A stretch of 52,000 nt of DNA, taken from an uncultured Ruminococcus sp. GTDB taxonomy: Bacteria > Bacillota > Clostridia > Oscillospirales > Acutalibacteraceae. The DNA lies in assembly GCA_902776375.1 (NCBI GenBank), contig CACYPV010000012.1:1-52000 (forward strand). Reading direction: 5' to 3'. Both the position numbers and the translations under genes were made by a program. The notes beneath the pieces were generated by a model. The model did not search any database and was not told where the DNA came from. It worked only from the letters and a program-made list of their open reading frames with translations. Below, piece after piece: positions 1 to 52,000 of the stretch (the first letter of the stretch is position 1; every line of letters begins with the position of its first letter).

Positions 1-307
1 TCCTTGTTGGCAAAGCACCGGCATTATACCACACTTTTTTTAATTTATTTGACTAAACTTCAAAATTGTACTTGACAAAGGGTACACTTCATTATAAGTA
101 AGAAGATATAAGTAATAAGTAATAAGTTATAAGTTATAAGGATCCCCCGATTAGGGGCAGAAGCGTTTATTTGCAGCCGAGGGGGATCCTTCGACTTCGT
201 TCCGCTACGCTCCACTTCGCTCAGGATGACAATTCCGCATTCCGCATTCCGCATTCCGCATTAATCAAGCATCTAGCATCTAGCTTCCAGCCTCTAACTT
301 TCAACTC
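1..307. repeat. Intergenic composite repeat block 1
   Basis: No gene is supported here. The stretch is built from short repeats: ATAAG/TAATAAG heptamers (about 98-140), an inverted repeat GGATCCCCC at 140-148 and 181-189, a core GGGGCAGAAGCGTTTATTTG starting at 154, a segment reading CTTCGTTCCGCTACGCTCC (about 194-212), four tandem TTCCGCA units (about 233-262) and CATCTAG/TAGC units near 270-290. The same parts recur in inverted order at 3320-3430 and 3780-4076. The largest open frame here (60-254) has no ribosome binding site and runs through the repeats, so I do not call it. Confidence 0.75.
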
Positions 308-1963
308 TCAACTATTAAGCATTTCCTCGGCGTGCGAAATTGCCGCCTGAGTTATGTTCACTCCGCCGATTATCCTTGCAAGCTCGTTGACCCTTGCGTC
401 ATGGTCGAGCTCGGTGACGACGGTGAACGTCCTGCCCTGCTCCACTCGTTTGTCGATCAGATAGTGGAAATCAGCGAGCGCGGCGATCTGCGCCTGGTGA
501 GTAACGCACAGCACCTGTCCGGCGCGCGATACCTCTTTAAGCTTCAAGCCGACCTTTTCGGCGGCTGAACCGGAGATACCCGTGTCGACCTCGTCGAATA
601 TCAGCGTGTCAACGTCGTCCGATTCCGAAAGGACGGTCTTTATGGCGAGCATCATTCTGGACAGCTCGCCGCCGGAGGCGATCTTCGCGACGGGGCGCGG
701 GGTCTCGCCGGGGTTGGCTGAGATGAGCAGCTCGACCTTGTCGACCCCGTCCGGGCTTAATTCAGTTTCCTGAAACTGCGGAACGAGCTCAACGTTGGGC
801 ATGTTGAGGAAGCGCATCTCCTCCCTGACCTTGCCGGCGAAGGTGAGCGCCGCTTCTTTGCGCTTTTCACTCAGCTTTTGCGCCAGCGCAGAGGCGTTGG
901 CTTTGGCGGCTTCGCAGGCGGCGATAAGCTCGTCGCGGTTTTTATCGTAATTGAGCAGCTCTTCAAGGCGGGTCTGCATTTGCTCGGCAAGAGCGGGCAG
1001 CTCGTCTGAGGTGCAGTTGTATTTGCGGGTCAGGCGGTTGAGCAGGTCAAAACGCTCCTCGATCTCTTCAAGGCGCTCGGGGTCGCTGTCCAAATTGTCG
1101 ATAGCGTCGGAAATGCTCTCGGCGCAGTCGCGAAGGTTGTAGTAAATATCGGTCAGGCTGTTGCTCAGCTCCTCGTATCCGGAGTCGTAACGCGCGGCGC
1201 TCTGCATTGCTGAGGCGGCGATATCAACAGATTCTATGCCGCCGTCGGAGTCCTCGCCGTCGAGCATGAGCCTTGCCTTGTTGAGCAGGGATGATATCTT
1301 CTCAAAGTTCATCAGCGAGGTGCGCTCGGCTTCGAGCCGTTCTTCCTCGCCTATTTGCACGTCGGCTTCAAATAGCTCCTGCGACTGGAATTGCAGCAGG
1401 TCTATCTCGCGCAGGCGTTCGCTTTCGTCTGAATTGGCTTCGTTTAATTTCTTTTGAAGAATTTTAAACTGTTTATAGCTCTCACGGTACTCATCGAGAA
1501 GCTCACCGCAGCCGCCGTAGCTGTCGATGTAGCCCAGGTGCGTATCGGTGGAAAAGAGCTCGTAGCTCTCGTGCTGACCGTGGATGTTGATAAGGTGCCT
1601 GCTCAGCTCGCGCAGCATAGCTACGGTCGCTGGTCTGCCGCCTATTTTGCAGGTGTTCTTGCCGCTTTGGCTCAAGGCGCGCTGGATAATGAGCTCGTCG
1701 TCGTCACTGTCGAAGCCCAGCTCCTCAAGAGCGGCTTTTACAGAGGGGTTTACGTCCTCAAACACAGCGCTTACAAAGGCGTTGCTTTCGCCCGTGCGGA
1801 TGATATCCTTTGAGGTGCGTTGACCCATGATGGCGTTGATGGCGTCTATAATGATACTTTTTCCCGCGCCGGTCTCACCCGTCAGGACGTTTAGCCCGCG
1901 CGAGAAGTCAATGGTCGTTTTTTCGATAACAGCGATATTTTCGATGTATAAGGTTTTTAACAT
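308..1963 (-). CDS. recN: DNA repair protein RecN
   Basis: A cytoplasmic SMC-like ATPase of 551 residues that organises DNA ends during double-strand break repair by recombination. The N-terminal half-ATPase carries the Walker A motif GETGAGKS at residues 29-36. A long acidic coiled-coil region fills the middle (about 150-380). The C-terminal half-ATPase has the ABC signature ASGGELSR, then Walker B and D-loop FDEVDTGISG. The length matches the family. It is the last gene of nadK-argR-recN; only 14 bases separate it from argR, which suggests co-transcription. The stop lies directly against repeat block 1. Confidence 0.97.
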   Translation of the reverse strand: MLKTLYIENIAVIEKTTIDFSRGLNVLTGETGAGKSIIIDAINAIMGQRTSKDIIRTGESNAFVSAVFEDVNPSVKAALEELGFDSDDDELIIQRALSQSGKNTCKIGGRPATVAMLRELSRHLINIHGQHESYELFSTDTHLGYIDSYGGCGELLDEYRESYKQFKILQKKLNEANSDESERLREIDLLQFQSQELFEADVQIGEEERLEAERTSLMNFEKISSLLNKARLMLDGEDSDGGIESVDIAASAMQSAARYDSGYEELSNSLTDIYYNLRDCAESISDAIDNLDSDPERLEEIEERFDLLNRLTRKYNCTSDELPALAEQMQTRLEELLNYDKNRDELIAACEAAKANASALAQKLSEKRKEAALTFAGKVREEMRFLNMPNVELVPQFQETELSPDGVDKVELLISANPGETPRPVAKIASGGELSRMMLAIKTVLSESDDVDTLIFDEVDTGISGSAAEKVGLKLKEVSRAGQVLCVTHQAQIAALADFHYLIDKRVEQGRTFTVVTELDHDARVNELARIIGGVNITQAAISHAEEMLNS

Positions 1964-1977
1964 ATAACTTACCCGAT

Positions 1978-2433
1978 TTACTTATTTATAATATATTGCT
2001 TTAGAGAATCCGTAAGCTCGGCGGCGCTGCGGTCGTCTGAGCAAGCGGCGAAAATAGTGTCGTCGCCCGCGATAGTGCCGACGATGGAAGGGTTCTCGGT
2101 GGAGTCAAGCGAGGCGCACACGGCGTTCGCCATGCCGCTGAGGGTCTTGATTACAACAATATTCCGCGCGCACGCGACCGATACGACCGACCCCGAAAAG
2201 AGCTGCTCAAAGGCGGTTAGGTTGTTAGAGCTGCGGCTCGCGTCGGAAATGTAGCGGTATTTGCCGTCGCTTCCCAAGGTTTTGACAAGGCGCAAGTCCT
2301 TGATGTCGCGCGAGATGGTAGCCTGAGTGGCCTTGTAGCCCGATTCTTTGAGTCTGGCGATTATCTCGTCCTGAGTTTCAACGGGGTATTCGGAGATTAT
2401 TTCAAGTATTTTTGCGTGTCTTCCGCTTTTCAT
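1978..2433 (-). CDS. argR: Arginine repressor ArgR
   Basis: A transcription factor of 151 residues that binds ARG operators when L-arginine is present. The N-terminal winged helix covers about residues 1-70 and includes the recognition segment ATQATISRDIKDL. The C-terminal oligomerisation and arginine-binding domain ends in the family motif GTIAGDDTIFA (about 118-128), which holds the acidic arginine ligands. The start codon overlaps the nadK stop by one base (TAATG), implying translational coupling. The order nadK-argR-recN is the usual one in Clostridia. No ARG box can be named with confidence near the operon. Confidence 0.97.
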   Translation of the reverse strand: MKSGRHAKILEIISEYPVETQDEIIARLKESGYKATQATISRDIKDLRLVKTLGSDGKYRYISDASRSSNNLTAFEQLFSGSVVSVACARNIVVIKTLSGMANAVCASLDSTENPSIVGTIAGDDTIFAACSDDRSAAELTDSLKQYIINK

Positions 2434-3290
2434 TACAGTTCCCTCTCTTTGAGCTTTTCGTTGAGCTTGCGGTAGAAGTTGCGGTTTTCGATTGAAAGCA
2501 GTTTAAGCTTTAGCGCAGACCGCCTGATATACACCCTGTCCGCTTCGGTGATCTCGATGTTCTTCTCGCCGTCGATAGACAGCATGCAGCTGCAATTCGA
2601 GGGTATCTTAACTCTTACGCAGAGGCTTGAATCGGCGTTGAAAACGACCGAGCGCGAGAACAGCGAGTGCGGGCACACGGGGGTCATCAGTATGCACTCC
2701 ATTGTGGGAGAAAGAATGGGACCTCCCGCAGAGAGCGAATAAGCCGTGGAGCCGGTGGGAGTTGAAAACAGCAGACCGTCCGCGCGGTACTGAGAGATAG
2801 CCTCGCCGTTGAGTGAAAGGTTGAAATCGACTATTTTCGATAGCTGGCCGTGGGTGACGACCGCGTCGTTCACCGCAAGATATCTGCTCGAGCCCGAGGG
2901 CTTCTGCACCTCTATCTCAAGCAGCAGGCGCTCCTCGGTAATGTACGCGCCGCTGACAAGCTTTTTCAGATCCTCGATCTCCTCCGGTTCAACGTCCGCG
3001 GCAAAGCCAAGCCTGCCGACGTTCACGCCGATAAGCGGAACTAACGCGCGAGCCGCGAACTTTGCGGCGTGGATTATGGTGCCGTCGCCGCCTACGGTGA
3101 CAGCCAGATCGGACATCTCAAAAAGCTTTTCGACAGTTTCGGCAAAAGCCACCTTGCTGTCCTTGAACCACGGAGCGCACTCAGAGGGCATGACAAGCTC
3201 GGCGCCGGCGGATGAGAGGATCTCAATGATCCGCGCGGCACAGGTGATAGCCTTTTCTTTTGTCAGATTTACGATGATAGCTGTTTTCAT
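2433..3290 (-). CDS. nadK: NAD kinase
   Basis: This cytoplasmic enzyme of 285 residues phosphorylates NAD to NADP. The GGDGT motif that binds the phosphate donor is at residues 67-71. The NAD-binding segment includes VNDAVV and the glycine-rich stretch DGLLFSTPTGSTAYSLSAGG, both diagnostic of the family. The ATG is preceded by AAAGAGGACA, an acceptable ribosome binding site. It opens the nadK-argR-recN run. Its usual upstream partner tlyA lies 788 bases away beyond repeat DNA, so nadK probably has its own promoter inside or beside that block. Confidence 0.97.
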   Translation of the reverse strand: MKTAIIVNLTKEKAITCAARIIEILSSAGAELVMPSECAPWFKDSKVAFAETVEKLFEMSDLAVTVGGDGTIIHAAKFAARALVPLIGVNVGRLGFAADVEPEEIEDLKKLVSGAYITEERLLLEIEVQKPSGSSRYLAVNDAVVTHGQLSKIVDFNLSLNGEAISQYRADGLLFSTPTGSTAYSLSAGGPILSPTMECILMTPVCPHSLFSRSVVFNADSSLCVRVKIPSNCSCMLSIDGEKNIEITEADRVYIRRSALKLKLLSIENRNFYRKLNEKLKEREL

Positions 3291-4078
3291 ATTGTCCTCT
3301 TTTAAGTGGTTAGTGGCTAGTGAGTTATAAGTTATAAGTAATAAGTTATAAGTAATAAGTAATAAGTTATAAGGATCCCCCTCGGCAATGTACCAACGTT
3401 TCTGCTAATTCATCTAGCCTCTAGCCTCTAGCATCTAGTACCTCCCTAAGGGAATGTGGCACGTGGCACGATTGGGGAAAAATGGCTTAAACACTGGGTT
3501 TTTACAATTGTGCCACTTTGTTTTTATGTGGCACGATTGACGCTGAAATACACTTGTTTGCAGTGTAGTAACCTCCATGCGTGCCATATTATAAAAAACT
3601 ATTTGGCACGATTGGTGCAGAATATCTTTTTTTGCAGCGTAATTCCCTACATGCGTGCCATATTAAAAACAGGTTGGCACGATTGAAAAAGCCGCATGAA
3701 TACTGGGTTTTTACCATGCGTGCCATATTGCCGCATGTCCTTAGGGAATGTGGCACACATGGGGTACATAGATGCTGGAAGCTTGATTAATGCGGAATGC
3801 GGAATGCGGAATGCGGAATTGTCATCCTGAGCGAAGTGGAGCGTAGCGTAACGAAGTCGAAGGATCCCCCAATGTGGGGCAGATACGTTTGTTCATTGCC
3901 GAAGGGGCCCGTAGCCGGGCGGCAACCCTTTTGTCGCTTGCGCGACATTTCCCCTTGAAAGGGGAATCACCTTCGACTAAATCGCTGAACGCGATTTTGC
4001 CTCTCTACGCCCCCTAATACCTGATACCTAGTACCTAATACCTCAACTTATAACTTATAACTTATTACTTATAACTCC
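3291..4078. repeat. 788-bp intergenic repeat region between nadK and tlyA
   Basis: This stretch contains no supportable gene. In order it holds TAG/ATAAG short repeats (about 3306-3373), a GGATCCCCC half-element with a reversed core (3374-3406), TAGC/CTAG units (3412-3440), a four-unit GGCACGATTG array (3451-3756, listed separately), tandem GCGGAAT units (3789-3820), an inverted copy of the segment found at about 190-233 (3820-3866), another core copy (3876-3903), two small palindromes (TCGCTTGCGCGA near 3938 and TCCCCTTGAAAGGGGA near 3950), and more ACTTATA units (about 4044-4076). The composition resembles dispersed intergenic repeats and not decayed coding sequence. Confidence 0.75.
3451..3756. 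repeat. GGCACGATTG / CATGCGTGCCATATT spaced array
   Basis: The decamer GGCACGATTG occurs at 3465, 3530, 3605 and 3676, a spacing of 65, 75 and 71 bases. A second motif, CATGCGTGCCATATT, occurs at 3576, 3650 and 3715, and a divergent partner with GTGCCAC lies near 3510. GGCACG and CGTGCC are complementary, so each unit could fold as a hairpin of about 55-60 bases or present paired half-sites. The array is bounded by near-identical flanks, TAAGGGAATGTGGCAC (3448) and TTAGGGAATGTGGCAC (3741). The function is unknown. The spacers carry a related core (GCTGAAATACAC...TTTGCAG), so they are not unique sequence as in a CRISPR array. Confidence 0.8.
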
Positions 4079-4882
4079 CTAATTATCAAGCTCCTCGTGC
4101 GACGCTTTTACAAGCTGCTCGGGAGTTGTGTCTGTAAACGATTTCGGGTCGTCTGATCTTCTCAGGTGGATCAGGTACTCGATGTTGCCCTCGGGTCCCT
4201 TGATCGGCGAGTAGTCGAGGTTGAGCACGTCGAAGCCGTTTTGAAGGCAAAAGTCATATATCCCCTGCACCACCTCGACATGCACCGAGGGGTCGCGGAC
4301 TACGCCCTTTTTGCCTACCTTTTCCCTGCCAGCCTCGAACTGCGGCTTTATAAGGCAGACAGCCTCGGCATTCTCAGCCATAAGCTCCCTTGCCACGGGA
4401 AGGATGAGGCGAAGCGAGATGAACGAAACGTCCACCGAAAAGAAGTCGATATCGTCCGGCACCTGCTCGCGCGTGACCTTGCGCATATTGGTGCGTTCAA
4501 GGTTGACAACGCGCTCGTCGGTGCGCAGCTTCCATGCAAGCTGACCGTAGCCGACGTCGATTGAATACACCTTTTTGGCGCCGTTTTGAAGCATACAGTC
4601 GGTGAAGCCGCCCGTGGATGCGCCTATGTCCATTGTGGTTTTATCGCTGAGGTCAAGCCCGAACCGGTCTATCGCCTTTTCGAGCTTCAAGCCGCCGCGG
4701 CTGACGTACTTCAAGCCGCTGCCGCGCACCTCGATATCTGCGTTTTCATCATACGAAGCTCCGCATTTGTCGGCTTTTTGGTTGTCGACATACACAAGCC
4801 CCGCCATAATGACCGCCTTAGCCTTTTCGCGGCTTTCGGCAAAGCCCTTTTCATATACCAAAACATCAAGTCGTTTTTTCAT
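4079..4882 (-). CDS. tlyA: TlyA-family rRNA (2'-O) methyltransferase
   Basis: A protein of 267 residues that by family 2'-O-methylates ribosomal RNA; the older name 'hemolysin' is not supported by mechanism. An S4 RNA-binding domain covers about residues 1-60. A Rossmann methyltransferase domain follows, with the SAM-binding motif DIGASTGGFTDCML at 85-98. The S4 plus FtsJ-like arrangement and the length match TlyA. The start overlaps the end of dxs by 17 bases, so the gene is read from the whiA-xseB-ispA-dxs transcript. In many Clostridia nadK follows directly; here repeat DNA intervenes. Confidence 0.94.
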   Translation of the reverse strand: MKKRLDVLVYEKGFAESREKAKAVIMAGLVYVDNQKADKCGASYDENADIEVRGSGLKYVSRGGLKLEKAIDRFGLDLSDKTTMDIGASTGGFTDCMLQNGAKKVYSIDVGYGQLAWKLRTDERVVNLERTNMRKVTREQVPDDIDFFSVDVSFISLRLILPVARELMAENAEAVCLIKPQFEAGREKVGKKGVVRDPSVHVEVVQGIYDFCLQNGFDVLNLDYSPIKGPEGNIEYLIHLRRSDDPKSFTDTTPEQLVKASHEELDN

Positions 4883-6743
4883 TATTCAAGTCCTTTAAAA
4901 TGACCTCGACCATGCCCTCGCTGTCGAGCTTGAGCATCGCGAGCGCCTCGTTTACGGTCATCTGCTTTACGAATTCGTCGCCTATCGCCTTGATGTGATA
5001 GTCGCCCCTAAAGCCCCTTATCACCAGCAGGTCGGAGAAATTGCGCGCGATACCGCCGTTTTTCACGCCTTCCTCAAAGAACCATATCTCTTTGAAGCGC
5101 GAGGCAAAGAAAGTGGCCTCGCCGCTTATCGGCTTTATCTTGCAAAGCTTTAAAATGCAAACGTCTATCCCCTTTTCGCGCAGGACTTGCTGAGCCTTGC
5201 AGGCGTAGGAGAACAGTCTGCCATAGGTCACCATGAGATAACGCGCGTTGGGGTTGCCGTAGATGTTGTAGTCTATGCTCTCCTCGGGGAAGTCGTCGGG
5301 GCGGTAAAGCTCGCCGCCTCGCGGATATCGCACAGCCGCCAAGCCCTTTTGAACATAGAGCGCGGTGTGGAGCGACTTGCGCATGCCCTCAAAATATGTG
5401 GGCGAATAGACGGTGGAATTCGGGATGGTGTTGAGCATCGAAACGTCGAAAACGCCCTGATGGGTCTCGCCGTCGCTGCCCACTATGCCGGCGCGGTCGA
5501 TAGCTAAAACAAGGTGGTTGTTGCCGAGCGACGCGTCGTGGATGAGCTGATCGTACGAGCGCTGCAAAAACGTTGAGTAAACCGCAAACACGGGGCGGAA
5601 GCCCTTTGAAGCCAGTCCGCAGCCGAAGGTGACCGCGTGCTCCTCGGCAATGCCGACGTCGAAAAAGCGGTTTTTGTGGTTTTTGGAAAACTCCGTCAGT
5701 CCGGTGCCGCTGGTCATGGCGGCGGTGATGGCGCAGATCTTGTCGTCCTTCTCGGCGAGCGAGCAGAGCATTTTGCCGAACTCGGCGGAAAAGCCCCAGT
5801 GGCTGGACATCGGCTCGCCCGAATCGATATCGAACTGACCTATGCCGTGGAACTCGCCCGGCTTGCTCTCGGCGGGCTGATAGCCCTTGCCCTTTTTGGT
5901 GACAACGTGGATAAGCGCGGGAGTGTTGTTTTTCTTTGCGGCGAGGAAAGCGTTTTCAAGCTCCTCGACATTGTGACCGTCGATGGGTCCCAAATATGTA
6001 AAGCCGAAGCAATCGAACAGGGTGTTCTTGTACACAAGGTTTTTTATCCTTGATTTGCTGCGGCGCAGGATAGCCTTCATGACCCTGCCGAGAAACGGTA
6101 TCTTCGAAAGCACGCGCTCGGTGCCGCGCTTTATGCGGATATACCTCGGCTGTATGCGCACCGTTGTGAGATAACGCGGGATAGCGCCGACGTTTTTGGA
6201 GATGGACATTTTGTTGTCGTTGAGCACAACGATGAAGTTTTTGTTGAAGCGTCCGGCGTTGTTCATTGCCTCAAACGCAAGTCCGCCCGTAAGCGAGCCG
6301 TCGCCGATGACCGCAACGGTGTGGCTGTTGTCGCCGCGCATAGCCTTGGCGTTAGCTATGCCGAACGCCGCTGAAATGGACGTGCTGCTGTGACCGGTGT
6401 TGAAGTCGTCGTAAATGCTCTCCTCCTTCTTTGGAAAGCCCGAAATGCCGCCCTTGGTGCGCAGGGTATCAAAGCGGTCGAATCTGCCGGTGAGCAGCTT
6501 GTGGGTGTAGCTTTGGTGACCCACGTCCCACACAAGGCTGTCCTTCGGGAAGTTGAAGACGCGATGCATCGCGACCGTCAGCTCCACAACGCCCAGATTG
6601 GGCGAGAGATGACCGCCGTTTACGGAAACGACCTCCACCAGCTTTTCTCTGATCTCCTCGCACAGAAGATCGACGCTCTTTTCGTCAAGCTGCTTTACGT
6701 CGTCGGGTGATTTAATTGTTGAGAGTATTTTATACTCACCCAT
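4866..6743 (-). CDS. dxs: 1-deoxy-D-xylulose-5-phosphate synthase
   Basis: A cytoplasmic thiamine diphosphate enzyme that condenses pyruvate with glyceraldehyde 3-phosphate, the first step of the MEP isoprenoid pathway. From the ATG at 6743 it is 625 residues. An in-frame TTG five codons upstream is possible but lacks a spaced ribosome binding site, while GGGGA lies eight bases before the ATG. Visible motifs are VGHQSYTHKLLTGR, the thiamine-binding GDGSLTGGLAFEAMNNAG and the catalytic-glutamate segment DVGIAEEHAVTFG. It sits between ispA and tlyA, so successive isoprenoid genes are co-expressed. Confidence 0.97.
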   Translation of the reverse strand: MGEYKILSTIKSPDDVKQLDEKSVDLLCEEIREKLVEVVSVNGGHLSPNLGVVELTVAMHRVFNFPKDSLVWDVGHQSYTHKLLTGRFDRFDTLRTKGGISGFPKKEESIYDDFNTGHSSTSISAAFGIANAKAMRGDNSHTVAVIGDGSLTGGLAFEAMNNAGRFNKNFIVVLNDNKMSISKNVGAIPRYLTTVRIQPRYIRIKRGTERVLSKIPFLGRVMKAILRRSKSRIKNLVYKNTLFDCFGFTYLGPIDGHNVEELENAFLAAKKNNTPALIHVVTKKGKGYQPAESKPGEFHGIGQFDIDSGEPMSSHWGFSAEFGKMLCSLAEKDDKICAITAAMTSGTGLTEFSKNHKNRFFDVGIAEEHAVTFGCGLASKGFRPVFAVYSTFLQRSYDQLIHDASLGNNHLVLAIDRAGIVGSDGETHQGVFDVSMLNTIPNSTVYSPTYFEGMRKSLHTALYVQKGLAAVRYPRGGELYRPDDFPEESIDYNIYGNPNARYLMVTYGRLFSYACKAQQVLREKGIDVCILKLCKIKPISGEATFFASRFKEIWFFEEGVKNGGIARNFSDLLVIRGFRGDYHIKAIGDEFVKQMTVNEALAMLKLDSEGMVEVILKDLNNEKTT

Positions 6744-6774
6744 AATATCGATCCCCAAATAAATTGAACCTCGG

Positions 6775-7650
6775 TTATCTTACACGTTTTGCCAAATCCA
6801 TCGCGTAAAAGCTGAGCCCCTTAGTGTTGCCGCCTATTTTGTGCAGAGCGGCTATTGCCTGAGAGGTGTATTTGTCCACAAGCTCTCTGCTTTTGTCTAT
6901 GCCTACAAGCGACACGATGGTGGATTTATGCTTTTCCTCGTCGCTGCCCACGGGCTTGCCGAGCACCTCGTTTGTGGAAGTCAGGTCGAGGATATCGTCC
7001 TGTATCTGGAACGCGAAGCCTATGCTCTTGCCGTACTCGGAGGCGGCGGCTATTGTTTCGTCGTCGGCTCCTGCCGCAATACAGCCCAGCTCGCACGCCG
7101 CCTGAAGCAGACACGCGGTCTTTTTGGCGATAAGCTCCTCCACGACCTCTATCGGCGCGTGGGCGTCCTCGTTTTCGAGGTCTATCATCTGACCGCCGGC
7201 CATGCCGACGCAGCCGGAATATTTTGCAAGGGTGTTTACTGCCCTGCGGCACGCCCTTTCCCCTGCCAGCCCGGCGGTTTTGTCGGAGGTAAGTATCTCG
7301 AACGCGAGGGTCTGCAACGCGTCGCCCGCAAGCAAAGCGGTGTCCTCGCCGAACACCTTATGGTTCGAGGGCTTGCCCCTGCGCAGGTCGTCGTCGTCCA
7401 TGCACGGCAGATCGTCATGGATGAGCGAGTAGGTGTGTATCATCTCAACGGCACAGGCAAACGGAAGCGCCGCTTCGGTCTTTCCGCCGCAAAGCTTGTT
7501 GAATTCGAGCACCAGCATGGGGCGCACGCGCTTGCCGCCCGCTTCTAAGCTGTAGCGCATGGCTTCGATGAGCTTGCCCTCCTTTAGGTCTGTGGAAGGC
7601 AAATAGCCGTACAAAGCGTTTTCGATTATAGTCAGATTGCTTTTATCCAT
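6775..7650 (-). CDS. ispA: Polyprenyl (farnesyl/geranyl) diphosphate synthase
   Basis: A protein of 291 residues that joins isopentenyl diphosphate to allylic diphosphates, supplying undecaprenyl and quinone precursors. The first aspartate-rich motif is in LIHDDLPCMDDDDLRRGK (about residues 77-93), with the extra acidic residues typical of bacterial short-chain synthases. The second is FQIQDDILD. Arginines in GGKRVRP (39-45) bind diphosphate. Product length cannot be fixed from sequence alone. The start overlaps xseB by eight bases, and dxs follows after 31 bases. Confidence 0.95.
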   Translation of the reverse strand: MDKSNLTIIENALYGYLPSTDLKEGKLIEAMRYSLEAGGKRVRPMLVLEFNKLCGGKTEAALPFACAVEMIHTYSLIHDDLPCMDDDDLRRGKPSNHKVFGEDTALLAGDALQTLAFEILTSDKTAGLAGERACRRAVNTLAKYSGCVGMAGGQMIDLENEDAHAPIEVVEELIAKKTACLLQAACELGCIAAGADDETIAAASEYGKSIGFAFQIQDDILDLTSTNEVLGKPVGSDEEKHKSTIVSLVGIDKSRELVDKYTSQAIAALHKIGGNTKGLSFYAMDLAKRVR

Positions 7651-7864
7651 AATTATCCTCCGTCATATCCCGGGCGAGCTTTTGATCTATCTGTTCTATC
7701 CTGCCCTTGTACGCGTCAAGCTTTTTCATGCAGAGAGCCAACAGCTCGCACGCCTTAGCGTAAAGCTCTATGCTCTCGTCCATTGGCAGGGCGCGGTTCT
7801 CGAGCTGCTTTATTGTTTGTTCAAGCAGGTCGTTAGCCTGTTCAAGCGACATTTCTTTATCCAT
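7643..7864 (-). CDS. xseB: Exodeoxyribonuclease VII small subunit
   Basis: A predicted helical protein of 73 residues matching XseB in size and in the core SLEQANDLLEQTIKQLEN, followed by a conserved segment MDESIELYAKACEL. It partners XseA in a nuclease that degrades single-stranded DNA. XseA is normally encoded immediately upstream; here whiA occupies that place with an eight-base overlap, so the large subunit must be elsewhere or absent. It also overlaps ispA by eight bases, so it is translationally coupled on both sides. Confidence 0.92.
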   Translation of the reverse strand: MDKEMSLEQANDLLEQTIKQLENRALPMDESIELYAKACELLALCMKKLDAYKGRIEQIDQKLARDMTEDNYG

Positions 7865-8786
7865 TGCTGTCCTCCGTGGGCATGTATTCCATTATGCGCT
7901 GCATGCGGTGATTAGCCCCGCTGCGGCTTATCGGCGGGCTGAGATTCTCGCCCAGCGCGCGTAGCGACATCTCCGGATTTTCAAGCCGCAGATACGCTAT
8001 TTCTCGAAGATCATCGGGCAGCGCCTCAAGCCCTATCGTTTTTTTGATATATTCTATCGCTTCAAGCTGCTTAGCGGAAGCCGAAGCGACTTTATCTATA
8101 TTAGCTATCTCACTGTTTATGCGGCGGTTCACGTTGTTGCGCACCTGCTTGACCGCCACCGTGCCCATGATCTCCATCGACTGAATGGGCGCGCCGATAT
8201 ATGTCAGCAGGTCGCAGATCTGATCGCTCTCTTTAAAATACACGATGTAGCTGCCGCTGCGCCTGACTGTTTTCGGATTGAAGCGGCACTCGGTCACCTC
8301 GGTCAGTATCTTGCACAAATCAACGCTGAGATTTTTGTGCGGAACGCAAAACTCCGCATGATAACTCTTCATCGGGTCAGACACCGAGCCGCAGGCGAAG
8401 AACGCTCCCCTGACGAACGCCGCCGAGGTGGAGTCGGTCGGAAGGTTAGCGCGGTTAACGCGCAGGGTCACCTGACTGCTGCTGTGCCCGAAATCCTCGA
8501 AAATACGCCTGCAGTCGTTTGAATCGACAACGGATATCCTGTACAGGCGGCTGTCTCCCGAGCGAGCGCGCAGAGCGTTCTGCCGCTCGATTATCGGGGT
8601 ATACAAACGCTCGAGCAAGTATGTCGCGCGCTTGGCGGCATAAGAATTCTCGGTCGTAAAAACTATCTTATCCTCACGGAAGGTCTTGCCGAACAGCAAA
8701 ATGCCGTACAGCTCCGCTTTTAGAATTTCTATATCGGAGCTTTGACATTCACTGAGCTCCTTTTTGACGTCAGATGAAAAAGACAC
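7857..8786 (-). CDS. whiA: WhiA-family DNA-binding regulator
   Basis: A protein of 309 residues with an N-terminal LAGLIDADG-endonuclease-like fold that has lost nuclease function in this family, and a C-terminal helix-turn-helix (from about 230) containing LGENLSPPISRSGANHRMQRI. It is linked to sporulation septation in actinobacteria and to division or chromosome segregation in Firmicutes. The start is GTG at 8786, placed by AGGAGG four bases upstream. It is normally next to rapZ and yvcK; here yvcK is missing and a repeat block separates it from rapZ. It is followed directly by xseB. Confidence 0.95.
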   Translation of the reverse strand: MSFSSDVKKELSECQSSDIEILKAELYGILLFGKTFREDKIVFTTENSYAAKRATYLLERLYTPIIERQNALRARSGDSRLYRISVVDSNDCRRIFEDFGHSSSQVTLRVNRANLPTDSTSAAFVRGAFFACGSVSDPMKSYHAEFCVPHKNLSVDLCKILTEVTECRFNPKTVRRSGSYIVYFKESDQICDLLTYIGAPIQSMEIMGTVAVKQVRNNVNRRINSEIANIDKVASASAKQLEAIEYIKKTIGLEALPDDLREIAYLRLENPEMSLRALGENLSPPISRSGANHRMQRIMEYMPTEDSNG

Positions 8787-8922
8787 GGCTCCTCCTTTTA
8801 GATGCTAGATGCTAGAGGCTGGAAGCTAGATGCTGTAGCCATGAGGCTGGCAATAAGACACAACGCTTGATGAAGAACATCTAGCATCTAGTATCTAGCT
8901 TCTAGCTTCTATTCTCCGACAA
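8787..8922. repeat. Intergenic TAGC/CTAG inverted repeat block 2
   Basis: Units of GATGCTAGATGCTAGAGGC type at about 8801-8835 are followed by oppositely oriented CATCTAGCATCTAGTATC units at about 8880-8911. The two halves are largely complementary, so the transcript between rapZ and whiA could form a long imperfect hairpin. The units are the same family as those at 264-290, 3412-3440 and 10741-10772. No coding frame is supported. The block occupies the place where yvcK is usually found. Confidence 0.7.
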
Positions 8923-9795
8923 CTACTCGACCACCTTATCCACATCCCTGTGCTGGATGATACATCTGTAACCGAGCTTCAAAAAATGGTGCTCCAGCTC
9001 GCGGGCTACGGTTATGCTGCGGTGTTTGCCGCCTGTGCAGCCAACGCCGACGACCAGCTCGCTTTTGCCCTCCTTCAGGTAGAGCGGTACGGAATAATCG
9101 AGCATGCTTAATGTACGTTGAACAAACTCCTGGGTCTCGGGGCTGCCGAGCACGTAGTCGCGCACAGCCTTGTCAAGCCCGGTCAGCTCTTTCAGCTCGG
9201 GTATATAGAACGGATTGGGCAAGCAGCGCACGTCGATTATCATGTCGGCTTCAAGCGGGATGCCGAACTTAAAGCCGAACGACATGAAGGTGAGCGTTAT
9301 CGACTGCGAGGTATCGTCCATAAAAAGGCTCATGACACGCTCGCGCAGCTGCTTGTTAGTCATGTAGGTTGTATCGATCTTATAGTCCGAAAGGTTCTTT
9401 ACCGGCACAAGCAGCGCCCTTTCAAACTCGACCGCGTCGGTCACCAAGCCGTCCTTTAAGCGATCGGTGAGCGGATGCCTGCGGCGCGTTTCCTTGTAGC
9501 GCGTGACGATGGTGTCGGTTTTTGCGTCGAAGAAAAGTATCTTCACCTCGTTGTGCGCCAGCTTGAATTGCTCGATACCGACATTCATCAAATTGTATTT
9601 TTCGGTTCCCCTAACGTCCACAACGACCGCTACGCGGTGCATGCTCTCGTCTTCGGACTTGCAGCAGAGTGAGTACAGCATTGAGAGCAGCGAGGCGGGG
9701 ATATTGTCCACACAGTAGTAGCCGATATCCTCAAGCACCCGCAGAGCAGAGGTCTTGCCCGCTCCCGACATGCCGGTGATTATTACAAACTCCAT
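8923..9795 (-). CDS. rapZ: RapZ-family nucleotide-binding protein
   Basis: A 290-residue P-loop protein (YvcJ/RapZ). Walker A is GMSGAGKT at residues 8-15. The conserved C-terminal motif GVGCTGGKHRS (about 251-261) defines the family. In E. coli RapZ controls GlmZ RNA decay; in Firmicutes YvcJ affects competence and hydrolyses nucleotides. The exact target in this organism is unknown. The ATG is preceded by TTAGGAGAATTAT. It lies downstream of murB with a 24-base gap, consistent with an hprK-murB-rapZ operon. Confidence 0.95.
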   Translation of the reverse strand: MEFVIITGMSGAGKTSALRVLEDIGYYCVDNIPASLLSMLYSLCCKSEDESMHRVAVVVDVRGTEKYNLMNVGIEQFKLAHNEVKILFFDAKTDTIVTRYKETRRRHPLTDRLKDGLVTDAVEFERALLVPVKNLSDYKIDTTYMTNKQLRERVMSLFMDDTSQSITLTFMSFGFKFGIPLEADMIIDVRCLPNPFYIPELKELTGLDKAVRDYVLGSPETQEFVQRTLSMLDYSVPLYLKEGKSELVVGVGCTGGKHRSITVARELEHHFLKLGYRCIIQHRDVDKVVE

Positions 9796-9819
9796 ATAAT
9801 TCTCCTAAAGAATAATTAT

Positions 9820-10725
9820 TTACAGGATAATAAGTTCACATTCAAGGTTGTAGCCCGTCTCGTCAAACACCTTGGTCTGCACCTCGCGGATAAGGCTTTT
9901 AACGTCGTTGGCGGTGGCTTTGTTTTTGTTGATGATAAAGCCCGCGTGCTTTTCGCTTACCTGAGCGTCGCCGTGGCATTTGCCTTTGAGCCCGCACTGC
10001 TGGATGAGCGCGCCGGCGAACGCGCCCTCGGGGCGTTTGAAAACGCTGCCCGCGCTGGGGTAATCGAGCGGCTGCTTGCTGCTTCTTCTGCCCATGTAAT
10101 CGTCCATGCGCGCGCGGATATTCTCGGGATCGTCCTTTTTGAGCTTTAAGGTTACGCCCGTGATGACCGCCTTTTTACCGCGGTATACGCTTGTGCGGTA
10201 TCCCATTTCAAGGTCATCCTTCTCGGTGCGTCCCGCCTCGCCGTCGTAGGTAAGGTGGTTTACGCTGTAAACGACGTCCTTCATCTCGCCGCCGTACGCG
10301 CCCGCGTTCATAAACACCGCGCCGCCGACTGTGCCGGGGATTCCCCAGGCAAATTCAAGTCCGCTAAGGCCGCACCTTGAAGCGAACTTGCAAAGCGCCG
10401 CGAGCGTAGCTCCGGCTCCGCAGTAGATGGTGTCCTCGTCGACAAGAGATATCTTGCGGAAGTCGCCGTCAAGGCGGATAACGACGCCGTGGTAACCCTC
10501 GTCGGGAGCGAGGATATTGCTGCCGTTGCCGATTATCATAAAGTCAACGTCAGAGTCCATGCACTCCTTGATGATCGCGCTGAGCTTGCTGAGCGACGTC
10601 ACCCTCACGTATGTATCAGCCGCGCCGCCGATCTTGAAGGTGGTGTGCTTGCTGAGCGGTTCATATTTAAGCGCCGAGCAGTTGAGTATCTCGGCAAGAT
10701 TGTATATTATATCTGTTCTGTCCAT
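9820..10725 (-). CDS. murB: UDP-N-acetylenolpyruvoylglucosamine reductase
   Basis: A flavoenzyme of 301 residues that reduces UDP-GlcNAc-enolpyruvate to UDP-MurNAc in the cytoplasm, the second committed step of peptidoglycan synthesis. FAD-binding motifs are visible at GNGSNILAPDEGYHG (about 82-96) and GIPGTVGGAVFMNAGAYGGE (about 129-148). The substrate domain has the YRTSVYRG region and the C-terminal SAGSVFKRP. The size and the lack of the enterobacterial insert fit type II MurB. GAGGTAC precedes the ATG. hprK lies upstream across 80 bases that hold TAGACGC/TAGATGC repeats. Confidence 0.97.
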   Translation of the reverse strand: MDRTDIIYNLAEILNCSALKYEPLSKHTTFKIGGAADTYVRVTSLSKLSAIIKECMDSDVDFMIIGNGSNILAPDEGYHGVVIRLDGDFRKISLVDEDTIYCGAGATLAALCKFASRCGLSGLEFAWGIPGTVGGAVFMNAGAYGGEMKDVVYSVNHLTYDGEAGRTEKDDLEMGYRTSVYRGKKAVITGVTLKLKKDDPENIRARMDDYMGRRSSKQPLDYPSAGSVFKRPEGAFAGALIQQCGLKGKCHGDAQVSEKHAGFIINKNKATANDVKSLIREVQTKVFDETGYNLECELIIL

Positions 10726-10740
10726 GTTGTACCTCGTTTT

Positions 10741-10772
10741 TAGTTGCTAGACGCTAGATGCTAGACGCTAGA
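10741..10772. repeat. TAGACGC/TAGATGC short tandem repeat
   Basis: Four head-to-tail units of GCTAGA(C/T) type lie between murB and hprK. They belong to the same family as the units at 8801-8835 and 3412-3440. No function can be read from them. Confidence 0.6.
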
Positions 10773-10805
10773 TATTTAATAATACTTATATCTCGCTAAC
10801 CACTA

Positions 10806-11771
10806 TTACTCCCATTTATCGATAACGACCTTAGGTGATTCGGGCATTGCCGAAACGTCCATGCCAAGACTGACAAGCAGGTCTTTTGCCGCATTGTAGC
10901 CCATCTTTTTCTGGCGGTTGTTCATGGCGGCTACTTCGATTATTACCGCAAGGTTACGGCCGGGCTTGACGGGGATAGTCATTGTCGGCACCTCAACGCC
11001 GAGTATCTCCATGTACTCGTTGTCAAGACCCATGCGGTCGTAGACCTTTGTGTTGTCCCACAATTCAAGATTGACTACCATGTCGATCTTCTCGCTGGTT
11101 TTGATAGAGCCCATACCGAAAAGCTGACGCGCGTTGATAATTCCTATGCCGCGCAGCTCGATAAAATGACGGATGTTCTGCGGCGACTGACCTATTATCG
11201 TGTTTGTGGACGTCCTGAGTATCTCAACCGCATCGTCCGCTACAAGCCGGTGACCGCGCTTGATAAGCTCTATAGCGGTCTCGCTTTTACCAACGCCGCT
11301 GTCGCCGATAAGCAGACAACCTTCGCCGTACACCTCGACAAGCACGCCGTGGCGCGTGATGCGCGGCGCGAGCTCGCGGTTGAGGAATTGTACCAAACGG
11401 GCTGTCAGGTCAGATGTGTTTTCATCCGTCCTGAAGATAGATACCTTGTGAAGCTTTGCGCTCTCGAGAATAACGTTCGTCGGTTCTATCTGACGGCAGA
11501 TGATGACCGCAGGCGGACCGAAGCTGAATATCGATTCGATGACCATGCGCTGCGCCTCGCTGCCGAAACGCCCGAGATACGAGAACTCGGTATTGCCCAG
11601 GATCTGTATGCGCTTGTTGTCGAAGAATTCAAAGTAGCCCGTCAGCTCAAGTCCGGGTCGGTTGATCTCCATAGATGAGATCCTTGTATCTTCGTAGTTT
11701 TCGGAAACGTAAACCTTATCAAGACCAAGCCTGTCGACTATCTCGGAAAGAGGTACCGAAAATTCAGACAT
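10806..11771 (-). CDS. hprK: HPr kinase/phosphorylase
   Basis: A bifunctional cytoplasmic enzyme of 321 residues that phosphorylates and dephosphorylates Ser46 of HPr, the master signal for carbon catabolite control in Firmicutes. The N-terminal regulatory domain (about 1-130) is followed by the kinase core with Walker A GDSGVGKSETA (about 156-166) and the HprK signature ELRGIGIINARQLFG (about 206-220). GGCGGTGGA precedes the ATG. It heads the hprK-murB-rapZ series. Its presence indicates a PTS/CcpA-type system elsewhere in the genome. Confidence 0.97.
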   Translation of the reverse strand: MSEFSVPLSEIVDRLGLDKVYVSENYEDTRISSMEINRPGLELTGYFEFFDNKRIQILGNTEFSYLGRFGSEAQRMVIESIFSFGPPAVIICRQIEPTNVILESAKLHKVSIFRTDENTSDLTARLVQFLNRELAPRITRHGVLVEVYGEGCLLIGDSGVGKSETAIELIKRGHRLVADDAVEILRTSTNTIIGQSPQNIRHFIELRGIGIINARQLFGMGSIKTSEKIDMVVNLELWDNTKVYDRMGLDNEYMEILGVEVPTMTIPVKPGRNLAVIIEVAAMNNRQKKMGYNAAKDLLVSLGMDVSAMPESPKVVIDKWE

Positions 11772-11923
11772 AAATCCACCGCCTTTTATAATGGGTATTA
11801 AAAATGGGTATAGTATGAGAATTTTATACTTAGTTTATATTATACTACAAAAGGCTGATTTAATAAAGTGTTTTTATGAATTATTTTTCATTTTTTTGTT
11901 GTTTTTTTGGCTTTTTTATTGTT

Positions 11924-12505
11924 TTATTTATTGATTTCAATCGTCGTCACCTTAAAATCCCCATTGCCGCCTATATAAGGCACGGTCACGGTCTTATCCC
12001 TGCCGCCCGAAAAGCTGTTGAACACGCTGAGATAATCGGTATTTACGTCAGGATTATTTTTCTTACATAGAACTATTTGGTTCTTTATCGTGTTCTGCGC
12101 CTCGCTTACCTGTCGCATTTTTTCTATCACAGCATTGTCGCATACGGCGACCCGCGCGATCGGCGAAAACGAAGCCTGAGTGGAAATATATTCAATATCC
12201 CTCGGCATAACTTCGCTTCTCGCCTCTTTTTCGATAAGCAGAAGCTCGAGCTTTGACAGCGACATGTCGGGAATAAACTTCTCCGCGGCGAGCGACTGCG
12301 CCTCTTCAAACGAATCCGCGTTTATAGCGACGGCGCTCGGCGTATCGCTGTCGGTCAGGATATAAAAGGTGTAGACGAGCTGACCGTCCTGTTTGTGAAC
12401 GCTGACGTTCTCGATGATCGAGGCGGTCTCAAGCTTGTGAGAGCTTTTGCAGCCGCCAAGTACAAGCGGAAAAACCGATAAAATGATAATAATCTTTTTA
12501 AGCAT
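11924..12505 (-). CDS. Short GerAC-like germinant receptor lipoprotein
   Basis: A predicted lipoprotein of 193 residues. The ATG at 12505 is chosen over one five codons upstream because AAAGGAG lies at ideal spacing before it. The signal peptide LLKKIIII-type segment ends in a lipobox VLGGC with the cysteine near residue 18. The body resembles the N-terminal part of Ger(x)C proteins, which anchor nutrient germinant receptors in the spore inner membrane, and the gene overlaps the GerAB-like gene by eight bases. GerAC proteins are usually 350-400 residues, so about half is missing. I see no continuation downstream, only T-rich DNA. Confidence 0.7.
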   Translation of the reverse strand: MLKKIIIILSVFPLVLGGCKSSHKLETASIIENVSVHKQDGQLVYTFYILTDSDTPSAVAINADSFEEAQSLAAEKFIPDMSLSKLELLLIEKEARSEVMPRDIEYISTQASFSPIARVAVCDNAVIEKMRQVSEAQNTIKNQIVLCKKNNPDVNTDYLSVFNSFSGGRDKTVTVPYIGGNGDFKVTTIEINK

Positions 12506-13562
12506 GGCGGCTCCTTTCAAATGAACTGCGGAAATAATACAGCAGAGGTACGACCACAGACGCGCATATGCTAAAGATATTGAGCAAAAGCGGGTCGGTC
12601 AATATTTCTTTAACAGAATTATTGCTAGCTGCGATAAAGTGCAGTACAAATGCCGCGACCGCAAAGGAAGCGGTAAACGGCAAGCTGCCGCTCTTGTTGA
12701 ACGACTTGCACAGACAGCACAGCAAAAGCGAAATTATCATAAATACCGACATGGTGCAAAGCGCCATGTAAAAGCTCTCTACGCCCGCAAAGCTTCCGAA
12801 GTGCGCCACGCGCGACAGCACGAAGGTCTGGTACTCCTGCCGCTGCGCGTACTCCCCCACCGCAAACGTTATAAAGAACAGCACAAGCGCAAATTTCAGC
12901 CCCGTGAGCGCGACCGCGATAAGCGGATGCCGCAGCTTGAAAAGCCGAGCCTCGCCGGCAAGGCAGACAAATATCGCGGCGATAAAACAGGGAGTCGCAA
13001 AGTAATTGACTCCGCGCGCGAACGCGTCCGCTCCGCCTTCTATCGCCCATGCCCCGCTGTCGAAACGCAGTGATGAAACGCTGCCGCCGAACATCAGGAT
13101 GTTGGTCAGCATTGCGAGCACAAACAGAAATATACCGAAGCGCGTTATGGCGTTGGCGCCCTTGAACGCGGCGTAAACGCAGCAGGCGAGCAACAGGAAC
13201 GCCACAAGGCAGGGACTGGCGTCGGGATAGTACTTTTTGCAGAACATGTCGCAGTACGGTGTCAGAAAATACAGCGACGCGTACAGGAAATACACGGCGT
13301 AAAACACGCCGACCGCGCGTTGTTCAAGCATTGAACGGCGGCTCACAAGCGAAAGCAAATCACCGCCGCTGCGCTTTTTTAACAAGACGGCCGGCAAAAA
13401 GCAAATAAAGCAGACCGCAAGCCCCAGAAGCAAACTGCAAAGCTTTAAGGTAAAAGACAGCTCTGCGGGGACGCTATAATTCTGTAAAAGAATTACCGAG
13501 CAGGCGCAAAGCATGAGCGTAAGCAGCAGCCTTTTGGATGAAAATCTCACTTCCGACCGCAT
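12498..13562 (-). CDS. GerAB-like spore germination permease
   Basis: A 354-residue membrane protein of the spore-germination (APC-like) permease family, with about ten hydrophobic segments. It is the presumed germinant-binding subunit of a GerA-type receptor in the spore inner membrane. The open frame extends 93 codons further upstream, but that part is antisense-like arginine-rich sequence inside gerAA. The ATG at 13562 overlaps the gerAA stop by one base and is preceded by GGAGGAGAAGT in the gerAA tail, so it is the real start. Confidence 0.85.
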   Translation of the reverse strand: MRSEVRFSSKRLLLTLMLCACSVILLQNYSVPAELSFTLKLCSLLLGLAVCFICFLPAVLLKKRSGGDLLSLVSRRSMLEQRAVGVFYAVYFLYASLYFLTPYCDMFCKKYYPDASPCLVAFLLLACCVYAAFKGANAITRFGIFLFVLAMLTNILMFGGSVSSLRFDSGAWAIEGGADAFARGVNYFATPCFIAAIFVCLAGEARLFKLRHPLIAVALTGLKFALVLFFITFAVGEYAQRQEYQTFVLSRVAHFGSFAGVESFYMALCTMSVFMIISLLLCCLCKSFNKSGSLPFTASFAVAAFVLHFIAASNNSVKEILTDPLLLNIFSICASVVVPLLYYFRSSFERSRHA

Positions 13563-15034
13563 TACTTCTCCTCCGTTTCGGCAAAATTTTGCACCTTGAT
13601 AGTGTGCTTTGAAAGCGATCGCCAACTTGAACGCACGAACACGTCGCGCATGGCACGCAGCGAAAACGGCGAGATAGAAGACAGATAAGGCACGCCGAGC
13701 GAGGTCTTTGAACACAGGCTGATCAGCACGAGCGCGGTCGCGAGCACTATGCCCCACAAGCCCAGGATGCCGCCGACCGCGATAAAGCCGAACCTGAGCA
13801 CGGTCACGGGCGGATAAAGCGGCGAGGTTACATAGCTGCATATAGCCGCGGTCGCCGCCACCATGAGGGTCGACGAGCTGATTATCCCCGCGCTGACCGC
13901 GCTCTCGCCTATCACCAGCGCGCCGACTATGCTGACCGCGTGACCGAGCGACTTAGGTATCCTCAGCCCCGCCTCCTTCATTATCTCGTACACAAAGGTC
14001 ACGGCAAGCGCCTCCAGCGTTACCGGCAGCGGTGTGCGCGAAAGGGAATTCGCGGTTTTTATCAATATCCACGTCGGGAAATACTCGGGGTGAAACTGCG
14101 CTAACGCCGTATACAGCGCCGGCAGATATATCGAAATGAAGAACGAAAGATATTTTAAAACGCGGATAAACGAGGCGTAGTAGGTGCGGTTGGAGTAGTC
14201 GTCGACGCCCTGAAATTCCTCAACGAACAGGCGCGGCACGATGATGACCGCGGGCGTGCCGTCAACGATAACGGCGATCCTGCCCTCGGTCAGCTTGCCG
14301 CAGACCGTGTCCGGTCGCTCGGAAATGCCCACACCCGAAAACAGGCGGCTGGTGTGGGGATCCTCGAGGTATTCGGTGAGATAGCCCGAGGCGAGCACCG
14401 TTTCAAGGTCGCAGTTATCAAGTCTTTTGCGCAGCTTATCCAGCAGCTTTTGTGAGACCGCGCTTTGCAGATAGCACAGCATGATCTGAGTTTTCGACTT
14501 CTCCCCCGCTGTGACCTGCTCAAAAACCAGGTCGGGGTCTTTTATGCGCCTGCGGATAAGCGACATGTTCACGCGCAGCGGCTCCGAAAAGCCCTCGCGC
14601 GCGCCGCGCTGCACCACCTCGCTCTCAGGCTCGGACACGCTTCTGAACGCGTAACCCTGCGCGCCAACGGCTATCATCCGCTCCACGCCGTCAATCGCGA
14701 ACACGGCAAAGCCTGAGGTGATGTAGCCGATAAGCTGCTCAATACCTGAAAAATCTGCAAAACCCGAAAATGACGTCACATCCGACGAAGCGAGCACGGA
14801 GTACAGCATTATGTTGAATGCTTCATTTGCATTGCTGCTCTTGAAATCATACGCCAACAGCCCGTTCACCGCGACCTGCGCAAGCTCCTCTTTGTCGACC
14901 ATGCCTTCAATGGTAATGACCGCCGCCGTGATTTTTTGATCGGAACGCAAGGATATATAGCGTATGGAAAGATCGGCGGAATTATTAAAGCGGGTTTGCA
15001 GGATCGATTTTAGTTCTGATAAAGAATTATTCAT
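13562..15034 (-). CDS. GerAA-like spore germination protein
   Basis: A 490-residue GerA-family subunit with a soluble N-terminal domain (about 1-290) and a C-terminal membrane domain (about 295-460) with several hydrophobic helices. The conserved segments VDGTPAVIIVPRLFVEEFQ and LPAVYTAL-like SIYLPALYTALAQFHPE are typical. GerAA subunits form an oligomeric ion channel that opens when germinant binds GerAB. It is the first gene of gerAA-gerAB-gerAC. Upstream, TGAATA (15074-15079, minus) and CAATAATA (15050-15057, minus) are spaced 16 bases and may be a sigma-G-type promoter. Confidence 0.92.
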   Translation of the reverse strand: MNNSLSELKSILQTRFNNSADLSIRYISLRSDQKITAAVITIEGMVDKEELAQVAVNGLLAYDFKSSNANEAFNIMLYSVLASSDVTSFSGFADFSGIEQLIGYITSGFAVFAIDGVERMIAVGAQGYAFRSVSEPESEVVQRGAREGFSEPLRVNMSLIRRRIKDPDLVFEQVTAGEKSKTQIMLCYLQSAVSQKLLDKLRKRLDNCDLETVLASGYLTEYLEDPHTSRLFSGVGISERPDTVCGKLTEGRIAVIVDGTPAVIIVPRLFVEEFQGVDDYSNRTYYASFIRVLKYLSFFISIYLPALYTALAQFHPEYFPTWILIKTANSLSRTPLPVTLEALAVTFVYEIMKEAGLRIPKSLGHAVSIVGALVIGESAVSAGIISSSTLMVAATAAICSYVTSPLYPPVTVLRFGFIAVGGILGLWGIVLATALVLISLCSKTSLGVPYLSSISPFSLRAMRDVFVRSSWRSLSKHTIKVQNFAETEEK

Positions 15035-15049
15035 TGTATCACCAATATT

Positions 15050-15079
15050 TATTATTGAATATCCGGCTCTGAATATTCA
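15050..15079 (-). promoter_or_regulatory. Possible sigma-G-like promoter of the gerA operon
   Basis: On the minus strand TGAATA is followed after 16 bases by CAATAATA, which resembles the forespore sigma-G pattern (TGMATA and CATAMTA). GerA operons are forespore-expressed in Bacillus, which fits. The -10 differs from consensus and the spacing is short, so this is tentative. Confidence 0.35.
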
Positions 15080-15113
15080 ACACAAAACAGGACATAACAA
15101 ATACGGTGATCTT

Positions 15114-15785
15114 ATGCTAATCTCAATAATCCGCACCGTTATCCTCTACGCCTTTGTGATGTTCGCCATACGGCTGATGGGCAAGCGGCAGATAAGTGAC
15201 ATGCAGCCCAGCGAGCTGGTGGTGACGATGGTGATATCCGACATCGCCTCGCTGCCGATGCAAAACACATCCCAGCCGCTGCTGAGCGGAGTAGTGCCGG
15301 TGCTGATACTTGTGTCGCTCGAGCTGACTGTCAGTGCGGTTATGCTGAAAAGTCTGCGGTTCCGCAAGCTTATCTGCGGCAGCCCTGTGGTGATAATCGA
15401 AGACGGAAAGCTACTGCAAAAGCAGCTAAAGCGCCTGCGACTGAGCGTAGACGACCTCTGCGCCCAACTGAGGCAGCAGAACATATTCTCGTTAGGCGAC
15501 GTCCAGTACTGCATAATGGAAACGAACGGCTCGCTGAGCGTGCTTGAAAAGCCGCAGAAGCGCACGCCGAACGCCGATGAAAGCGGCGTCAAAATCGACG
15601 ACAACAAAATAGAAGCCGTGGTGATAAACGACGGCAAGTTCATTTCATCCGCATTGAAGCTTTGCGGAGCAGACGAAAAGCAGATCGATAATATTCTTAA
15701 TTCGAATAATACAAACAGAAACAAAGTTTTTATTATGACAATGGACGGTAACGGAAAAACAAATATAATTCTAAAGGAGAATTAA
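15114..15785 (+). CDS. DUF421 (YetF-like) membrane protein
   Basis: A protein of 223 residues with three N-terminal hydrophobic helices (about 1-80) followed by a soluble DUF421/YetF domain. Conserved features are MGKRQISDMQPSELVVTMVI (about 22-41) and the segment GSPVVIIEDGKL. The reading frame is open for 50 codons upstream into the divergent gerAA gene, but the ATG at 15114 begins the first membrane helix and so is chosen. Family members are linked to spore or membrane physiology in Bacillus; a precise activity is not established. It is followed after one base by a DUF4363 gene, a common pairing in Firmicutes. Confidence 0.88.
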   Translation: MLISIIRTVILYAFVMFAIRLMGKRQISDMQPSELVVTMVISDIASLPMQNTSQPLLSGVVPVLILVSLELTVSAVMLKSLRFRKLICGSPVVIIEDGKLLQKQLKRLRLSVDDLCAQLRQQNIFSLGDVQYCIMETNGSLSVLEKPQKRTPNADESGVKIDDNKIEAVVINDGKFISSALKLCGADEKQIDNILNSNNTNRNKVFIMTMDGNGKTNIILKEN

Positions 15786-15786
15786 A

Positions 15787-16167
15787 TTGAAGCGGTTGAT
15801 TATTTCACTGGCGCTTGCGTTATCGGTATTGGCGGCGTCGGTGTTCGAGGTCGTTTACGTGAGCGGAAAGTCCGACGGCTACGCGAAGCGGATAAATAAT
15901 ATAGATCATCTGATATCCGACGGCAACTCAGATGAAGCGATAGCCGAGTGTAAAAAGCTTGAAGCCGACTGGGAGTCCGGCTCGCGCAAGACCTATACCC
16001 TGCTAAGCCACGACGCGGTGGACAGCATAGGCTTTTGCGTTTCAAGAATGAGCGCTTTTCTTGCAAAGGGCAGCTACCAAATGTACTTTGCCGAGAGCAC
16101 GAGCGCAAAAAAAGGACTCGCCTCCATAAAAGGAAGCGAGTACCCGTTGATTGAAAATATTCTGTAG
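15787..16167 (+). CDS. DUF4363 family protein
   Basis: A protein of 126 residues with one N-terminal membrane helix (about 4-24) and an extracytoplasmic helical domain. The start is TTG at 15787, placed by AAGGAG eight bases upstream at the end of the DUF421 gene. The central sequence IAECKKLEADWESGSRK is typical of DUF4363. The tight coupling to DUF421 suggests the two proteins act together at the membrane; no function is known. It converges on secF, with 18 bases between stops. Confidence 0.82.
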   Translation: MKRLIISLALALSVLAASVFEVVYVSGKSDGYAKRINNIDHLISDGNSDEAIAECKKLEADWESGSRKTYTLLSHDAVDSIGFCVSRMSAFLAKGSYQMYFAESTSAKKGLASIKGSEYPLIENIL

Positions 16168-16185
16168 CGATAAATGGAAATGAAA

Positions 16186-17184
16186 TTATCTCTTTGCCTT
16201 TCTGTTCTGCCAGATGACCCACAGGGGACCTGCGATGCAGATAGAAGAGTAGCAGCCGGAAATAACACCGATCATCATCGGAAGCGCGAAGCCCTTAACA
16301 GAGCTGATATTGAATACGCTTGCAACGATGAAAACAGTCATGATCGCGACAAGAGTAGTGACAGACGTCATGATAGTTCTCTTTATGGTCTTTGTGGCGC
16401 TCACGTTGAATACCGTGTCGATGCCGACCTTTCTGCCCATAAGCTTTCTCTGCTCACGAACACGGTCGTAAATAACGATGGTATCGTTAAGCGAGTAACC
16501 GAGGATCATCAGAACTACCGCGATAAAGTTGGAATCGATCGGCCAGCGGAAGATGACGTACATGAAGAAGATCATCGCTACGTCGTGGAACAGCGCGACA
16601 AGCGCGAACACGCCCGCGGAGAAACCGCCGATCTTTCTGAAACGCAGAGCCACGTACAGAACCATGAGCAAGCTTGCGATTCCTACAGCGACCAAGCACT
16701 TGAGCAGGAAGCTGAAGCCCATTGACGGGTCAACAGAGTTTTCTTCGAGCAGTGCGAACTCAGCGTCGGGGAATTGCTTTTGCAGCTCGTCAGTCAGCTT
16801 TGCGCCGATCTCCTTGTCGATAGCCTCGTTGCCGGGGAACTGTACGGTAACGTTGTTGCCGGTGTTGCCCGCCATATCGCTGGAGAACGAGGTGGAAACA
16901 GTGTCTTTAGTGGTTTTTTCCTGAATGAAGTTATGCAGCTCGTCGTGGTTGATATCGCCCTTATAGCTGTATGTCAGGGTCGCGCCGCCCGAGAACTGGA
17001 TATCGAGCGTGACGTTAAAGATGAAAAGGCAAATTATACCGATAAGAATAATGCCGAGTGAAATGCAGAAGTAGATCTTGCTTTTGCCGGTAAAGTTTAT
17101 GATGCGTCTGCCGCCGTTAAACTTTTCGCTGATTTCCTCTTTGGTCATGGTAGTTGCCGGATTTTTAAGCTCATTATTTGCCAT
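16186..17184 (-). CDS. secF: Protein translocase subunit SecF
   Basis: A six-helix RND-type membrane protein of 332 residues that with SecD uses the proton or sodium gradient to pull proteins through SecYEG. The first periplasmic-side segment has IQFSGGATLTYSY. The conserved LMILGYSLNDTIVIYDRVRE lies in transmembrane region 4. The start is ATG 17184, eleven bases inside the secD end and seven bases after GGAGGT; upstream in-frame ATGs would lie deeper in secD without a better site. SecDF is split into two genes here, as in most Clostridia. Confidence 0.96.
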   Translation of the reverse strand: MANNELKNPATTMTKEEISEKFNGGRRIINFTGKSKIYFCISLGIILIGIICLFIFNVTLDIQFSGGATLTYSYKGDINHDELHNFIQEKTTKDTVSTSFSSDMAGNTGNNVTVQFPGNEAIDKEIGAKLTDELQKQFPDAEFALLEENSVDPSMGFSFLLKCLVAVGIASLLMVLYVALRFRKIGGFSAGVFALVALFHDVAMIFFMYVIFRWPIDSNFIAVVLMILGYSLNDTIVIYDRVREQRKLMGRKVGIDTVFNVSATKTIKRTIMTSVTTLVAIMTVFIVASVFNISSVKGFALPMMIGVISGCYSSICIAGPLWVIWQNRKAKR

Positions 17185-18595
17185 TCTTAGCACCTCCATA
17201 CAACCAGGGATTTCTGAAAGGCTTGAGTCCCGCAATGCTTCTGAGCATCAGTCTTGAGAAGAAGATACCCATGATGAAGTTGGAGATAACGCCTACCAGC
17301 AATGTGTAACCGAACGAGTAGATAGTACCCGTTGTAGCTTCACCAAAGATGAACGAAAGAATGTTAGAGGGACCGAATACGAGCAGCAGGATGATCGATA
17401 CGATAACGACCGTCATGTTACCGTCGATGATCGCTGAAAGCGAGTTCTTGGTACCCTTTTCAAGCGCGCCGTCAAGGGTCCTTCCTCCGCGCAGCTCTTC
17501 CTTGATACGTTCTGCGGTGATAACGTTACAGTCAACGCCCATACCTATCGACAGGATAAGACCAGCGATACCGGGCAGAGTCATTGTGAATGACGGGAAT
17601 ATAGTGAAGTATCCCGAGATAGCCGCTACGGAAAGCGCAAGCTGACCGATAAGCGAAATAACGGCGATACAGCCGGGCAGGCGGTAGAACACGATCATGA
17701 TGATCATGATGAGCACAAAGGCGATACCCGCAGCCCAACCCATAGCGAGAAGGGCGTTCTGACCCAGTGTGGGGCTGATGTTGCCGTAGGTGACGGTTTC
17801 AAGCTCAAAGGGAAGCGCACCGGCTTTGATCTTGTTGGCAAGGTCGGCAGCCTCCGCAGATGTGAAGTCGCCTTCGATAACGGCATTGCCGTCGGTGATA
17901 ATCGAGTTTACCCTGGGAGCGGAGATCATCTGATCGTCCATCCAGATGGAAACGACCTTGTCTTTGTAATCAGTGGTGATCTGCTTGAACTTCTCGGCAC
18001 CCTCTTCGGTAAGGGTGAGCTCAACGATAGGCTCGCTCATTTTGCCGGTTTCCTGTCTGACAGCGGCTTTGGCATCCTTTACCATATCGCCGGTCATGAG
18101 GATATTCTCGTCGCCGGCGGTCTCACCTGACGGAGTCAGATAAATGGTTTTGCCGTTTTTATCGATCGTCGCAGTCTCGTAGGAGTTGCCGGGACGGAAC
18201 GTTAGCTTGGCGGTAGCGGATATCTCGCTTATAGCCTCGCTGGCGTTATACTCTTTTTCGTCCGACTTCCACGGGAAACGTACGATGATCCTGTCCTTGT
18301 TGGTATCGGCGTACAGTTCGTAATCCGTAATACCCGAGGACACCATTCTCGTCTCAATAATTGCTTTCGCGGCATCAAGCTCATCGGAATCGGCGTCATA
18401 GTCGTTTGCCGGCTTGAAGGTCGCGTTTACGCCGCCGCTGATGTCAATTCCCCATCGAATGTCGCCCACACCCTTGAGCACCGTGGTTTTGTTATCGCCG
18501 GTAAAATAGGCGATACCGAAAATGGCGGTGAACGCAAAGGCGAGGATCAACAAAGCGACAATGAAAAAGACAGGCTTTGGAACTCTTTTCATCAT
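17174..18595 (-). CDS. secD: Protein translocase subunit SecD
   Basis: A 473-residue RND-type partner of SecF. The first helix (about 10-31) is followed by a large P1 extracytoplasmic domain (about 45-270) with the conserved segments LTFRPGNSYE, DMVKDAK and WMDDQMISAPRV. Five more helices follow from about 280, including GLILSIGMGVDCNVITAERI, which carries the conserved acidic residue of transmembrane helix 4. GGAGG precedes the ATG by ten bases. A strong sigma-A-type promoter is present at 18732-18760. The gene upstream encodes a free-standing copy of the P1 domain. Confidence 0.97.
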   Translation of the reverse strand: MMKRVPKPVFFIVALLILAFAFTAIFGIAYFTGDNKTTVLKGVGDIRWGIDISGGVNATFKPANDYDADSDELDAAKAIIETRMVSSGITDYELYADTNKDRIIVRFPWKSDEKEYNASEAISEISATAKLTFRPGNSYETATIDKNGKTIYLTPSGETAGDENILMTGDMVKDAKAAVRQETGKMSEPIVELTLTEEGAEKFKQITTDYKDKVVSIWMDDQMISAPRVNSIITDGNAVIEGDFTSAEAADLANKIKAGALPFELETVTYGNISPTLGQNALLAMGWAAGIAFVLIMIIMIVFYRLPGCIAVISLIGQLALSVAAISGYFTIFPSFTMTLPGIAGLILSIGMGVDCNVITAERIKEELRGGRTLDGALEKGTKNSLSAIIDGNMTVVIVSIILLLVFGPSNILSFIFGEATTGTIYSFGYTLLVGVISNFIMGIFFSRLMLRSIAGLKPFRNPWLYGGAKNGK

Positions 18596-18638
18596 GCCTA
18601 AAAAACCTCCGTAAATAATGTTTCAAGCACAGAAAAAA

Positions 18639-18731
18639 CCGCTTTCGGCGGCTGCTCCTACGCTTGGGTATCTGAATAGCACGCAAAAAACAACTCCGTT
18701 ACGCGTGCATACTTACAGACATAACAGAGTT
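18639..18731 (-). promoter_or_regulatory. secDF leader with inverted repeat over the start region
   Basis: Downstream of the promoter, the minus strand has AACTCTGTTATG (18731-18720) and its partner CGTAACGGAGTT (18703-18692), twelve pairs including wobbles, followed by GTTTTTTG. A second smaller stem CCGC/GCGG (18651-18639) is followed by six T. The first repeat begins at about the transcription start, so its left arm may be only partly transcribed. It could be an operator, an attenuator, or the terminator of the upstream gene. It does not match a riboswitch class I know. Confidence 0.4.
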
Positions 18732-18760
18732 ATTATATGTTTTTTTTGTTAATTTGTCAA
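18732..18760 (-). promoter_or_regulatory. Sigma-A-type promoter of secD-secF
   Basis: The minus strand reads TTGACA (18760-18755), 17 bases, TATAAT (18737-18732): consensus in both boxes. The predicted start is about 18725, giving a leader of roughly 130 bases before secD. Confidence 0.85.
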
Positions 18761-19012
18761 TAGAATAAAGAATATTTGCGCAGATTTTTTTATCTTTATA
18801 AAAAATGCATAAAGAATTTTTAGTGGCTAGTGGTTAGTGGCTAGTGGTTAGTGAGTTATAAGTTATAAGTAATAAGTTATAAGTCGTTAGCTGAAACGTT
18901 TAGATTATTTGCAGCGACTTTTCCACAAAACAATACAAATCATGTGCGGGCTTCGCGAAAGACTCGCCCGCAATTGTCCACCGTCAATTGTCAATTAATT
19001 ATTTTCAAATCT
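18761..19012. repeat. Intergenic repeat block 3 (TAGTGGC and ATAAG units)
   Basis: Between the SecD-like lipoprotein gene and the secD promoter lie TAGTGGCTAGTGGT units (about 18821-18852), ATAAG/TAATAAG units (about 18852-18884) and a core copy CTGAAACGTTTAGATTATTT (18891-18910) followed by GCAGCGAC. These match the repeat types near 100-180 and 3320-3410. The rest (18920-19012) shows a weak palindrome at CGGGCTTCGCGAAAGACTCG and nothing coding. Confidence 0.65.
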
Positions 19013-19762
19013 CTATTCCAGCGGATAAGGCAGCGTGCCGGAGTTGATTTGATTGGCGATCTTAGTCGCTTCTTCAATTGTAAAATTGCCCGAAACAATA
19101 ACCTGTCCGTCGGTGATCGGCACCTGTACCGTAGGCGCGGCTAGCATTTCGTCATCTAACCATATCGAAATGATTTTGTTCGTGTACCTTTCGGTAAGGC
19201 TTTTGAATTTTTCAGTACCATCGGCGGTGAATTCTAACACTATAACGGGCTCAGCCGTATCGCCGTTCTGCTGAATTTCAGACCTTGCACTTTTAACCAT
19301 AGAGCCGTCCATCAGTACTTTTCCGGTTTTACCCGAGGGAATTCTATAAACAGGATTTCCGTTATCATCATAGGCTTCCTCTAAGTATTCATTTCCAGGT
19401 CTGAAAGTAACGGCAGCTTGTGTGGTCAAATAATTGGCAATATCACCCTCATAGTTGATCACATCCTCGTCATTCTCTGCCTTGATGTTATCGGGTCTGT
19501 TGAATTTGACCGTCAACGTATCATCCGATTCATCGGTATCGATTTCATAATCGGTTATCCCTATAGCCGAAAGTCGAGCTTCAATAACAGCCTTTTCAGC
19601 AGAAAGCTCCTCAGCGGATACGTCAAGATCTTTATATTCATAGGCATCCACAGTGTGAAAAGTCAAAACCGTGTTATATTTTTCAGCATCGGACGAACAG
19701 CCCGAAAGCATAAACGCCGACAGCATTAGAATAATAATAAAAACTGATATAAACTTTTTCAT
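19013..19762 (-). CDS. Lipoprotein consisting of a free-standing SecD P1-like domain
   Basis: A 249-residue predicted lipoprotein: signal peptide with lipobox LSGC and the cysteine at residue 22. The rest aligns throughout with the extracytoplasmic domain of the SecD encoded just downstream: GITDYEI/GITDYEL, VTFRPGNEY/LTFRPGNSY, GSMVKSA/GDMVKDA, TADGTEKFKSLTE/TEEGAEKFKQITT, ISIWLDDEMLAAPTV/VSIWMDDQMISAPRV, IANQINSGTLPYPLE/LANKIKAGALPFELE. It stops where SecD enters transmembrane helix 2. The start ATG 19762 follows GGGGA; an upstream frame extension lacks a signal. The function is unknown. A role as an accessory or decoy chaperone for Sec export is inference. Confidence 0.85.
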   Translation of the reverse strand: MKKFISVFIIILMLSAFMLSGCSSDAEKYNTVLTFHTVDAYEYKDLDVSAEELSAEKAVIEARLSAIGITDYEIDTDESDDTLTVKFNRPDNIKAENDEDVINYEGDIANYLTTQAAVTFRPGNEYLEEAYDDNGNPVYRIPSGKTGKVLMDGSMVKSARSEIQQNGDTAEPVIVLEFTADGTEKFKSLTERYTNKIISIWLDDEMLAAPTVQVPITDGQVIVSGNFTIEEATKIANQINSGTLPYPLE

Positions 19763-19836
19763 TTGATCATCCCCAAAAAATAATAATCCCGGCGTAATGA
19801 ACGTCGGGTTTATTATATCACTGTGTATTTTTATTG

Positions 19837-21117
19837 TCAATTGTTCAAAAGCTTCTCACATGCCGCAAGCTTAACGCACACGCAGAACACGTCCATTGCG
19901 TTTTGAAGCTCGTCGTTCGGCGGGAAGGACGGCGCGATGCGGATATTGGAATCCTTGGGGTCGTTGCCGTTGGGATAGGTCGCGCCGGCGCCCGTGAGCA
20001 CCAGACCTGCCTCCTTACAAAGGGCGACTACTCTTTTCGCGGTGCCTTCCATAACGTCTATGCTTACGAAGTAACCGCCGTTGGGGTTGGTCCACTCCCC
20101 TATTCCCACTGGGTTAAGCTCCTTGGCAAGGGTGTTGAGCACGATCTCAAACTTGGGCGCAAGCACAGCCTTATGCTTTTTCATGTGCTCCAAAACGCCG
20201 TTGTAATCGCCGAAATACTTTACATGGCGCAGCATGTTGAGCTTGTCATAGCTGATGACCTCAAAGTTATAACGCTCCATAAACACCTTCATGTTGTTGG
20301 GGGAAGCAGCCATTGCGGCTACGCCCGCTCCGGGGAAGGTAATCTTTGAGGTGGAGCAGAACATCAGAGGCATATCCTCGTTGCCCGCCTTAACGCACTC
20401 ATCGTAGATATTGAGCAGTGAATCGGGTGTGTCGGTAACGTCGTGCACGCAGTAAGCGTTGTCCCACATGATGCGGAAGTCCTTGGCGGCAGGCTTCAAA
20501 TTCGCGAAGCGCCTTACGGTCTCGTCGCTGTAGGTAACGCCCGAGGGATTGGAATACTTTGGCACGCACCATACGCCCTTGATGCTCTCGTCCTCCGCGA
20601 CGAGCTTTTCGATCATATCCATATCAGGGCCGTTCTCGTCCATGGGAACGGGTATCATTTCAAAGCCGTAGTAGCCCGTGATGCCGAAATGGCGGTCGTA
20701 GCCGGGAACGGGACAAAGGAACTTTCTGTCGGGCACCTCGTACCACGGCTTGCAGCCCTCAACTATGGGCTTGGTCATCATGCAGGAAATCGTATCGAAC
20801 ATCATGTTGAGGCTCGAGCTGCCGCCGACCATGACGTTTTTGTAGTCAACGCCGAGGATGTCGCCGAAAAGCTTTCTGCATTCCTCGATGCCGGCAAGGA
20901 TACCGTAGTTGCGGCAATCCATTTTATCCGCGCCGACAAAATCGGAGCTGCTGTTTACAATGTCGAGCATATCGAGAGAGAGGTCAAGCTGCGCCTTGCC
21001 GGGCTTTCCGCGAGCCATGTTGAGGCTCAGCCCCATTCCCTTGATCTCCTCGTACTGTTTTTTAAGACTTTGGTACTCCTGCTCAAGCTCCTGAGCATTC
21101 AGCTTTGAATAATTCAT
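19837..21117 (-). CDS. Type Ic aspartate aminotransferase-like enzyme
   Basis: A fold-type I pyridoxal phosphate enzyme of 426 residues related to the MocR-like/type Ic aspartate aminotransferases, which exchange amino groups between aspartate and 2-oxoglutarate. The cofactor lysine is K258 in CSTSKITFPGAG. Upstream segments MVGGSSSLNMMFD, PGYDRHF, VPKYSNPSGVTY and MWDNAYCVHD are the expected cofactor and substrate contacts. There is no DNA-binding domain. It is monocistronic, with its own promoter (21169-21197) and AAGGAG before the ATG. Confidence 0.88.
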   Translation of the reverse strand: MNYSKLNAQELEQEYQSLKKQYEEIKGMGLSLNMARGKPGKAQLDLSLDMLDIVNSSSDFVGADKMDCRNYGILAGIEECRKLFGDILGVDYKNVMVGGSSSLNMMFDTISCMMTKPIVEGCKPWYEVPDRKFLCPVPGYDRHFGITGYYGFEMIPVPMDENGPDMDMIEKLVAEDESIKGVWCVPKYSNPSGVTYSDETVRRFANLKPAAKDFRIMWDNAYCVHDVTDTPDSLLNIYDECVKAGNEDMPLMFCSTSKITFPGAGVAAMAASPNNMKVFMERYNFEVISYDKLNMLRHVKYFGDYNGVLEHMKKHKAVLAPKFEIVLNTLAKELNPVGIGEWTNPNGGYFVSIDVMEGTAKRVVALCKEAGLVLTGAGATYPNGNDPKDSNIRIAPSFPPNDELQNAMDVFCVCVKLAACEKLLNN

Positions 21118-21168
21118 TTTGGGTTCTCCTTAATCTCTAATTGCAATTTATATTGATATGCAACTAGT

Positions 21169-21197
21169 ATTTTAAACCATAGCGCAGGAAATTGCAA
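21169..21197 (-). promoter_or_regulatory. Sigma-A-type promoter of the aminotransferase gene
   Basis: The minus strand has TTGCAA (21197-21192), 17 bases, TAAAAT (21174-21169), about 50 bases upstream of the start codon. Confidence 0.65.
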
Positions 21198-21233
21198 GTC
21201 TTTTTTAAAAATCCTGCATTTTCAGAGTTTTGT

Positions 21234-21275
21234 CAATAAAAAAACAGACTTACCGACGTTTTATCGGTAAGTCTG
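21234..21275 (-). terminator. Intrinsic terminator of the cpsC-cpsD pair
   Basis: A perfect twelve-pair stem (CAGACTTACCGA at 21245-21256 with TCGGTAAGTCTG at 21264-21275) is followed on the minus strand by TTTTTTTATT. It lies just after the CpsD-like stop codon. Confidence 0.85.
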
Positions 21276-21285
21276 ACAAGAATTA

Positions 21286-21999
21286 TCAATAATACTGGTA
21301 ATAGTAGTAGCTGCGTCTGCTGCGCTTCTTGCTGGTGATACAGCCGACCTTTATAAAGCCGAGCAGCTTGCAGTCCGCGAGCTTGGCGCTTTCGAGCAGA
21401 TTCTGGATATCGCCGTGGGTAGTGCTGCGCTCTCTGAGCACCACAACGAAGCCCGCAACAAGATCCTTTAAGAGCAAAGCGTCGGAAACTACGCCGATAG
21501 GCGGAGTGTCAAAGATGATGTAATCGTACTCCTCAACGATACGCTTGACAAGGCTGATAAAACGCGCTGAGCAAAGCAGCTCGGAGGGGTTCGGAGGGAT
21601 GGTGCCCGAGGGAAGGATGTCGAGATTAGGCAATACATTGCGCTGAACTATCTCGTCAAAGTCGCCCATCTTACCGATAATATTCGAAAGGCCAACAGAA
21701 TTCTCGACCTTAAAAATGTTATGGATATTCGGGCGTCTGAGGTCGCTGTCTATAAGCAGAACGCGCTTTTCCATTTTTGAGAAGGATATCGCAAGGTTTG
21801 AGGAAACGGTACTCTTTCCTTCACCCTTTGAATAGCTCGTTACCGCAAAGACCTTTTTGTCGTCAGCCGAAAGCGAAAACATGATGTTGGTTCTCGCCGC
21901 CTTGTACGACTCAACTATAGCGAATTTACTCTTATCGGAAATAGTTTCGATCTTGATATCTTTCTTCTTGTTTTTCTTGTTTCCAACTTTAATCTTCAT
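21286..21999 (-). CDS. CpsD/CapB-like protein-tyrosine kinase
   Basis: A BY-kinase of about 237 residues that by family autophosphorylates on a tyrosine tail and controls polymerisation or export of surface polysaccharide with its membrane partner CpsC. Walker A is YSKGEGKSTVSSN, Walker A' is VLLIDSDLRRPN and Walker B is YDYIIFDTPP. The C-terminus RRSYYYYQYY is the tyrosine cluster. The ATG 21999 is chosen because AGGTG lies six bases before it; a GTG three codons upstream overlapping the CpsC stop is possible. A terminator follows. No glycosyltransferase genes are nearby. Confidence 0.9.
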   Translation of the reverse strand: MKIKVGNKKNKKKDIKIETISDKSKFAIVESYKAARTNIMFSLSADDKKVFAVTSYSKGEGKSTVSSNLAISFSKMEKRVLLIDSDLRRPNIHNIFKVENSVGLSNIIGKMGDFDEIVQRNVLPNLDILPSGTIPPNPSELLCSARFISLVKRIVEEYDYIIFDTPPIGVVSDALLLKDLVAGFVVVLRERSTTHGDIQNLLESAKLADCKLLGFIKVGCITSKKRSRRSYYYYQYY

Positions 22000-22004
22000 G
22001 TCCG

Positions 22005-22817
22005 TCACCTACCCGAATTCTCAAAATCTGGGATCTCCGCGAATACGGGAACCTTGTACATGCCGGAAAGATCATCGTCGTGCTTGATAGTGGTATCGAT
22101 CAATTCAAGCAGTATCGAAATCACGCAGGCGATGATAACGCCTATAGCGCCGCCGATCATAGCGCTCTGCTGTCTGCTCGATTTACTGGCGTGAGCCACT
22201 TTATCTATGCTGACTTCTCTGAGATTGCCGTATCCGATACTACCGTAAAAAACCTCGGAGCACGCAGTAACGATGTTTTGCGGAGCAATGGCAACCTTAT
22301 CTTTATCTTTTCCGGTAGCAGTGATCCTTATATAAAAGCTGTCGTCTATAGTGGTCATCGTAACGCTGCAGCCCTTATACTGCTCCTGAACGATAGGCGC
22401 GTTATTGAACATGATTATGCAGTTTTTAGCCAGAGTGGCGGAAGCTGCCATGTCCGACGCGAAGATCTTCTGCGCCAGATCATTGTTGCTCGATACAGAA
22501 TCATTGCCGGAGCTTGAGCCCTTTTTGCCGTCAGCGACAAGGGCGGCGTCGGCATCGTCGGTAACCTTGTTAGGCGCGGTAGTTGCAGTCTGCTTTTTCG
22601 GATCGGTCGCCGTGGTAGCGGCGGTCGTTGCCGACTGATTGTTTTGTTTACCGTAATTCTGCACATAAAGAACCGCGGAAGCGCTGTATACGGGTTTTAC
22701 AAAAAAGCTTGTATACAGGAAAAATATCACCGCCATCAAAGCTCCCGAAAGGATAATAAGCGGAAGCCTGTGCAGCAAAATGCGGAGTATCTTTTGAATC
22801 GTAATATTCTTGCCCAT
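22005..22817 (-). CDS. CpsC/Wzz-like polysaccharide chain-length adaptor
   Basis: A membrane protein of 270 residues with helices at about 15-36 and 220-241 flanking an extracytoplasmic domain. This is the Wzz/CpsC layout that activates the paired tyrosine kinase. The external domain contains a low-complexity Thr/Ala/Lys-rich insert (about 55-105). The cytoplasmic tail ends near the stop that overlaps the kinase gene. AAAGGAG precedes the ATG, and a -10 TATAAT lies at 22860-22865 (minus) with only a weak -35. Confidence 0.85.
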   Translation of the reverse strand: MGKNITIQKILRILLHRLPLIILSGALMAVIFFLYTSFFVKPVYSASAVLYVQNYGKQNNQSATTAATTATDPKKQTATTAPNKVTDDADAALVADGKKGSSSGNDSVSSNNDLAQKIFASDMAASATLAKNCIIMFNNAPIVQEQYKGCSVTMTTIDDSFYIRITATGKDKDKVAIAPQNIVTACSEVFYGSIGYGNLREVSIDKVAHASKSSRQQSAMIGGAIGVIIACVISILLELIDTTIKHDDDLSGMYKVPVFAEIPDFENSGR

Positions 22818-22914
22818 GAAAAAACTCCTTTTAAAGGCTGTAAAAACTCATACTTTGCTATTATAGTACAAATAGAGAAGTATTTAATTCTAAAATAGAA
22901 TAATAATAATAAAA

Positions 22915-24150
22915 TTAATGCGGAATTACGTTGAGCAGAACGCCTGCCGCGACCGCCGAACCGATAACTCCGGCGACGTTCGGACCCATTGCGTGCATCA
23001 ACAGGAAGTTGCCGGGGTTCTCCTGCTGACCGACGCGTTGAGAGACGCGCGCCGCCATAGGAACGGCGGAAACGCCTGCGGAACCGATGAGCGGGTTGAC
23101 CTTGCCGCCGGTAAACTTATACATAAGCTTGCCGAACAGCACGCCGAACGCGGTACCCATTGAAAACGCGATAAGTCCCAGAACAATGATCTTGATGGTG
23201 TCGAAGGTAAGGAAGGTGCTGCCCTTCGCGGTAGCGCCGACCGTGACGCCGAGGAAGATGGTTATGATGTTCATCAGCTCGTTTTGAGCCGCTTTTGCAA
23301 TCCTGTCGACAACTCCGGATTCCTTGAACAGGTTGCCGAGCATGAGCATACCGACAAGCGGAGCCGCGTCGGGCAGGAAAATAGAGATGAGGATAACAAC
23401 GATGATCGGGAAAATGATCTTCTCGAGCTTTGATACCGGGCGAAGCTGCTCCATAACGACGGCGCGCTCCTTTTTGGTGGTGAGCGCCTTCATAATAGGC
23501 GGCTGGATTATAGGCACCAGCGCCATGTAGGAATAAGCCGCAATAGCGATAGAGCCCAGCATTTCGGGCGCGAGCTTGGTGGTGACGAATATAGCGGTCG
23601 GGCCGTCGGCGCCGCCGATAATGGCGATAGCGCCGGACTGTGGCTCTGAAAAACCGAGGAAAATAGCGCCGGTAAAGGTCACGAAAATGCCTATCTGAGC
23701 CGCCGCGCCGAGAATAAGGCTCTTGGGGTTGGAGATAAGCGGACCGAAGTCGGTCATGCAGCCGATACCGAGGAAGATAAGCGGAGGATAAATGCCCAGC
23801 TTAACGCCCTGATACAGGTAGTAAAGCAAGCCGCCGTTGGTCGGATTCTCGTAATACCACACGCCGTTTATAAGCTGCGTGGCGTGACCCGCCGCCGCAG
23901 GGTCGGATTTGTCCGCCATCCTGACAAGCTCCGTCGAGGGAGCCGCCATGATTTCGGGATAGAGGTTTACAAGCAGCATACCGAAGGCGATCGGCAGAAG
24001 CAGCAGCGGTTCGTATTGCTTTTTAATGGCGAGGTAGATCAAAAAGATCGACACGCCTATCATCACATAGTTTTGCCAGTTGAGGGTATTAAGACCCGAG
24101 CTTGAAAAAATGCCGTAAATGGCATCTAAAAAGCCGTTGAATATTTCCAT
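22915..24150 (-). CDS. Sodium-pumping decarboxylase beta subunit
   Basis: An integral membrane protein of 411 residues of the OadB/GcdB/MmdB family, which couples decarboxylation of a carboxybiotin to sodium export. The conserved segments GGADGPTAIFVTTKL and LGVTVGATAKGSTFL, and the end MHAMGPNVAGVIGSAVAAG, are those of the family. Which acid is decarboxylated depends on the alpha subunit, which is not in this window. The gamma-like gene lies 28 bases upstream, so the two form an operon from the promoter at 24671. Confidence 0.93.
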   Translation of the reverse strand: MEIFNGFLDAIYGIFSSSGLNTLNWQNYVMIGVSIFLIYLAIKKQYEPLLLLPIAFGMLLVNLYPEIMAAPSTELVRMADKSDPAAAGHATQLINGVWYYENPTNGGLLYYLYQGVKLGIYPPLIFLGIGCMTDFGPLISNPKSLILGAAAQIGIFVTFTGAIFLGFSEPQSGAIAIIGGADGPTAIFVTTKLAPEMLGSIAIAAYSYMALVPIIQPPIMKALTTKKERAVVMEQLRPVSKLEKIIFPIIVVILISIFLPDAAPLVGMLMLGNLFKESGVVDRIAKAAQNELMNIITIFLGVTVGATAKGSTFLTFDTIKIIVLGLIAFSMGTAFGVLFGKLMYKFTGGKVNPLIGSAGVSAVPMAARVSQRVGQQENPGNFLLMHAMGPNVAGVIGSAVAAGVLLNVIPH

Positions 24151-24178
24151 ACAGACGTTCCTTTCAAATTAATATTGC

Positions 24179-24631
24179 CTAAAACGGGCGTGTGTTGTCA
24201 AGAACACCTGCGTTCGCCCACGCGGAACGTCCGCCGCTTGCTTTTTTGATACTTTTGATCCTCGCTTTTGAGGATGGACCGAAGCTTGCCGCCACAGCCG
24301 CCGCTATAACCGCCACGACCTCCTCGGGGATCTCGTCGTCGTCGACAGTCGGCGGAGTAACATACGCGGGCTTTGTTATGATGTGAACGCCCTTATCCAT
24401 ACTTACGGGCTCAAGCACCAGCTTCGTCTTTTTCTTTTTCCTGTTATCCGAGGCGCGTTGCAGCCCCGCGATAATGGCGCTGTATGATTTGATAATGATT
24501 ATCAGCAAAAACAGCATGGAAAAAACGACCGCGAAGCCGGTCAAAATCACCTTAGCCGCAGATATTGATTTGTCGTAAAGACTTAGCTCGCCCGCGATAG
24601 CGCGCAGCGCGCCGACGCTTGATTGCAGCAT
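24179..24631 (-). CDS. OadG-like decarboxylase gamma subunit
   Basis: A protein of 150 residues with one transmembrane helix (about 27-52), a charged linker, and an acidic-to-alanine-rich C-terminal segment (DDDEIPEEVVAVIAAAVAAS) followed by WANAGVLDNTRPF, as seen in OadG-family proteins of Clostridia. The gamma subunit holds the pump complex together. The ATG at 24631 is chosen because GGAGGG lies six bases before it; the frame extends ten codons further without one. It precedes the beta subunit gene. No biotin carrier domain is present. Confidence 0.82.
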   Translation of the reverse strand: MLQSSVGALRAIAGELSLYDKSISAAKVILTGFAVVFSMLFLLIIIIKSYSAIIAGLQRASDNRKKKKTKLVLEPVSMDKGVHIITKPAYVTPPTVDDDEIPEEVVAVIAAAVAASFGPSSKARIKSIKKASGGRSAWANAGVLDNTRPF

Positions 24632-24670
24632 ATTACACCCTCCGTATATAGAAAATGACATATATACAGT

Positions 24671-24699
24671 ATTATACTTTATTTCGCCCTTTTTTTCAA
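24671..24699 (-). promoter_or_regulatory. Sigma-A-type promoter of the decarboxylase genes
   Basis: The minus strand has TTGAAA (24699-24694), 17 bases, TATAAT (24676-24671). It lies 40 bases before the gamma subunit start. Confidence 0.8.
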
Positions 24700-24945
24700 T
24701 AATAAAAATCTGCGCAGCTCTTTTTCGTTATTGTTTACAAATTGATTGGATATATTTTGTGCATTGTTCACAAATCAGTGTTTTGCGATATTTGCTGTAC
24801 CGATATGTTTTAGTTTTTACATAACGAAATAGCCGAAGGATCCTTCGGCAGTAAAGTGCGTTTCCGATTACCGCCTTGGGATACTTCGACTGATTCGAGG
24901 AACGGTTTTGCCCTGCGGGCGCCGCTCAGTATAACTACTATTCAA
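24700..24945. other. AT-rich intergenic stretch with an 18-bp palindrome
   Basis: Between the decarboxylase promoter and the spoIVA stop there is no gene. The one structured element is the perfect palindrome GCCGAAGGATCCTTCGGC at 24832-24849, whose GAAGGATCC core matches the GGATCC elements at 140, 3374 and 3862. It is followed by less ordered sequence with TTCGACTGATTCGAGGAACG. Confidence 0.6.
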
Positions 24946-26424
24946 CTATAATATAATGCAGATCAGCCCGTTGCAGCCGTCGTTGATGACCCGCTCGATC
25001 GTCTGCCCTATCTTTCTGCGGGCGTCCGCGGGCATTCGGCTCAGCTTGTTGTGCAGCCCTTCGTTCACAAGCTCGTGCACTGACTTGCCGAAAATGTTGC
25101 TCTCCCATATCTTCTCGGGACTTTCCTCAAATTCTCTGAGCAGGTAATTCACAAGCTCCTCCGACTGCGCCTCGGAGCCGACTATCGGGGTGACCTCGGT
25201 CTGAGTTTCGACCCTCATCATGTGTATCGAGGGCGCGCTCGCTCTGAGCTTTACGCCGTATTTGCCGCTCTGCTTAATGATCTTCGGCTCGTCAAGCTTA
25301 AGCTCGTCGATAGTGGGCATAACTATTCCGTAGCCGCTCTCCTTAACCTGCTCATACGCTTGAGCTATTTTATCGAACTCGCGCTGCTTTTGTGAAAGAG
25401 AATTGATGCAGCTCATAAGCGCGTTCTCGTCGGCGATGTCAAGTCCGGTTTCCTCGGAAAGCACGCGGTAAAACAGCCCGGGCGCGATAGACACGCCGAC
25501 GGAAGCGTTGCCGCTGCCGAGGTCAAGGTTCAAAAGCTCGCTGCCCGTGATGTACTCACAGTCGGTCATTTCCCCTATCGCCTGCCGTATCTCGCGTATC
25601 TTCCCCACCTTCTGCGCGGCTTCGCGAATAGCCGAGAACACAGACGATTTCAGCCAGTGACCGCTGTCAAGCTTGACGACCCACTTTGGGATATCTACCT
25701 TTATCTCGCGCACCGGGAACTCAAAGAGCAGCTGGGCTAAAATGCGCTTTATCTCGTTTTCGCTCAGCTCCATGCAGCTTACGGGCAAAACGGGCACCTG
25801 ATACTTTTGCGATAGCTCCTCGGCAAGGCTTTGAGCTTCCTCTGACTCGGGATGTGAGGAATTGAGCAGGATAATAAAGGGCTTGTCGATTGCCTTTAGT
25901 TCATTGATAACGCGGGTCTCGGCGGGCAGATAGTCCTCGCGGGAAATATCGCTGAAGCTGCCGTCGGTCGTTATGACAAGCCCGATGGAGCTGTGGTCGG
26001 TGATGACCTTTTTGGTGCCGATCTCTGCCGCTTGGTCAAAGGGTATCTCTTCCTCCGCCCACGGGGTCTTCACCATCCTAGGTCCGTTTTCCTCGCTGTG
26101 ACCGAGGGCGCTGTCGACGATGTAGCCCACGCAGTCTATCATGCGCACTTTGAAGGAAATGTTGTCGCCCAGATCGACCTCGACGCTTTCCTCGGGTATG
26201 AACTTAGGCTCGGTCGTCATTATCGTCTTGCCCGCCGAGGACTGCGGAAGCTCGTCGACCGTGCGGGCGTAGACGCTTTCGTCGCTTATATTCGGCAGCA
26301 CAAGCGAGTCCATGAACCGCTTTATAAAGGTGGATTTGCCTGTGCGAACGGGACCCACGACCCCGATATACACATCGCCGTCGGTGCGGCGCGATATATC
26401 CTGATAAACGTTTCTGTCTTCCAT
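24946..26424 (-). CDS. spoIVA: Stage IV sporulation protein A
   Basis: A 492-residue ATPase of the TRAFAC class that polymerises on the forespore surface and forms the basement layer of the spore coat. Walker A is GPVRTGKST at about residues 24-32; the G2/G3-like segment is VRMIDCVGY. The C-terminal region needed for forespore anchoring is present. AGGAGG lies six bases before the ATG. It follows the sipL-like gene by 11 bases, so both would be expressed from the sigma-E-like promoter at 27998. Its presence shows the lineage is a spore former. Confidence 0.97.
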   Translation of the reverse strand: MEDRNVYQDISRRTDGDVYIGVVGPVRTGKSTFIKRFMDSLVLPNISDESVYARTVDELPQSSAGKTIMTTEPKFIPEESVEVDLGDNISFKVRMIDCVGYIVDSALGHSEENGPRMVKTPWAEEEIPFDQAAEIGTKKVITDHSSIGLVITTDGSFSDISREDYLPAETRVINELKAIDKPFIILLNSSHPESEEAQSLAEELSQKYQVPVLPVSCMELSENEIKRILAQLLFEFPVREIKVDIPKWVVKLDSGHWLKSSVFSAIREAAQKVGKIREIRQAIGEMTDCEYITGSELLNLDLGSGNASVGVSIAPGLFYRVLSEETGLDIADENALMSCINSLSQKQREFDKIAQAYEQVKESGYGIVMPTIDELKLDEPKIIKQSGKYGVKLRASAPSIHMMRVETQTEVTPIVGSEAQSEELVNYLLREFEESPEKIWESNIFGKSVHELVNEGLHNKLSRMPADARRKIGQTIERVINDGCNGLICIIL

Positions 26425-26435
26425 ACTACGCCTCC

Positions 26436-27965
26436 TTACAGCTTCGGTATCAGCAGCATGCGGTCGCTTTCGAGCGTTACGCCGTCAAGCGAGTTTTCTT
26501 CCATGAGCGGGGCAAGCGCCGTGTTGTGGCTTTTGGCGATGTCCCACAGGCTCTCGCCAGTTGAGGCGAAATACAGCGTGAGCGCGCAGTTATCGGGAGC
26601 GATGGGCTTGTCGTCGAATACCTCGACCGAGCTTACCGCTCGGTGACGCTCGCTGTTTACGGCGCCGCCCGTGAATTTCAGCTCGCAGCGCACATCCACG
26701 GCGCTGTCCTCGGTCATTCGGTAGCTGACGCTCACAACCCGCACGCTGCCGAAAAGCACGGTGTTGCAGCCGTCCGCGGAGGGAAGCACGCGCTCGATCT
26801 CGCAGGCTCGCTCAACGGCAAAGGGCACGTTGTTTTCGTCCAAAGCAAGGATACAAAGGTTCAGTTTGCCCTTCGCGGTCACATTTTTGCCGTCAGGCAT
26901 GGTCTCGCAAGCGCCGCTGTCAGCGAAGATATCGAGGATTTTTGAGGGCTTGCTGCCTTCGATCTTGACCGTGGTCTTCTGAATAAAGGTATCCTCAATA
27001 GCGCATACGCCGCCGACGGTCTTCATATCCTCAAACTGCGGCGCGCAGGCGTAAGCAGTGCAAAAGGCGTCGGTCACAATATCAGCCTCGCCCGTTGTGT
27101 AACCCTCGGCGGACACGCATAGCATGGCGTCAAAGGCGACTGTGGGCTTGTCGGAAAGAATGTCGTTCTTGACGCGGACGTCGTAGGACATCACCTCTAC
27201 ATGATAGATGTTGTCGGTGTTCTCGTCTATACCGGCGCAGTCGAGTATCTGCTGAAAAGGCACGACGCAGTTGAGCTTTGCCGTCTCGCCGCTCTCGGGG
27301 TCTGTCAAATAGAAAAGGCTTATATTGATATCGCCGTAAAGCAGCAGCTTGCCGCTGACAGCCTTAGCGTCGGTAAGCCCAGCCGTCACCTTAGTATAGA
27401 GCAGCGAATCTACGGCGGGCTTGTCGGCTGCGGATATCTCCTCGCTTACGGTGAACTGCTCCTGACAATTCGCCTTTAGATCGCACAGCGGTATTGTTTG
27501 GCTGAGCGTCTCAATAGAGTCGCCCGACGGCTCGAACAGCTCGGCGCTCTTGGGGGTTATGACCTTGGCGTACAGCGAAAAAGCGCCGTGCATGACAAGT
27601 CTGCGCGGACTGAGCGCGCGGCAGTTGATGTATTCGGGCTTGGTCTTGGTGATGATGATAAAGCCCTCGCCGGCGTCGCGGACGGGAAAGCTCTGCGAAA
27701 AGCTAACGCTGTGCTCGCAGCAGCGGATGGTCTTTTTCTCGCGCCCCACATACAAAACGCTTACGTCGCACTCACCGTCGATTTGAAGCTGACCGCCCGA
27801 AAGCGTCTTGGAATGGATCTTGGGATTCAACGTGCATTTAAGTATTTTTTCGATATCCGGACAATAATCGGGCAAGGTCAAATCGACGTCCGTCAACTGT
27901 TCGGCAACCGTATCCAGCACGGTGCACGGCGCGCGAAAAGTACGGTTTTCCTGATTAAACTCCAT
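26436..27965 (-). CDS. sipL: SipL-like spore coat morphogenetic protein (DUF3794 repeats, LysM)
   Basis: A protein of 509 residues with repeated DUF3794/SPOCS-type modules through about residues 25-440 (for example LPDYCPDIEKILKC and the related VEVMSYDVRV region) and a C-terminal LysM motif (about 462-508) with GESLWDIAKSHNT. In Clostridioides difficile SipL binds SpoIVA through its LysM domain and is needed for coat attachment. Adjacency to spoIVA strongly supports the same role. AAAGGAG precedes the ATG. The gene name rests on architecture and location. Confidence 0.85.
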   Translation of the reverse strand: MEFNQENRTFRAPCTVLDTVAEQLTDVDLTLPDYCPDIEKILKCTLNPKIHSKTLSGGQLQIDGECDVSVLYVGREKKTIRCCEHSVSFSQSFPVRDAGEGFIIITKTKPEYINCRALSPRRLVMHGAFSLYAKVITPKSAELFEPSGDSIETLSQTIPLCDLKANCQEQFTVSEEISAADKPAVDSLLYTKVTAGLTDAKAVSGKLLLYGDINISLFYLTDPESGETAKLNCVVPFQQILDCAGIDENTDNIYHVEVMSYDVRVKNDILSDKPTVAFDAMLCVSAEGYTTGEADIVTDAFCTAYACAPQFEDMKTVGGVCAIEDTFIQKTTVKIEGSKPSKILDIFADSGACETMPDGKNVTAKGKLNLCILALDENNVPFAVERACEIERVLPSADGCNTVLFGSVRVVSVSYRMTEDSAVDVRCELKFTGGAVNSERHRAVSSVEVFDDKPIAPDNCALTLYFASTGESLWDIAKSHNTALAPLMEENSLDGVTLESDRMLLIPKL

Positions 27966-27997
27966 ATTGCTCTCTCCTTTTGTTTTGGTTCTGTACC

Positions 27998-28027
27998 AGT
28001 ATATGATGTTGAAGGGAGAAATATGAA
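27998..28027 (-). promoter_or_regulatory. Sigma-E-like promoter of sipL-spoIVA
   Basis: The minus strand has TTCATATT (28027-28020), 14 bases, CATATACT (28005-27998). Bacillus sigma-E promoters have ATATT at -35, about 14 bases, and CATACAAT at -10. The fit is good and the genes are known mother-cell genes, so this is a likely site of mother-cell control. Confidence 0.65.
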
Positions 28028-28050
28028 TCTATTCACTATTCACTATTCAC

Positions 28051-28084
28051 AAAAAGCGGCAGCCTCTTTCGAAACTGCCGTTTT
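28051..28084 (-). terminator. Terminator after the dockerin/cohesin-like gene
   Basis: CGGCAG (28057-28062) pairs with CTGCCG (28075-28080), extended by A/T pairs, and the minus strand continues GCTTTTTG. It lies about 35 bases after the stop of the gene ending at 28117. Confidence 0.7.
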
Positions 28085-28116
28085 GATGATTTTATGTTTT
28101 ATCGGAGTTACAAAGC

Positions 28117-30363
28117 TCAGGAAACGAAGCCCGCATTGATTCTCTGGATCTGTGTTACGTCGCGGATATTGACCTTGCCGTCCTTGTTGGCGTCAGCCGC
28201 GCGGAGCTGAGCGGAGGTGAGGGTCGTGTACTCAGCGAAGTAGCGCTGTAGCAGAGTAGCATCCTGAATATTTACGGTGCCGTTGAGGTCAACGTCGCCA
28301 GCGAGAACATCGTCAGCCGCGTTGATGAGCGTCTGAGTGGAGTAGGTGTAGCCGGAGAAGCCGCTCTGACCGGAGATGTTTTTAACAACGCCGTCGTCTA
28401 CAAGATAAGCGAACTGGATGTCGCCGGGAACGGGGTTGCCGATACCGAGGTTGATGACCTGCAGATTAACGGTGGTGGTGCCGGTGCCGAGAACGTTGAA
28501 GGTCGCGACTACAAAGTCGTCCATCGTGCTGTAGCTTACAAGGCCGGTGTCGGTAAAGTTGCCGAAAACAGTTCCTGGTGTATTGGTGTTGAGGGTGGGG
28601 CTTGTTTTGGGCATGGAAACCGTGTCGAGAGAAAGCTTGGATGTATCATATGTAAGCTTCCACTCAGCGTTAGCTACATTCTTGGAGGACTTGAGGCGGT
28701 AAGATACGGTGACCTTGTTGGTGGTCTCGTCGAAGGTACCTGTAGCGTCGTCGAACAAATTGGAGGTGCCTCTTACTGTCAAGGTCGCTCCGGGAGTTAC
28801 GCCGCCGTCGTCGATCTGCGAGGTAGGAGTAACTGTCACGCCGGAAACGGACTTGACAACGCTGTTCTCTACAACGCTCTGCAGGGTAGTGCCGGTGAGC
28901 ACGTTCATTTCCTCAACGTTGAGATTGACGTTAGCGGTGCCTGCAGCGAGGACTTCGAACTCAGCCTGTACGAATGCGTCGCCGGAGGTGAAGTCGTACT
29001 GATTGGTAACATCGGTGAAGTTGCCGTAAATGGGATTGCCGTTGTCGTTGATAATGCCGCCGCCAACGGGGCAAAGCGCTGTGCCGGAAGTCTTGATCCT
29101 GAGCTTGCTGCTGTCATAGGAAAGGCTCCAGTCTGCGCTGGCAATCTTTTTGCTGGTTTTAAGATCATACTTTACTGTTAAGGTGTCGCCTACGCTGAGT
29201 CCGCTCTGAGTAGAGGTCGGGAACAGGTTGGATGTGGCGTTTACGGTAAGGGTATCGCCTACAGGATCGGTAGGCTCAGTGGGTGTTGTGGGAGTGGTGG
29301 GGGTGGTGGGAGTAGTGGGAATGGGAGCGTCGCCCTGAGCTCCGATCCTTGCGAGCGGAACGGTAATAAGGTCGTCGTCCTCTTTTTCCTTAGAGGTGTT
29401 ATCGCCCGCGCGGTATTCGAGCTTAGCGTTGTCAAGCATTGAAACACCGTCGAAGGGAACGCAGTCCATCATAGACTCGCCTCTGGTACCGAAGAATATA
29501 GCGCCGATGCCGTTATCGGCAACATAAGAAGCGGTTGTTCCGAGAGCGGAGAAAGGAATAGCCATCTCATAGAAGGTATCGTAACTGATATCGTGCTTGC
29601 CCTTGCTGCCGGTAAAGGTCTTGTAGTCAACCCAGTCAGCGTTGTCATCAAAAACGTCGCTGGGTTCTTCCGAGTAATTCAAGCCCCAGATCTCGCTGCA
29701 GATATTGGTGTCAGCCTTCTTGTAGCTGATGCCCGCAGATGAGAAGGGTTTGCAGTGTTCCGCGTAATCGGAAGCGCCGGTGGAATCACATGTAAACATA
29801 GCGGGTGTGCCTGTGCCGACCTTCGCGCTCATAAAGAACAGGTGATCGACATGGGTCTGGAATGTAGAGTCTAAACCCCAAATGCCGTATTTGTTATTTA
29901 CCTTTTCCTTCAGCTTGCCGGTCATGCCGGTTGAGCTCGGGTCAACGCTGAGGCCGAGAACGATCGGGATCTCGCCCATCTTGCCGCCGTCCATCAAAGA
30001 AGCGTCGCCGGGGCGCTGCCATGTGTCGGTGGTGTTTACAAACTGCATACCGATATAAAGATTCGTGCTGTCATAAGCCGCGAAAAGCGCGTAACAGTCG
30101 GCAAGACTGTTTTCGTGAGAGCCTTTCCAATGGTTGGGGCAATCCCAAGCTGCGCCGCGCGCAATCATCATATCCTCTGACCAGTCGTTCACGCTGCCGT
30201 CTATTGTAATGGTAGCCTGCTTACCGTACTGACCGTTCGGATTGGTTTGATATACGCTTGCAAGTGTTTCCGCAGCTCCGGCTGATACGGCGGCGACAAC
30301 TGCGGTAGAGATAAGCAACAGTGCAACAAGCAAAATGCTTATCAATTTTTTCGTGTTTTTCAT
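28117..30363 (-). CDS. Secreted protein with carbohydrate-binding-like, two cohesin-like and dockerin modules
   Basis: A secreted protein of 748 residues. The signal peptide is about residues 1-31 (cleavage near VSAGAAE). Residues about 45-340 resemble a CBM9/DOMON-type sandwich starting TITIDGSVNDWSEDM, the usual opening of such modules. A PTTPTTP linker (about 350-365) follows. Two related modules (about 372-510 and 525-665) start LTVNATSNLF and LTVRGTSNLF and carry the cohesin-like pattern GDTLTVKYDLK...LSYDSSKL. The C-terminus is a two-repeat type I dockerin (GDVDLNGTVNIQDATLLQRY and DANKDGKVNIRDVTQIQRI). It could act as an adaptor. Whether the internal modules bind dockerins cannot be told. 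Confidence 0.82.
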   Translation of the reverse strand: MKNTKKLISILLVALLLISTAVVAAVSAGAAETLASVYQTNPNGQYGKQATITIDGSVNDWSEDMMIARGAAWDCPNHWKGSHENSLADCYALFAAYDSTNLYIGMQFVNTTDTWQRPGDASLMDGGKMGEIPIVLGLSVDPSSTGMTGKLKEKVNNKYGIWGLDSTFQTHVDHLFFMSAKVGTGTPAMFTCDSTGASDYAEHCKPFSSAGISYKKADTNICSEIWGLNYSEEPSDVFDDNADWVDYKTFTGSKGKHDISYDTFYEMAIPFSALGTTASYVADNGIGAIFFGTRGESMMDCVPFDGVSMLDNAKLEYRAGDNTSKEKEDDDLITVPLARIGAQGDAPIPTTPTTPTTPTTPTEPTDPVGDTLTVNATSNLFPTSTQSGLSVGDTLTVKYDLKTSKKIASADWSLSYDSSKLRIKTSGTALCPVGGGIINDNGNPIYGNFTDVTNQYDFTSGDAFVQAEFEVLAAGTANVNLNVEEMNVLTGTTLQSVVENSVVKSVSGVTVTPTSQIDDGGVTPGATLTVRGTSNLFDDATGTFDETTNKVTVSYRLKSSKNVANAEWKLTYDTSKLSLDTVSMPKTSPTLNTNTPGTVFGNFTDTGLVSYSTMDDFVVATFNVLGTGTTTVNLQVINLGIGNPVPGDIQFAYLVDDGVVKNISGQSGFSGYTYSTQTLINAADDVLAGDVDLNGTVNIQDATLLQRYFAEYTTLTSAQLRAADANKDGKVNIRDVTQIQRINAGFVS

Positions 30364-30418
30364 CGTTAATTAACCTCCTAAACAGAATATGCCTATAGCA
30401 ATATACATTACCAATTCT

Positions 30419-30447
30419 ATTATAACTTGAATTCTTGAAAAACTCAA
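30419..30447 (-). promoter_or_regulatory. Sigma-A-type promoter of the dockerin/cohesin-like gene
   Basis: The minus strand has TTGAGT (30447-30442), 17 bases, TATAAT (30424-30419). It is 55 bases upstream of the start codon, which has TAGGAGG before it. Confidence 0.8.
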
Positions 30448-30558
30448 CTAAAAAATGAGATGTGCAGAGTTTTTGTCACAATGCACACCTCAGGGGGTCA
30501 TATTTTGTTCAAATTGCCTTTGAGTTTATATATAATTGCTTATTTTCAAAACAGCCGC

Positions 30559-31962
30559 TCAATCTGAAAAGAATTCATAAAAAGCCCTGTAGGCCATGTA
30601 TACATCGGTCTTTGACACAATTTCGAACGGCGCGTGCATGCTGAGGACGGGTACGCCAAGATCGATAACGTCGACGTTCATGTTGGCGACGTACTTGGCA
30701 ATGGTACCGCCGCCGCCAAGGTCTACCCTGCCGAGCTCGCCTATCTGCCACTGGATGTTGTTTTTCTCAAGCAGGGTGCGGACCGCGCCCATGTATTCGG
30801 CGGAGGCGTCGGAGGTGTCGTACTTGCCGCCGTGACCGGTGTATTTTGAGATGACGACGCCGCCGTTGATGTAGCAGCTGTTCTTCGCTTCGTAAGCTGA
30901 GGCGTAGGTGGGGTCGAACGCCGCGTTCACGTCGGCGGAAAGGCAGGTGCTCTTTGACATAGCGCGGTAGCCCTCAACGCCGTCAAGCTTTGCGAGGTCG
31001 TAGATGAAGTAGCGCAGGAAATCGCTCTGCATGCCGGTGTTGCCGTCGCTGCCTATCTCCTCTTTATCGGTGAGGTAGGTTATGCAGGTCTGCTCAACGT
31101 CTTTGGCGTCGATAGCCGCCATAAGCGCGGGATAAGCGCAGACCTTGTCGTCGTGACCGTAGCCGCCGATCATGCTGCGGTCAAAGCCGATGTCCTTAGC
31201 CTTGAAGGACGGCACGAGGCACAGCTCCGCCGAGAGGAAGTCGCCCTCGGTGATGCCGTATTTTTCATTCAGTATGGACATAACGTTGAGCTTTACAAGC
31301 TCCTTCTCGTCCTCCGCCTCGGGATAAGGGCGCGAGCCGACGAGCACGTTGAGATCCTCGCCCGTGAACGCCTTTGCCATAGGTTTTGTGACCTGCTCCT
31401 GAGCCAAATGCGGCAGCAGGTCGGTGACGCAGAAGCAGCTTTCGTCTGCTTCGTCGCCCCACTTTACGTCTACGCGCGTGCCGTCGAGCTTGACGATAAC
31501 GCCGTGGAGCGTGAGCGGGATAGCCGTCCACTGGTACTTTTTCAAGCCGCCGTAGTAGTGGGTCTTGAAGAGCGCCAGATCGTTGCTCTCGTAAAGAGGA
31601 TTGGGCTTGAGGTCGATGCGCGGCGAATCGATATGCGCGATAGCCAGACGCGCGCCGTTTTTAACGCCGTTTTTGCCGATGACCGCAAGCGCGACAGCCT
31701 TGTCGCGGTTGACTAGATACACCCTGTCCCCCGCCTTGTAGGTCTTATCTGGATCAAAGGGAGCGAAGCCTGCGGCTTCCGCCGCCTTTACGGTATAAAC
31801 GACAGCCTCGCGCTCAACGGGAGAGGCGTTCAAAAACTTTTTGTAGCCCTCGCAGAATTCATCCGCCGCCGCGATGTCGTCGGCTGACAACGCTTTAAAG
31901 CCTTTTGTATCGCAAAGCAGCTTTTCGCGCAGCTCCTGCGTTTTGTTCTTTTCTTCTGACAT
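30559..31962 (-). CDS. M18 family aminopeptidase
   Basis: A cytoplasmic zinc aminopeptidase of 467 residues (aspartyl aminopeptidase family) that removes N-terminal acidic or neutral residues. Metal-binding and catalytic segments are visible: AIAHIDSPRIDLKPNPLYE, GGYGHDDKVCAYPAL, TDKEEIGSDGNTG and KYTGHGGKYDTSDASAEYM near the C-terminus. GAAAGGAAAG precedes the ATG. It lies between the dockerin gene and the transglycosylase gene and is probably independent of both. Confidence 0.94.
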   Translation of the reverse strand: MSEEKNKTQELREKLLCDTKGFKALSADDIAAADEFCEGYKKFLNASPVEREAVVYTVKAAEAAGFAPFDPDKTYKAGDRVYLVNRDKAVALAVIGKNGVKNGARLAIAHIDSPRIDLKPNPLYESNDLALFKTHYYGGLKKYQWTAIPLTLHGVIVKLDGTRVDVKWGDEADESCFCVTDLLPHLAQEQVTKPMAKAFTGEDLNVLVGSRPYPEAEDEKELVKLNVMSILNEKYGITEGDFLSAELCLVPSFKAKDIGFDRSMIGGYGHDDKVCAYPALMAAIDAKDVEQTCITYLTDKEEIGSDGNTGMQSDFLRYFIYDLAKLDGVEGYRAMSKSTCLSADVNAAFDPTYASAYEAKNSCYINGGVVISKYTGHGGKYDTSDASAEYMGAVRTLLEKNNIQWQIGELGRVDLGGGGTIAKYVANMNVDVIDLGVPVLSMHAPFEIVSKTDVYMAYRAFYEFFSD

Positions 31963-31993
31963 AATATCTTTCCTTTCTGTTTTTTCACTTTAA

Positions 31994-32617
31994 CTAATTC
32001 TTAAGTAAATCCTGATATGTTTCCTTGGCTTCCTCCACGCTTATTACATAGCTTCGGGTCTCGGAAAACGAGTCGGGGATATTGCTGACTATAAGCGTTT
32101 GTCCGTCGGGACTGATGTTAGGGTCGCTGAGCCACGAGTCCACGTTGCCTGAACCCGCGTTGTAAGCCGCCACCGCGCACTCCTCGTTGCCATTGTATTC
32201 GTTGAGCAGATCGCGCAGGATATAACAGCCGTAGTCGATATTTATCGCGGGATTGAAAAGATCGTCGGTTGTATATTTTCCGCTTTCGTCGCGAATATTC
32301 ATATACGTTTCAAAGGTCTCGGGCATAATCTGCATAAGTCCGCAGGCGCCCACGCGCGACTCGGCGTTTTCGTTGAATTTGCTTTCGGTGCGTATGACCG
32401 CGTAAATGAGCGATTTGTCAAGGTCGTATTCCTTTGAAGCCTTTTCAACATATTCCCCGTACTTCTGCGGGTACTGATTATTCTGCAGCTTGTTTGAAAA
32501 ATAGAAATACACGGCTCCGAGCAATACCGCAAAAATCAAAATTATAACTATGGGAACTATTATAACAGCCTTGTTCACCTTCCGCTTTTTACCCCTTGCA
32601 TTACGGTTTTGCGCCAT
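31994..32617 (-). CDS. Membrane-anchored lytic transglycosylase (SLT domain)
   Basis: A protein of 207 residues with a basic N-terminus, one helix (about 17-39) and an outside SLT domain. The catalytic glutamate is in YAVIRTESKFN; the following GACGLMQIMPETFETY and AVAAYNAGSGNVDSWL are the classical goose-lysozyme-like motifs. It cleaves peptidoglycan glycan strands. The ATG 32617 lies four bases after the coaE stop with GGGGTGAG as binding site; an in-frame start six codons earlier lies inside coaE. It is the last gene of prfA-(Sua5)-coaE-SLT. Confidence 0.92.
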   Translation of the reverse strand: MAQNRNARGKKRKVNKAVIIVPIVIILIFAVLLGAVYFYFSNKLQNNQYPQKYGEYVEKASKEYDLDKSLIYAVIRTESKFNENAESRVGACGLMQIMPETFETYMNIRDESGKYTTDDLFNPAINIDYGCYILRDLLNEYNGNEECAVAAYNAGSGNVDSWLSDPNISPDGQTLIVSNIPDSFSETRSYVISVEEAKETYQDLLKN

Positions 32618-32621
32618 TAAC

Positions 32622-33215
32622 TCACCCCTTATCAAGCTTATTATATACCTTCTCTGCCTGTATTCTCAGGCTTTCCTCATCAAAGTTGTTTTCTATTATA
32701 TAGTCTGCGCGCGCCCTGAAATATTCCTCGCCGTGCTGTGCGTTGACCCTCAGCATCGCTTGTTCTTCGCTTAAGGAGTCGCGCTTGATTATTCTGTTTA
32801 CGCGGATATCCTTGTCAGCCGTGACCGCAACGACCGCGTCGCAGATAACGTCTGCGTTCGCTTCAAAAAGCTGCGGAGCGTCAAATACGACTATGCCCTC
32901 CGCGCCCCTCAGCAGCTCGAACAGCCTTGCCGTAACGAACGGATGGACGAGCCTGTTAAGAGCGTTGGTGCGCTCCCTTGACGCAAAGGCGCGTTGTGCA
33001 AGCTTCCTGCGGTCAAGCGTTCCGTCCGGATTTAATATATCCTGCCCAAATTCAGCCGCAACAGCTTTAAGGCAGGGCGATCCGGCATTATATAGCTCCG
33101 CGACGATCTTATCTGCGTTTATTACATAGGCTCCGAGCTTTGCGAAAACCTCCGCGACGGTGCTTTTGCCCGCGCCGCTCTGTCCGGTAAGCCCTATCAG
33201 TTTATAATGCTTCAA
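32622..33215 (-). CDS. coaE: Dephospho-CoA kinase
   Basis: A protein of 197 residues that performs the last step of coenzyme A synthesis, phosphorylating the ribose 3' hydroxyl of dephospho-CoA. Walker A is GQSGAGKST at residues 11-19, and the CoaE-specific VFDAPQLFEAN segment is present. The start codon is TTG at 33215, eight bases after GAGGTG, and lies within the end of the upstream gene (14-base overlap), so translation is probably coupled and modest. Confidence 0.95.
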   Translation of the reverse strand: MKHYKLIGLTGQSGAGKSTVAEVFAKLGAYVINADKIVAELYNAGSPCLKAVAAEFGQDILNPDGTLDRRKLAQRAFASRERTNALNRLVHPFVTARLFELLRGAEGIVVFDAPQLFEANADVICDAVVAVTADKDIRVNRIIKRDSLSEEQAMLRVNAQHGEEYFRARADYIIENNFDEESLRIQAEKVYNKLDKG

Positions 33216-34230
33216 GGTCGATCACCTCAAATCCCGCCGCGCGGATAAGGCGGTTGTACACCGCCAAGCCAACGCCTTCAACAGACGGAAGGCGCGAATA
33301 AACCGTGCAGATAGTTTTGTTTTCGTCGATCCTGCGCAGGCAGTCAAAAAGGTGCCGCGCATGGGTAAGGTAGTCGCCGCGTCTGCCGAGCGACACGGTC
33401 TTGACCTTCAAAAGGAGCAGATCCTCGTCGCAGCAAAGCGCGCAAACATCGTCGGCGGCATGGGCGTTTACATATGAAATATACGCCTCGTCGCCGCCTT
33501 TTAGCAGCAGGACATTCGCTTTAGGCGCGTAGTGTTTGTACTTCATGCCCGGGCTTGCCGCGACTGCGCCCTCTTTGAGCTGATGGATCACAGCGTCGTC
33601 GACCTCAACCTCGCCGAGCGCCTCACGAAGCTCCTCGACGGTCACGCCGCCGGGGCGAAGCACGCGCGGAACGTCCGCGGCCAAGGTGATGACCGTGCTC
33701 TCTACGCCGACCTCGCTAGCGCCTCCGTCGAGCACCGCGTCTATCCTGCCGTCCATGTCATTAAGGACGTGCCTTGCGGTGGTGGGACTGGGCGAGCCGG
33801 AAAGGTTGGCGGACGGAGCCGCTAACGGGGTACCCGCCGCTTTTATTATCTGCTGCGCCAAAGGGTGTGCCGGAAAGCGGATAGCCACTGTGTCGAGCCC
33901 TGCCGACACCTCGGGAGGGATAACGTCAGTGCGCTTCATAATGATGGTGAGCGGTCCCGGCCAAAAGGCTTTGGCGAGCTTTTCGGCGCTCTCGGGGATC
34001 TCTCTTACCAAGTTGTATTTTTCTATATCAGAATAATCCGCTATGTGAACGATAAGCGGATTGTCCATCGGTCTGCCCTTTGCCTGAAAGATCTTCTTTA
34101 CCGCCTCGCCGTTCAGCGCGTCGGTGGCAAGCCCGTAGACCGTCTCGGTGGGTATGCCCACTACCCCGCCGTTTTTCAGTATCCGCGCGGCTATATCGAC
34201 CTGCGACTTGTCTAAAACCTGTGTTTTCAT
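33202..34230 (-). CDS. L-threonylcarbamoyladenylate synthase (Sua5 type)
   Basis: A cytoplasmic enzyme of 342 residues that makes threonylcarbamoyl-AMP from threonine, bicarbonate and ATP for the t6A modification of tRNAs that read ANN codons. The YrdC domain (about 10-200) contains GIPTETVYGLATDA, KGRPMDNPLIVHI and APSANLSGSPSPTTA. A C-terminal Sua5 domain (about 225-340) makes it the long form (YwlC/Sua5) and not the short TsaC. The start overlaps the prfA stop by one base. The prfA/Sua5 neighbourhood is common in Firmicutes. Confidence 0.95.
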   Translation of the reverse strand: MKTQVLDKSQVDIAARILKNGGVVGIPTETVYGLATDALNGEAVKKIFQAKGRPMDNPLIVHIADYSDIEKYNLVREIPESAEKLAKAFWPGPLTIIMKRTDVIPPEVSAGLDTVAIRFPAHPLAQQIIKAAGTPLAAPSANLSGSPSPTTARHVLNDMDGRIDAVLDGGASEVGVESTVITLAADVPRVLRPGGVTVEELREALGEVEVDDAVIHQLKEGAVAASPGMKYKHYAPKANVLLLKGGDEAYISYVNAHAADDVCALCCDEDLLLLKVKTVSLGRRGDYLTHARHLFDCLRRIDENKTICTVYSRLPSVEGVGLAVYNRLIRAAGFEVIDLEAL

Positions 34231-35306
34231 CAGCTCTGTTCCATGCTTTCCTTTAGCTTTTCGGCGCGGTCGGCGGTGACAAGCGCGTCGATGACCTCGT
34301 CGAGGTTTCCGTTCAAAATATCTTCTAACTTGTAAAGCGTTAGCCCGATGCGGTGATCGGTCAGTCTGCCCTGCGGGTAATTATAGGTGCGTATGCGCTC
34401 GCTGCGGTCGCCTGTGCCGACCTGCGATTTTCTGTCAGCGGCTATCTCGCTCGCCTGCGCGTCCTGCTTCTCTTTGAGCAAGCGGCTTTTGAGCACCTTG
34501 AGCGCCTTGTCCTTGTTCTTGTACTGGCTGCGCTCGTCCTGACACTCTACGACCGTGCCCGTTGGGATGTGCGTTATGCGGATAGCGGAGCTGGTTTTGT
34601 TGATGTGCTGACCACCCGCGCCGCTGGATCGGAAGGTGTCGATTTTCAGGTCAGCGGGGTTGATCTCGAGCTCAACATCCTCCGCCTCGGGCAGCACAGC
34701 GACCGTGGTTGTGGACGTGTGGACCCTGCCCTGACTTTCGGTTTCGGGCACGCGCTGGACGCGGTGAACGCCGCTCTCGTACTTAAAGCGGGAATAAGCG
34801 CCCTCGCCGTTTATCATAAAGGAGATCTCCTTGTAGCCGCCCAGCTCGGTCTCATTGGCGTTGATTATCTCGATTTTATAACCGCGCCGCTCGGCGTACA
34901 TGGAGTACATGCGGAAAAGCACGGCGGAAAACAGCGCGCTCTCCTCTCCCCCCGCGCCGCCGCGTATCTCGATGATAACATTGCGCTCGTCATTAGGGTC
35001 CTTGGGCAGCAGCAATATCTTTAGCTGTTCGGAAAGCTCCTCTATCTTCTCTTTAGCCTCTTCAAGCTCTAGCTGCGCAAGCTCTTTTAATTCTGTATCA
35101 GAATTATCATTGAGTATTTCAAGGCTGTCGTGCTCGGCTTGCAGCGCCTTTTTGTAGTCGCGGTAAGTCAGAACGATCTCCTCGATCGACTTTATCTCCT
35201 TCATCACCTTTTGGTATTCGTCGGGGTCGGCAGCGACCGAGGGCTCGTAAAGGCGGCGGTTGAGCTCGCTGTAGCGTTTATCAAAAATCTCGATTCTTTC
35301 AAACAT
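34230..35306 (-). CDS. prfA: Peptide chain release factor 1
   Basis: A class I release factor of 358 residues that recognises UAA and UAG. The anticodon-like tripeptide is PET in [14 protein letters not shown], fitting the PxT pattern of RF1 and not the SPF of RF2. The GGQ motif in [17 protein letters not shown] triggers peptide release. No programmed frameshift is present, as expected for RF1. prmC, often next to prfA, is not here; a DUF951 gene precedes it and the Sua5-type gene follows. Confidence 0.97.
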
Positions 35307-35311
35307 AAGTA

Positions 35312-35503
35312 TTACTCCAAAATCTTTCGGATGTTCTTCTCGGCTTTCTTACGCGGGAGCGTGACCTCGTGGCCGCATTTGTCGCATTTAAGCTTAAAAT
35401 CCATGCCGATCCTGAGCACGGTAAACACCGCGCTGCCGCATGGATGCGGTTTTTTCATCTCGACGCGATCGCCCGCGCTTACAGCCAAAGGAATCACCCC
35501 CAT
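35312..35503 (-). CDS. DUF951 family small zinc-ribbon-like protein
   Basis: A protein of about 58-63 residues with the DUF951 core [11 protein letters not shown], then CDKCGHEV and the basic end [14 protein letters not shown]. The three cysteines suggest a metal-binding ribbon; the function is unknown. The ATG at 35503 gives 63 residues but has no binding site; a TTG at 35488, five bases after GGGGGTGA, gives 58 residues and starts nearer the family's usual N-terminus. It lies five bases from prfA. Confidence 0.85.
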
Positions 35504-35549
35504 ACATTCTCATGCTACATTATACAACAAATCTCCCTTTTTATCAAGC

Positions 35550-35582
35550 TAAAAATAGAAAAGCACGCCGAAGCGTGCCTTT
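35550..35582 (-). terminator. Intrinsic terminator of the amino acid transporter operon
   Basis: GCACGC (35563-35568) pairs with GCGTGC (35573-35578) around CGAA. On the minus strand the stem is followed by TTTTCTATTTTT. It overlaps the end of the ATP-binding gene region. Confidence 0.8.
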
Positions 35583-35584
35583 CT

Positions 35585-36325
35585 TTATAATACCTTTGAT
35601 AAAAAGTCTTTCAAACGCGGATTTTTGGGATTTTCAAAAAACTCCTTTGGCGGAGCTTTCTCCACGATAACGCCCTCGTCTACGAACACGACCTCGGTGC
35701 CTACCTCTCTGGCAAAGCCCATCTCGTGAGTTACAACGACCATCGTCATGCCCTCACGCGCGAGCTGCTTCATAACATCGAGCACCTCGCCGACCATTTC
35801 GGGGTCGAGCGCTGAGGTAGGCTCGTCAAACAGCATAACGTCGGGATTCATAGCCAGCGCGCGAACGATAGCCACACGCTGCTTTTGACCGCCCGAAAGC
35901 TGGCTGGGATAAGCATAAGCCTTGTCGGCAAGTCCTACGCGCTCGAGAAGCCTCATGGCGTTCGCCCTTGCCTCATTCTTGTTCTGCTTCAAAAGCCTGA
36001 TGGGGCCGAGAGTCATGTTCTCAATAACGTTTTTGTTATTGAACAGATTGAACTGCTGGAACACCATACCCATCTTCTGGCGGTGCTTATTGATGTCGAT
36101 CTTTGAATCGGTTATATCGACGCCCTCAAAAATGATGCTGCCGCTCGTAGGCTCCTCAAGCAGGTTAAGGCAGCGCAAAAAGGTGGATTTACCGGAGCCT
36201 GACGCGCCGATAACTACCATAACATCGCCTTTTCTGATTTCGGCGTTGATGCCCTTGAGCACCTCGAGCTTGTCGAAATACTTGTGCAGATTCTCGACTT
36301 TTATCAAAACTTCATTATCGTTCAC
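35585..36325 (-). CDS. Polar amino acid ABC transporter ATP-binding protein
   Basis: A 246-residue ATPase of the HisP/GlnQ family that drives amino acid import. Walker A is GASGSGKST, the signature is LSGGQKQR and Walker B is [12 protein letters not shown]. The ABC Q-loop is [11 protein letters not shown]. The start is taken as GTG 36325 because AGGAGG lies ten bases upstream; a TTG seven codons earlier lies before that site. It overlaps the permease gene by eleven bases. The substrate is not decidable; glutamine, cystine and others are possible. Confidence 0.93.
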
Positions 36326-37115
36326 TTCTGCGCAGCCTCCTCTCAAGCTTCTTCAACAGGAAGGACAACAACATCACTATGGCAAGATAAATCAGCGCCA
36401 CGGCTATCAGCGGGAAGAACGCCTCCCACGTTCGCGACCGTATGAGGTTACCCACGTATGTGAGCTCGGCGATACCGACGTAAGCGGCAACAGAGGTCTC
36501 CTTGATAAGCACGATGAACTCATTGCCGAGTGCGGGCAGAATATTCTTGAACGCCTGCGGAAAGACAATAAGGAACATTGTTCCGGGATAATTGAAGCCG
36601 AGCGAACGCGCCGCCTCCGTCTGTCCCTTGTCGACCGACATGATGCCGGAACGAACGATCTCGGCGACATATGCGCCCGAATTGATGCCGAACGAAAGCA
36701 CGGCGGCGAGCTCTTTGTTGCGCGAGTTGGCAAAGATGATAAAATACATTATCATCACCTGGATAACAGCGGGCGTGCCGCGGATGATTGTGATGTAGAT
36801 ATTGCTGATGACATTTAAGACCTTTAGCATGAAATGACCGAAATTTCTGCTTTTTTTACCCCTTAAATGCAAATCATAGGTCGAACGGACAGCGGCGATC
36901 AAAAAGCCGAGAATGATACCTAAGATGGCGGCGAAGAAGGCGATACGCAGGGTCGCCCACAAGCCGTTTAAAAAGAACATCCATCTGTCCTGATAAATAA
37001 AGGTTTTTTCAAAGCTATTCCATAAGCCCGAGAAAAAATTATCAGAGCCGCTGCTTTCTGCGGCGTCTGCCGCGACTGCGGAAACAGCGGTAGAAATTGG
37101 CAGTAAAAAATTCAT
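36315..37115 (-). CDS. Polar amino acid ABC transporter permease
   Basis: A membrane protein of 266 residues with the HisM/GlnP-type inner-membrane component domain. The conserved ATPase-contact (EAA) loop is [20 protein letters not shown]. An unusually long N-terminal segment (about 1-55) precedes the first helix. The ATG 37115 follows AGGGAAG; an upstream start would lie within the hairpin. It is the middle gene of the binding protein-permease-ATPase operon. Confidence 0.92.
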
Positions 37116-37135
37116 AACAACTTCCCTGTTACAGA

Positions 37136-37166
37136 AAACGGGCAGGCACAAAACCCGCCCGTTTCA
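37136..37166 (-). terminator. Intercistronic hairpin between binding protein and permease genes
   Basis: AAACGGGC and GCCCGTTT form an eight-pair stem around CAGGCACAAAACCC, followed on the minus strand by TTTTCTGT. It probably makes a leaky terminator or a 3'-end stabiliser, giving more binding protein than permease, a common arrangement in such operons. Confidence 0.65.
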
Positions 37167-37183
37167 GATCATATTAATTCAAA

Positions 37184-38008
37184 TCAAGCCTTGATATACT
37201 TCTTTACGATCTCGTCAACCTTGCCCTCTTCCTTAAGAGCCTTAAGAGCTTCGTTGAACTTAGCGGTCAGCTCGCTGCCCTTAGCGATGCAGATAGCATA
37301 CTCTTCATTCTCGAAAGGATCGTTAAGAATGGTAAGTCCCTCGTTCTGAGCTACAAAAGACTTGGCGGGCTCGTTGTCGATAACAACAGCGTCTACCTTG
37401 CCCTGGCTCAAAGCGAGAACAGCGTCAGCGCCCTTGTTGTAACGCTCAACGGTTGTTCCCTCTGCTTCAAGGTCAGATACATAGATGTCGCCTGTGGTTC
37501 CCATCTGAACGCCTACAACAGCTCCTGCAAGGTCGTCAGCGTTCTTAACAGCGTCGCTGCCTTCCTTAACGATAATGACCTGAACAGCGTTGGTGTATGT
37601 ATCTGTAAAGTCGATAGCCTGCTTTCTCTCCTCGGTAACGGTCATGCCCGCCATACCGAAATCAGCCTTGCCGGACTGAACAGCGGTGATGATGGAATCG
37701 AAATCCATGTCGTCTACCTTGAGTGTGTAACCGAGCTTGTCACAAATAGCCTCTGCGATCTCAACATCGATACCTACGATCTTGTCGCCGTCATAGTACT
37801 CATAGGGCTCGAAGAAAGCGTTTGTAGCCATGTGAAGCGTACCCTTGTCAGCGGAATCAGCTGTGCTCTTGTCAGCGGAATCGGCTGTGCTTTTTGCCTC
37901 GCTGCTCTCAGCTTTGCTTGAGCTTGAGCTGCCGCCGCAGCCTGCAAAAGCAACTGCCATTGAGCAAGCCATTACGCCCGCGAGAAGCGCGGAAAATACT
38001 TTTTTCAT
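37184..38008 (-). CDS. Polar amino acid ABC transporter substrate-binding lipoprotein
   Basis: A predicted lipoprotein of 274 residues: signal peptide with lipobox FAGC (about 22-25), then a Ser/Ala/Asp-rich linker including two copies of STADSADK (about 40-55), and a family 3 solute-binding domain (LHMATNAFFEPYEYYDGDKI to the end). The segment DFGMAGMTVTEERKQAIDFT is the usual hinge and ligand region. TAAGGAG precedes the ATG, and a near-consensus promoter lies at 38064-38092. It is the first and probably most expressed gene of the operon. Confidence 0.95.
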   Translation of the reverse strand: MKKVFSALLAGVMACSMAVAFAGCGGSSSSSKAESSEAKSTADSADKSTADSADKGTLHMATNAFFEPYEYYDGDKIVGIDVEIAEAICDKLGYTLKVDDMDFDSIITAVQSGKADFGMAGMTVTEERKQAIDFTDTYTNAVQVIIVKEGSDAVKNADDLAGAVVGVQMGTTGDIYVSDLEAEGTTVERYNKGADAVLALSQGKVDAVVIDNEPAKSFVAQNEGLTILNDPFENEEYAICIAKGSELTAKFNEALKALKEEGKVDEIVKKYIKA

Positions 38009-38063
38009 TGAAAAACAACTCCTTAATGATTTTTTATTTTCTTTTTAGCATACAGCAAAACAA

Positions 38064-38092
38064 ATTATAGCAGACAAATATTGAAAAATCAA
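38064..38092 (-). promoter_or_regulatory. Sigma-A-type promoter of the amino acid transporter operon
   Basis: The minus strand has TTGATT (38092-38087), 17 bases, TATAAT (38069-38064). Confidence 0.85.
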
Positions 38093-38186
38093 GTATTTCA
38101 GCCGTTATTTATCAATTTTATTCGAATATTTATGCAAAGATATGCAGCCGGAATGTCACTGGTTTAAATTTTTCCGAAAACAGGGG

Positions 38187-38215
38187 TTGATTTTTTTAAA
38201 TATATTTGTTATAAT
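38187..38215 (+). promoter_or_regulatory. Sigma-A-type promoter of tRNA-Ser
   Basis: TTGATT (38187-38192), 17 bases, TATAAT (38210-38215), fifteen bases before the mature tRNA 5' end. Confidence 0.85.
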
Positions 38216-38229
38216 AGTCAGCGGCGCAC

Positions 38230-38322
38230 GGAGAGATGTCCGAGCTGGCCGAAGGAGCATGATTGGAAATCATGTGTACGGTAATCGCCGTACCAGGGGT
38301 TCGAATCCCCTTCTCTCCGCCA
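38230..38322 (+). tRNA. tRNA-Ser(GGA)
   Basis: The acceptor stem GGAGAGA (38230-38236) pairs with TCTCTCC (38312-38318). The anticodon arm ATGATTGGAAATCAT carries anticodon GGA, reading UCC and UCU. A long variable arm GTACGG..CCGTAC marks a class II serine tRNA. The T-arm GGGGTTCGAATCCCC is canonical. A discriminator G and an encoded CCA (38320-38322) complete it. A promoter and a terminator flank it closely. Confidence 0.97.
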
Positions 38323-38384
38323 AAAGAATTGGAAGCACAAACTGTGCTTCCATATTTTTTTACAATGGAGAGAAGGGGATTCGA
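38301..38384. repeat. 18-bp inverted repeat of the tRNA-Ser 3' end
   Basis: TCGAATCCCCTTCTCTCC (38301-38318, inside the tRNA) recurs inverted as GGAGAGAAGGGGATTCGA at 38367-38384, directly after the tRNA terminator. The repeat spans the T-arm and acceptor, the region tRNA-targeting recombinases commonly use. It may be an attachment-site remnant. Confidence 0.8.
38331..38361 (+). terminator. Terminator of tRNA-Ser
   Basis: GGAAGCAC (38331-38338) pairs with GTGCTTCC (38344-38351), followed by ATATTTTTTTT. Confidence 0.85.
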
Positions 38385-38500
38385 AGGCGAGCGTTAAGAA
38401 AACGTGCCGGCGGCACGTTTTTAGCGAGAGAGTTGCAGAAACGTTAAACTCCACACACGCCGCATCAAGCGTGGCACTTTGTCTCTAATAATCCCAACGC
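38385..38500. other. Gap holding a GC-rich terminator-like hairpin
   Basis: AACGTGCC (38401-38408) pairs with GGCACGTT (38412-38419), followed by TTTT, forming a stem that could stop transcription in the plus direction. The rest (38425-38500) shows no gene. Confidence 0.6.
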
Positions 38501-38501
38501 A

Positions 38502-38573
38502 CCTTCTCTCCGCCAAACAAAAAACACCCTACGGGGTGTTTTTTGTTTTGCAATAAAGAGAGAAGGGGATTCG
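38502..38573. repeat. Second tRNA-tail/terminator/inverted-tail module
   Basis: CCTTCTCTCCGCCAAA (38502-38517), identical to the tRNA-Ser end with CCA, is followed by a strong hairpin AAAAACACCCTACGGGGTG...TTTTTT (38520-38545) and then GAGAGAAGGGGATTCG (38558-38573), the inverted tRNA tail. It repeats the order seen at 38301-38384 with a different hairpin, so the module is duplicated and not a chance match. Confidence 0.75.
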
Positions 38574-38574
38574 C

Positions 38575-38668
38575 TTGCTAGTTTGTATAAGGAAAGCAGC
38601 GGACAGCCCATCGCGTCGGCGCTGCCTGTTGCCGGAACCTACAATGTTTTTATAAACGAGGCGGAGCT
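38575..38668 (+). pseudogene. Fragment of an unidentified coding sequence
   Basis: One frame reads LASLYKESSGQPIASALPVA and continues GTYNVFINEAEL without a start codon, beginning directly at the inverted tRNA tail and running into the recombinase fragment in a different frame. It looks like a piece of a larger gene. The family is not recognised. Confidence 0.4.
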
Positions 38669-38968
38669 ATGTTGGGCGCGATTTACGAGTTTGAGAGAGC
38701 AAATCTACCTGAAAGACAGCGCGAAGGAATAGCTATTGACGTTGAAGCTGGAAAGTATAAGGGCAGACAGGTAAAGAAGATAGACGAAAAGACATTTGAT
38801 AAACTCTATGCACAATACCAAAGCAGAGAAATCAATAAGGTGCAGTTTGCAAAGGCTTTAAGCGTAAGCAGACCAACACTTGATAAATTACTGAAAGATA
38901 GAAAAAACAGCCCTAAATACTTGCTAAATATTAAAGCAAGTAGTATAATATTAGTGGGATTTTTCTAA
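38669..38968 (+). pseudogene. C-terminal fragment of a serine recombinase (resolvase family)
   Basis: Residues 1-80 match the C-terminal part of Tn3-type resolvases/invertases: LGAIYEFERANLPERQREGI, then AGKYKGRQVKKI and a DNA-binding helix-turn-helix KALSVSRPTLDKLLKD. The whole catalytic N-terminal domain with the active serine is missing, and no upstream frame supplies it. The last 20 residues are not family-like. The AT-rich composition differs from the neighbours. It cannot be an active recombinase; it marks a lost mobile element next to the tRNA. Confidence 0.8.
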
Positions 38969-38983
38969 GAATTAAGAATAAAA

Positions 38984-39501
38984 ATGGACACAAAAGTGGA
39001 CATTATCACCGAAAACGCAGTGCTGCTCAGGGTAGGTAGACATTCGAGCATTATTCTTTGACGATTCGCGGGGACGGACGGTGCGCCTGCGTGTATCTGC
39101 TGGACGGTGATTTTGGGAATGACGCTTCCAAAACCCTGTACAGCACCATGCGCTGTACAGTGAACAACCTTCAAAAAACCTCCGGTACGACCTATTCTTT
39201 TACGCTTGGCGACAGGCACCTTGACCAAACGCCCGGCACAAGCGGACAGGAACGGATTACCAATAGAACATTGACCGTTACCTATGCCGAAAACGGTATG
39301 GATAACGACGGCGAGCTGACCGTTTATCAAAAGGGCACGCCGGTTTCGGATCTGCCGGAGAATGTACGCAGAAAGTATCAATTTAAACTGAATCGTGTGG
39401 ATGACGCTCCGATTGCGTATAATTTACTATATGACAGTCAAAACGACCTGCTGTTTTGGGAAAACTACGGAATTGACCGTTATGAAAACAGTTCATTGTA
39501 A
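38984..39501 (+). pseudogene. Broken hypothetical gene (two overlapping frames)
   Basis: A short frame 38984-39061 (start MDTKVDIITENAVLLRVGRH, 25 residues) is followed by a frame at 39058-39501 whose only start is TTG and whose protein (147 residues, ending YGIDRYENSSL) has no signal peptide. A frameshift or deletion may have split one gene. No family is recognised. It sits between the recombinase fragment and the LRR/CAP protein gene and may be the 3' end of something carried in by the lost element. Confidence 0.4.
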
Positions 39502-39571
39502 ACGAAAATCCAAAATAAAAAAGAAAAAGCTGGCTGAACATCCAGACATCTTTTAAATAGGAGGTATCATC

Positions 39572-42500
39572 ATGAAAAAACTAATCTCTATGTTCATCAC
39601 AGGCGCAATGCTGCTTACGGCATTTCCCACCGTTTCGGCGGCAGTGCAAACAAACCCGGATTACACCACCGAACAACCTGCGGTTAAGACTGACGCTGTT
39701 TCTTTACCAACCCTTGATGTTGGGGATGAATCCGCATTCAAAGGCTACACACCTTCCAATGTATCCGCAGGTGAAAGGGAAAACGCAGATAGCCTTGCCG
39801 ACAAAACAGGTTCGGCTTCGGTTGGCGCAGGCATTAGCTTTTCCGTAAAGGGCGACACGCTGACCATCACCGGCTCCGGCTCGATGCAAGGCTTGATGGA
39901 TAACAGCAAATACCCGTGGTCGGACAAAGCTTCCGGCGTTAAACACATCGTCATTCAAAACGGCATCACCGACATTTACAGCTATGCTTTTATGGATTTT
40001 AAATCTCTGGAAAGCATTTCCGTTCCATCGTCCGTGACGAGCATTGGTGAAGGGGCTTTTTACGAATGCTCCAGCCTGAAAGAAATTGTTTTGCCAAGCA
40101 GCGTTAAAAAAATCGGCAGCGGTGCGTTTTGTGATTGCAGCAATATACAAAAGGCTCAAATCAGCGGTGTTACCGAAATCGGCGATTACGCTTTTGAAAG
40201 CACAGGCCTGTCAACCATCACCCTGGGAAAGGATTTGAAGCAGTTTTCCGCAATGGCGTTTTTTGGCTCCCATTTGACCGACATTAAAGTCGATTCCGCC
40301 AACACCTCTTTGAAGGCAATTAACGGAGTGCTGTACAACAAGGCAATGGACACACTTCTTTTTTATCCGCCGCGCAAGGCCGGAAAAACCTTTCAGGTCC
40401 CTGCATCGGTAAAAACCATCGGCAGCTGCGCGTTCTGCAGAAACCTGTACCTTGAATCTGTGGATTTGTCCGCTGTCGTAACGCTTAAAGATTCGGCGTT
40501 TCAGGAATGCTACGCTCTAGACAGCATCGTGATTCCCGATTCGGTAACAAGTGCGGAAGACTTTACCTTTTACAGTTGTCCTGCGCTGAAATCCGTGACC
40601 TTCGGAAAGGGGCTAAAAACAACCGGCTACCAAATGTTCAGGGAATGCAAAAAGCTTGCGCAAATCAACTTCGGCGGATTGCAGGAAATTTACGCGATGT
40701 CTTTTGGTGACTGCAGCTCGTTGGAAAGCGTGTCACTGCCGGCTTCCGTGAAATCAATCGGCAACGGAGCCTTTGGAAACTGTCGGGCATTAAAGAGCGT
40801 TTATGCGGCGGAGGTAACAGTAATTCCGTATCAGGCATTTTTGAATGACAATCTATTGAACTCTGTTAGTTTTCCAAAGCTGAAAAACGTCAACCGCGCT
40901 GCGTTTTTGGGATGCAGCTCCCTGAAAAAGCTCAGCCTTCCGAAAAGCACCGAATTCGTTCATTCCATCGCATTTGAAAAAGATGTGCAGCTCACCTGTG
41001 CAAACGCTGCGCTGAAGCCTTATGGCTACAACGGACTTCGCAAGCTGCAGCAGGTGGCTTTAAGCGGCGACGAAAGCTACAGCGAGGCATTTTCGGTGCT
41101 GACGCTGGTAAACCAAGAGCGCAGCAAAAACGGGCTGAAACCGCTTGTTATGAACCAGTCTCTGATGGATACCGCCATGCTGCGCGCTGCCGAATGTGCG
41201 GTTTGTTTTTCTCACACCCGTCCCAACGGTTCCACCTGCATGAGCGCCAACACCCTGATGAGCGGCGAAAACATTGCATTCAACCAGATGAACGCCGACG
41301 ACGTTATGAATTCATGGATGAATTCAACCGGTCACCGTGAAAATATATTAAGCGGAGATTACACCACAATTGGTGTAGGCTGCTTTAAAAATAACGGAAG
41401 AATCACGTGGGTACAGTGCTTTGGCACCGGCAGCGACACCGCAAGCTGCAAAAAGCCGTCGGACAAGCATGTCACACGCACACTTCAACTGGCGACAGAG
41501 GAATTCACCGAGGCAACCGACTCTGACTACCACACCATCTTCGGAAGTCTCGAAACATATTCTTTCCATTTCTTTATTCAGCTGGACGGATTTATATACA
41601 GCATGGAAACCGATCAAACAGTGCAGGCTCGCCTGTGTGTCAGCAATTCGCAATATCCCTATATCATAACCGTACTGGATAACACCGGAATTACCTGGTC
41701 GGTAAAAGACACCGGCACCGCGTCTGTTACCTCCGGCGGCATGGTGACGGCAAAAGCGCCCGGAGACGCCGAAATTGAGGCGAAGTTGACGTATTATTCG
41801 GCGGCGAAAACCATCAGAGTTTACCAAAAAAATCCTGTGATTCAAAAAGTCGAAAACACAGGCTCCGGTATTTCGCTGCAATGGAACAATTGCTATGGCG
41901 CCGACAGGTATATTGTATACTACCGTCCGGAGTCGGAAAAAGAGTGGGATTACGATTACACATACGACACAAGCTATACACTGAATCATCTTAAACCCGG
42001 CGTGCGCTACTGCTTCCAGGTTTGCGCACACAGCTATTACGACAATACAAATTATTATTCCAATGTTGTAAGCAAGACATACGAGATTCCGCCAAGCCTT
42101 TCCCTCTCCAACAACAGCGCCGGATTAACGGCAGCCTGGAGCAGCACCGGCGCGGATTCCTATGTGGTATATTACCGCCCTGCCGAGCGCAGCACTTGGT
42201 CGAGCTTTACCGCAACCGACAACAAAGCGGTGATTCCAAACACCGAATCGGGCAAGCTGTACTGCGTTCAGGTGCAGAATATTTTCAACGGCAAAAACGG
42301 CGCGTATTCCAAGGTCAAGAGCATGACTTATCTTGCCCGTGCCAATATGACAACTCTCACCTATAACGGCAGCAACACCCTTCAATGGAGTGCTGTTGAC
42401 GGTGCAAATCAATACCAAATCGCGCGCAAAAAAACAGGCGACAAAGCATACACCTATTACACAACGACAGAAACCGGCTTTGCCGAGCAAAACGTAACGG

Positions 42501-43117
42501 CAGGCACCACCTACACCTATCAGGTGCGCGCAATGTATAAAACCGAGAAAAACGGCACCGCCTACGGCGCTTGGTCGTCCTCAAAATCTGTTGTCACGAT
42601 TGAAAAGCCCGAGCTGCGCCTGTCAAACAAAAAGAACGGTGTCCGCCTGGAATGGAACGCCGCAAAGGGTGCGGTAAAATATGTGGTTTACTACAAAAAA
42701 GCAGGCGACAAAAGTTGGTCGTCAACCACAACCGCAAACACCTACTATCCGTATCTGAACGTAACAGAGGGACAGCAGTATTATTTCCAGCTCCGCGCAA
42801 TCGGGCAAAATTTGAACGGTCCCTATTCCAAGGTACAGACAAAGGTATTTTATAACCCATACACGCAAAAGCCCGCGGTTGCGCTCTCGCGCGGCGATAA
42901 CAGCCTTAACGCAAGCTGGAACGCTATTGACGGCGCGACAAAATACATCGTCTACTACCGCCGGAACGATACCGCGCAGTGGTCGTCCACACAGGTTCCC
43001 GACTGCAATTTTGTCTACCCGAACGCGGTAAAGGGCACAACCTATTGCGTACAGGTACAGCCGGTATTCGGCAGCACCAAGGGTGCCTATTCAAAGGTAC
43101 AGCGAATCACTTACTAA
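39572..43117 (+). CDS. Large secreted protein with BspA-type LRRs, CAP domain and FN3-like repeats
   Basis: A protein of 1181 residues with a signal peptide (about 1-24). BspA-type leucine-rich repeats follow (about 125-480; for example SVPSSVTSIGEGAFYECSSL). A CAP/SCP domain (about 505-630) has LTLVNQERSKNGLKPL, FSHTRPNGSTC, SGENIA and MNSTGHRENIL, so the His/Glu pocket residues are present. A Big_2-like segment (about 690-755) precedes five fibronectin III-like modules (about 760-1181) with YIVYYRP/YVVYYKK strands. There is no LPXTG, dockerin or S-layer motif, so its anchoring is unknown. AGGAGG precedes the ATG. A hairpin follows at 43216. Confidence 0.85.
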   Translation: MKKLISMFITGAMLLTAFPTVSAAVQTNPDYTTEQPAVKTDAVSLPTLDVGDESAFKGYTPSNVSAGERENADSLADKTGSASVGAGISFSVKGDTLTITGSGSMQGLMDNSKYPWSDKASGVKHIVIQNGITDIYSYAFMDFKSLESISVPSSVTSIGEGAFYECSSLKEIVLPSSVKKIGSGAFCDCSNIQKAQISGVTEIGDYAFESTGLSTITLGKDLKQFSAMAFFGSHLTDIKVDSANTSLKAINGVLYNKAMDTLLFYPPRKAGKTFQVPASVKTIGSCAFCRNLYLESVDLSAVVTLKDSAFQECYALDSIVIPDSVTSAEDFTFYSCPALKSVTFGKGLKTTGYQMFRECKKLAQINFGGLQEIYAMSFGDCSSLESVSLPASVKSIGNGAFGNCRALKSVYAAEVTVIPYQAFLNDNLLNSVSFPKLKNVNRAAFLGCSSLKKLSLPKSTEFVHSIAFEKDVQLTCANAALKPYGYNGLRKLQQVALSGDESYSEAFSVLTLVNQERSKNGLKPLVMNQSLMDTAMLRAAECAVCFSHTRPNGSTCMSANTLMSGENIAFNQMNADDVMNSWMNSTGHRENILSGDYTTIGVGCFKNNGRITWVQCFGTGSDTASCKKPSDKHVTRTLQLATEEFTEATDSDYHTIFGSLETYSFHFFIQLDGFIYSMETDQTVQARLCVSNSQYPYIITVLDNTGITWSVKDTGTASVTSGGMVTAKAPGDAEIEAKLTYYSAAKTIRVYQKNPVIQKVENTGSGISLQWNNCYGADRYIVYYRPESEKEWDYDYTYDTSYTLNHLKPGVRYCFQVCAHSYYDNTNYYSNVVSKTYEIPPSLSLSNNSAGLTAAWSSTGADSYVVYYRPAERSTWSSFTATDNKAVIPNTESGKLYCVQVQNIFNGKNGAYSKVKSMTYLARANMTTLTYNGSNTLQWSAVDGANQYQIARKKTGDKAYTYYTTTETGFAEQNVTAGTTYTYQVRAMYKTEKNGTAYGAWSSSKSVVTIEKPELRLSNKKNGVRLEWNAAKGAVKYVVYYKKAGDKSWSSTTTANTYYPYLNVTEGQQYYFQLRAIGQNLNGPYSKVQTKVFYNPYTQKPAVALSRGDNSLNASWNAIDGATKYIVYYRRNDTAQWSSTQVPDCNFVYPNAVKGTTYCVQVQPVFGSTKGAYSKVQRITY

Positions 43118-43215
43118 GGAAATAGACATTATATCTTTGCATAACACCGTCCGAATCACGCGGAGAGATAGGTCAAACACAAAACGGACAAATGTATATC
43201 ACCCTTTAAGCAATT

Positions 43216-43246
43216 ACGGCTGTACTCCATTGCGGAGTACAGCCGT
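43216..43246 (+). terminator. 13-bp hairpin after the LRR/CAP gene
   Basis: ACGGCTGTACTCC (43216-43228) and GGAGTACAGCCGT (43234-43246) pair perfectly around ATTGC. The following T-run is short (TTTCA), so termination may be partial. Confidence 0.6.
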
Positions 43247-43469
43247 TTCAGGATGGTTTCTATTATACGGGAAAGAAATGGATGAGAAAAATGACGCAAA
43301 AAAGAAGCCGGATATATTAAAAGACTGATTCTTGGTCTTAACCGGTATTCTTCTCAAGTTTATGATGGACTTGTTCCTGAAAGCAACGATGATGTGAATT
43401 GCAAGCTACATATTGTCCACCTAAATAACGACCTCATTGCGTTGTACACAGAAGAAGACTAAAAGGAAG

Positions 43470-43506
43470 CCGTCCGGTATCGAATGATCGACGCCGGACG
43501 GTTTTT
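43470..43506 (+). terminator. Intrinsic terminator before the convergent gene end
   Basis: CCGTCCGG (43470-43477) and CCGGACGG (43494-43501) enclose a smaller TCGA/TCGA stem and are followed by TTTTTATT. It points in the plus direction, toward the end of the opposing gene. Confidence 0.75.
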
Positions 43507-43545
43507 ATTATCGGTATATTTGATTGTGGTTACAGCCGAACAAGG

Positions 43546-46500
43546 CTATCCCAAAGTCACGTCAAACTCGGCGAAATACATTTGCAAGAGGGTGGCGTCT
43601 CTGACGTCCACAACCCCGTCGAAATTCACATCGGCGGCGCCGCGCTGCCTTTCGGTCAGGTCGGTGTATTCCGCCAAAAATCTTTGGATAGCGGTAACAT
43701 CGCGGATGTTCACCTTGCCGTCCTCGTTTACATCGCCGAATGTAAAGTCTATCGGCTTTTTGGGGATGACCTGCGGCGCGATCAGCCATTCACCGCAGCG
43801 CTTGCAACGCACGCCGTCGGTTGAGCCCTCCTTGGTATAGGTGGCAGGCACAGCGGGCACGATTTCATATTGATGCTTCAAGGCGGGAATGACATCCTGC
43901 GCGACTATCACCTCGCCGCAAACAGAACAGTGCGAGCCCTCGGTCAGACCTGTGTGACCGCAGCTTGGCTCCACAGCTTCGTCTAACACTTCAGTGTGAG
44001 GCAGCTTGGCTATCGGTTCGCCTTGAACGAACACCTCGCCGCAGCGTGCGCAATGCGAGCCGGCAGTATGACCCTCATGTGAGCAGGTCGGTGCAAGATA
44101 CGGATCAAGCACCGGCAAATGTCCCAACGCGGGTATCTCGATTTGCTCAACCAACACCTCATTGCACACAGAGCAATGCGAGCCCTCGGTCAAGCCGGTT
44201 TCGGTGCAAGTAGCGGCTTTGGCTTGATCTGCCACAGGAGTATGACCCTTAGCAGGTATCACCACGGCTTTGGTCATAACCTTTCCACATTCGGCGCAAA
44301 CGATCTCATCGGTCAGTCCGGCTTGGGTGCAGGTCGCGGGATAGCCGGGTATCGTTCGGGTCGTTTTATGGGTGCAAATATTTTTTATCTCGCCGTTCTC
44401 CACACGGATTTGATCCTCGTTGTCGATACGAATCGTCATATCGACAACGTTGAGGTCAACGGTAGTCTCGCCACCGCCCTTAACAGTAAATACGAAGGTG
44501 ATGAGATTGCCGCCCTTTGTTATGCTGGCGGGAGTGGAGATGTTGGAGTAGCTGCCCATCACATTGTAGGATTCGGCATTGGGGTTGACGAGCATTCTGC
44601 CACCATCGAATGAGTTGATCTCAGTGAGTTCAAGCAGATCCTTGTCGTAGTTCATGCCCCACTGGATGTCGACTATCTCGCGATCCTCGGGAGCTTTGAA
44701 GGATACTGTTACAGTGTCGCCGACCTCTATCTCCCGAGCCGCAACAGCTTGGCAGTAGTTGGATATACCGGACACAGTGCAGTATTCCGGAGCACAAGTC
44801 GTCGCCTCGTAATACTCAGTAGTACCCTCCTCTGCGGGAGCGGTCGTTTCTTCGTAAGCCTCGGTGGTTTCTTCCTGAGCCTCGGTGGTCTCTTCGGGAG
44901 TAGTGGTCTCCTCAACAGGAGGCACTACCTGACCTTCGGGCTTGATAATAGTCTGAACAGTGCAGTTGTCAAGGATGTCCTGATCAACCACTCCGTTGTA
45001 TACAAGGCGATGCTGAACATAGGGCTCTGCTATGGTATCATCGCAGAGTGCAAGGGCATCAATAAGGCAATCAACTGTGGTTACGCCTGCTTCTCTGTCG
45101 AGAACCTTGAATACGGCTCTTACAACAGTTACAGGTGATACGTTGTCTTCCTCAGTAGCGTAAGCAGCAGGCAGAACAGAGGTGTAGCTACCTACGAGTC
45201 TGCCGCCGTTGTCGTCGCCGAAGGTATTGACCATACCTGCGCCGAGACCCTGCTCAAACGCGAACGGGAAGATGGTGAATTTAGCCTGACGGCCATAGCC
45301 CATTATATTGTAGGCTTCTTTGAATTCAAGAACAGCGGGATCCCAGCTGAACTCTTCAACGTCGAGGTTGATGAGGTACTGTCCGGGAGCTGCGAGCTTG
45401 TATTCTACGGTAACGAATACGTTGCCGTTGCCATCCTCATAAGCGGAGAGATTGTTATAAGCATTTACAGTCTGCGGGAAAAGATTTGAGGTAGCCTTTA
45501 CAATCAGGGAATTTGCCGGAACAGAGGTAGTATCCTCTACATGAGAGGTTGTCTCTTCGTAGTTCGCGGTCGTTTCTTCGTAAGCCTCGGTGGTGCCTTC
45601 TTCTACAGGAGCGGTTGTCTCTTCGGGGTTCGCAGTTGTTTCTTCGTAAGCCTCGGTGGTCTCTTCCACATCATCATAAGTGATGGTAAGAGTAAACTTA
45701 GCGCCTGTCTTGGTAACGAAGTCAAAGTTTCTGAGGTCGAGCTGAGCCTTAACGGTGCAAGTATCATCGGTATCGAAGGTGATGTTGTCGCCGTTGAAAT
45801 CCGCCGGGGTTTCAACGCCGCTCTCTACGAACGCGCCGCCGAAGTTGTAGGGCCAATCGCCGTCGATAGTAAACTTGATCTGACGATCTAAGCCTTCGGG
45901 AACGTTTTCGAATTCAATCTCCCAAACTTCGTCAATGATCTCAGTCATCTTGTTTTCTGAGTATGCGGGATCCCAGTTTGCGTCGTTGAGCCATGTGCCC
46001 TCGCCGTTACCTACGGCGTAAACGGTGTTGTAATTGAACTCGGTGATCAGTTCAACATTGTCGCCTGTTACTTCAACATATTCGGGCTCTTCACCGGCAG
46101 CCGGATGATAGGTGACAGTAAAGGTGCCTTCGCCGGTAACGTTGAAGGTAACGTTTTTGCCGGTCTTGTCGCCGATCCAATCTGCGCCGTTCTTGACAGC
46201 CTTGAGCTGAACAGCATCATAAGCCTTTTCAACGGTGTAGTCCTTGGTGTAGGTACCGTCACCCTGCTTAGTCATCAGGTTGTCGGTATTGGCGCCGTCC
46301 CAGCCGGTGCCGAAGATCTCGGGCTCGGAACCTGCTACGATGAAGGTATCATCTTCCTCTGCGGGAGTGGTGGTTTCTTCAACAGCCTCGGTTGTTTCTT
46401 CGACTGCTTCGGTAGTCTCTTCAACTGCCTCAGTGGTCTCTTCGACTGCCTCGGTAGTCTCTTCAACTGCGGCTGTGGTCTCTTCCACGTAATCCTCAAT

Positions 46501-49269
46501 AGTGACGGTGAACTTTGCGCCCTCCTTAGTCTTAAGGTTAAAATCACTGAGGTCGAGGCGTATTATTATGTCGCAATCGGTGTGGGTGTTAAAAGTAATA
46601 TTGTCACCGTCATACACCGCGTCGCTCACGACGCCGCTGCCTTTGAACACTCCGCCGAAGCTGTGCGTCCACGCGCCGTCTATCGCAAACCTGACCTGAT
46701 AATCATTGCCCGCGGGAACGTCGCTGTACACTATCTTCCACACATCTTCCGCTATCTCAGTCATTTGATTCAACGCCGCGGACGGCCGCCATGATATGCT
46801 GTTTAGCCATGTGCCTTTTCCGTTGCCAACGGCGTAAACGCTGCTGTAATCAAGGATAGTATCGGGGTCTATAGTCGGTTCCTCGGTCGGCTCCGTGGGA
46901 GCCTCGGCGCAAACTATATAATCTTCGTTATACTTTCCCAAGTAGACCCTTGTATCAAAATCGGGAAGCGTGTCGGTCAGTACAGCTCCGTCAAGCACCG
47001 CCTGCGTTTCGTAGTCGACGGTGCTCTCGCCCCACATCTTATTGGTCAAACGCATATCGCCCACTCTGAGATCAACCGTTGTGCTGCCCGGGCCTATCAC
47101 CTTAAATGTGACGGTGACAAAAGCCACTCTGCCGCCGTTATCGTTGTCAAGATAATACGCGTTCAGGTCGGTGCAGTTGCCACTGATGCCGTACTCTACG
47201 GATGTGGGGTTGGTGTTGACGAATTCGTCAGAAACACTAGGCATTACATCAAGCTTTGCGTTTCTGCCTTCGCCTGTTGTGTTAGCTTCTTCATCAAACT
47301 GCAGCACCGTGCCATCATAGGTCAGCAGCCAGTCGCAGTTTACAAGCTTCATCTCCGACTGTACGCAGTAGCTTACCGTAATATAATTATTTTGTTCGGC
47401 AAGCCGCGAAGATGAAAAGTGAGTTGTGGTTTCGGACGAAATGTTAGATGTCGCGGTTAGCGTCAGCCCGCCCGTAATAATGGGTTCCTCGGTCGGTTCT
47501 TCCGGAGATACCTCTTCAAATATAAAGCCGTTATCATTGGCATACCGTTGCGCTTCGCTTCCCGGAGTACCGTAAATCGTAAATCCGGCTACTTTTTGGT
47601 AGCCATTGTTGTAATAATATCCTAAAGCATATTCATCGATACTTGTCACGCTGTCAGGGATGTAAACGCTTGTCAAGCCGGTGCAGCGCTGAAACGCTTG
47701 AGTGCCGATACTCTTCACGCTATTGGGGATCGTGACGCTTGTCAAGCCGGTGCAGCCGGAAAACGCATAACTGTCAATACTCGTCACGCTGTTGCCGATG
47801 ATGACGCTTGTCAAGCCGGTGCAGTTGTAAAACGCCTCATAGCCGATACTCGTCACGCTGTCGGGAATCGTGACGCTTGTCAAGCTTTTGCAGCCGTAAA
47901 ACGTAGAACTGCCGATACTCGTCACGCTGTTGCCGATGGTGACGCTTGTCAAGCCGGTGCAGTTTATAAATGCCCCCTCACCGATACTCGTCACACTATT
48001 GGGGATCGTGACGCTTGTCAAGCCGGTGCAGTTGTAAAACGCAGAACTGCCGATACTCGTCACTCTGTTGGGAATCGTGACGCTTGTCAAGCCGGTGCAG
48101 CCGTAAAACGCCATATATGCAATTCCTTTTGTGCCGTCTTTAATGGTAATAGATGTGTTTTGTGGCATAGTTCCCTTATATTTGTAGACGACCTTTCCGG
48201 CGTAAACCAAGCCCTTAGGCTGGTTATTGTACCATGCCGTATTGTCAAACGCACCATTACCGATACTCGTCACGCTATCGGGTATCGTGACGCTTGTCAA
48301 GAGGGTGCAGGCGGAAAACGCACGTTCGCCGATACTCGTTACACTGCTACCAATCGTGACGCTTGTCAAGCCTTTGCAAAAGCTAAACGCACTACCGCCG
48401 ATGCTCGTCACGCTGTTGGGGATCGTAACGCTTGTCAAGCCGGTGCAGTAGTAAAACGCTGAACCGCAGATTCTCGTCACGCTGGCGGGAATAATGACGC
48501 TAGTCAAGCCGGTGCAGTTGTAAAACGCACAAGAATTAATGCTCGTCACGCTGTTGCCAATGGAGACGCTTGTCAAGCCGGTGCAGTTGTAAAAAGCAAA
48601 AGCGCCTACACTCGTCACACCGTCTTTTATAACAACCTTTTTGATTTTGTTTCCCCAAGGCGCATCATAATTCCCCATCGCTCCGTTGCCGCTGATGGTA
48701 AGAGTGCCGTCGGCGGTAAGATTCCAAGTACAATCGCCTGTTGTACCGCTTGTCGGAGCTTCGGCGGGCGACTCTTCACCATAGTCTATCGTCACAGTGA
48801 ACTTTGCGCCTTGCTTGGTGGTTAAGTCAAAGTTACTCAGGTCGAGCTGAGCCTTAACGGTGCAAACATCATCCGTATCGAAAGTGATGTTGTCGCCGTT
48901 GTAAACTGCGTCGCTCACGACACCGCTGTCCTCGAATACGCCGCCGAAGTTGTGGGTCCATGTACCGTCGATAGCGAACTTGATCTGACGCTCAAAGCCG
49001 TCGGGTACATTTTTAAATGCGATCTCCCAAACATCGTCAGCTACTTCTGTCATCTCGTTTGCCGCGTATGCGGGATCCCAGATTGCGCCTCTAAGCCACC
49101 AGCCTTCGCCGTTACCAACTGCGTAAACCGTGTAATTGCCGGGTATGCCGCTTGAAGCTCCGACGGATTTCTCTGTCACTTCAGCAGCCGTTGCAGCGAA
49201 CGGCAAAACCGTCAGCAGCAAAACTGCCGCAAGCAATACCGAAAGTGTTTTTTTGAACAAAACATTCAT
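43546..49269 (-). CDS. 1907-residue multimodular secreted dockerin protein with X25-like and LRR modules
   Basis: A very large secreted protein; start ATG 49269 with AGGAGG seven bases upstream (the frame runs 19 codons further without one). The signal peptide is about 1-28. Three related modules (about 40-160, 807-927, 1073-1200) read VYAVGNG.G.W...WDPA...M and resemble X25-type modules of pullulanases. BspA-type LRRs in two blocks (about 207-557) follow the first. Three cohesin-like modules lie at about 597-764, 1250-1413 and 1494-1627, and a SusE/F- or CBM-like domain at about 975-1063. (E/A)ETTEA(V/Y) linkers join the modules. Five Cys-rich repeats (CSVCGEV type, about 1630-1842) precede a type I dockerin (about 1845-1903). 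A role as a cellulosome or amylosome component binding alpha-glucan is inferred. Confidence 0.85.
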   Translation of the reverse strand: MNVLFKKTLSVLLAAVLLLTVLPFAATAAEVTEKSVGASSGIPGNYTVYAVGNGEGWWLRGAIWDPAYAANEMTEVADDVWEIAFKNVPDGFERQIKFAIDGTWTHNFGGVFEDSGVVSDAVYNGDNITFDTDDVCTVKAQLDLSNFDLTTKQGAKFTVTIDYGEESPAEAPTSGTTGDCTWNLTADGTLTISGNGAMGNYDAPWGNKIKKVVIKDGVTSVGAFAFYNCTGLTSVSIGNSVTSINSCAFYNCTGLTSVIIPASVTRICGSAFYYCTGLTSVTIPNSVTSIGGSAFSFCKGLTSVTIGSSVTSIGERAFSACTLLTSVTIPDSVTSIGNGAFDNTAWYNNQPKGLVYAGKVVYKYKGTMPQNTSITIKDGTKGIAYMAFYGCTGLTSVTIPNRVTSIGSSAFYNCTGLTSVTIPNSVTSIGEGAFINCTGLTSVTIGNSVTSIGSSTFYGCKSLTSVTIPDSVTSIGYEAFYNCTGLTSVIIGNSVTSIDSYAFSGCTGLTSVTIPNSVKSIGTQAFQRCTGLTSVYIPDSVTSIDEYALGYYYNNGYQKVAGFTIYGTPGSEAQRYANDNGFIFEEVSPEEPTEEPIITGGLTLTATSNISSETTTHFSSSRLAEQNNYITVSYCVQSEMKLVNCDWLLTYDGTVLQFDEEANTTGEGRNAKLDVMPSVSDEFVNTNPTSVEYGISGNCTDLNAYYLDNDNGGRVAFVTVTFKVIGPGSTTVDLRVGDMRLTNKMWGESTVDYETQAVLDGAVLTDTLPDFDTRVYLGKYNEDYIVCAEAPTEPTEEPTIDPDTILDYSSVYAVGNGKGTWLNSISWRPSAALNQMTEIAEDVWKIVYSDVPAGNDYQVRFAIDGAWTHSFGGVFKGSGVVSDAVYDGDNITFNTHTDCDIIIRLDLSDFNLKTKEGAKFTVTIEDYVEETTAAVEETTEAVEETTEAVEETTEAVEETTEAVEETTTPAEEDDTFIVAGSEPEIFGTGWDGANTDNLMTKQGDGTYTKDYTVEKAYDAVQLKAVKNGADWIGDKTGKNVTFNVTGEGTFTVTYHPAAGEEPEYVEVTGDNVELITEFNYNTVYAVGNGEGTWLNDANWDPAYSENKMTEIIDEVWEIEFENVPEGLDRQIKFTIDGDWPYNFGGAFVESGVETPADFNGDNITFDTDDTCTVKAQLDLRNFDFVTKTGAKFTLTITYDDVEETTEAYEETTANPEETTAPVEEGTTEAYEETTANYEETTSHVEDTTSVPANSLIVKATSNLFPQTVNAYNNLSAYEDGNGNVFVTVEYKLAAPGQYLINLDVEEFSWDPAVLEFKEAYNIMGYGRQAKFTIFPFAFEQGLGAGMVNTFGDDNGGRLVGSYTSVLPAAYATEEDNVSPVTVVRAVFKVLDREAGVTTVDCLIDALALCDDTIAEPYVQHRLVYNGVVDQDILDNCTVQTIIKPEGQVVPPVEETTTPEETTEAQEETTEAYEETTAPAEEGTTEYYEATTCAPEYCTVSGISNYCQAVAAREIEVGDTVTVSFKAPEDREIVDIQWGMNYDKDLLELTEINSFDGGRMLVNPNAESYNVMGSYSNISTPASITKGGNLITFVFTVKGGGETTVDLNVVDMTIRIDNEDQIRVENGEIKNICTHKTTRTIPGYPATCTQAGLTDEIVCAECGKVMTKAVVIPAKGHTPVADQAKAATCTETGLTEGSHCSVCNEVLVEQIEIPALGHLPVLDPYLAPTCSHEGHTAGSHCARCGEVFVQGEPIAKLPHTEVLDEAVEPSCGHTGLTEGSHCSVCGEVIVAQDVIPALKHQYEIVPAVPATYTKEGSTDGVRCKRCGEWLIAPQVIPKKPIDFTFGDVNEDGKVNIRDVTAIQRFLAEYTDLTERQRGAADVNFDGVVDVRDATLLQMYFAEFDVTLG
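47640..48620 (-). repeat. 69-bp tandem repeats coding BspA-type LRRs
   Basis: Near-identical 69-base units (CTTGTCAAGCCGGTGCAG at 47669, 47738, 47807 and, with a variant, 47876, and so on) encode 23-residue repeats AFYNCTGLTSVTIPNSVTSI. About twelve full and two partial units are split by a non-repeat segment around 48130-48250. DNA identity is high enough to allow copy-number change by recombination. Confidence 0.85.
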
Positions 49270-49296
49270 ACATGTACCTCCTTGTAAAAACATGTC

Positions 49297-49326
49297 ATTA
49301 TACAAATATATTGTAGCACATATCAA
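49297..49326 (-). promoter_or_regulatory. Sigma-A-type promoter of the 1907-residue protein gene
   Basis: The minus strand has TTGATA (49326-49321), 18 bases, TATAAT (49302-49297), about 28 bases before the start codon. Confidence 0.8.
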
Positions 49327-49475
49327 CCTTTAGGGCAATCCAAATATCAGGCGAATATTTTAGCAAACTTGCACATACGCATTGTGTTTTGCTTTGTTCC
49401 CGGAACATAGAGCATAACTGCGCACAGGCAAAAATACATGTGCATTATCACTAAAAATACGATATGAATTTTGGA

Positions 49476-49504
49476 TTGCGTTCTCAATATAGAAATGATA
49501 AAAT
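49476..49504 (+). promoter_or_regulatory. Sigma-A-type promoter of the divergent surface protein gene
   Basis: TTGCGT (49476-49481), 17 bases, TAAAAT (49499-49504), about 38 bases before the start codon. The two divergent promoters are 150 bases apart. Confidence 0.65.
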
Positions 49505-49542
49505 AATAATAAATAGATTTTTAATCAAAAAAGGAGGTCATT

Positions 49543-52000
49543 ATGAAACAGCTTATTAAAAAAATCGGCTTGTTGTCGATTCCTTTCCTGGTCATCGTAG
49601 CGATCATATTTTCATTTACTGCACAGGCAGCGCCCGAAAGTGGCACGGCAGTCAGCTACAGCGATTGGTATTACGAAACCACAAGCGGCTATGAGGATTG
49701 GTATTATGAAACTACAAGCGGCTATGATGATTGGTATGATGATACAACATACGGCTATGACTATGAGAATGATTCAGGTTCGTACGGCATTCTCGGTACA
49801 TATACTCCAAGCACAGGTGTAGAAACTCAACGCCTGATGTTCGCCATGCCCGCAGCTTGGCAGAACAATATGACCAAAGACCCGCGCTGCGGCGGCGCAG
49901 CAGGCTGTTACTGGTGGTCAGGCTACGACACACCCGACAGCAAAGCAGGCAGTCACGGCTGGCCGGGCTACAAGACCCGCAAGGTCAACGAGAACGACGT
50001 GGACAACCTGTACTATATCGATGTTCCCACCTACGGCAACGGCGAAGCAGGCAATACTACTATGATCATTTGGGACAACTACCTCGACGCCGGTATGGAA
50101 ACGAACCCCGCAAAGAACCCCTTCTATAACGCTGCCCAACAGACTATAGATACTCCGGCTCAGTATTATTCCAGATATGACGAGCACGAAACATACGACA
50201 TACTGTTCCGTTACATCTATCTAAAAGCGTTCGGGCAATGCGGTATCGACGTATGGAACCTTGATATCCGCAGCAATAATTTTTGGCAGCAAGCCAATAT
50301 GATCGCCGCGGCTTATCTGGGTGAAGATTGGTATTCCCTTAACGCAGACGAAAAAACTTATCAGGTCGACATTATTCTCGACGACATGTATGATGACATT
50401 GACCTTTCCGAGTTCGGCGCTTATGCCGACAACTTCTTTAACGAGGATTGGGTGGGTGATGCATACTATCCCCACGAAGAATGTATGGGCTTTGGTGAGT
50501 CATTCACCTTCGACAACATGGTTTATGTCGTAAGCTTTGATCCCGAAAAGATGGTAGAGAGCCCCGTTTCCGGTAAGATAGGTTATGCCGGCGATTGGTA
50601 CTTCTACTACGGCGGCGGCGAGTACGGCTCATGGCCGACCAAAGAGCTCAACGAACAGATGAAGACAGAGCTCGGTGAGGAAAATGTTGTTTCCGGCAAC
50701 TTTACTACCGGTAAGTATGTTGACCCCAACTACGTACCTCCCACACCTACCGATGATCCCTACACTTATCCCACCGATCCATTGTCACCATATAATCCCG
50801 CACCCGGTTACTCGTATAGCGGAAAAATCTATTTTCAAGTGCCAAGCGAATGGAAAAACTTCAAGAAAATCACCTTCTTCCTCGAAGATCACAATACAGG
50901 CGAACAGTTTATCACATGGGGCTCCAAAAAGGGATATATGACCGACAAGGGCGGCGGCATATGGTCTTTTGATTTGGAAAGCGCAGGATTCAGTTTAGAC
51001 AGCAACCGTAACTACAACTGTATCTTTACCGCCGACTGGGGAGTGCAGACCTGCGACCTGATAATAGGACCGGGATCCATGGGCGACACCGCATACTGTA
51101 CCGGGGGAACGGTTGAAAACTATGTTGATTCAAACAAGCGCAGCTATATTGTCAAGTGGCGCTCCGGCAATTACGGAAATCCTGTTTGCATAACATCCAT
51201 CGGCAACTTGATCGGGGACACTTATTGGCTGGGTGAGAACGCTGTTTCCGTATTCTACAGGTTCATCAGCACCACGGGTGTTTCCAGTATCAAGAACGCT
51301 ACCAAGTTCAACGGCAAAAACGAGCAGCAAACCATCGACGATGTCGCTGCTATGCTCGGTCTGAGCCAAACACAGATTGCGGAGCAGGTCGCGAGGGCTA
51401 GAAATGCAGGCGCTAATCTTGATTGGACCGGCGGAAGCAGTAGCACGAGTGACAGTGCCTCGGGCGGCGGATACTACAATCCCTCCTCGCCGAGCTTTAC
51501 GTTCGTAAAACTGAGCGACGGCACATACGAGCTCATCGATTACTCGGGCGAGTCTAAGTTCGTAGCAATCCCCGAAAGCGTTCGCGAGCGGATATCGATG
51601 AACGGCGCCTCCACCGATTCGGCATACAACAACGGCTATGTCGACGTTCCCGTGACCTCGATCGGCGACTGGACGTTCTACAACAATAAGTACCTTCAAA
51701 ACATTTATATTCCCGACACCATCAAGCATATCGGCAAGGGAACCTTCTACGGCTGCGTAGGCTTGAAAAAAGTCGATATCCCCGACAGTGTAACAAGCAT
51801 TGACGCGAGCGCGTTTGAAAGATGTCTGGCGCTTGAAAAGGTAACTCTCGGCAACGGCATTACCGAAATAGCCGACGACACCTTCTCGGATTGCCGCTAT
51901 TTGAGCGAGATCAACATTCCCGACGGCGTTACCCGCATAGGCGAAGAGGCGTTCTTTGACTGCCGCAGCCTTAAAGAGCTGGTGCTGCCCGAAGGGCTGC
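49543..52000 (+). CDS. Secreted starch-binding-like and LRR protein, partial at the window end
   Basis: The frame starts at ATG 49543 (AAGGAGG eight bases before) and stays open to the window edge, 819 codons. A signal peptide covers about 1-29. Three 11-residue repeats (DWYYETTSGYE type) follow. Residues about 75-380 contain MPAAWQNNMTKD, CYWWSGYD, HGWPGYKT, YYIDVP and TTMIIWDNYLDAG, a pattern I associate with CBM26-like starch-binding modules, apparently with an inserted helical segment (about 225-315). A P/T-rich linker (about 388-420) precedes a second beta-rich module (KIYFQVPSEWKNFKKITFFL ... GGIWSFDL). BspA-type LRRs begin at about 690 and run off the edge. The family assignment is tentative. 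Confidence 0.75.
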   Translation, partial: MKQLIKKIGLLSIPFLVIVAIIFSFTAQAAPESGTAVSYSDWYYETTSGYEDWYYETTSGYDDWYDDTTYGYDYENDSGSYGILGTYTPSTGVETQRLMFAMPAAWQNNMTKDPRCGGAAGCYWWSGYDTPDSKAGSHGWPGYKTRKVNENDVDNLYYIDVPTYGNGEAGNTTMIIWDNYLDAGMETNPAKNPFYNAAQQTIDTPAQYYSRYDEHETYDILFRYIYLKAFGQCGIDVWNLDIRSNNFWQQANMIAAAYLGEDWYSLNADEKTYQVDIILDDMYDDIDLSEFGAYADNFFNEDWVGDAYYPHEECMGFGESFTFDNMVYVVSFDPEKMVESPVSGKIGYAGDWYFYYGGGEYGSWPTKELNEQMKTELGEENVVSGNFTTGKYVDPNYVPPTPTDDPYTYPTDPLSPYNPAPGYSYSGKIYFQVPSEWKNFKKITFFLEDHNTGEQFITWGSKKGYMTDKGGGIWSFDLESAGFSLDSNRNYNCIFTADWGVQTCDLIIGPGSMGDTAYCTGGTVENYVDSNKRSYIVKWRSGNYGNPVCITSIGNLIGDTYWLGENAVSVFYRFISTTGVSSIKNATKFNGKNEQQTIDDVAAMLGLSQTQIAEQVARARNAGANLDWTGGSSSTSDSASGGGYYNPSSPSFTFVKLSDGTYELIDYSGESKFVAIPESVRERISMNGASTDSAYNNGYVDVPVTSIGDWTFYNNKYLQNIYIPDTIKHIGKGTFYGCVGLKKVDIPDSVTSIDASAFERCLALEKVTLGNGITEIADDTFSDCRYLSEINIPDGVTRIGEEAFFDCRSLKELVLPEGL
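49661..49759 (+). repeat. Three 33-bp tandem repeats
   Basis: Three consecutive 33-base units, GATTGGTATTACGAAACCAC and variants, code for DWYYETTSGYE, DWYYETTSGYD and DWYDDTTYGYD at the mature N-terminus. They form an aromatic-acidic linker. Confidence 0.8.

Follow-up and report, generated by a model that had tools for sequence, protein, structure and literature searches.

Whether the P1 domain of SecD needs the membrane motor in order to act matters for understanding how SecDF aids protein export. At a locus of an uncultured Ruminococcus sp., a gene beside secD and secF encodes a P1 domain to which no motor is attached. A natural P1 of this kind, motor-less and tethered to the membrane, would be a ready-made test of a separable P1 role. 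The window, by which we mean the whole stretch of 52,000 nucleotides analysed, carries the following genes at this locus:

16186..17235, minus strand: secF
17174..18595, minus strand: secD, coding for an intact SecD of 473 aa whose P1 domain is the paralogue of the P1-only protein
19013..19762, minus strand: P1-only lipoprotein gene, 249 aa plus stop, predicted lipobox LSGC with Cys22, P1 fold at about residues 31-249
19837..21117, minus strand: gene upstream of the P1-only gene, presumed to be aminotransferase-like

The first-pass annotation had described, beside secD-secF, a gene for a lipobox-bearing protein made only of SecD P1, and the open reading frame, BLASTP, Pfam and the lipobox all confirm it. 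Translation likely starts at the ATG at 19762 (N-terminus MKKFISVFIIILMLSAFMLSGC), the mechanical ORF extending to a TTG at 19840. Residues 45-249 match SecD 65-266 with 86 of 209 columns identical (41%; BLASTP, E 2e-52, single comparison), and both motif pairs quoted earlier, one of them VTFRPGNEY/LTFRPGNSY, are present in this alignment. The claim that the whole mature protein aligns with SecD P1 thus stands for residues 45-249 and falls for residues 22-44, which lie outside the BLAST match, and for the IRWGIDISGG segment of SecD, which is missing (gap at all 10 columns). Likewise, the protein was said to stop where SecD enters its second helix: no later helices follow, and the C-terminus matches SecD 266, about 15 residues short of the TM2 hydrophobic stretch as read from the sequence. 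Pfam PF22599 (SecDF_P1_head) is matched at 78.4 bits against a gathering score of 27 (E 5e-22), with no match to PF02355 (SecD_SecF_C, helices 2-6) at E up to 1. The NCBIfam model for full SecD, TIGR01129, gives 74.6 bits, failing its cut-off of 244.4, versus 261.7 for the adjacent SecD. A frameshift restoring the SecD helices would have undone the proposal; such a broken SecD was rejected, as a tblastn query of SecD residues 261-473 gave no match (E up to 10) in 18596-19012, the interval from the P1-only stop to the secD start. The protein is a known domain in a new arrangement, a predicted lipoprotein consisting of P1 alone. No description of one was found in the open-licence literature searched at listing level; a survey of ORFs shorter than 300 aa upstream of secDF in more than 30,000 genomes may include P1-only ORFs among its unreported clusters (PMC10987492).

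Lipid anchoring is predicted from the N-terminus. The LSGC at Cys22 of the window protein fits the strict lipobox pattern, which is fitted by 8 of the 22 P1-only proteins found in all. A Cys at residues 17-24 within a loose lipobox occurs in 21/22 of them versus 41/827 control ORFs, a contrast that is overstated because the control used mechanical start codons and several P1-only starts were set by eye. Pfam LPAM_1 scores 13.7 bits in the window protein, under its cut-off of 20. Both lgt and lspA were found in the window genome (G000:C17 and G000:C3).

The structure prediction suggested earlier as a check was made with AlphaFold2 from an alignment of 15 rows, drawn from the window and related loci: four P1-only proteins and 11 SecD P1 domains, the latter helping the P1 fold to emerge in the model. 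Mean pLDDT was 85.1, residues 1-25 being low. Foldseek against the PDB placed the chains of 3aqo, the crystallised isolated P1, at ranks 1-3 (best E 4e-16; TM by query 0.68-0.69, by target 0.76 for 3aqo_A), followed at ranks 4-11 by eight chains from entries of SecDF or the holo-translocon, with E above 0.01 from rank 12. A PDB sequence search with the P1-only protein also put 3aqo on top (E 1e-13). The modelled protein has the fold of the SecDF P1 domain.

Is the gene part of the secD transcription unit? Its surroundings contain these elements:

18732..18760, minus strand: separate promoter-like site of secD, TTGACA-17-TATAAT, 12/12
19788..19808, no strand assigned: inverted repeat between the -10 and the P1-only start codon, followed by a T-rich run on the minus strand
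19812..19840, minus strand: promoter-like site of the P1-only gene, TTGACA-17-TATAAT, 12/12, overlapping the end of the aminotransferase-like gene

A promoter scan of 5.7 kb returned 13 promoter-like sites against 6.6 expected from shuffles, with the 12/12 consensus at two, one preceding the P1-only gene and the other preceding secD. The two genes are 417 bases apart in the window and, each having its own promoter-like site, look like separate transcription units. The inverted repeat has one A.C mismatch on the minus strand, and the scan lists it on the plus strand, not on the minus. By eye, the promoter-like site has counterparts in G006, G109, G118 and G119, together with a better-paired hairpin at the same place; in all five species, including that of the window, the stretch from the aminotransferase-like gene to the P1-only start has first a -35/-10 pair, then an inverted repeat whose tail is T-rich, and finally a purine-rich site. 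Of the 100 loci examined, many have a relative of the aminotransferase-like gene next to secD, and it is between these two that the P1-only gene sits. In two genomes from outside the genus, G203 and G247, the P1-only gene stands, as in the window, between the aminotransferase-like gene and secD; only 55 bases separate it from secD in both, so that the two genes may be co-transcribed there.

To place the gene in the genus, PF22599 was searched over 161 genomes and the loci were read, the counts being lower bounds taken from the matches listed. An intact P1-only protein is encoded in at least 15 of the 161 genomes (at least 14/160 without the window's own), which fall into five classes:

Class A, P1-only gene directly before secD: G000 (the window genome), G006, G109, G118, G119
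Class B, similar neighbourhood: G107, G134, G137, G145
Class C: G023
Class D, beside a presumed gpmI: G027
Class E, only part of the P1 head, between presumed ligA and spoIIIAA: G032, G034, G061, G066

The names of neighbour genes other than SecD and SecF (gpmI, ligA, spoIIIAA and a CNNM-like gene) are presumptive. The earlier suggestion of looking for such genes beside secD is borne out in the five class A species; 10 of the 15 genes, among the matches listed, lie away from secD, and a partnership with SecDF is therefore unproven. In G144 a decayed remnant with stops and a lost 5' part lies between the aminotransferase-like gene and secD (L107), and in G008 secD, cut by the contig end, adjoins the aminotransferase-like gene with no P1-only gene between. 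Most of the relatives searched lack the gene, and G144 has it in decay, so that it is dispensable. Absence from all close relatives together with decay had been named as grounds for giving up the proposal, and the intact copies in at least 15 genomes and the purifying selection in classes A and B (see below) run counter to both.

Outside the genus, only genomes with at least two PF22599 matches were followed up in our order and phylum samples, and the counts are again lower bounds. At least 4 of 293 genomes of the order encode a P1-only lipoprotein (G203, G247, G250 and G409; the G250 protein scores 21.3 bits, under the Pfam cut-off), as do at least 2 of 397 in the phylum sample without the window's own (G203 again, and G799). 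Genus and others differ by Fisher's test (p 1e-6 for the phylum, 2e-4 for the order), a test that does not correct for relatedness and whose underlying search model may be biased towards close kin. In G260 the slot between the aminotransferase-like gene and secD holds a lipoprotein that resembles P1 by eye, without a Pfam match and missed by our own profile. Counting this one, a P1-like gene stands directly before secD at 4 (G203, G247, G250, G260) of the 80 loci upstream of secD covered outside the genus, three of these four loci having been preselected for the gene. Another P1-only record comes from an uncultured Ruminococcus (L094).

Second P1 matches by themselves overstate the number of P1-only genes: in 5 of the 9 phylum genomes with at least two matches (G474, G527, G609, G733, G783) the extra match lies in frames of 432-668 aa, that is, SecD-sized or larger. 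Also set aside were G495, another of the nine, where one SecD is split into two frames; G414, whose second match is in a frame of 444 aa, the same length as its first; and an HMM match in G436 that looks like a signal-peptide match. Two further architectures were seen. L109 (1129-3279, plus strand) encodes a signal-like N-terminus, a P1-like domain (PF22599 18.5 bits, cut-off 27) and SLH domains, and L106 of G409 (1144-1878, plus strand) a lipoprotein in which an LRR-like stretch, recognised by eye, seems fused to a P1 head.

Where could these proteins have come from? The class A copy of G119 has no lipobox; it starts MRIPKPVFVIIIVALS, resembling SecD MKRVPKPVFFIVALLI, which is a SecD-like first helix and points to partial duplication of secD, and its highest identity, 41%, is to its own SecD. 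The simplest history would be a part-duplication of secD in which the first helix was later swapped for a lipoprotein signal. A careful tree was built from 93 rows (80 SecD and 13 of the 22 P1-only proteins), leaving out as too divergent the four class E proteins and those of G247, G250, G260, G409 and G799. In this tree 11 P1-only proteins of the genus and L094 form one group (89/98, not starred), and the G203 protein groups with its own SecD (92/96). Long branches are flagged, and placing all 13 in one clade is not rejected by the AU test (p-AU 0.338); the sequences are compatible with one origin or several. The SecDs of G000, G109, G118 and G119 share one clade (100/100) with those of G144, which has the decayed copy, and of G024 and G136, each with a single P1 match among the matches listed; G006 is absent from the tree as its secD runs off the contig.

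The P1-only gene is under purifying selection and evolves about four times faster than secD. Between G000 and G006, dN is 0.45 for the P1-only gene versus 0.12 for secD. The test was an NG86 codon comparison in which dS was saturated (infinite) in 4 of 6 class A pairs, omega being taken there from the bootstrap draws with finite dS: it is 0.14-0.26 for G000/G006, whose point estimate is undefined through this saturation. Omega is 0.25 (range 0.23-0.49) for G000/G119, 0.25 (0.08-0.82) for G006/G109 and 0.17-0.40 over six class B pairs. Three class E pairs give 0.26-0.45 with upper bootstrap ranges of 0.65 to 1.38, so that selection in class E is not settled. Between G006 and G109 (L034, L071) the P1-only gene and secD differ little at synonymous sites (0.05 and 0.13), whereas two genes upstream diverge by 0.54-1.0, which looks like a recent exchange of the P1-secD segment.

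Residues retained from SecD were counted at columns at least 90% conserved in 48 family SecD P1 rows, the long-branch row G026 having been dropped. Over 13 P1-only proteins, 267 of 377 SecD-conserved cells (71%) are kept in the head and C-terminal part, and 123 of 364 in the N-terminal base, a count in which 3 of 28 columns align to the signal or linker part and class B gaps are taken as losses. The 10 columns around IRWGIDI.GG keep 11 of 130 cells. FPWK is only partly lost, its Trp (Trp89) being found in 0/13 proteins, Lys in 1, Phe in 3 and Pro in 5. In SecD, IRWGIDI.GG and this Trp adjoin the membrane motor.

The E. coli SecD P1 head carries a pocket for substrate binding and touches PpiD, a chaperone anchored in the membrane (PMC11470409), and the head is thought to move in a proton-driven cycle (PMC11470409, PMC9508474, PMC8669966). 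We tentatively favour, at somewhat less than even confidence, a role read from the head domain: a lipid-tethered P1 without motor that would passively hold emerging polypeptides near the export site. A partial secD duplicate, comprising the signal region and P1 without helices 2-6, would have turned into a lipoprotein, which Lgt and Lsp would anchor via Cys22 on the external side of the membrane. The head, the part of SecD with the substrate-binding pocket, would have been retained, and the segments linking P1 to the proton-driven membrane part lost. Keeping the head and missing the membrane part, the protein could not pull; its lipid tether means that it could hold, gripping emerging or unfolded exported chains at the translocon.

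The protein is like SecD P1 (PF22599; PDB 3aqo, 5yhf, 5xan) in modelled fold, head motifs and predicted extracytoplasmic side, and unlike SecD in having neither helices 2-6 nor IRWGIDI.GG, a predicted lipid anchor replacing TM1 (except in G119). It may fill the place taken elsewhere by membrane-anchored extracytoplasmic chaperones such as the lipoprotein PrsA or PpiD/YfgM. The proposed role resembles theirs in the outer-face tether and the handling of chains leaving SecYEG, whereas the window protein has no Pfam match to a PPIase domain at E up to 1. That secD has repeatedly been part-duplicated in place, freeing P1 as a tethered holder acting in trans with or downstream of SecDF and founding a recurrent class of Sec-side lipoproteins, is a wider proposal that we find possible and rather doubtful. 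If P1-only proteins do bind exported chains and aid secretion, P1 holding would be separable from proton-driven pulling, and gut Clostridia would have an additional family of Sec-related lipoproteins. Against a holding role it can be said that conserved head residues may be merely structural, that the head is incomplete in class E, that most genus genes (10/15) are off secD, and that a P1-like domain is fused to SLH domains. The lost motor-side motifs, the gene's own promoter-like site, its rarity outside the genus and the copies unlinked to secD make an extension of SecDF action, as first proposed, one of several possibilities.

The P1 fold of the model would also suit a modulator, a free P1 docking on SecDF, SecY or YidC instead of or beside SecD P1 and tuning or blocking the motor, and this agrees with the gene's place immediately upstream of secD in class A as well as G203, G247 and G250 (three family codes); we think it unlikely, as IRWGIDI.GG and the FPWK Trp, which flank the membrane part, are lost, the P1-only gene and secD have separate 12/12 promoter-like sites in the window, and the other classes are not linked to secD. 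The unlinked classes and the SLH fusion keep alive another explanation, which we rate as about as unlikely as the modulator, in which P1 would now be a general extracytoplasmic binding domain (for peptide, glycan or wall) with no Sec role. Genes beside gpmI, between ligA and spoIIIAA and near a CNNM-like gene, as we presume these neighbours to be, fit such an exaptation, as does the sub-threshold P1-like domain ahead of the SLH domains in L109; the retention of SecD-type head residues (71% over 13 proteins) and the recurrence of copies adjoining secD do not.

Improbable, in our judgement, is a transient by-product, a partial duplicate drifting toward loss. The faster evolution of the gene relative to secD, the remnant in G144 and the patchy presence would be expected of one, but omega is well below 1 in classes A and B with frames open, five species share the upstream order of parts even at protein identities as low as 36%, and neighbourhoods are similar among the four class B genomes and among the four of class E. 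Still less probable, indeed very much so, is a secretion monitor, an upstream secretory ORF that would stall the ribosome and control secDF as VemP does. Upstream ORFs acting in this way on secDF are known in Vibrio, with candidates reported in Clostridia (PMC11470409, PMC10987492), and the 55-base gap in G203 and G247 fits this reading. Like VemP and uDF_DGMK-stop, the P1-only protein is predicted to be exported, and its gene in some genomes immediately precedes secDF; unlike them it is a large, folded, conserved domain, the entire P1 being retained, and no common C-terminal arrest motif was seen by eye in 11 aligned rows, which have no RAPP-like or DGMK end and differ in their tails. In the window, moreover, secD has its own 12/12 promoter-like site downstream of the ORF. 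In two further genomes of the order, small ORFs immediately preceding secD, L151 (3676-4086, plus strand) and L145 (3770-4117, plus strand), end in DGMK and DGKK, resembling the published uDF_DGMK-stop arrest peptides of Clostridia (PMC10987492).

Two other features of the window were recorded. The secD leader (18593-18731, minus strand) is a candidate secDF attenuator. A promoter-like site is present in 54 of the 54 upstream regions extracted from the genus, and most show, by eye, AACTCTGTTAyG with a matching arm and T-run, as well as a competing stem of GUCUGUA.. with ..ACAGAC. Among the 26/54 that pass a pattern filter the cognate duplex has -14.5 kcal/mol versus -9.9 kcal/mol with swapped arms (0/500 permutations as low, relatedness uncorrected). 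The fold of the window leader has a z of -3.86; the RNAalifold consensus shows the first hairpin only, and no Rfam family reaches its gathering score, the matches at E up to 1 lying far below it. Large multidomain proteins, of the sort for whose secretion the first-pass annotation supposed that a detached P1 may matter, are encoded at 28117-30363 (minus strand), 39572-43117 (plus strand) and 43546-49326 (minus strand); they comprise one with both cohesin and dockerin, a BspA-LRR protein with CAP and fn3, and one of 1926 aa with LRR, a pullulanase X25 domain and dockerin.
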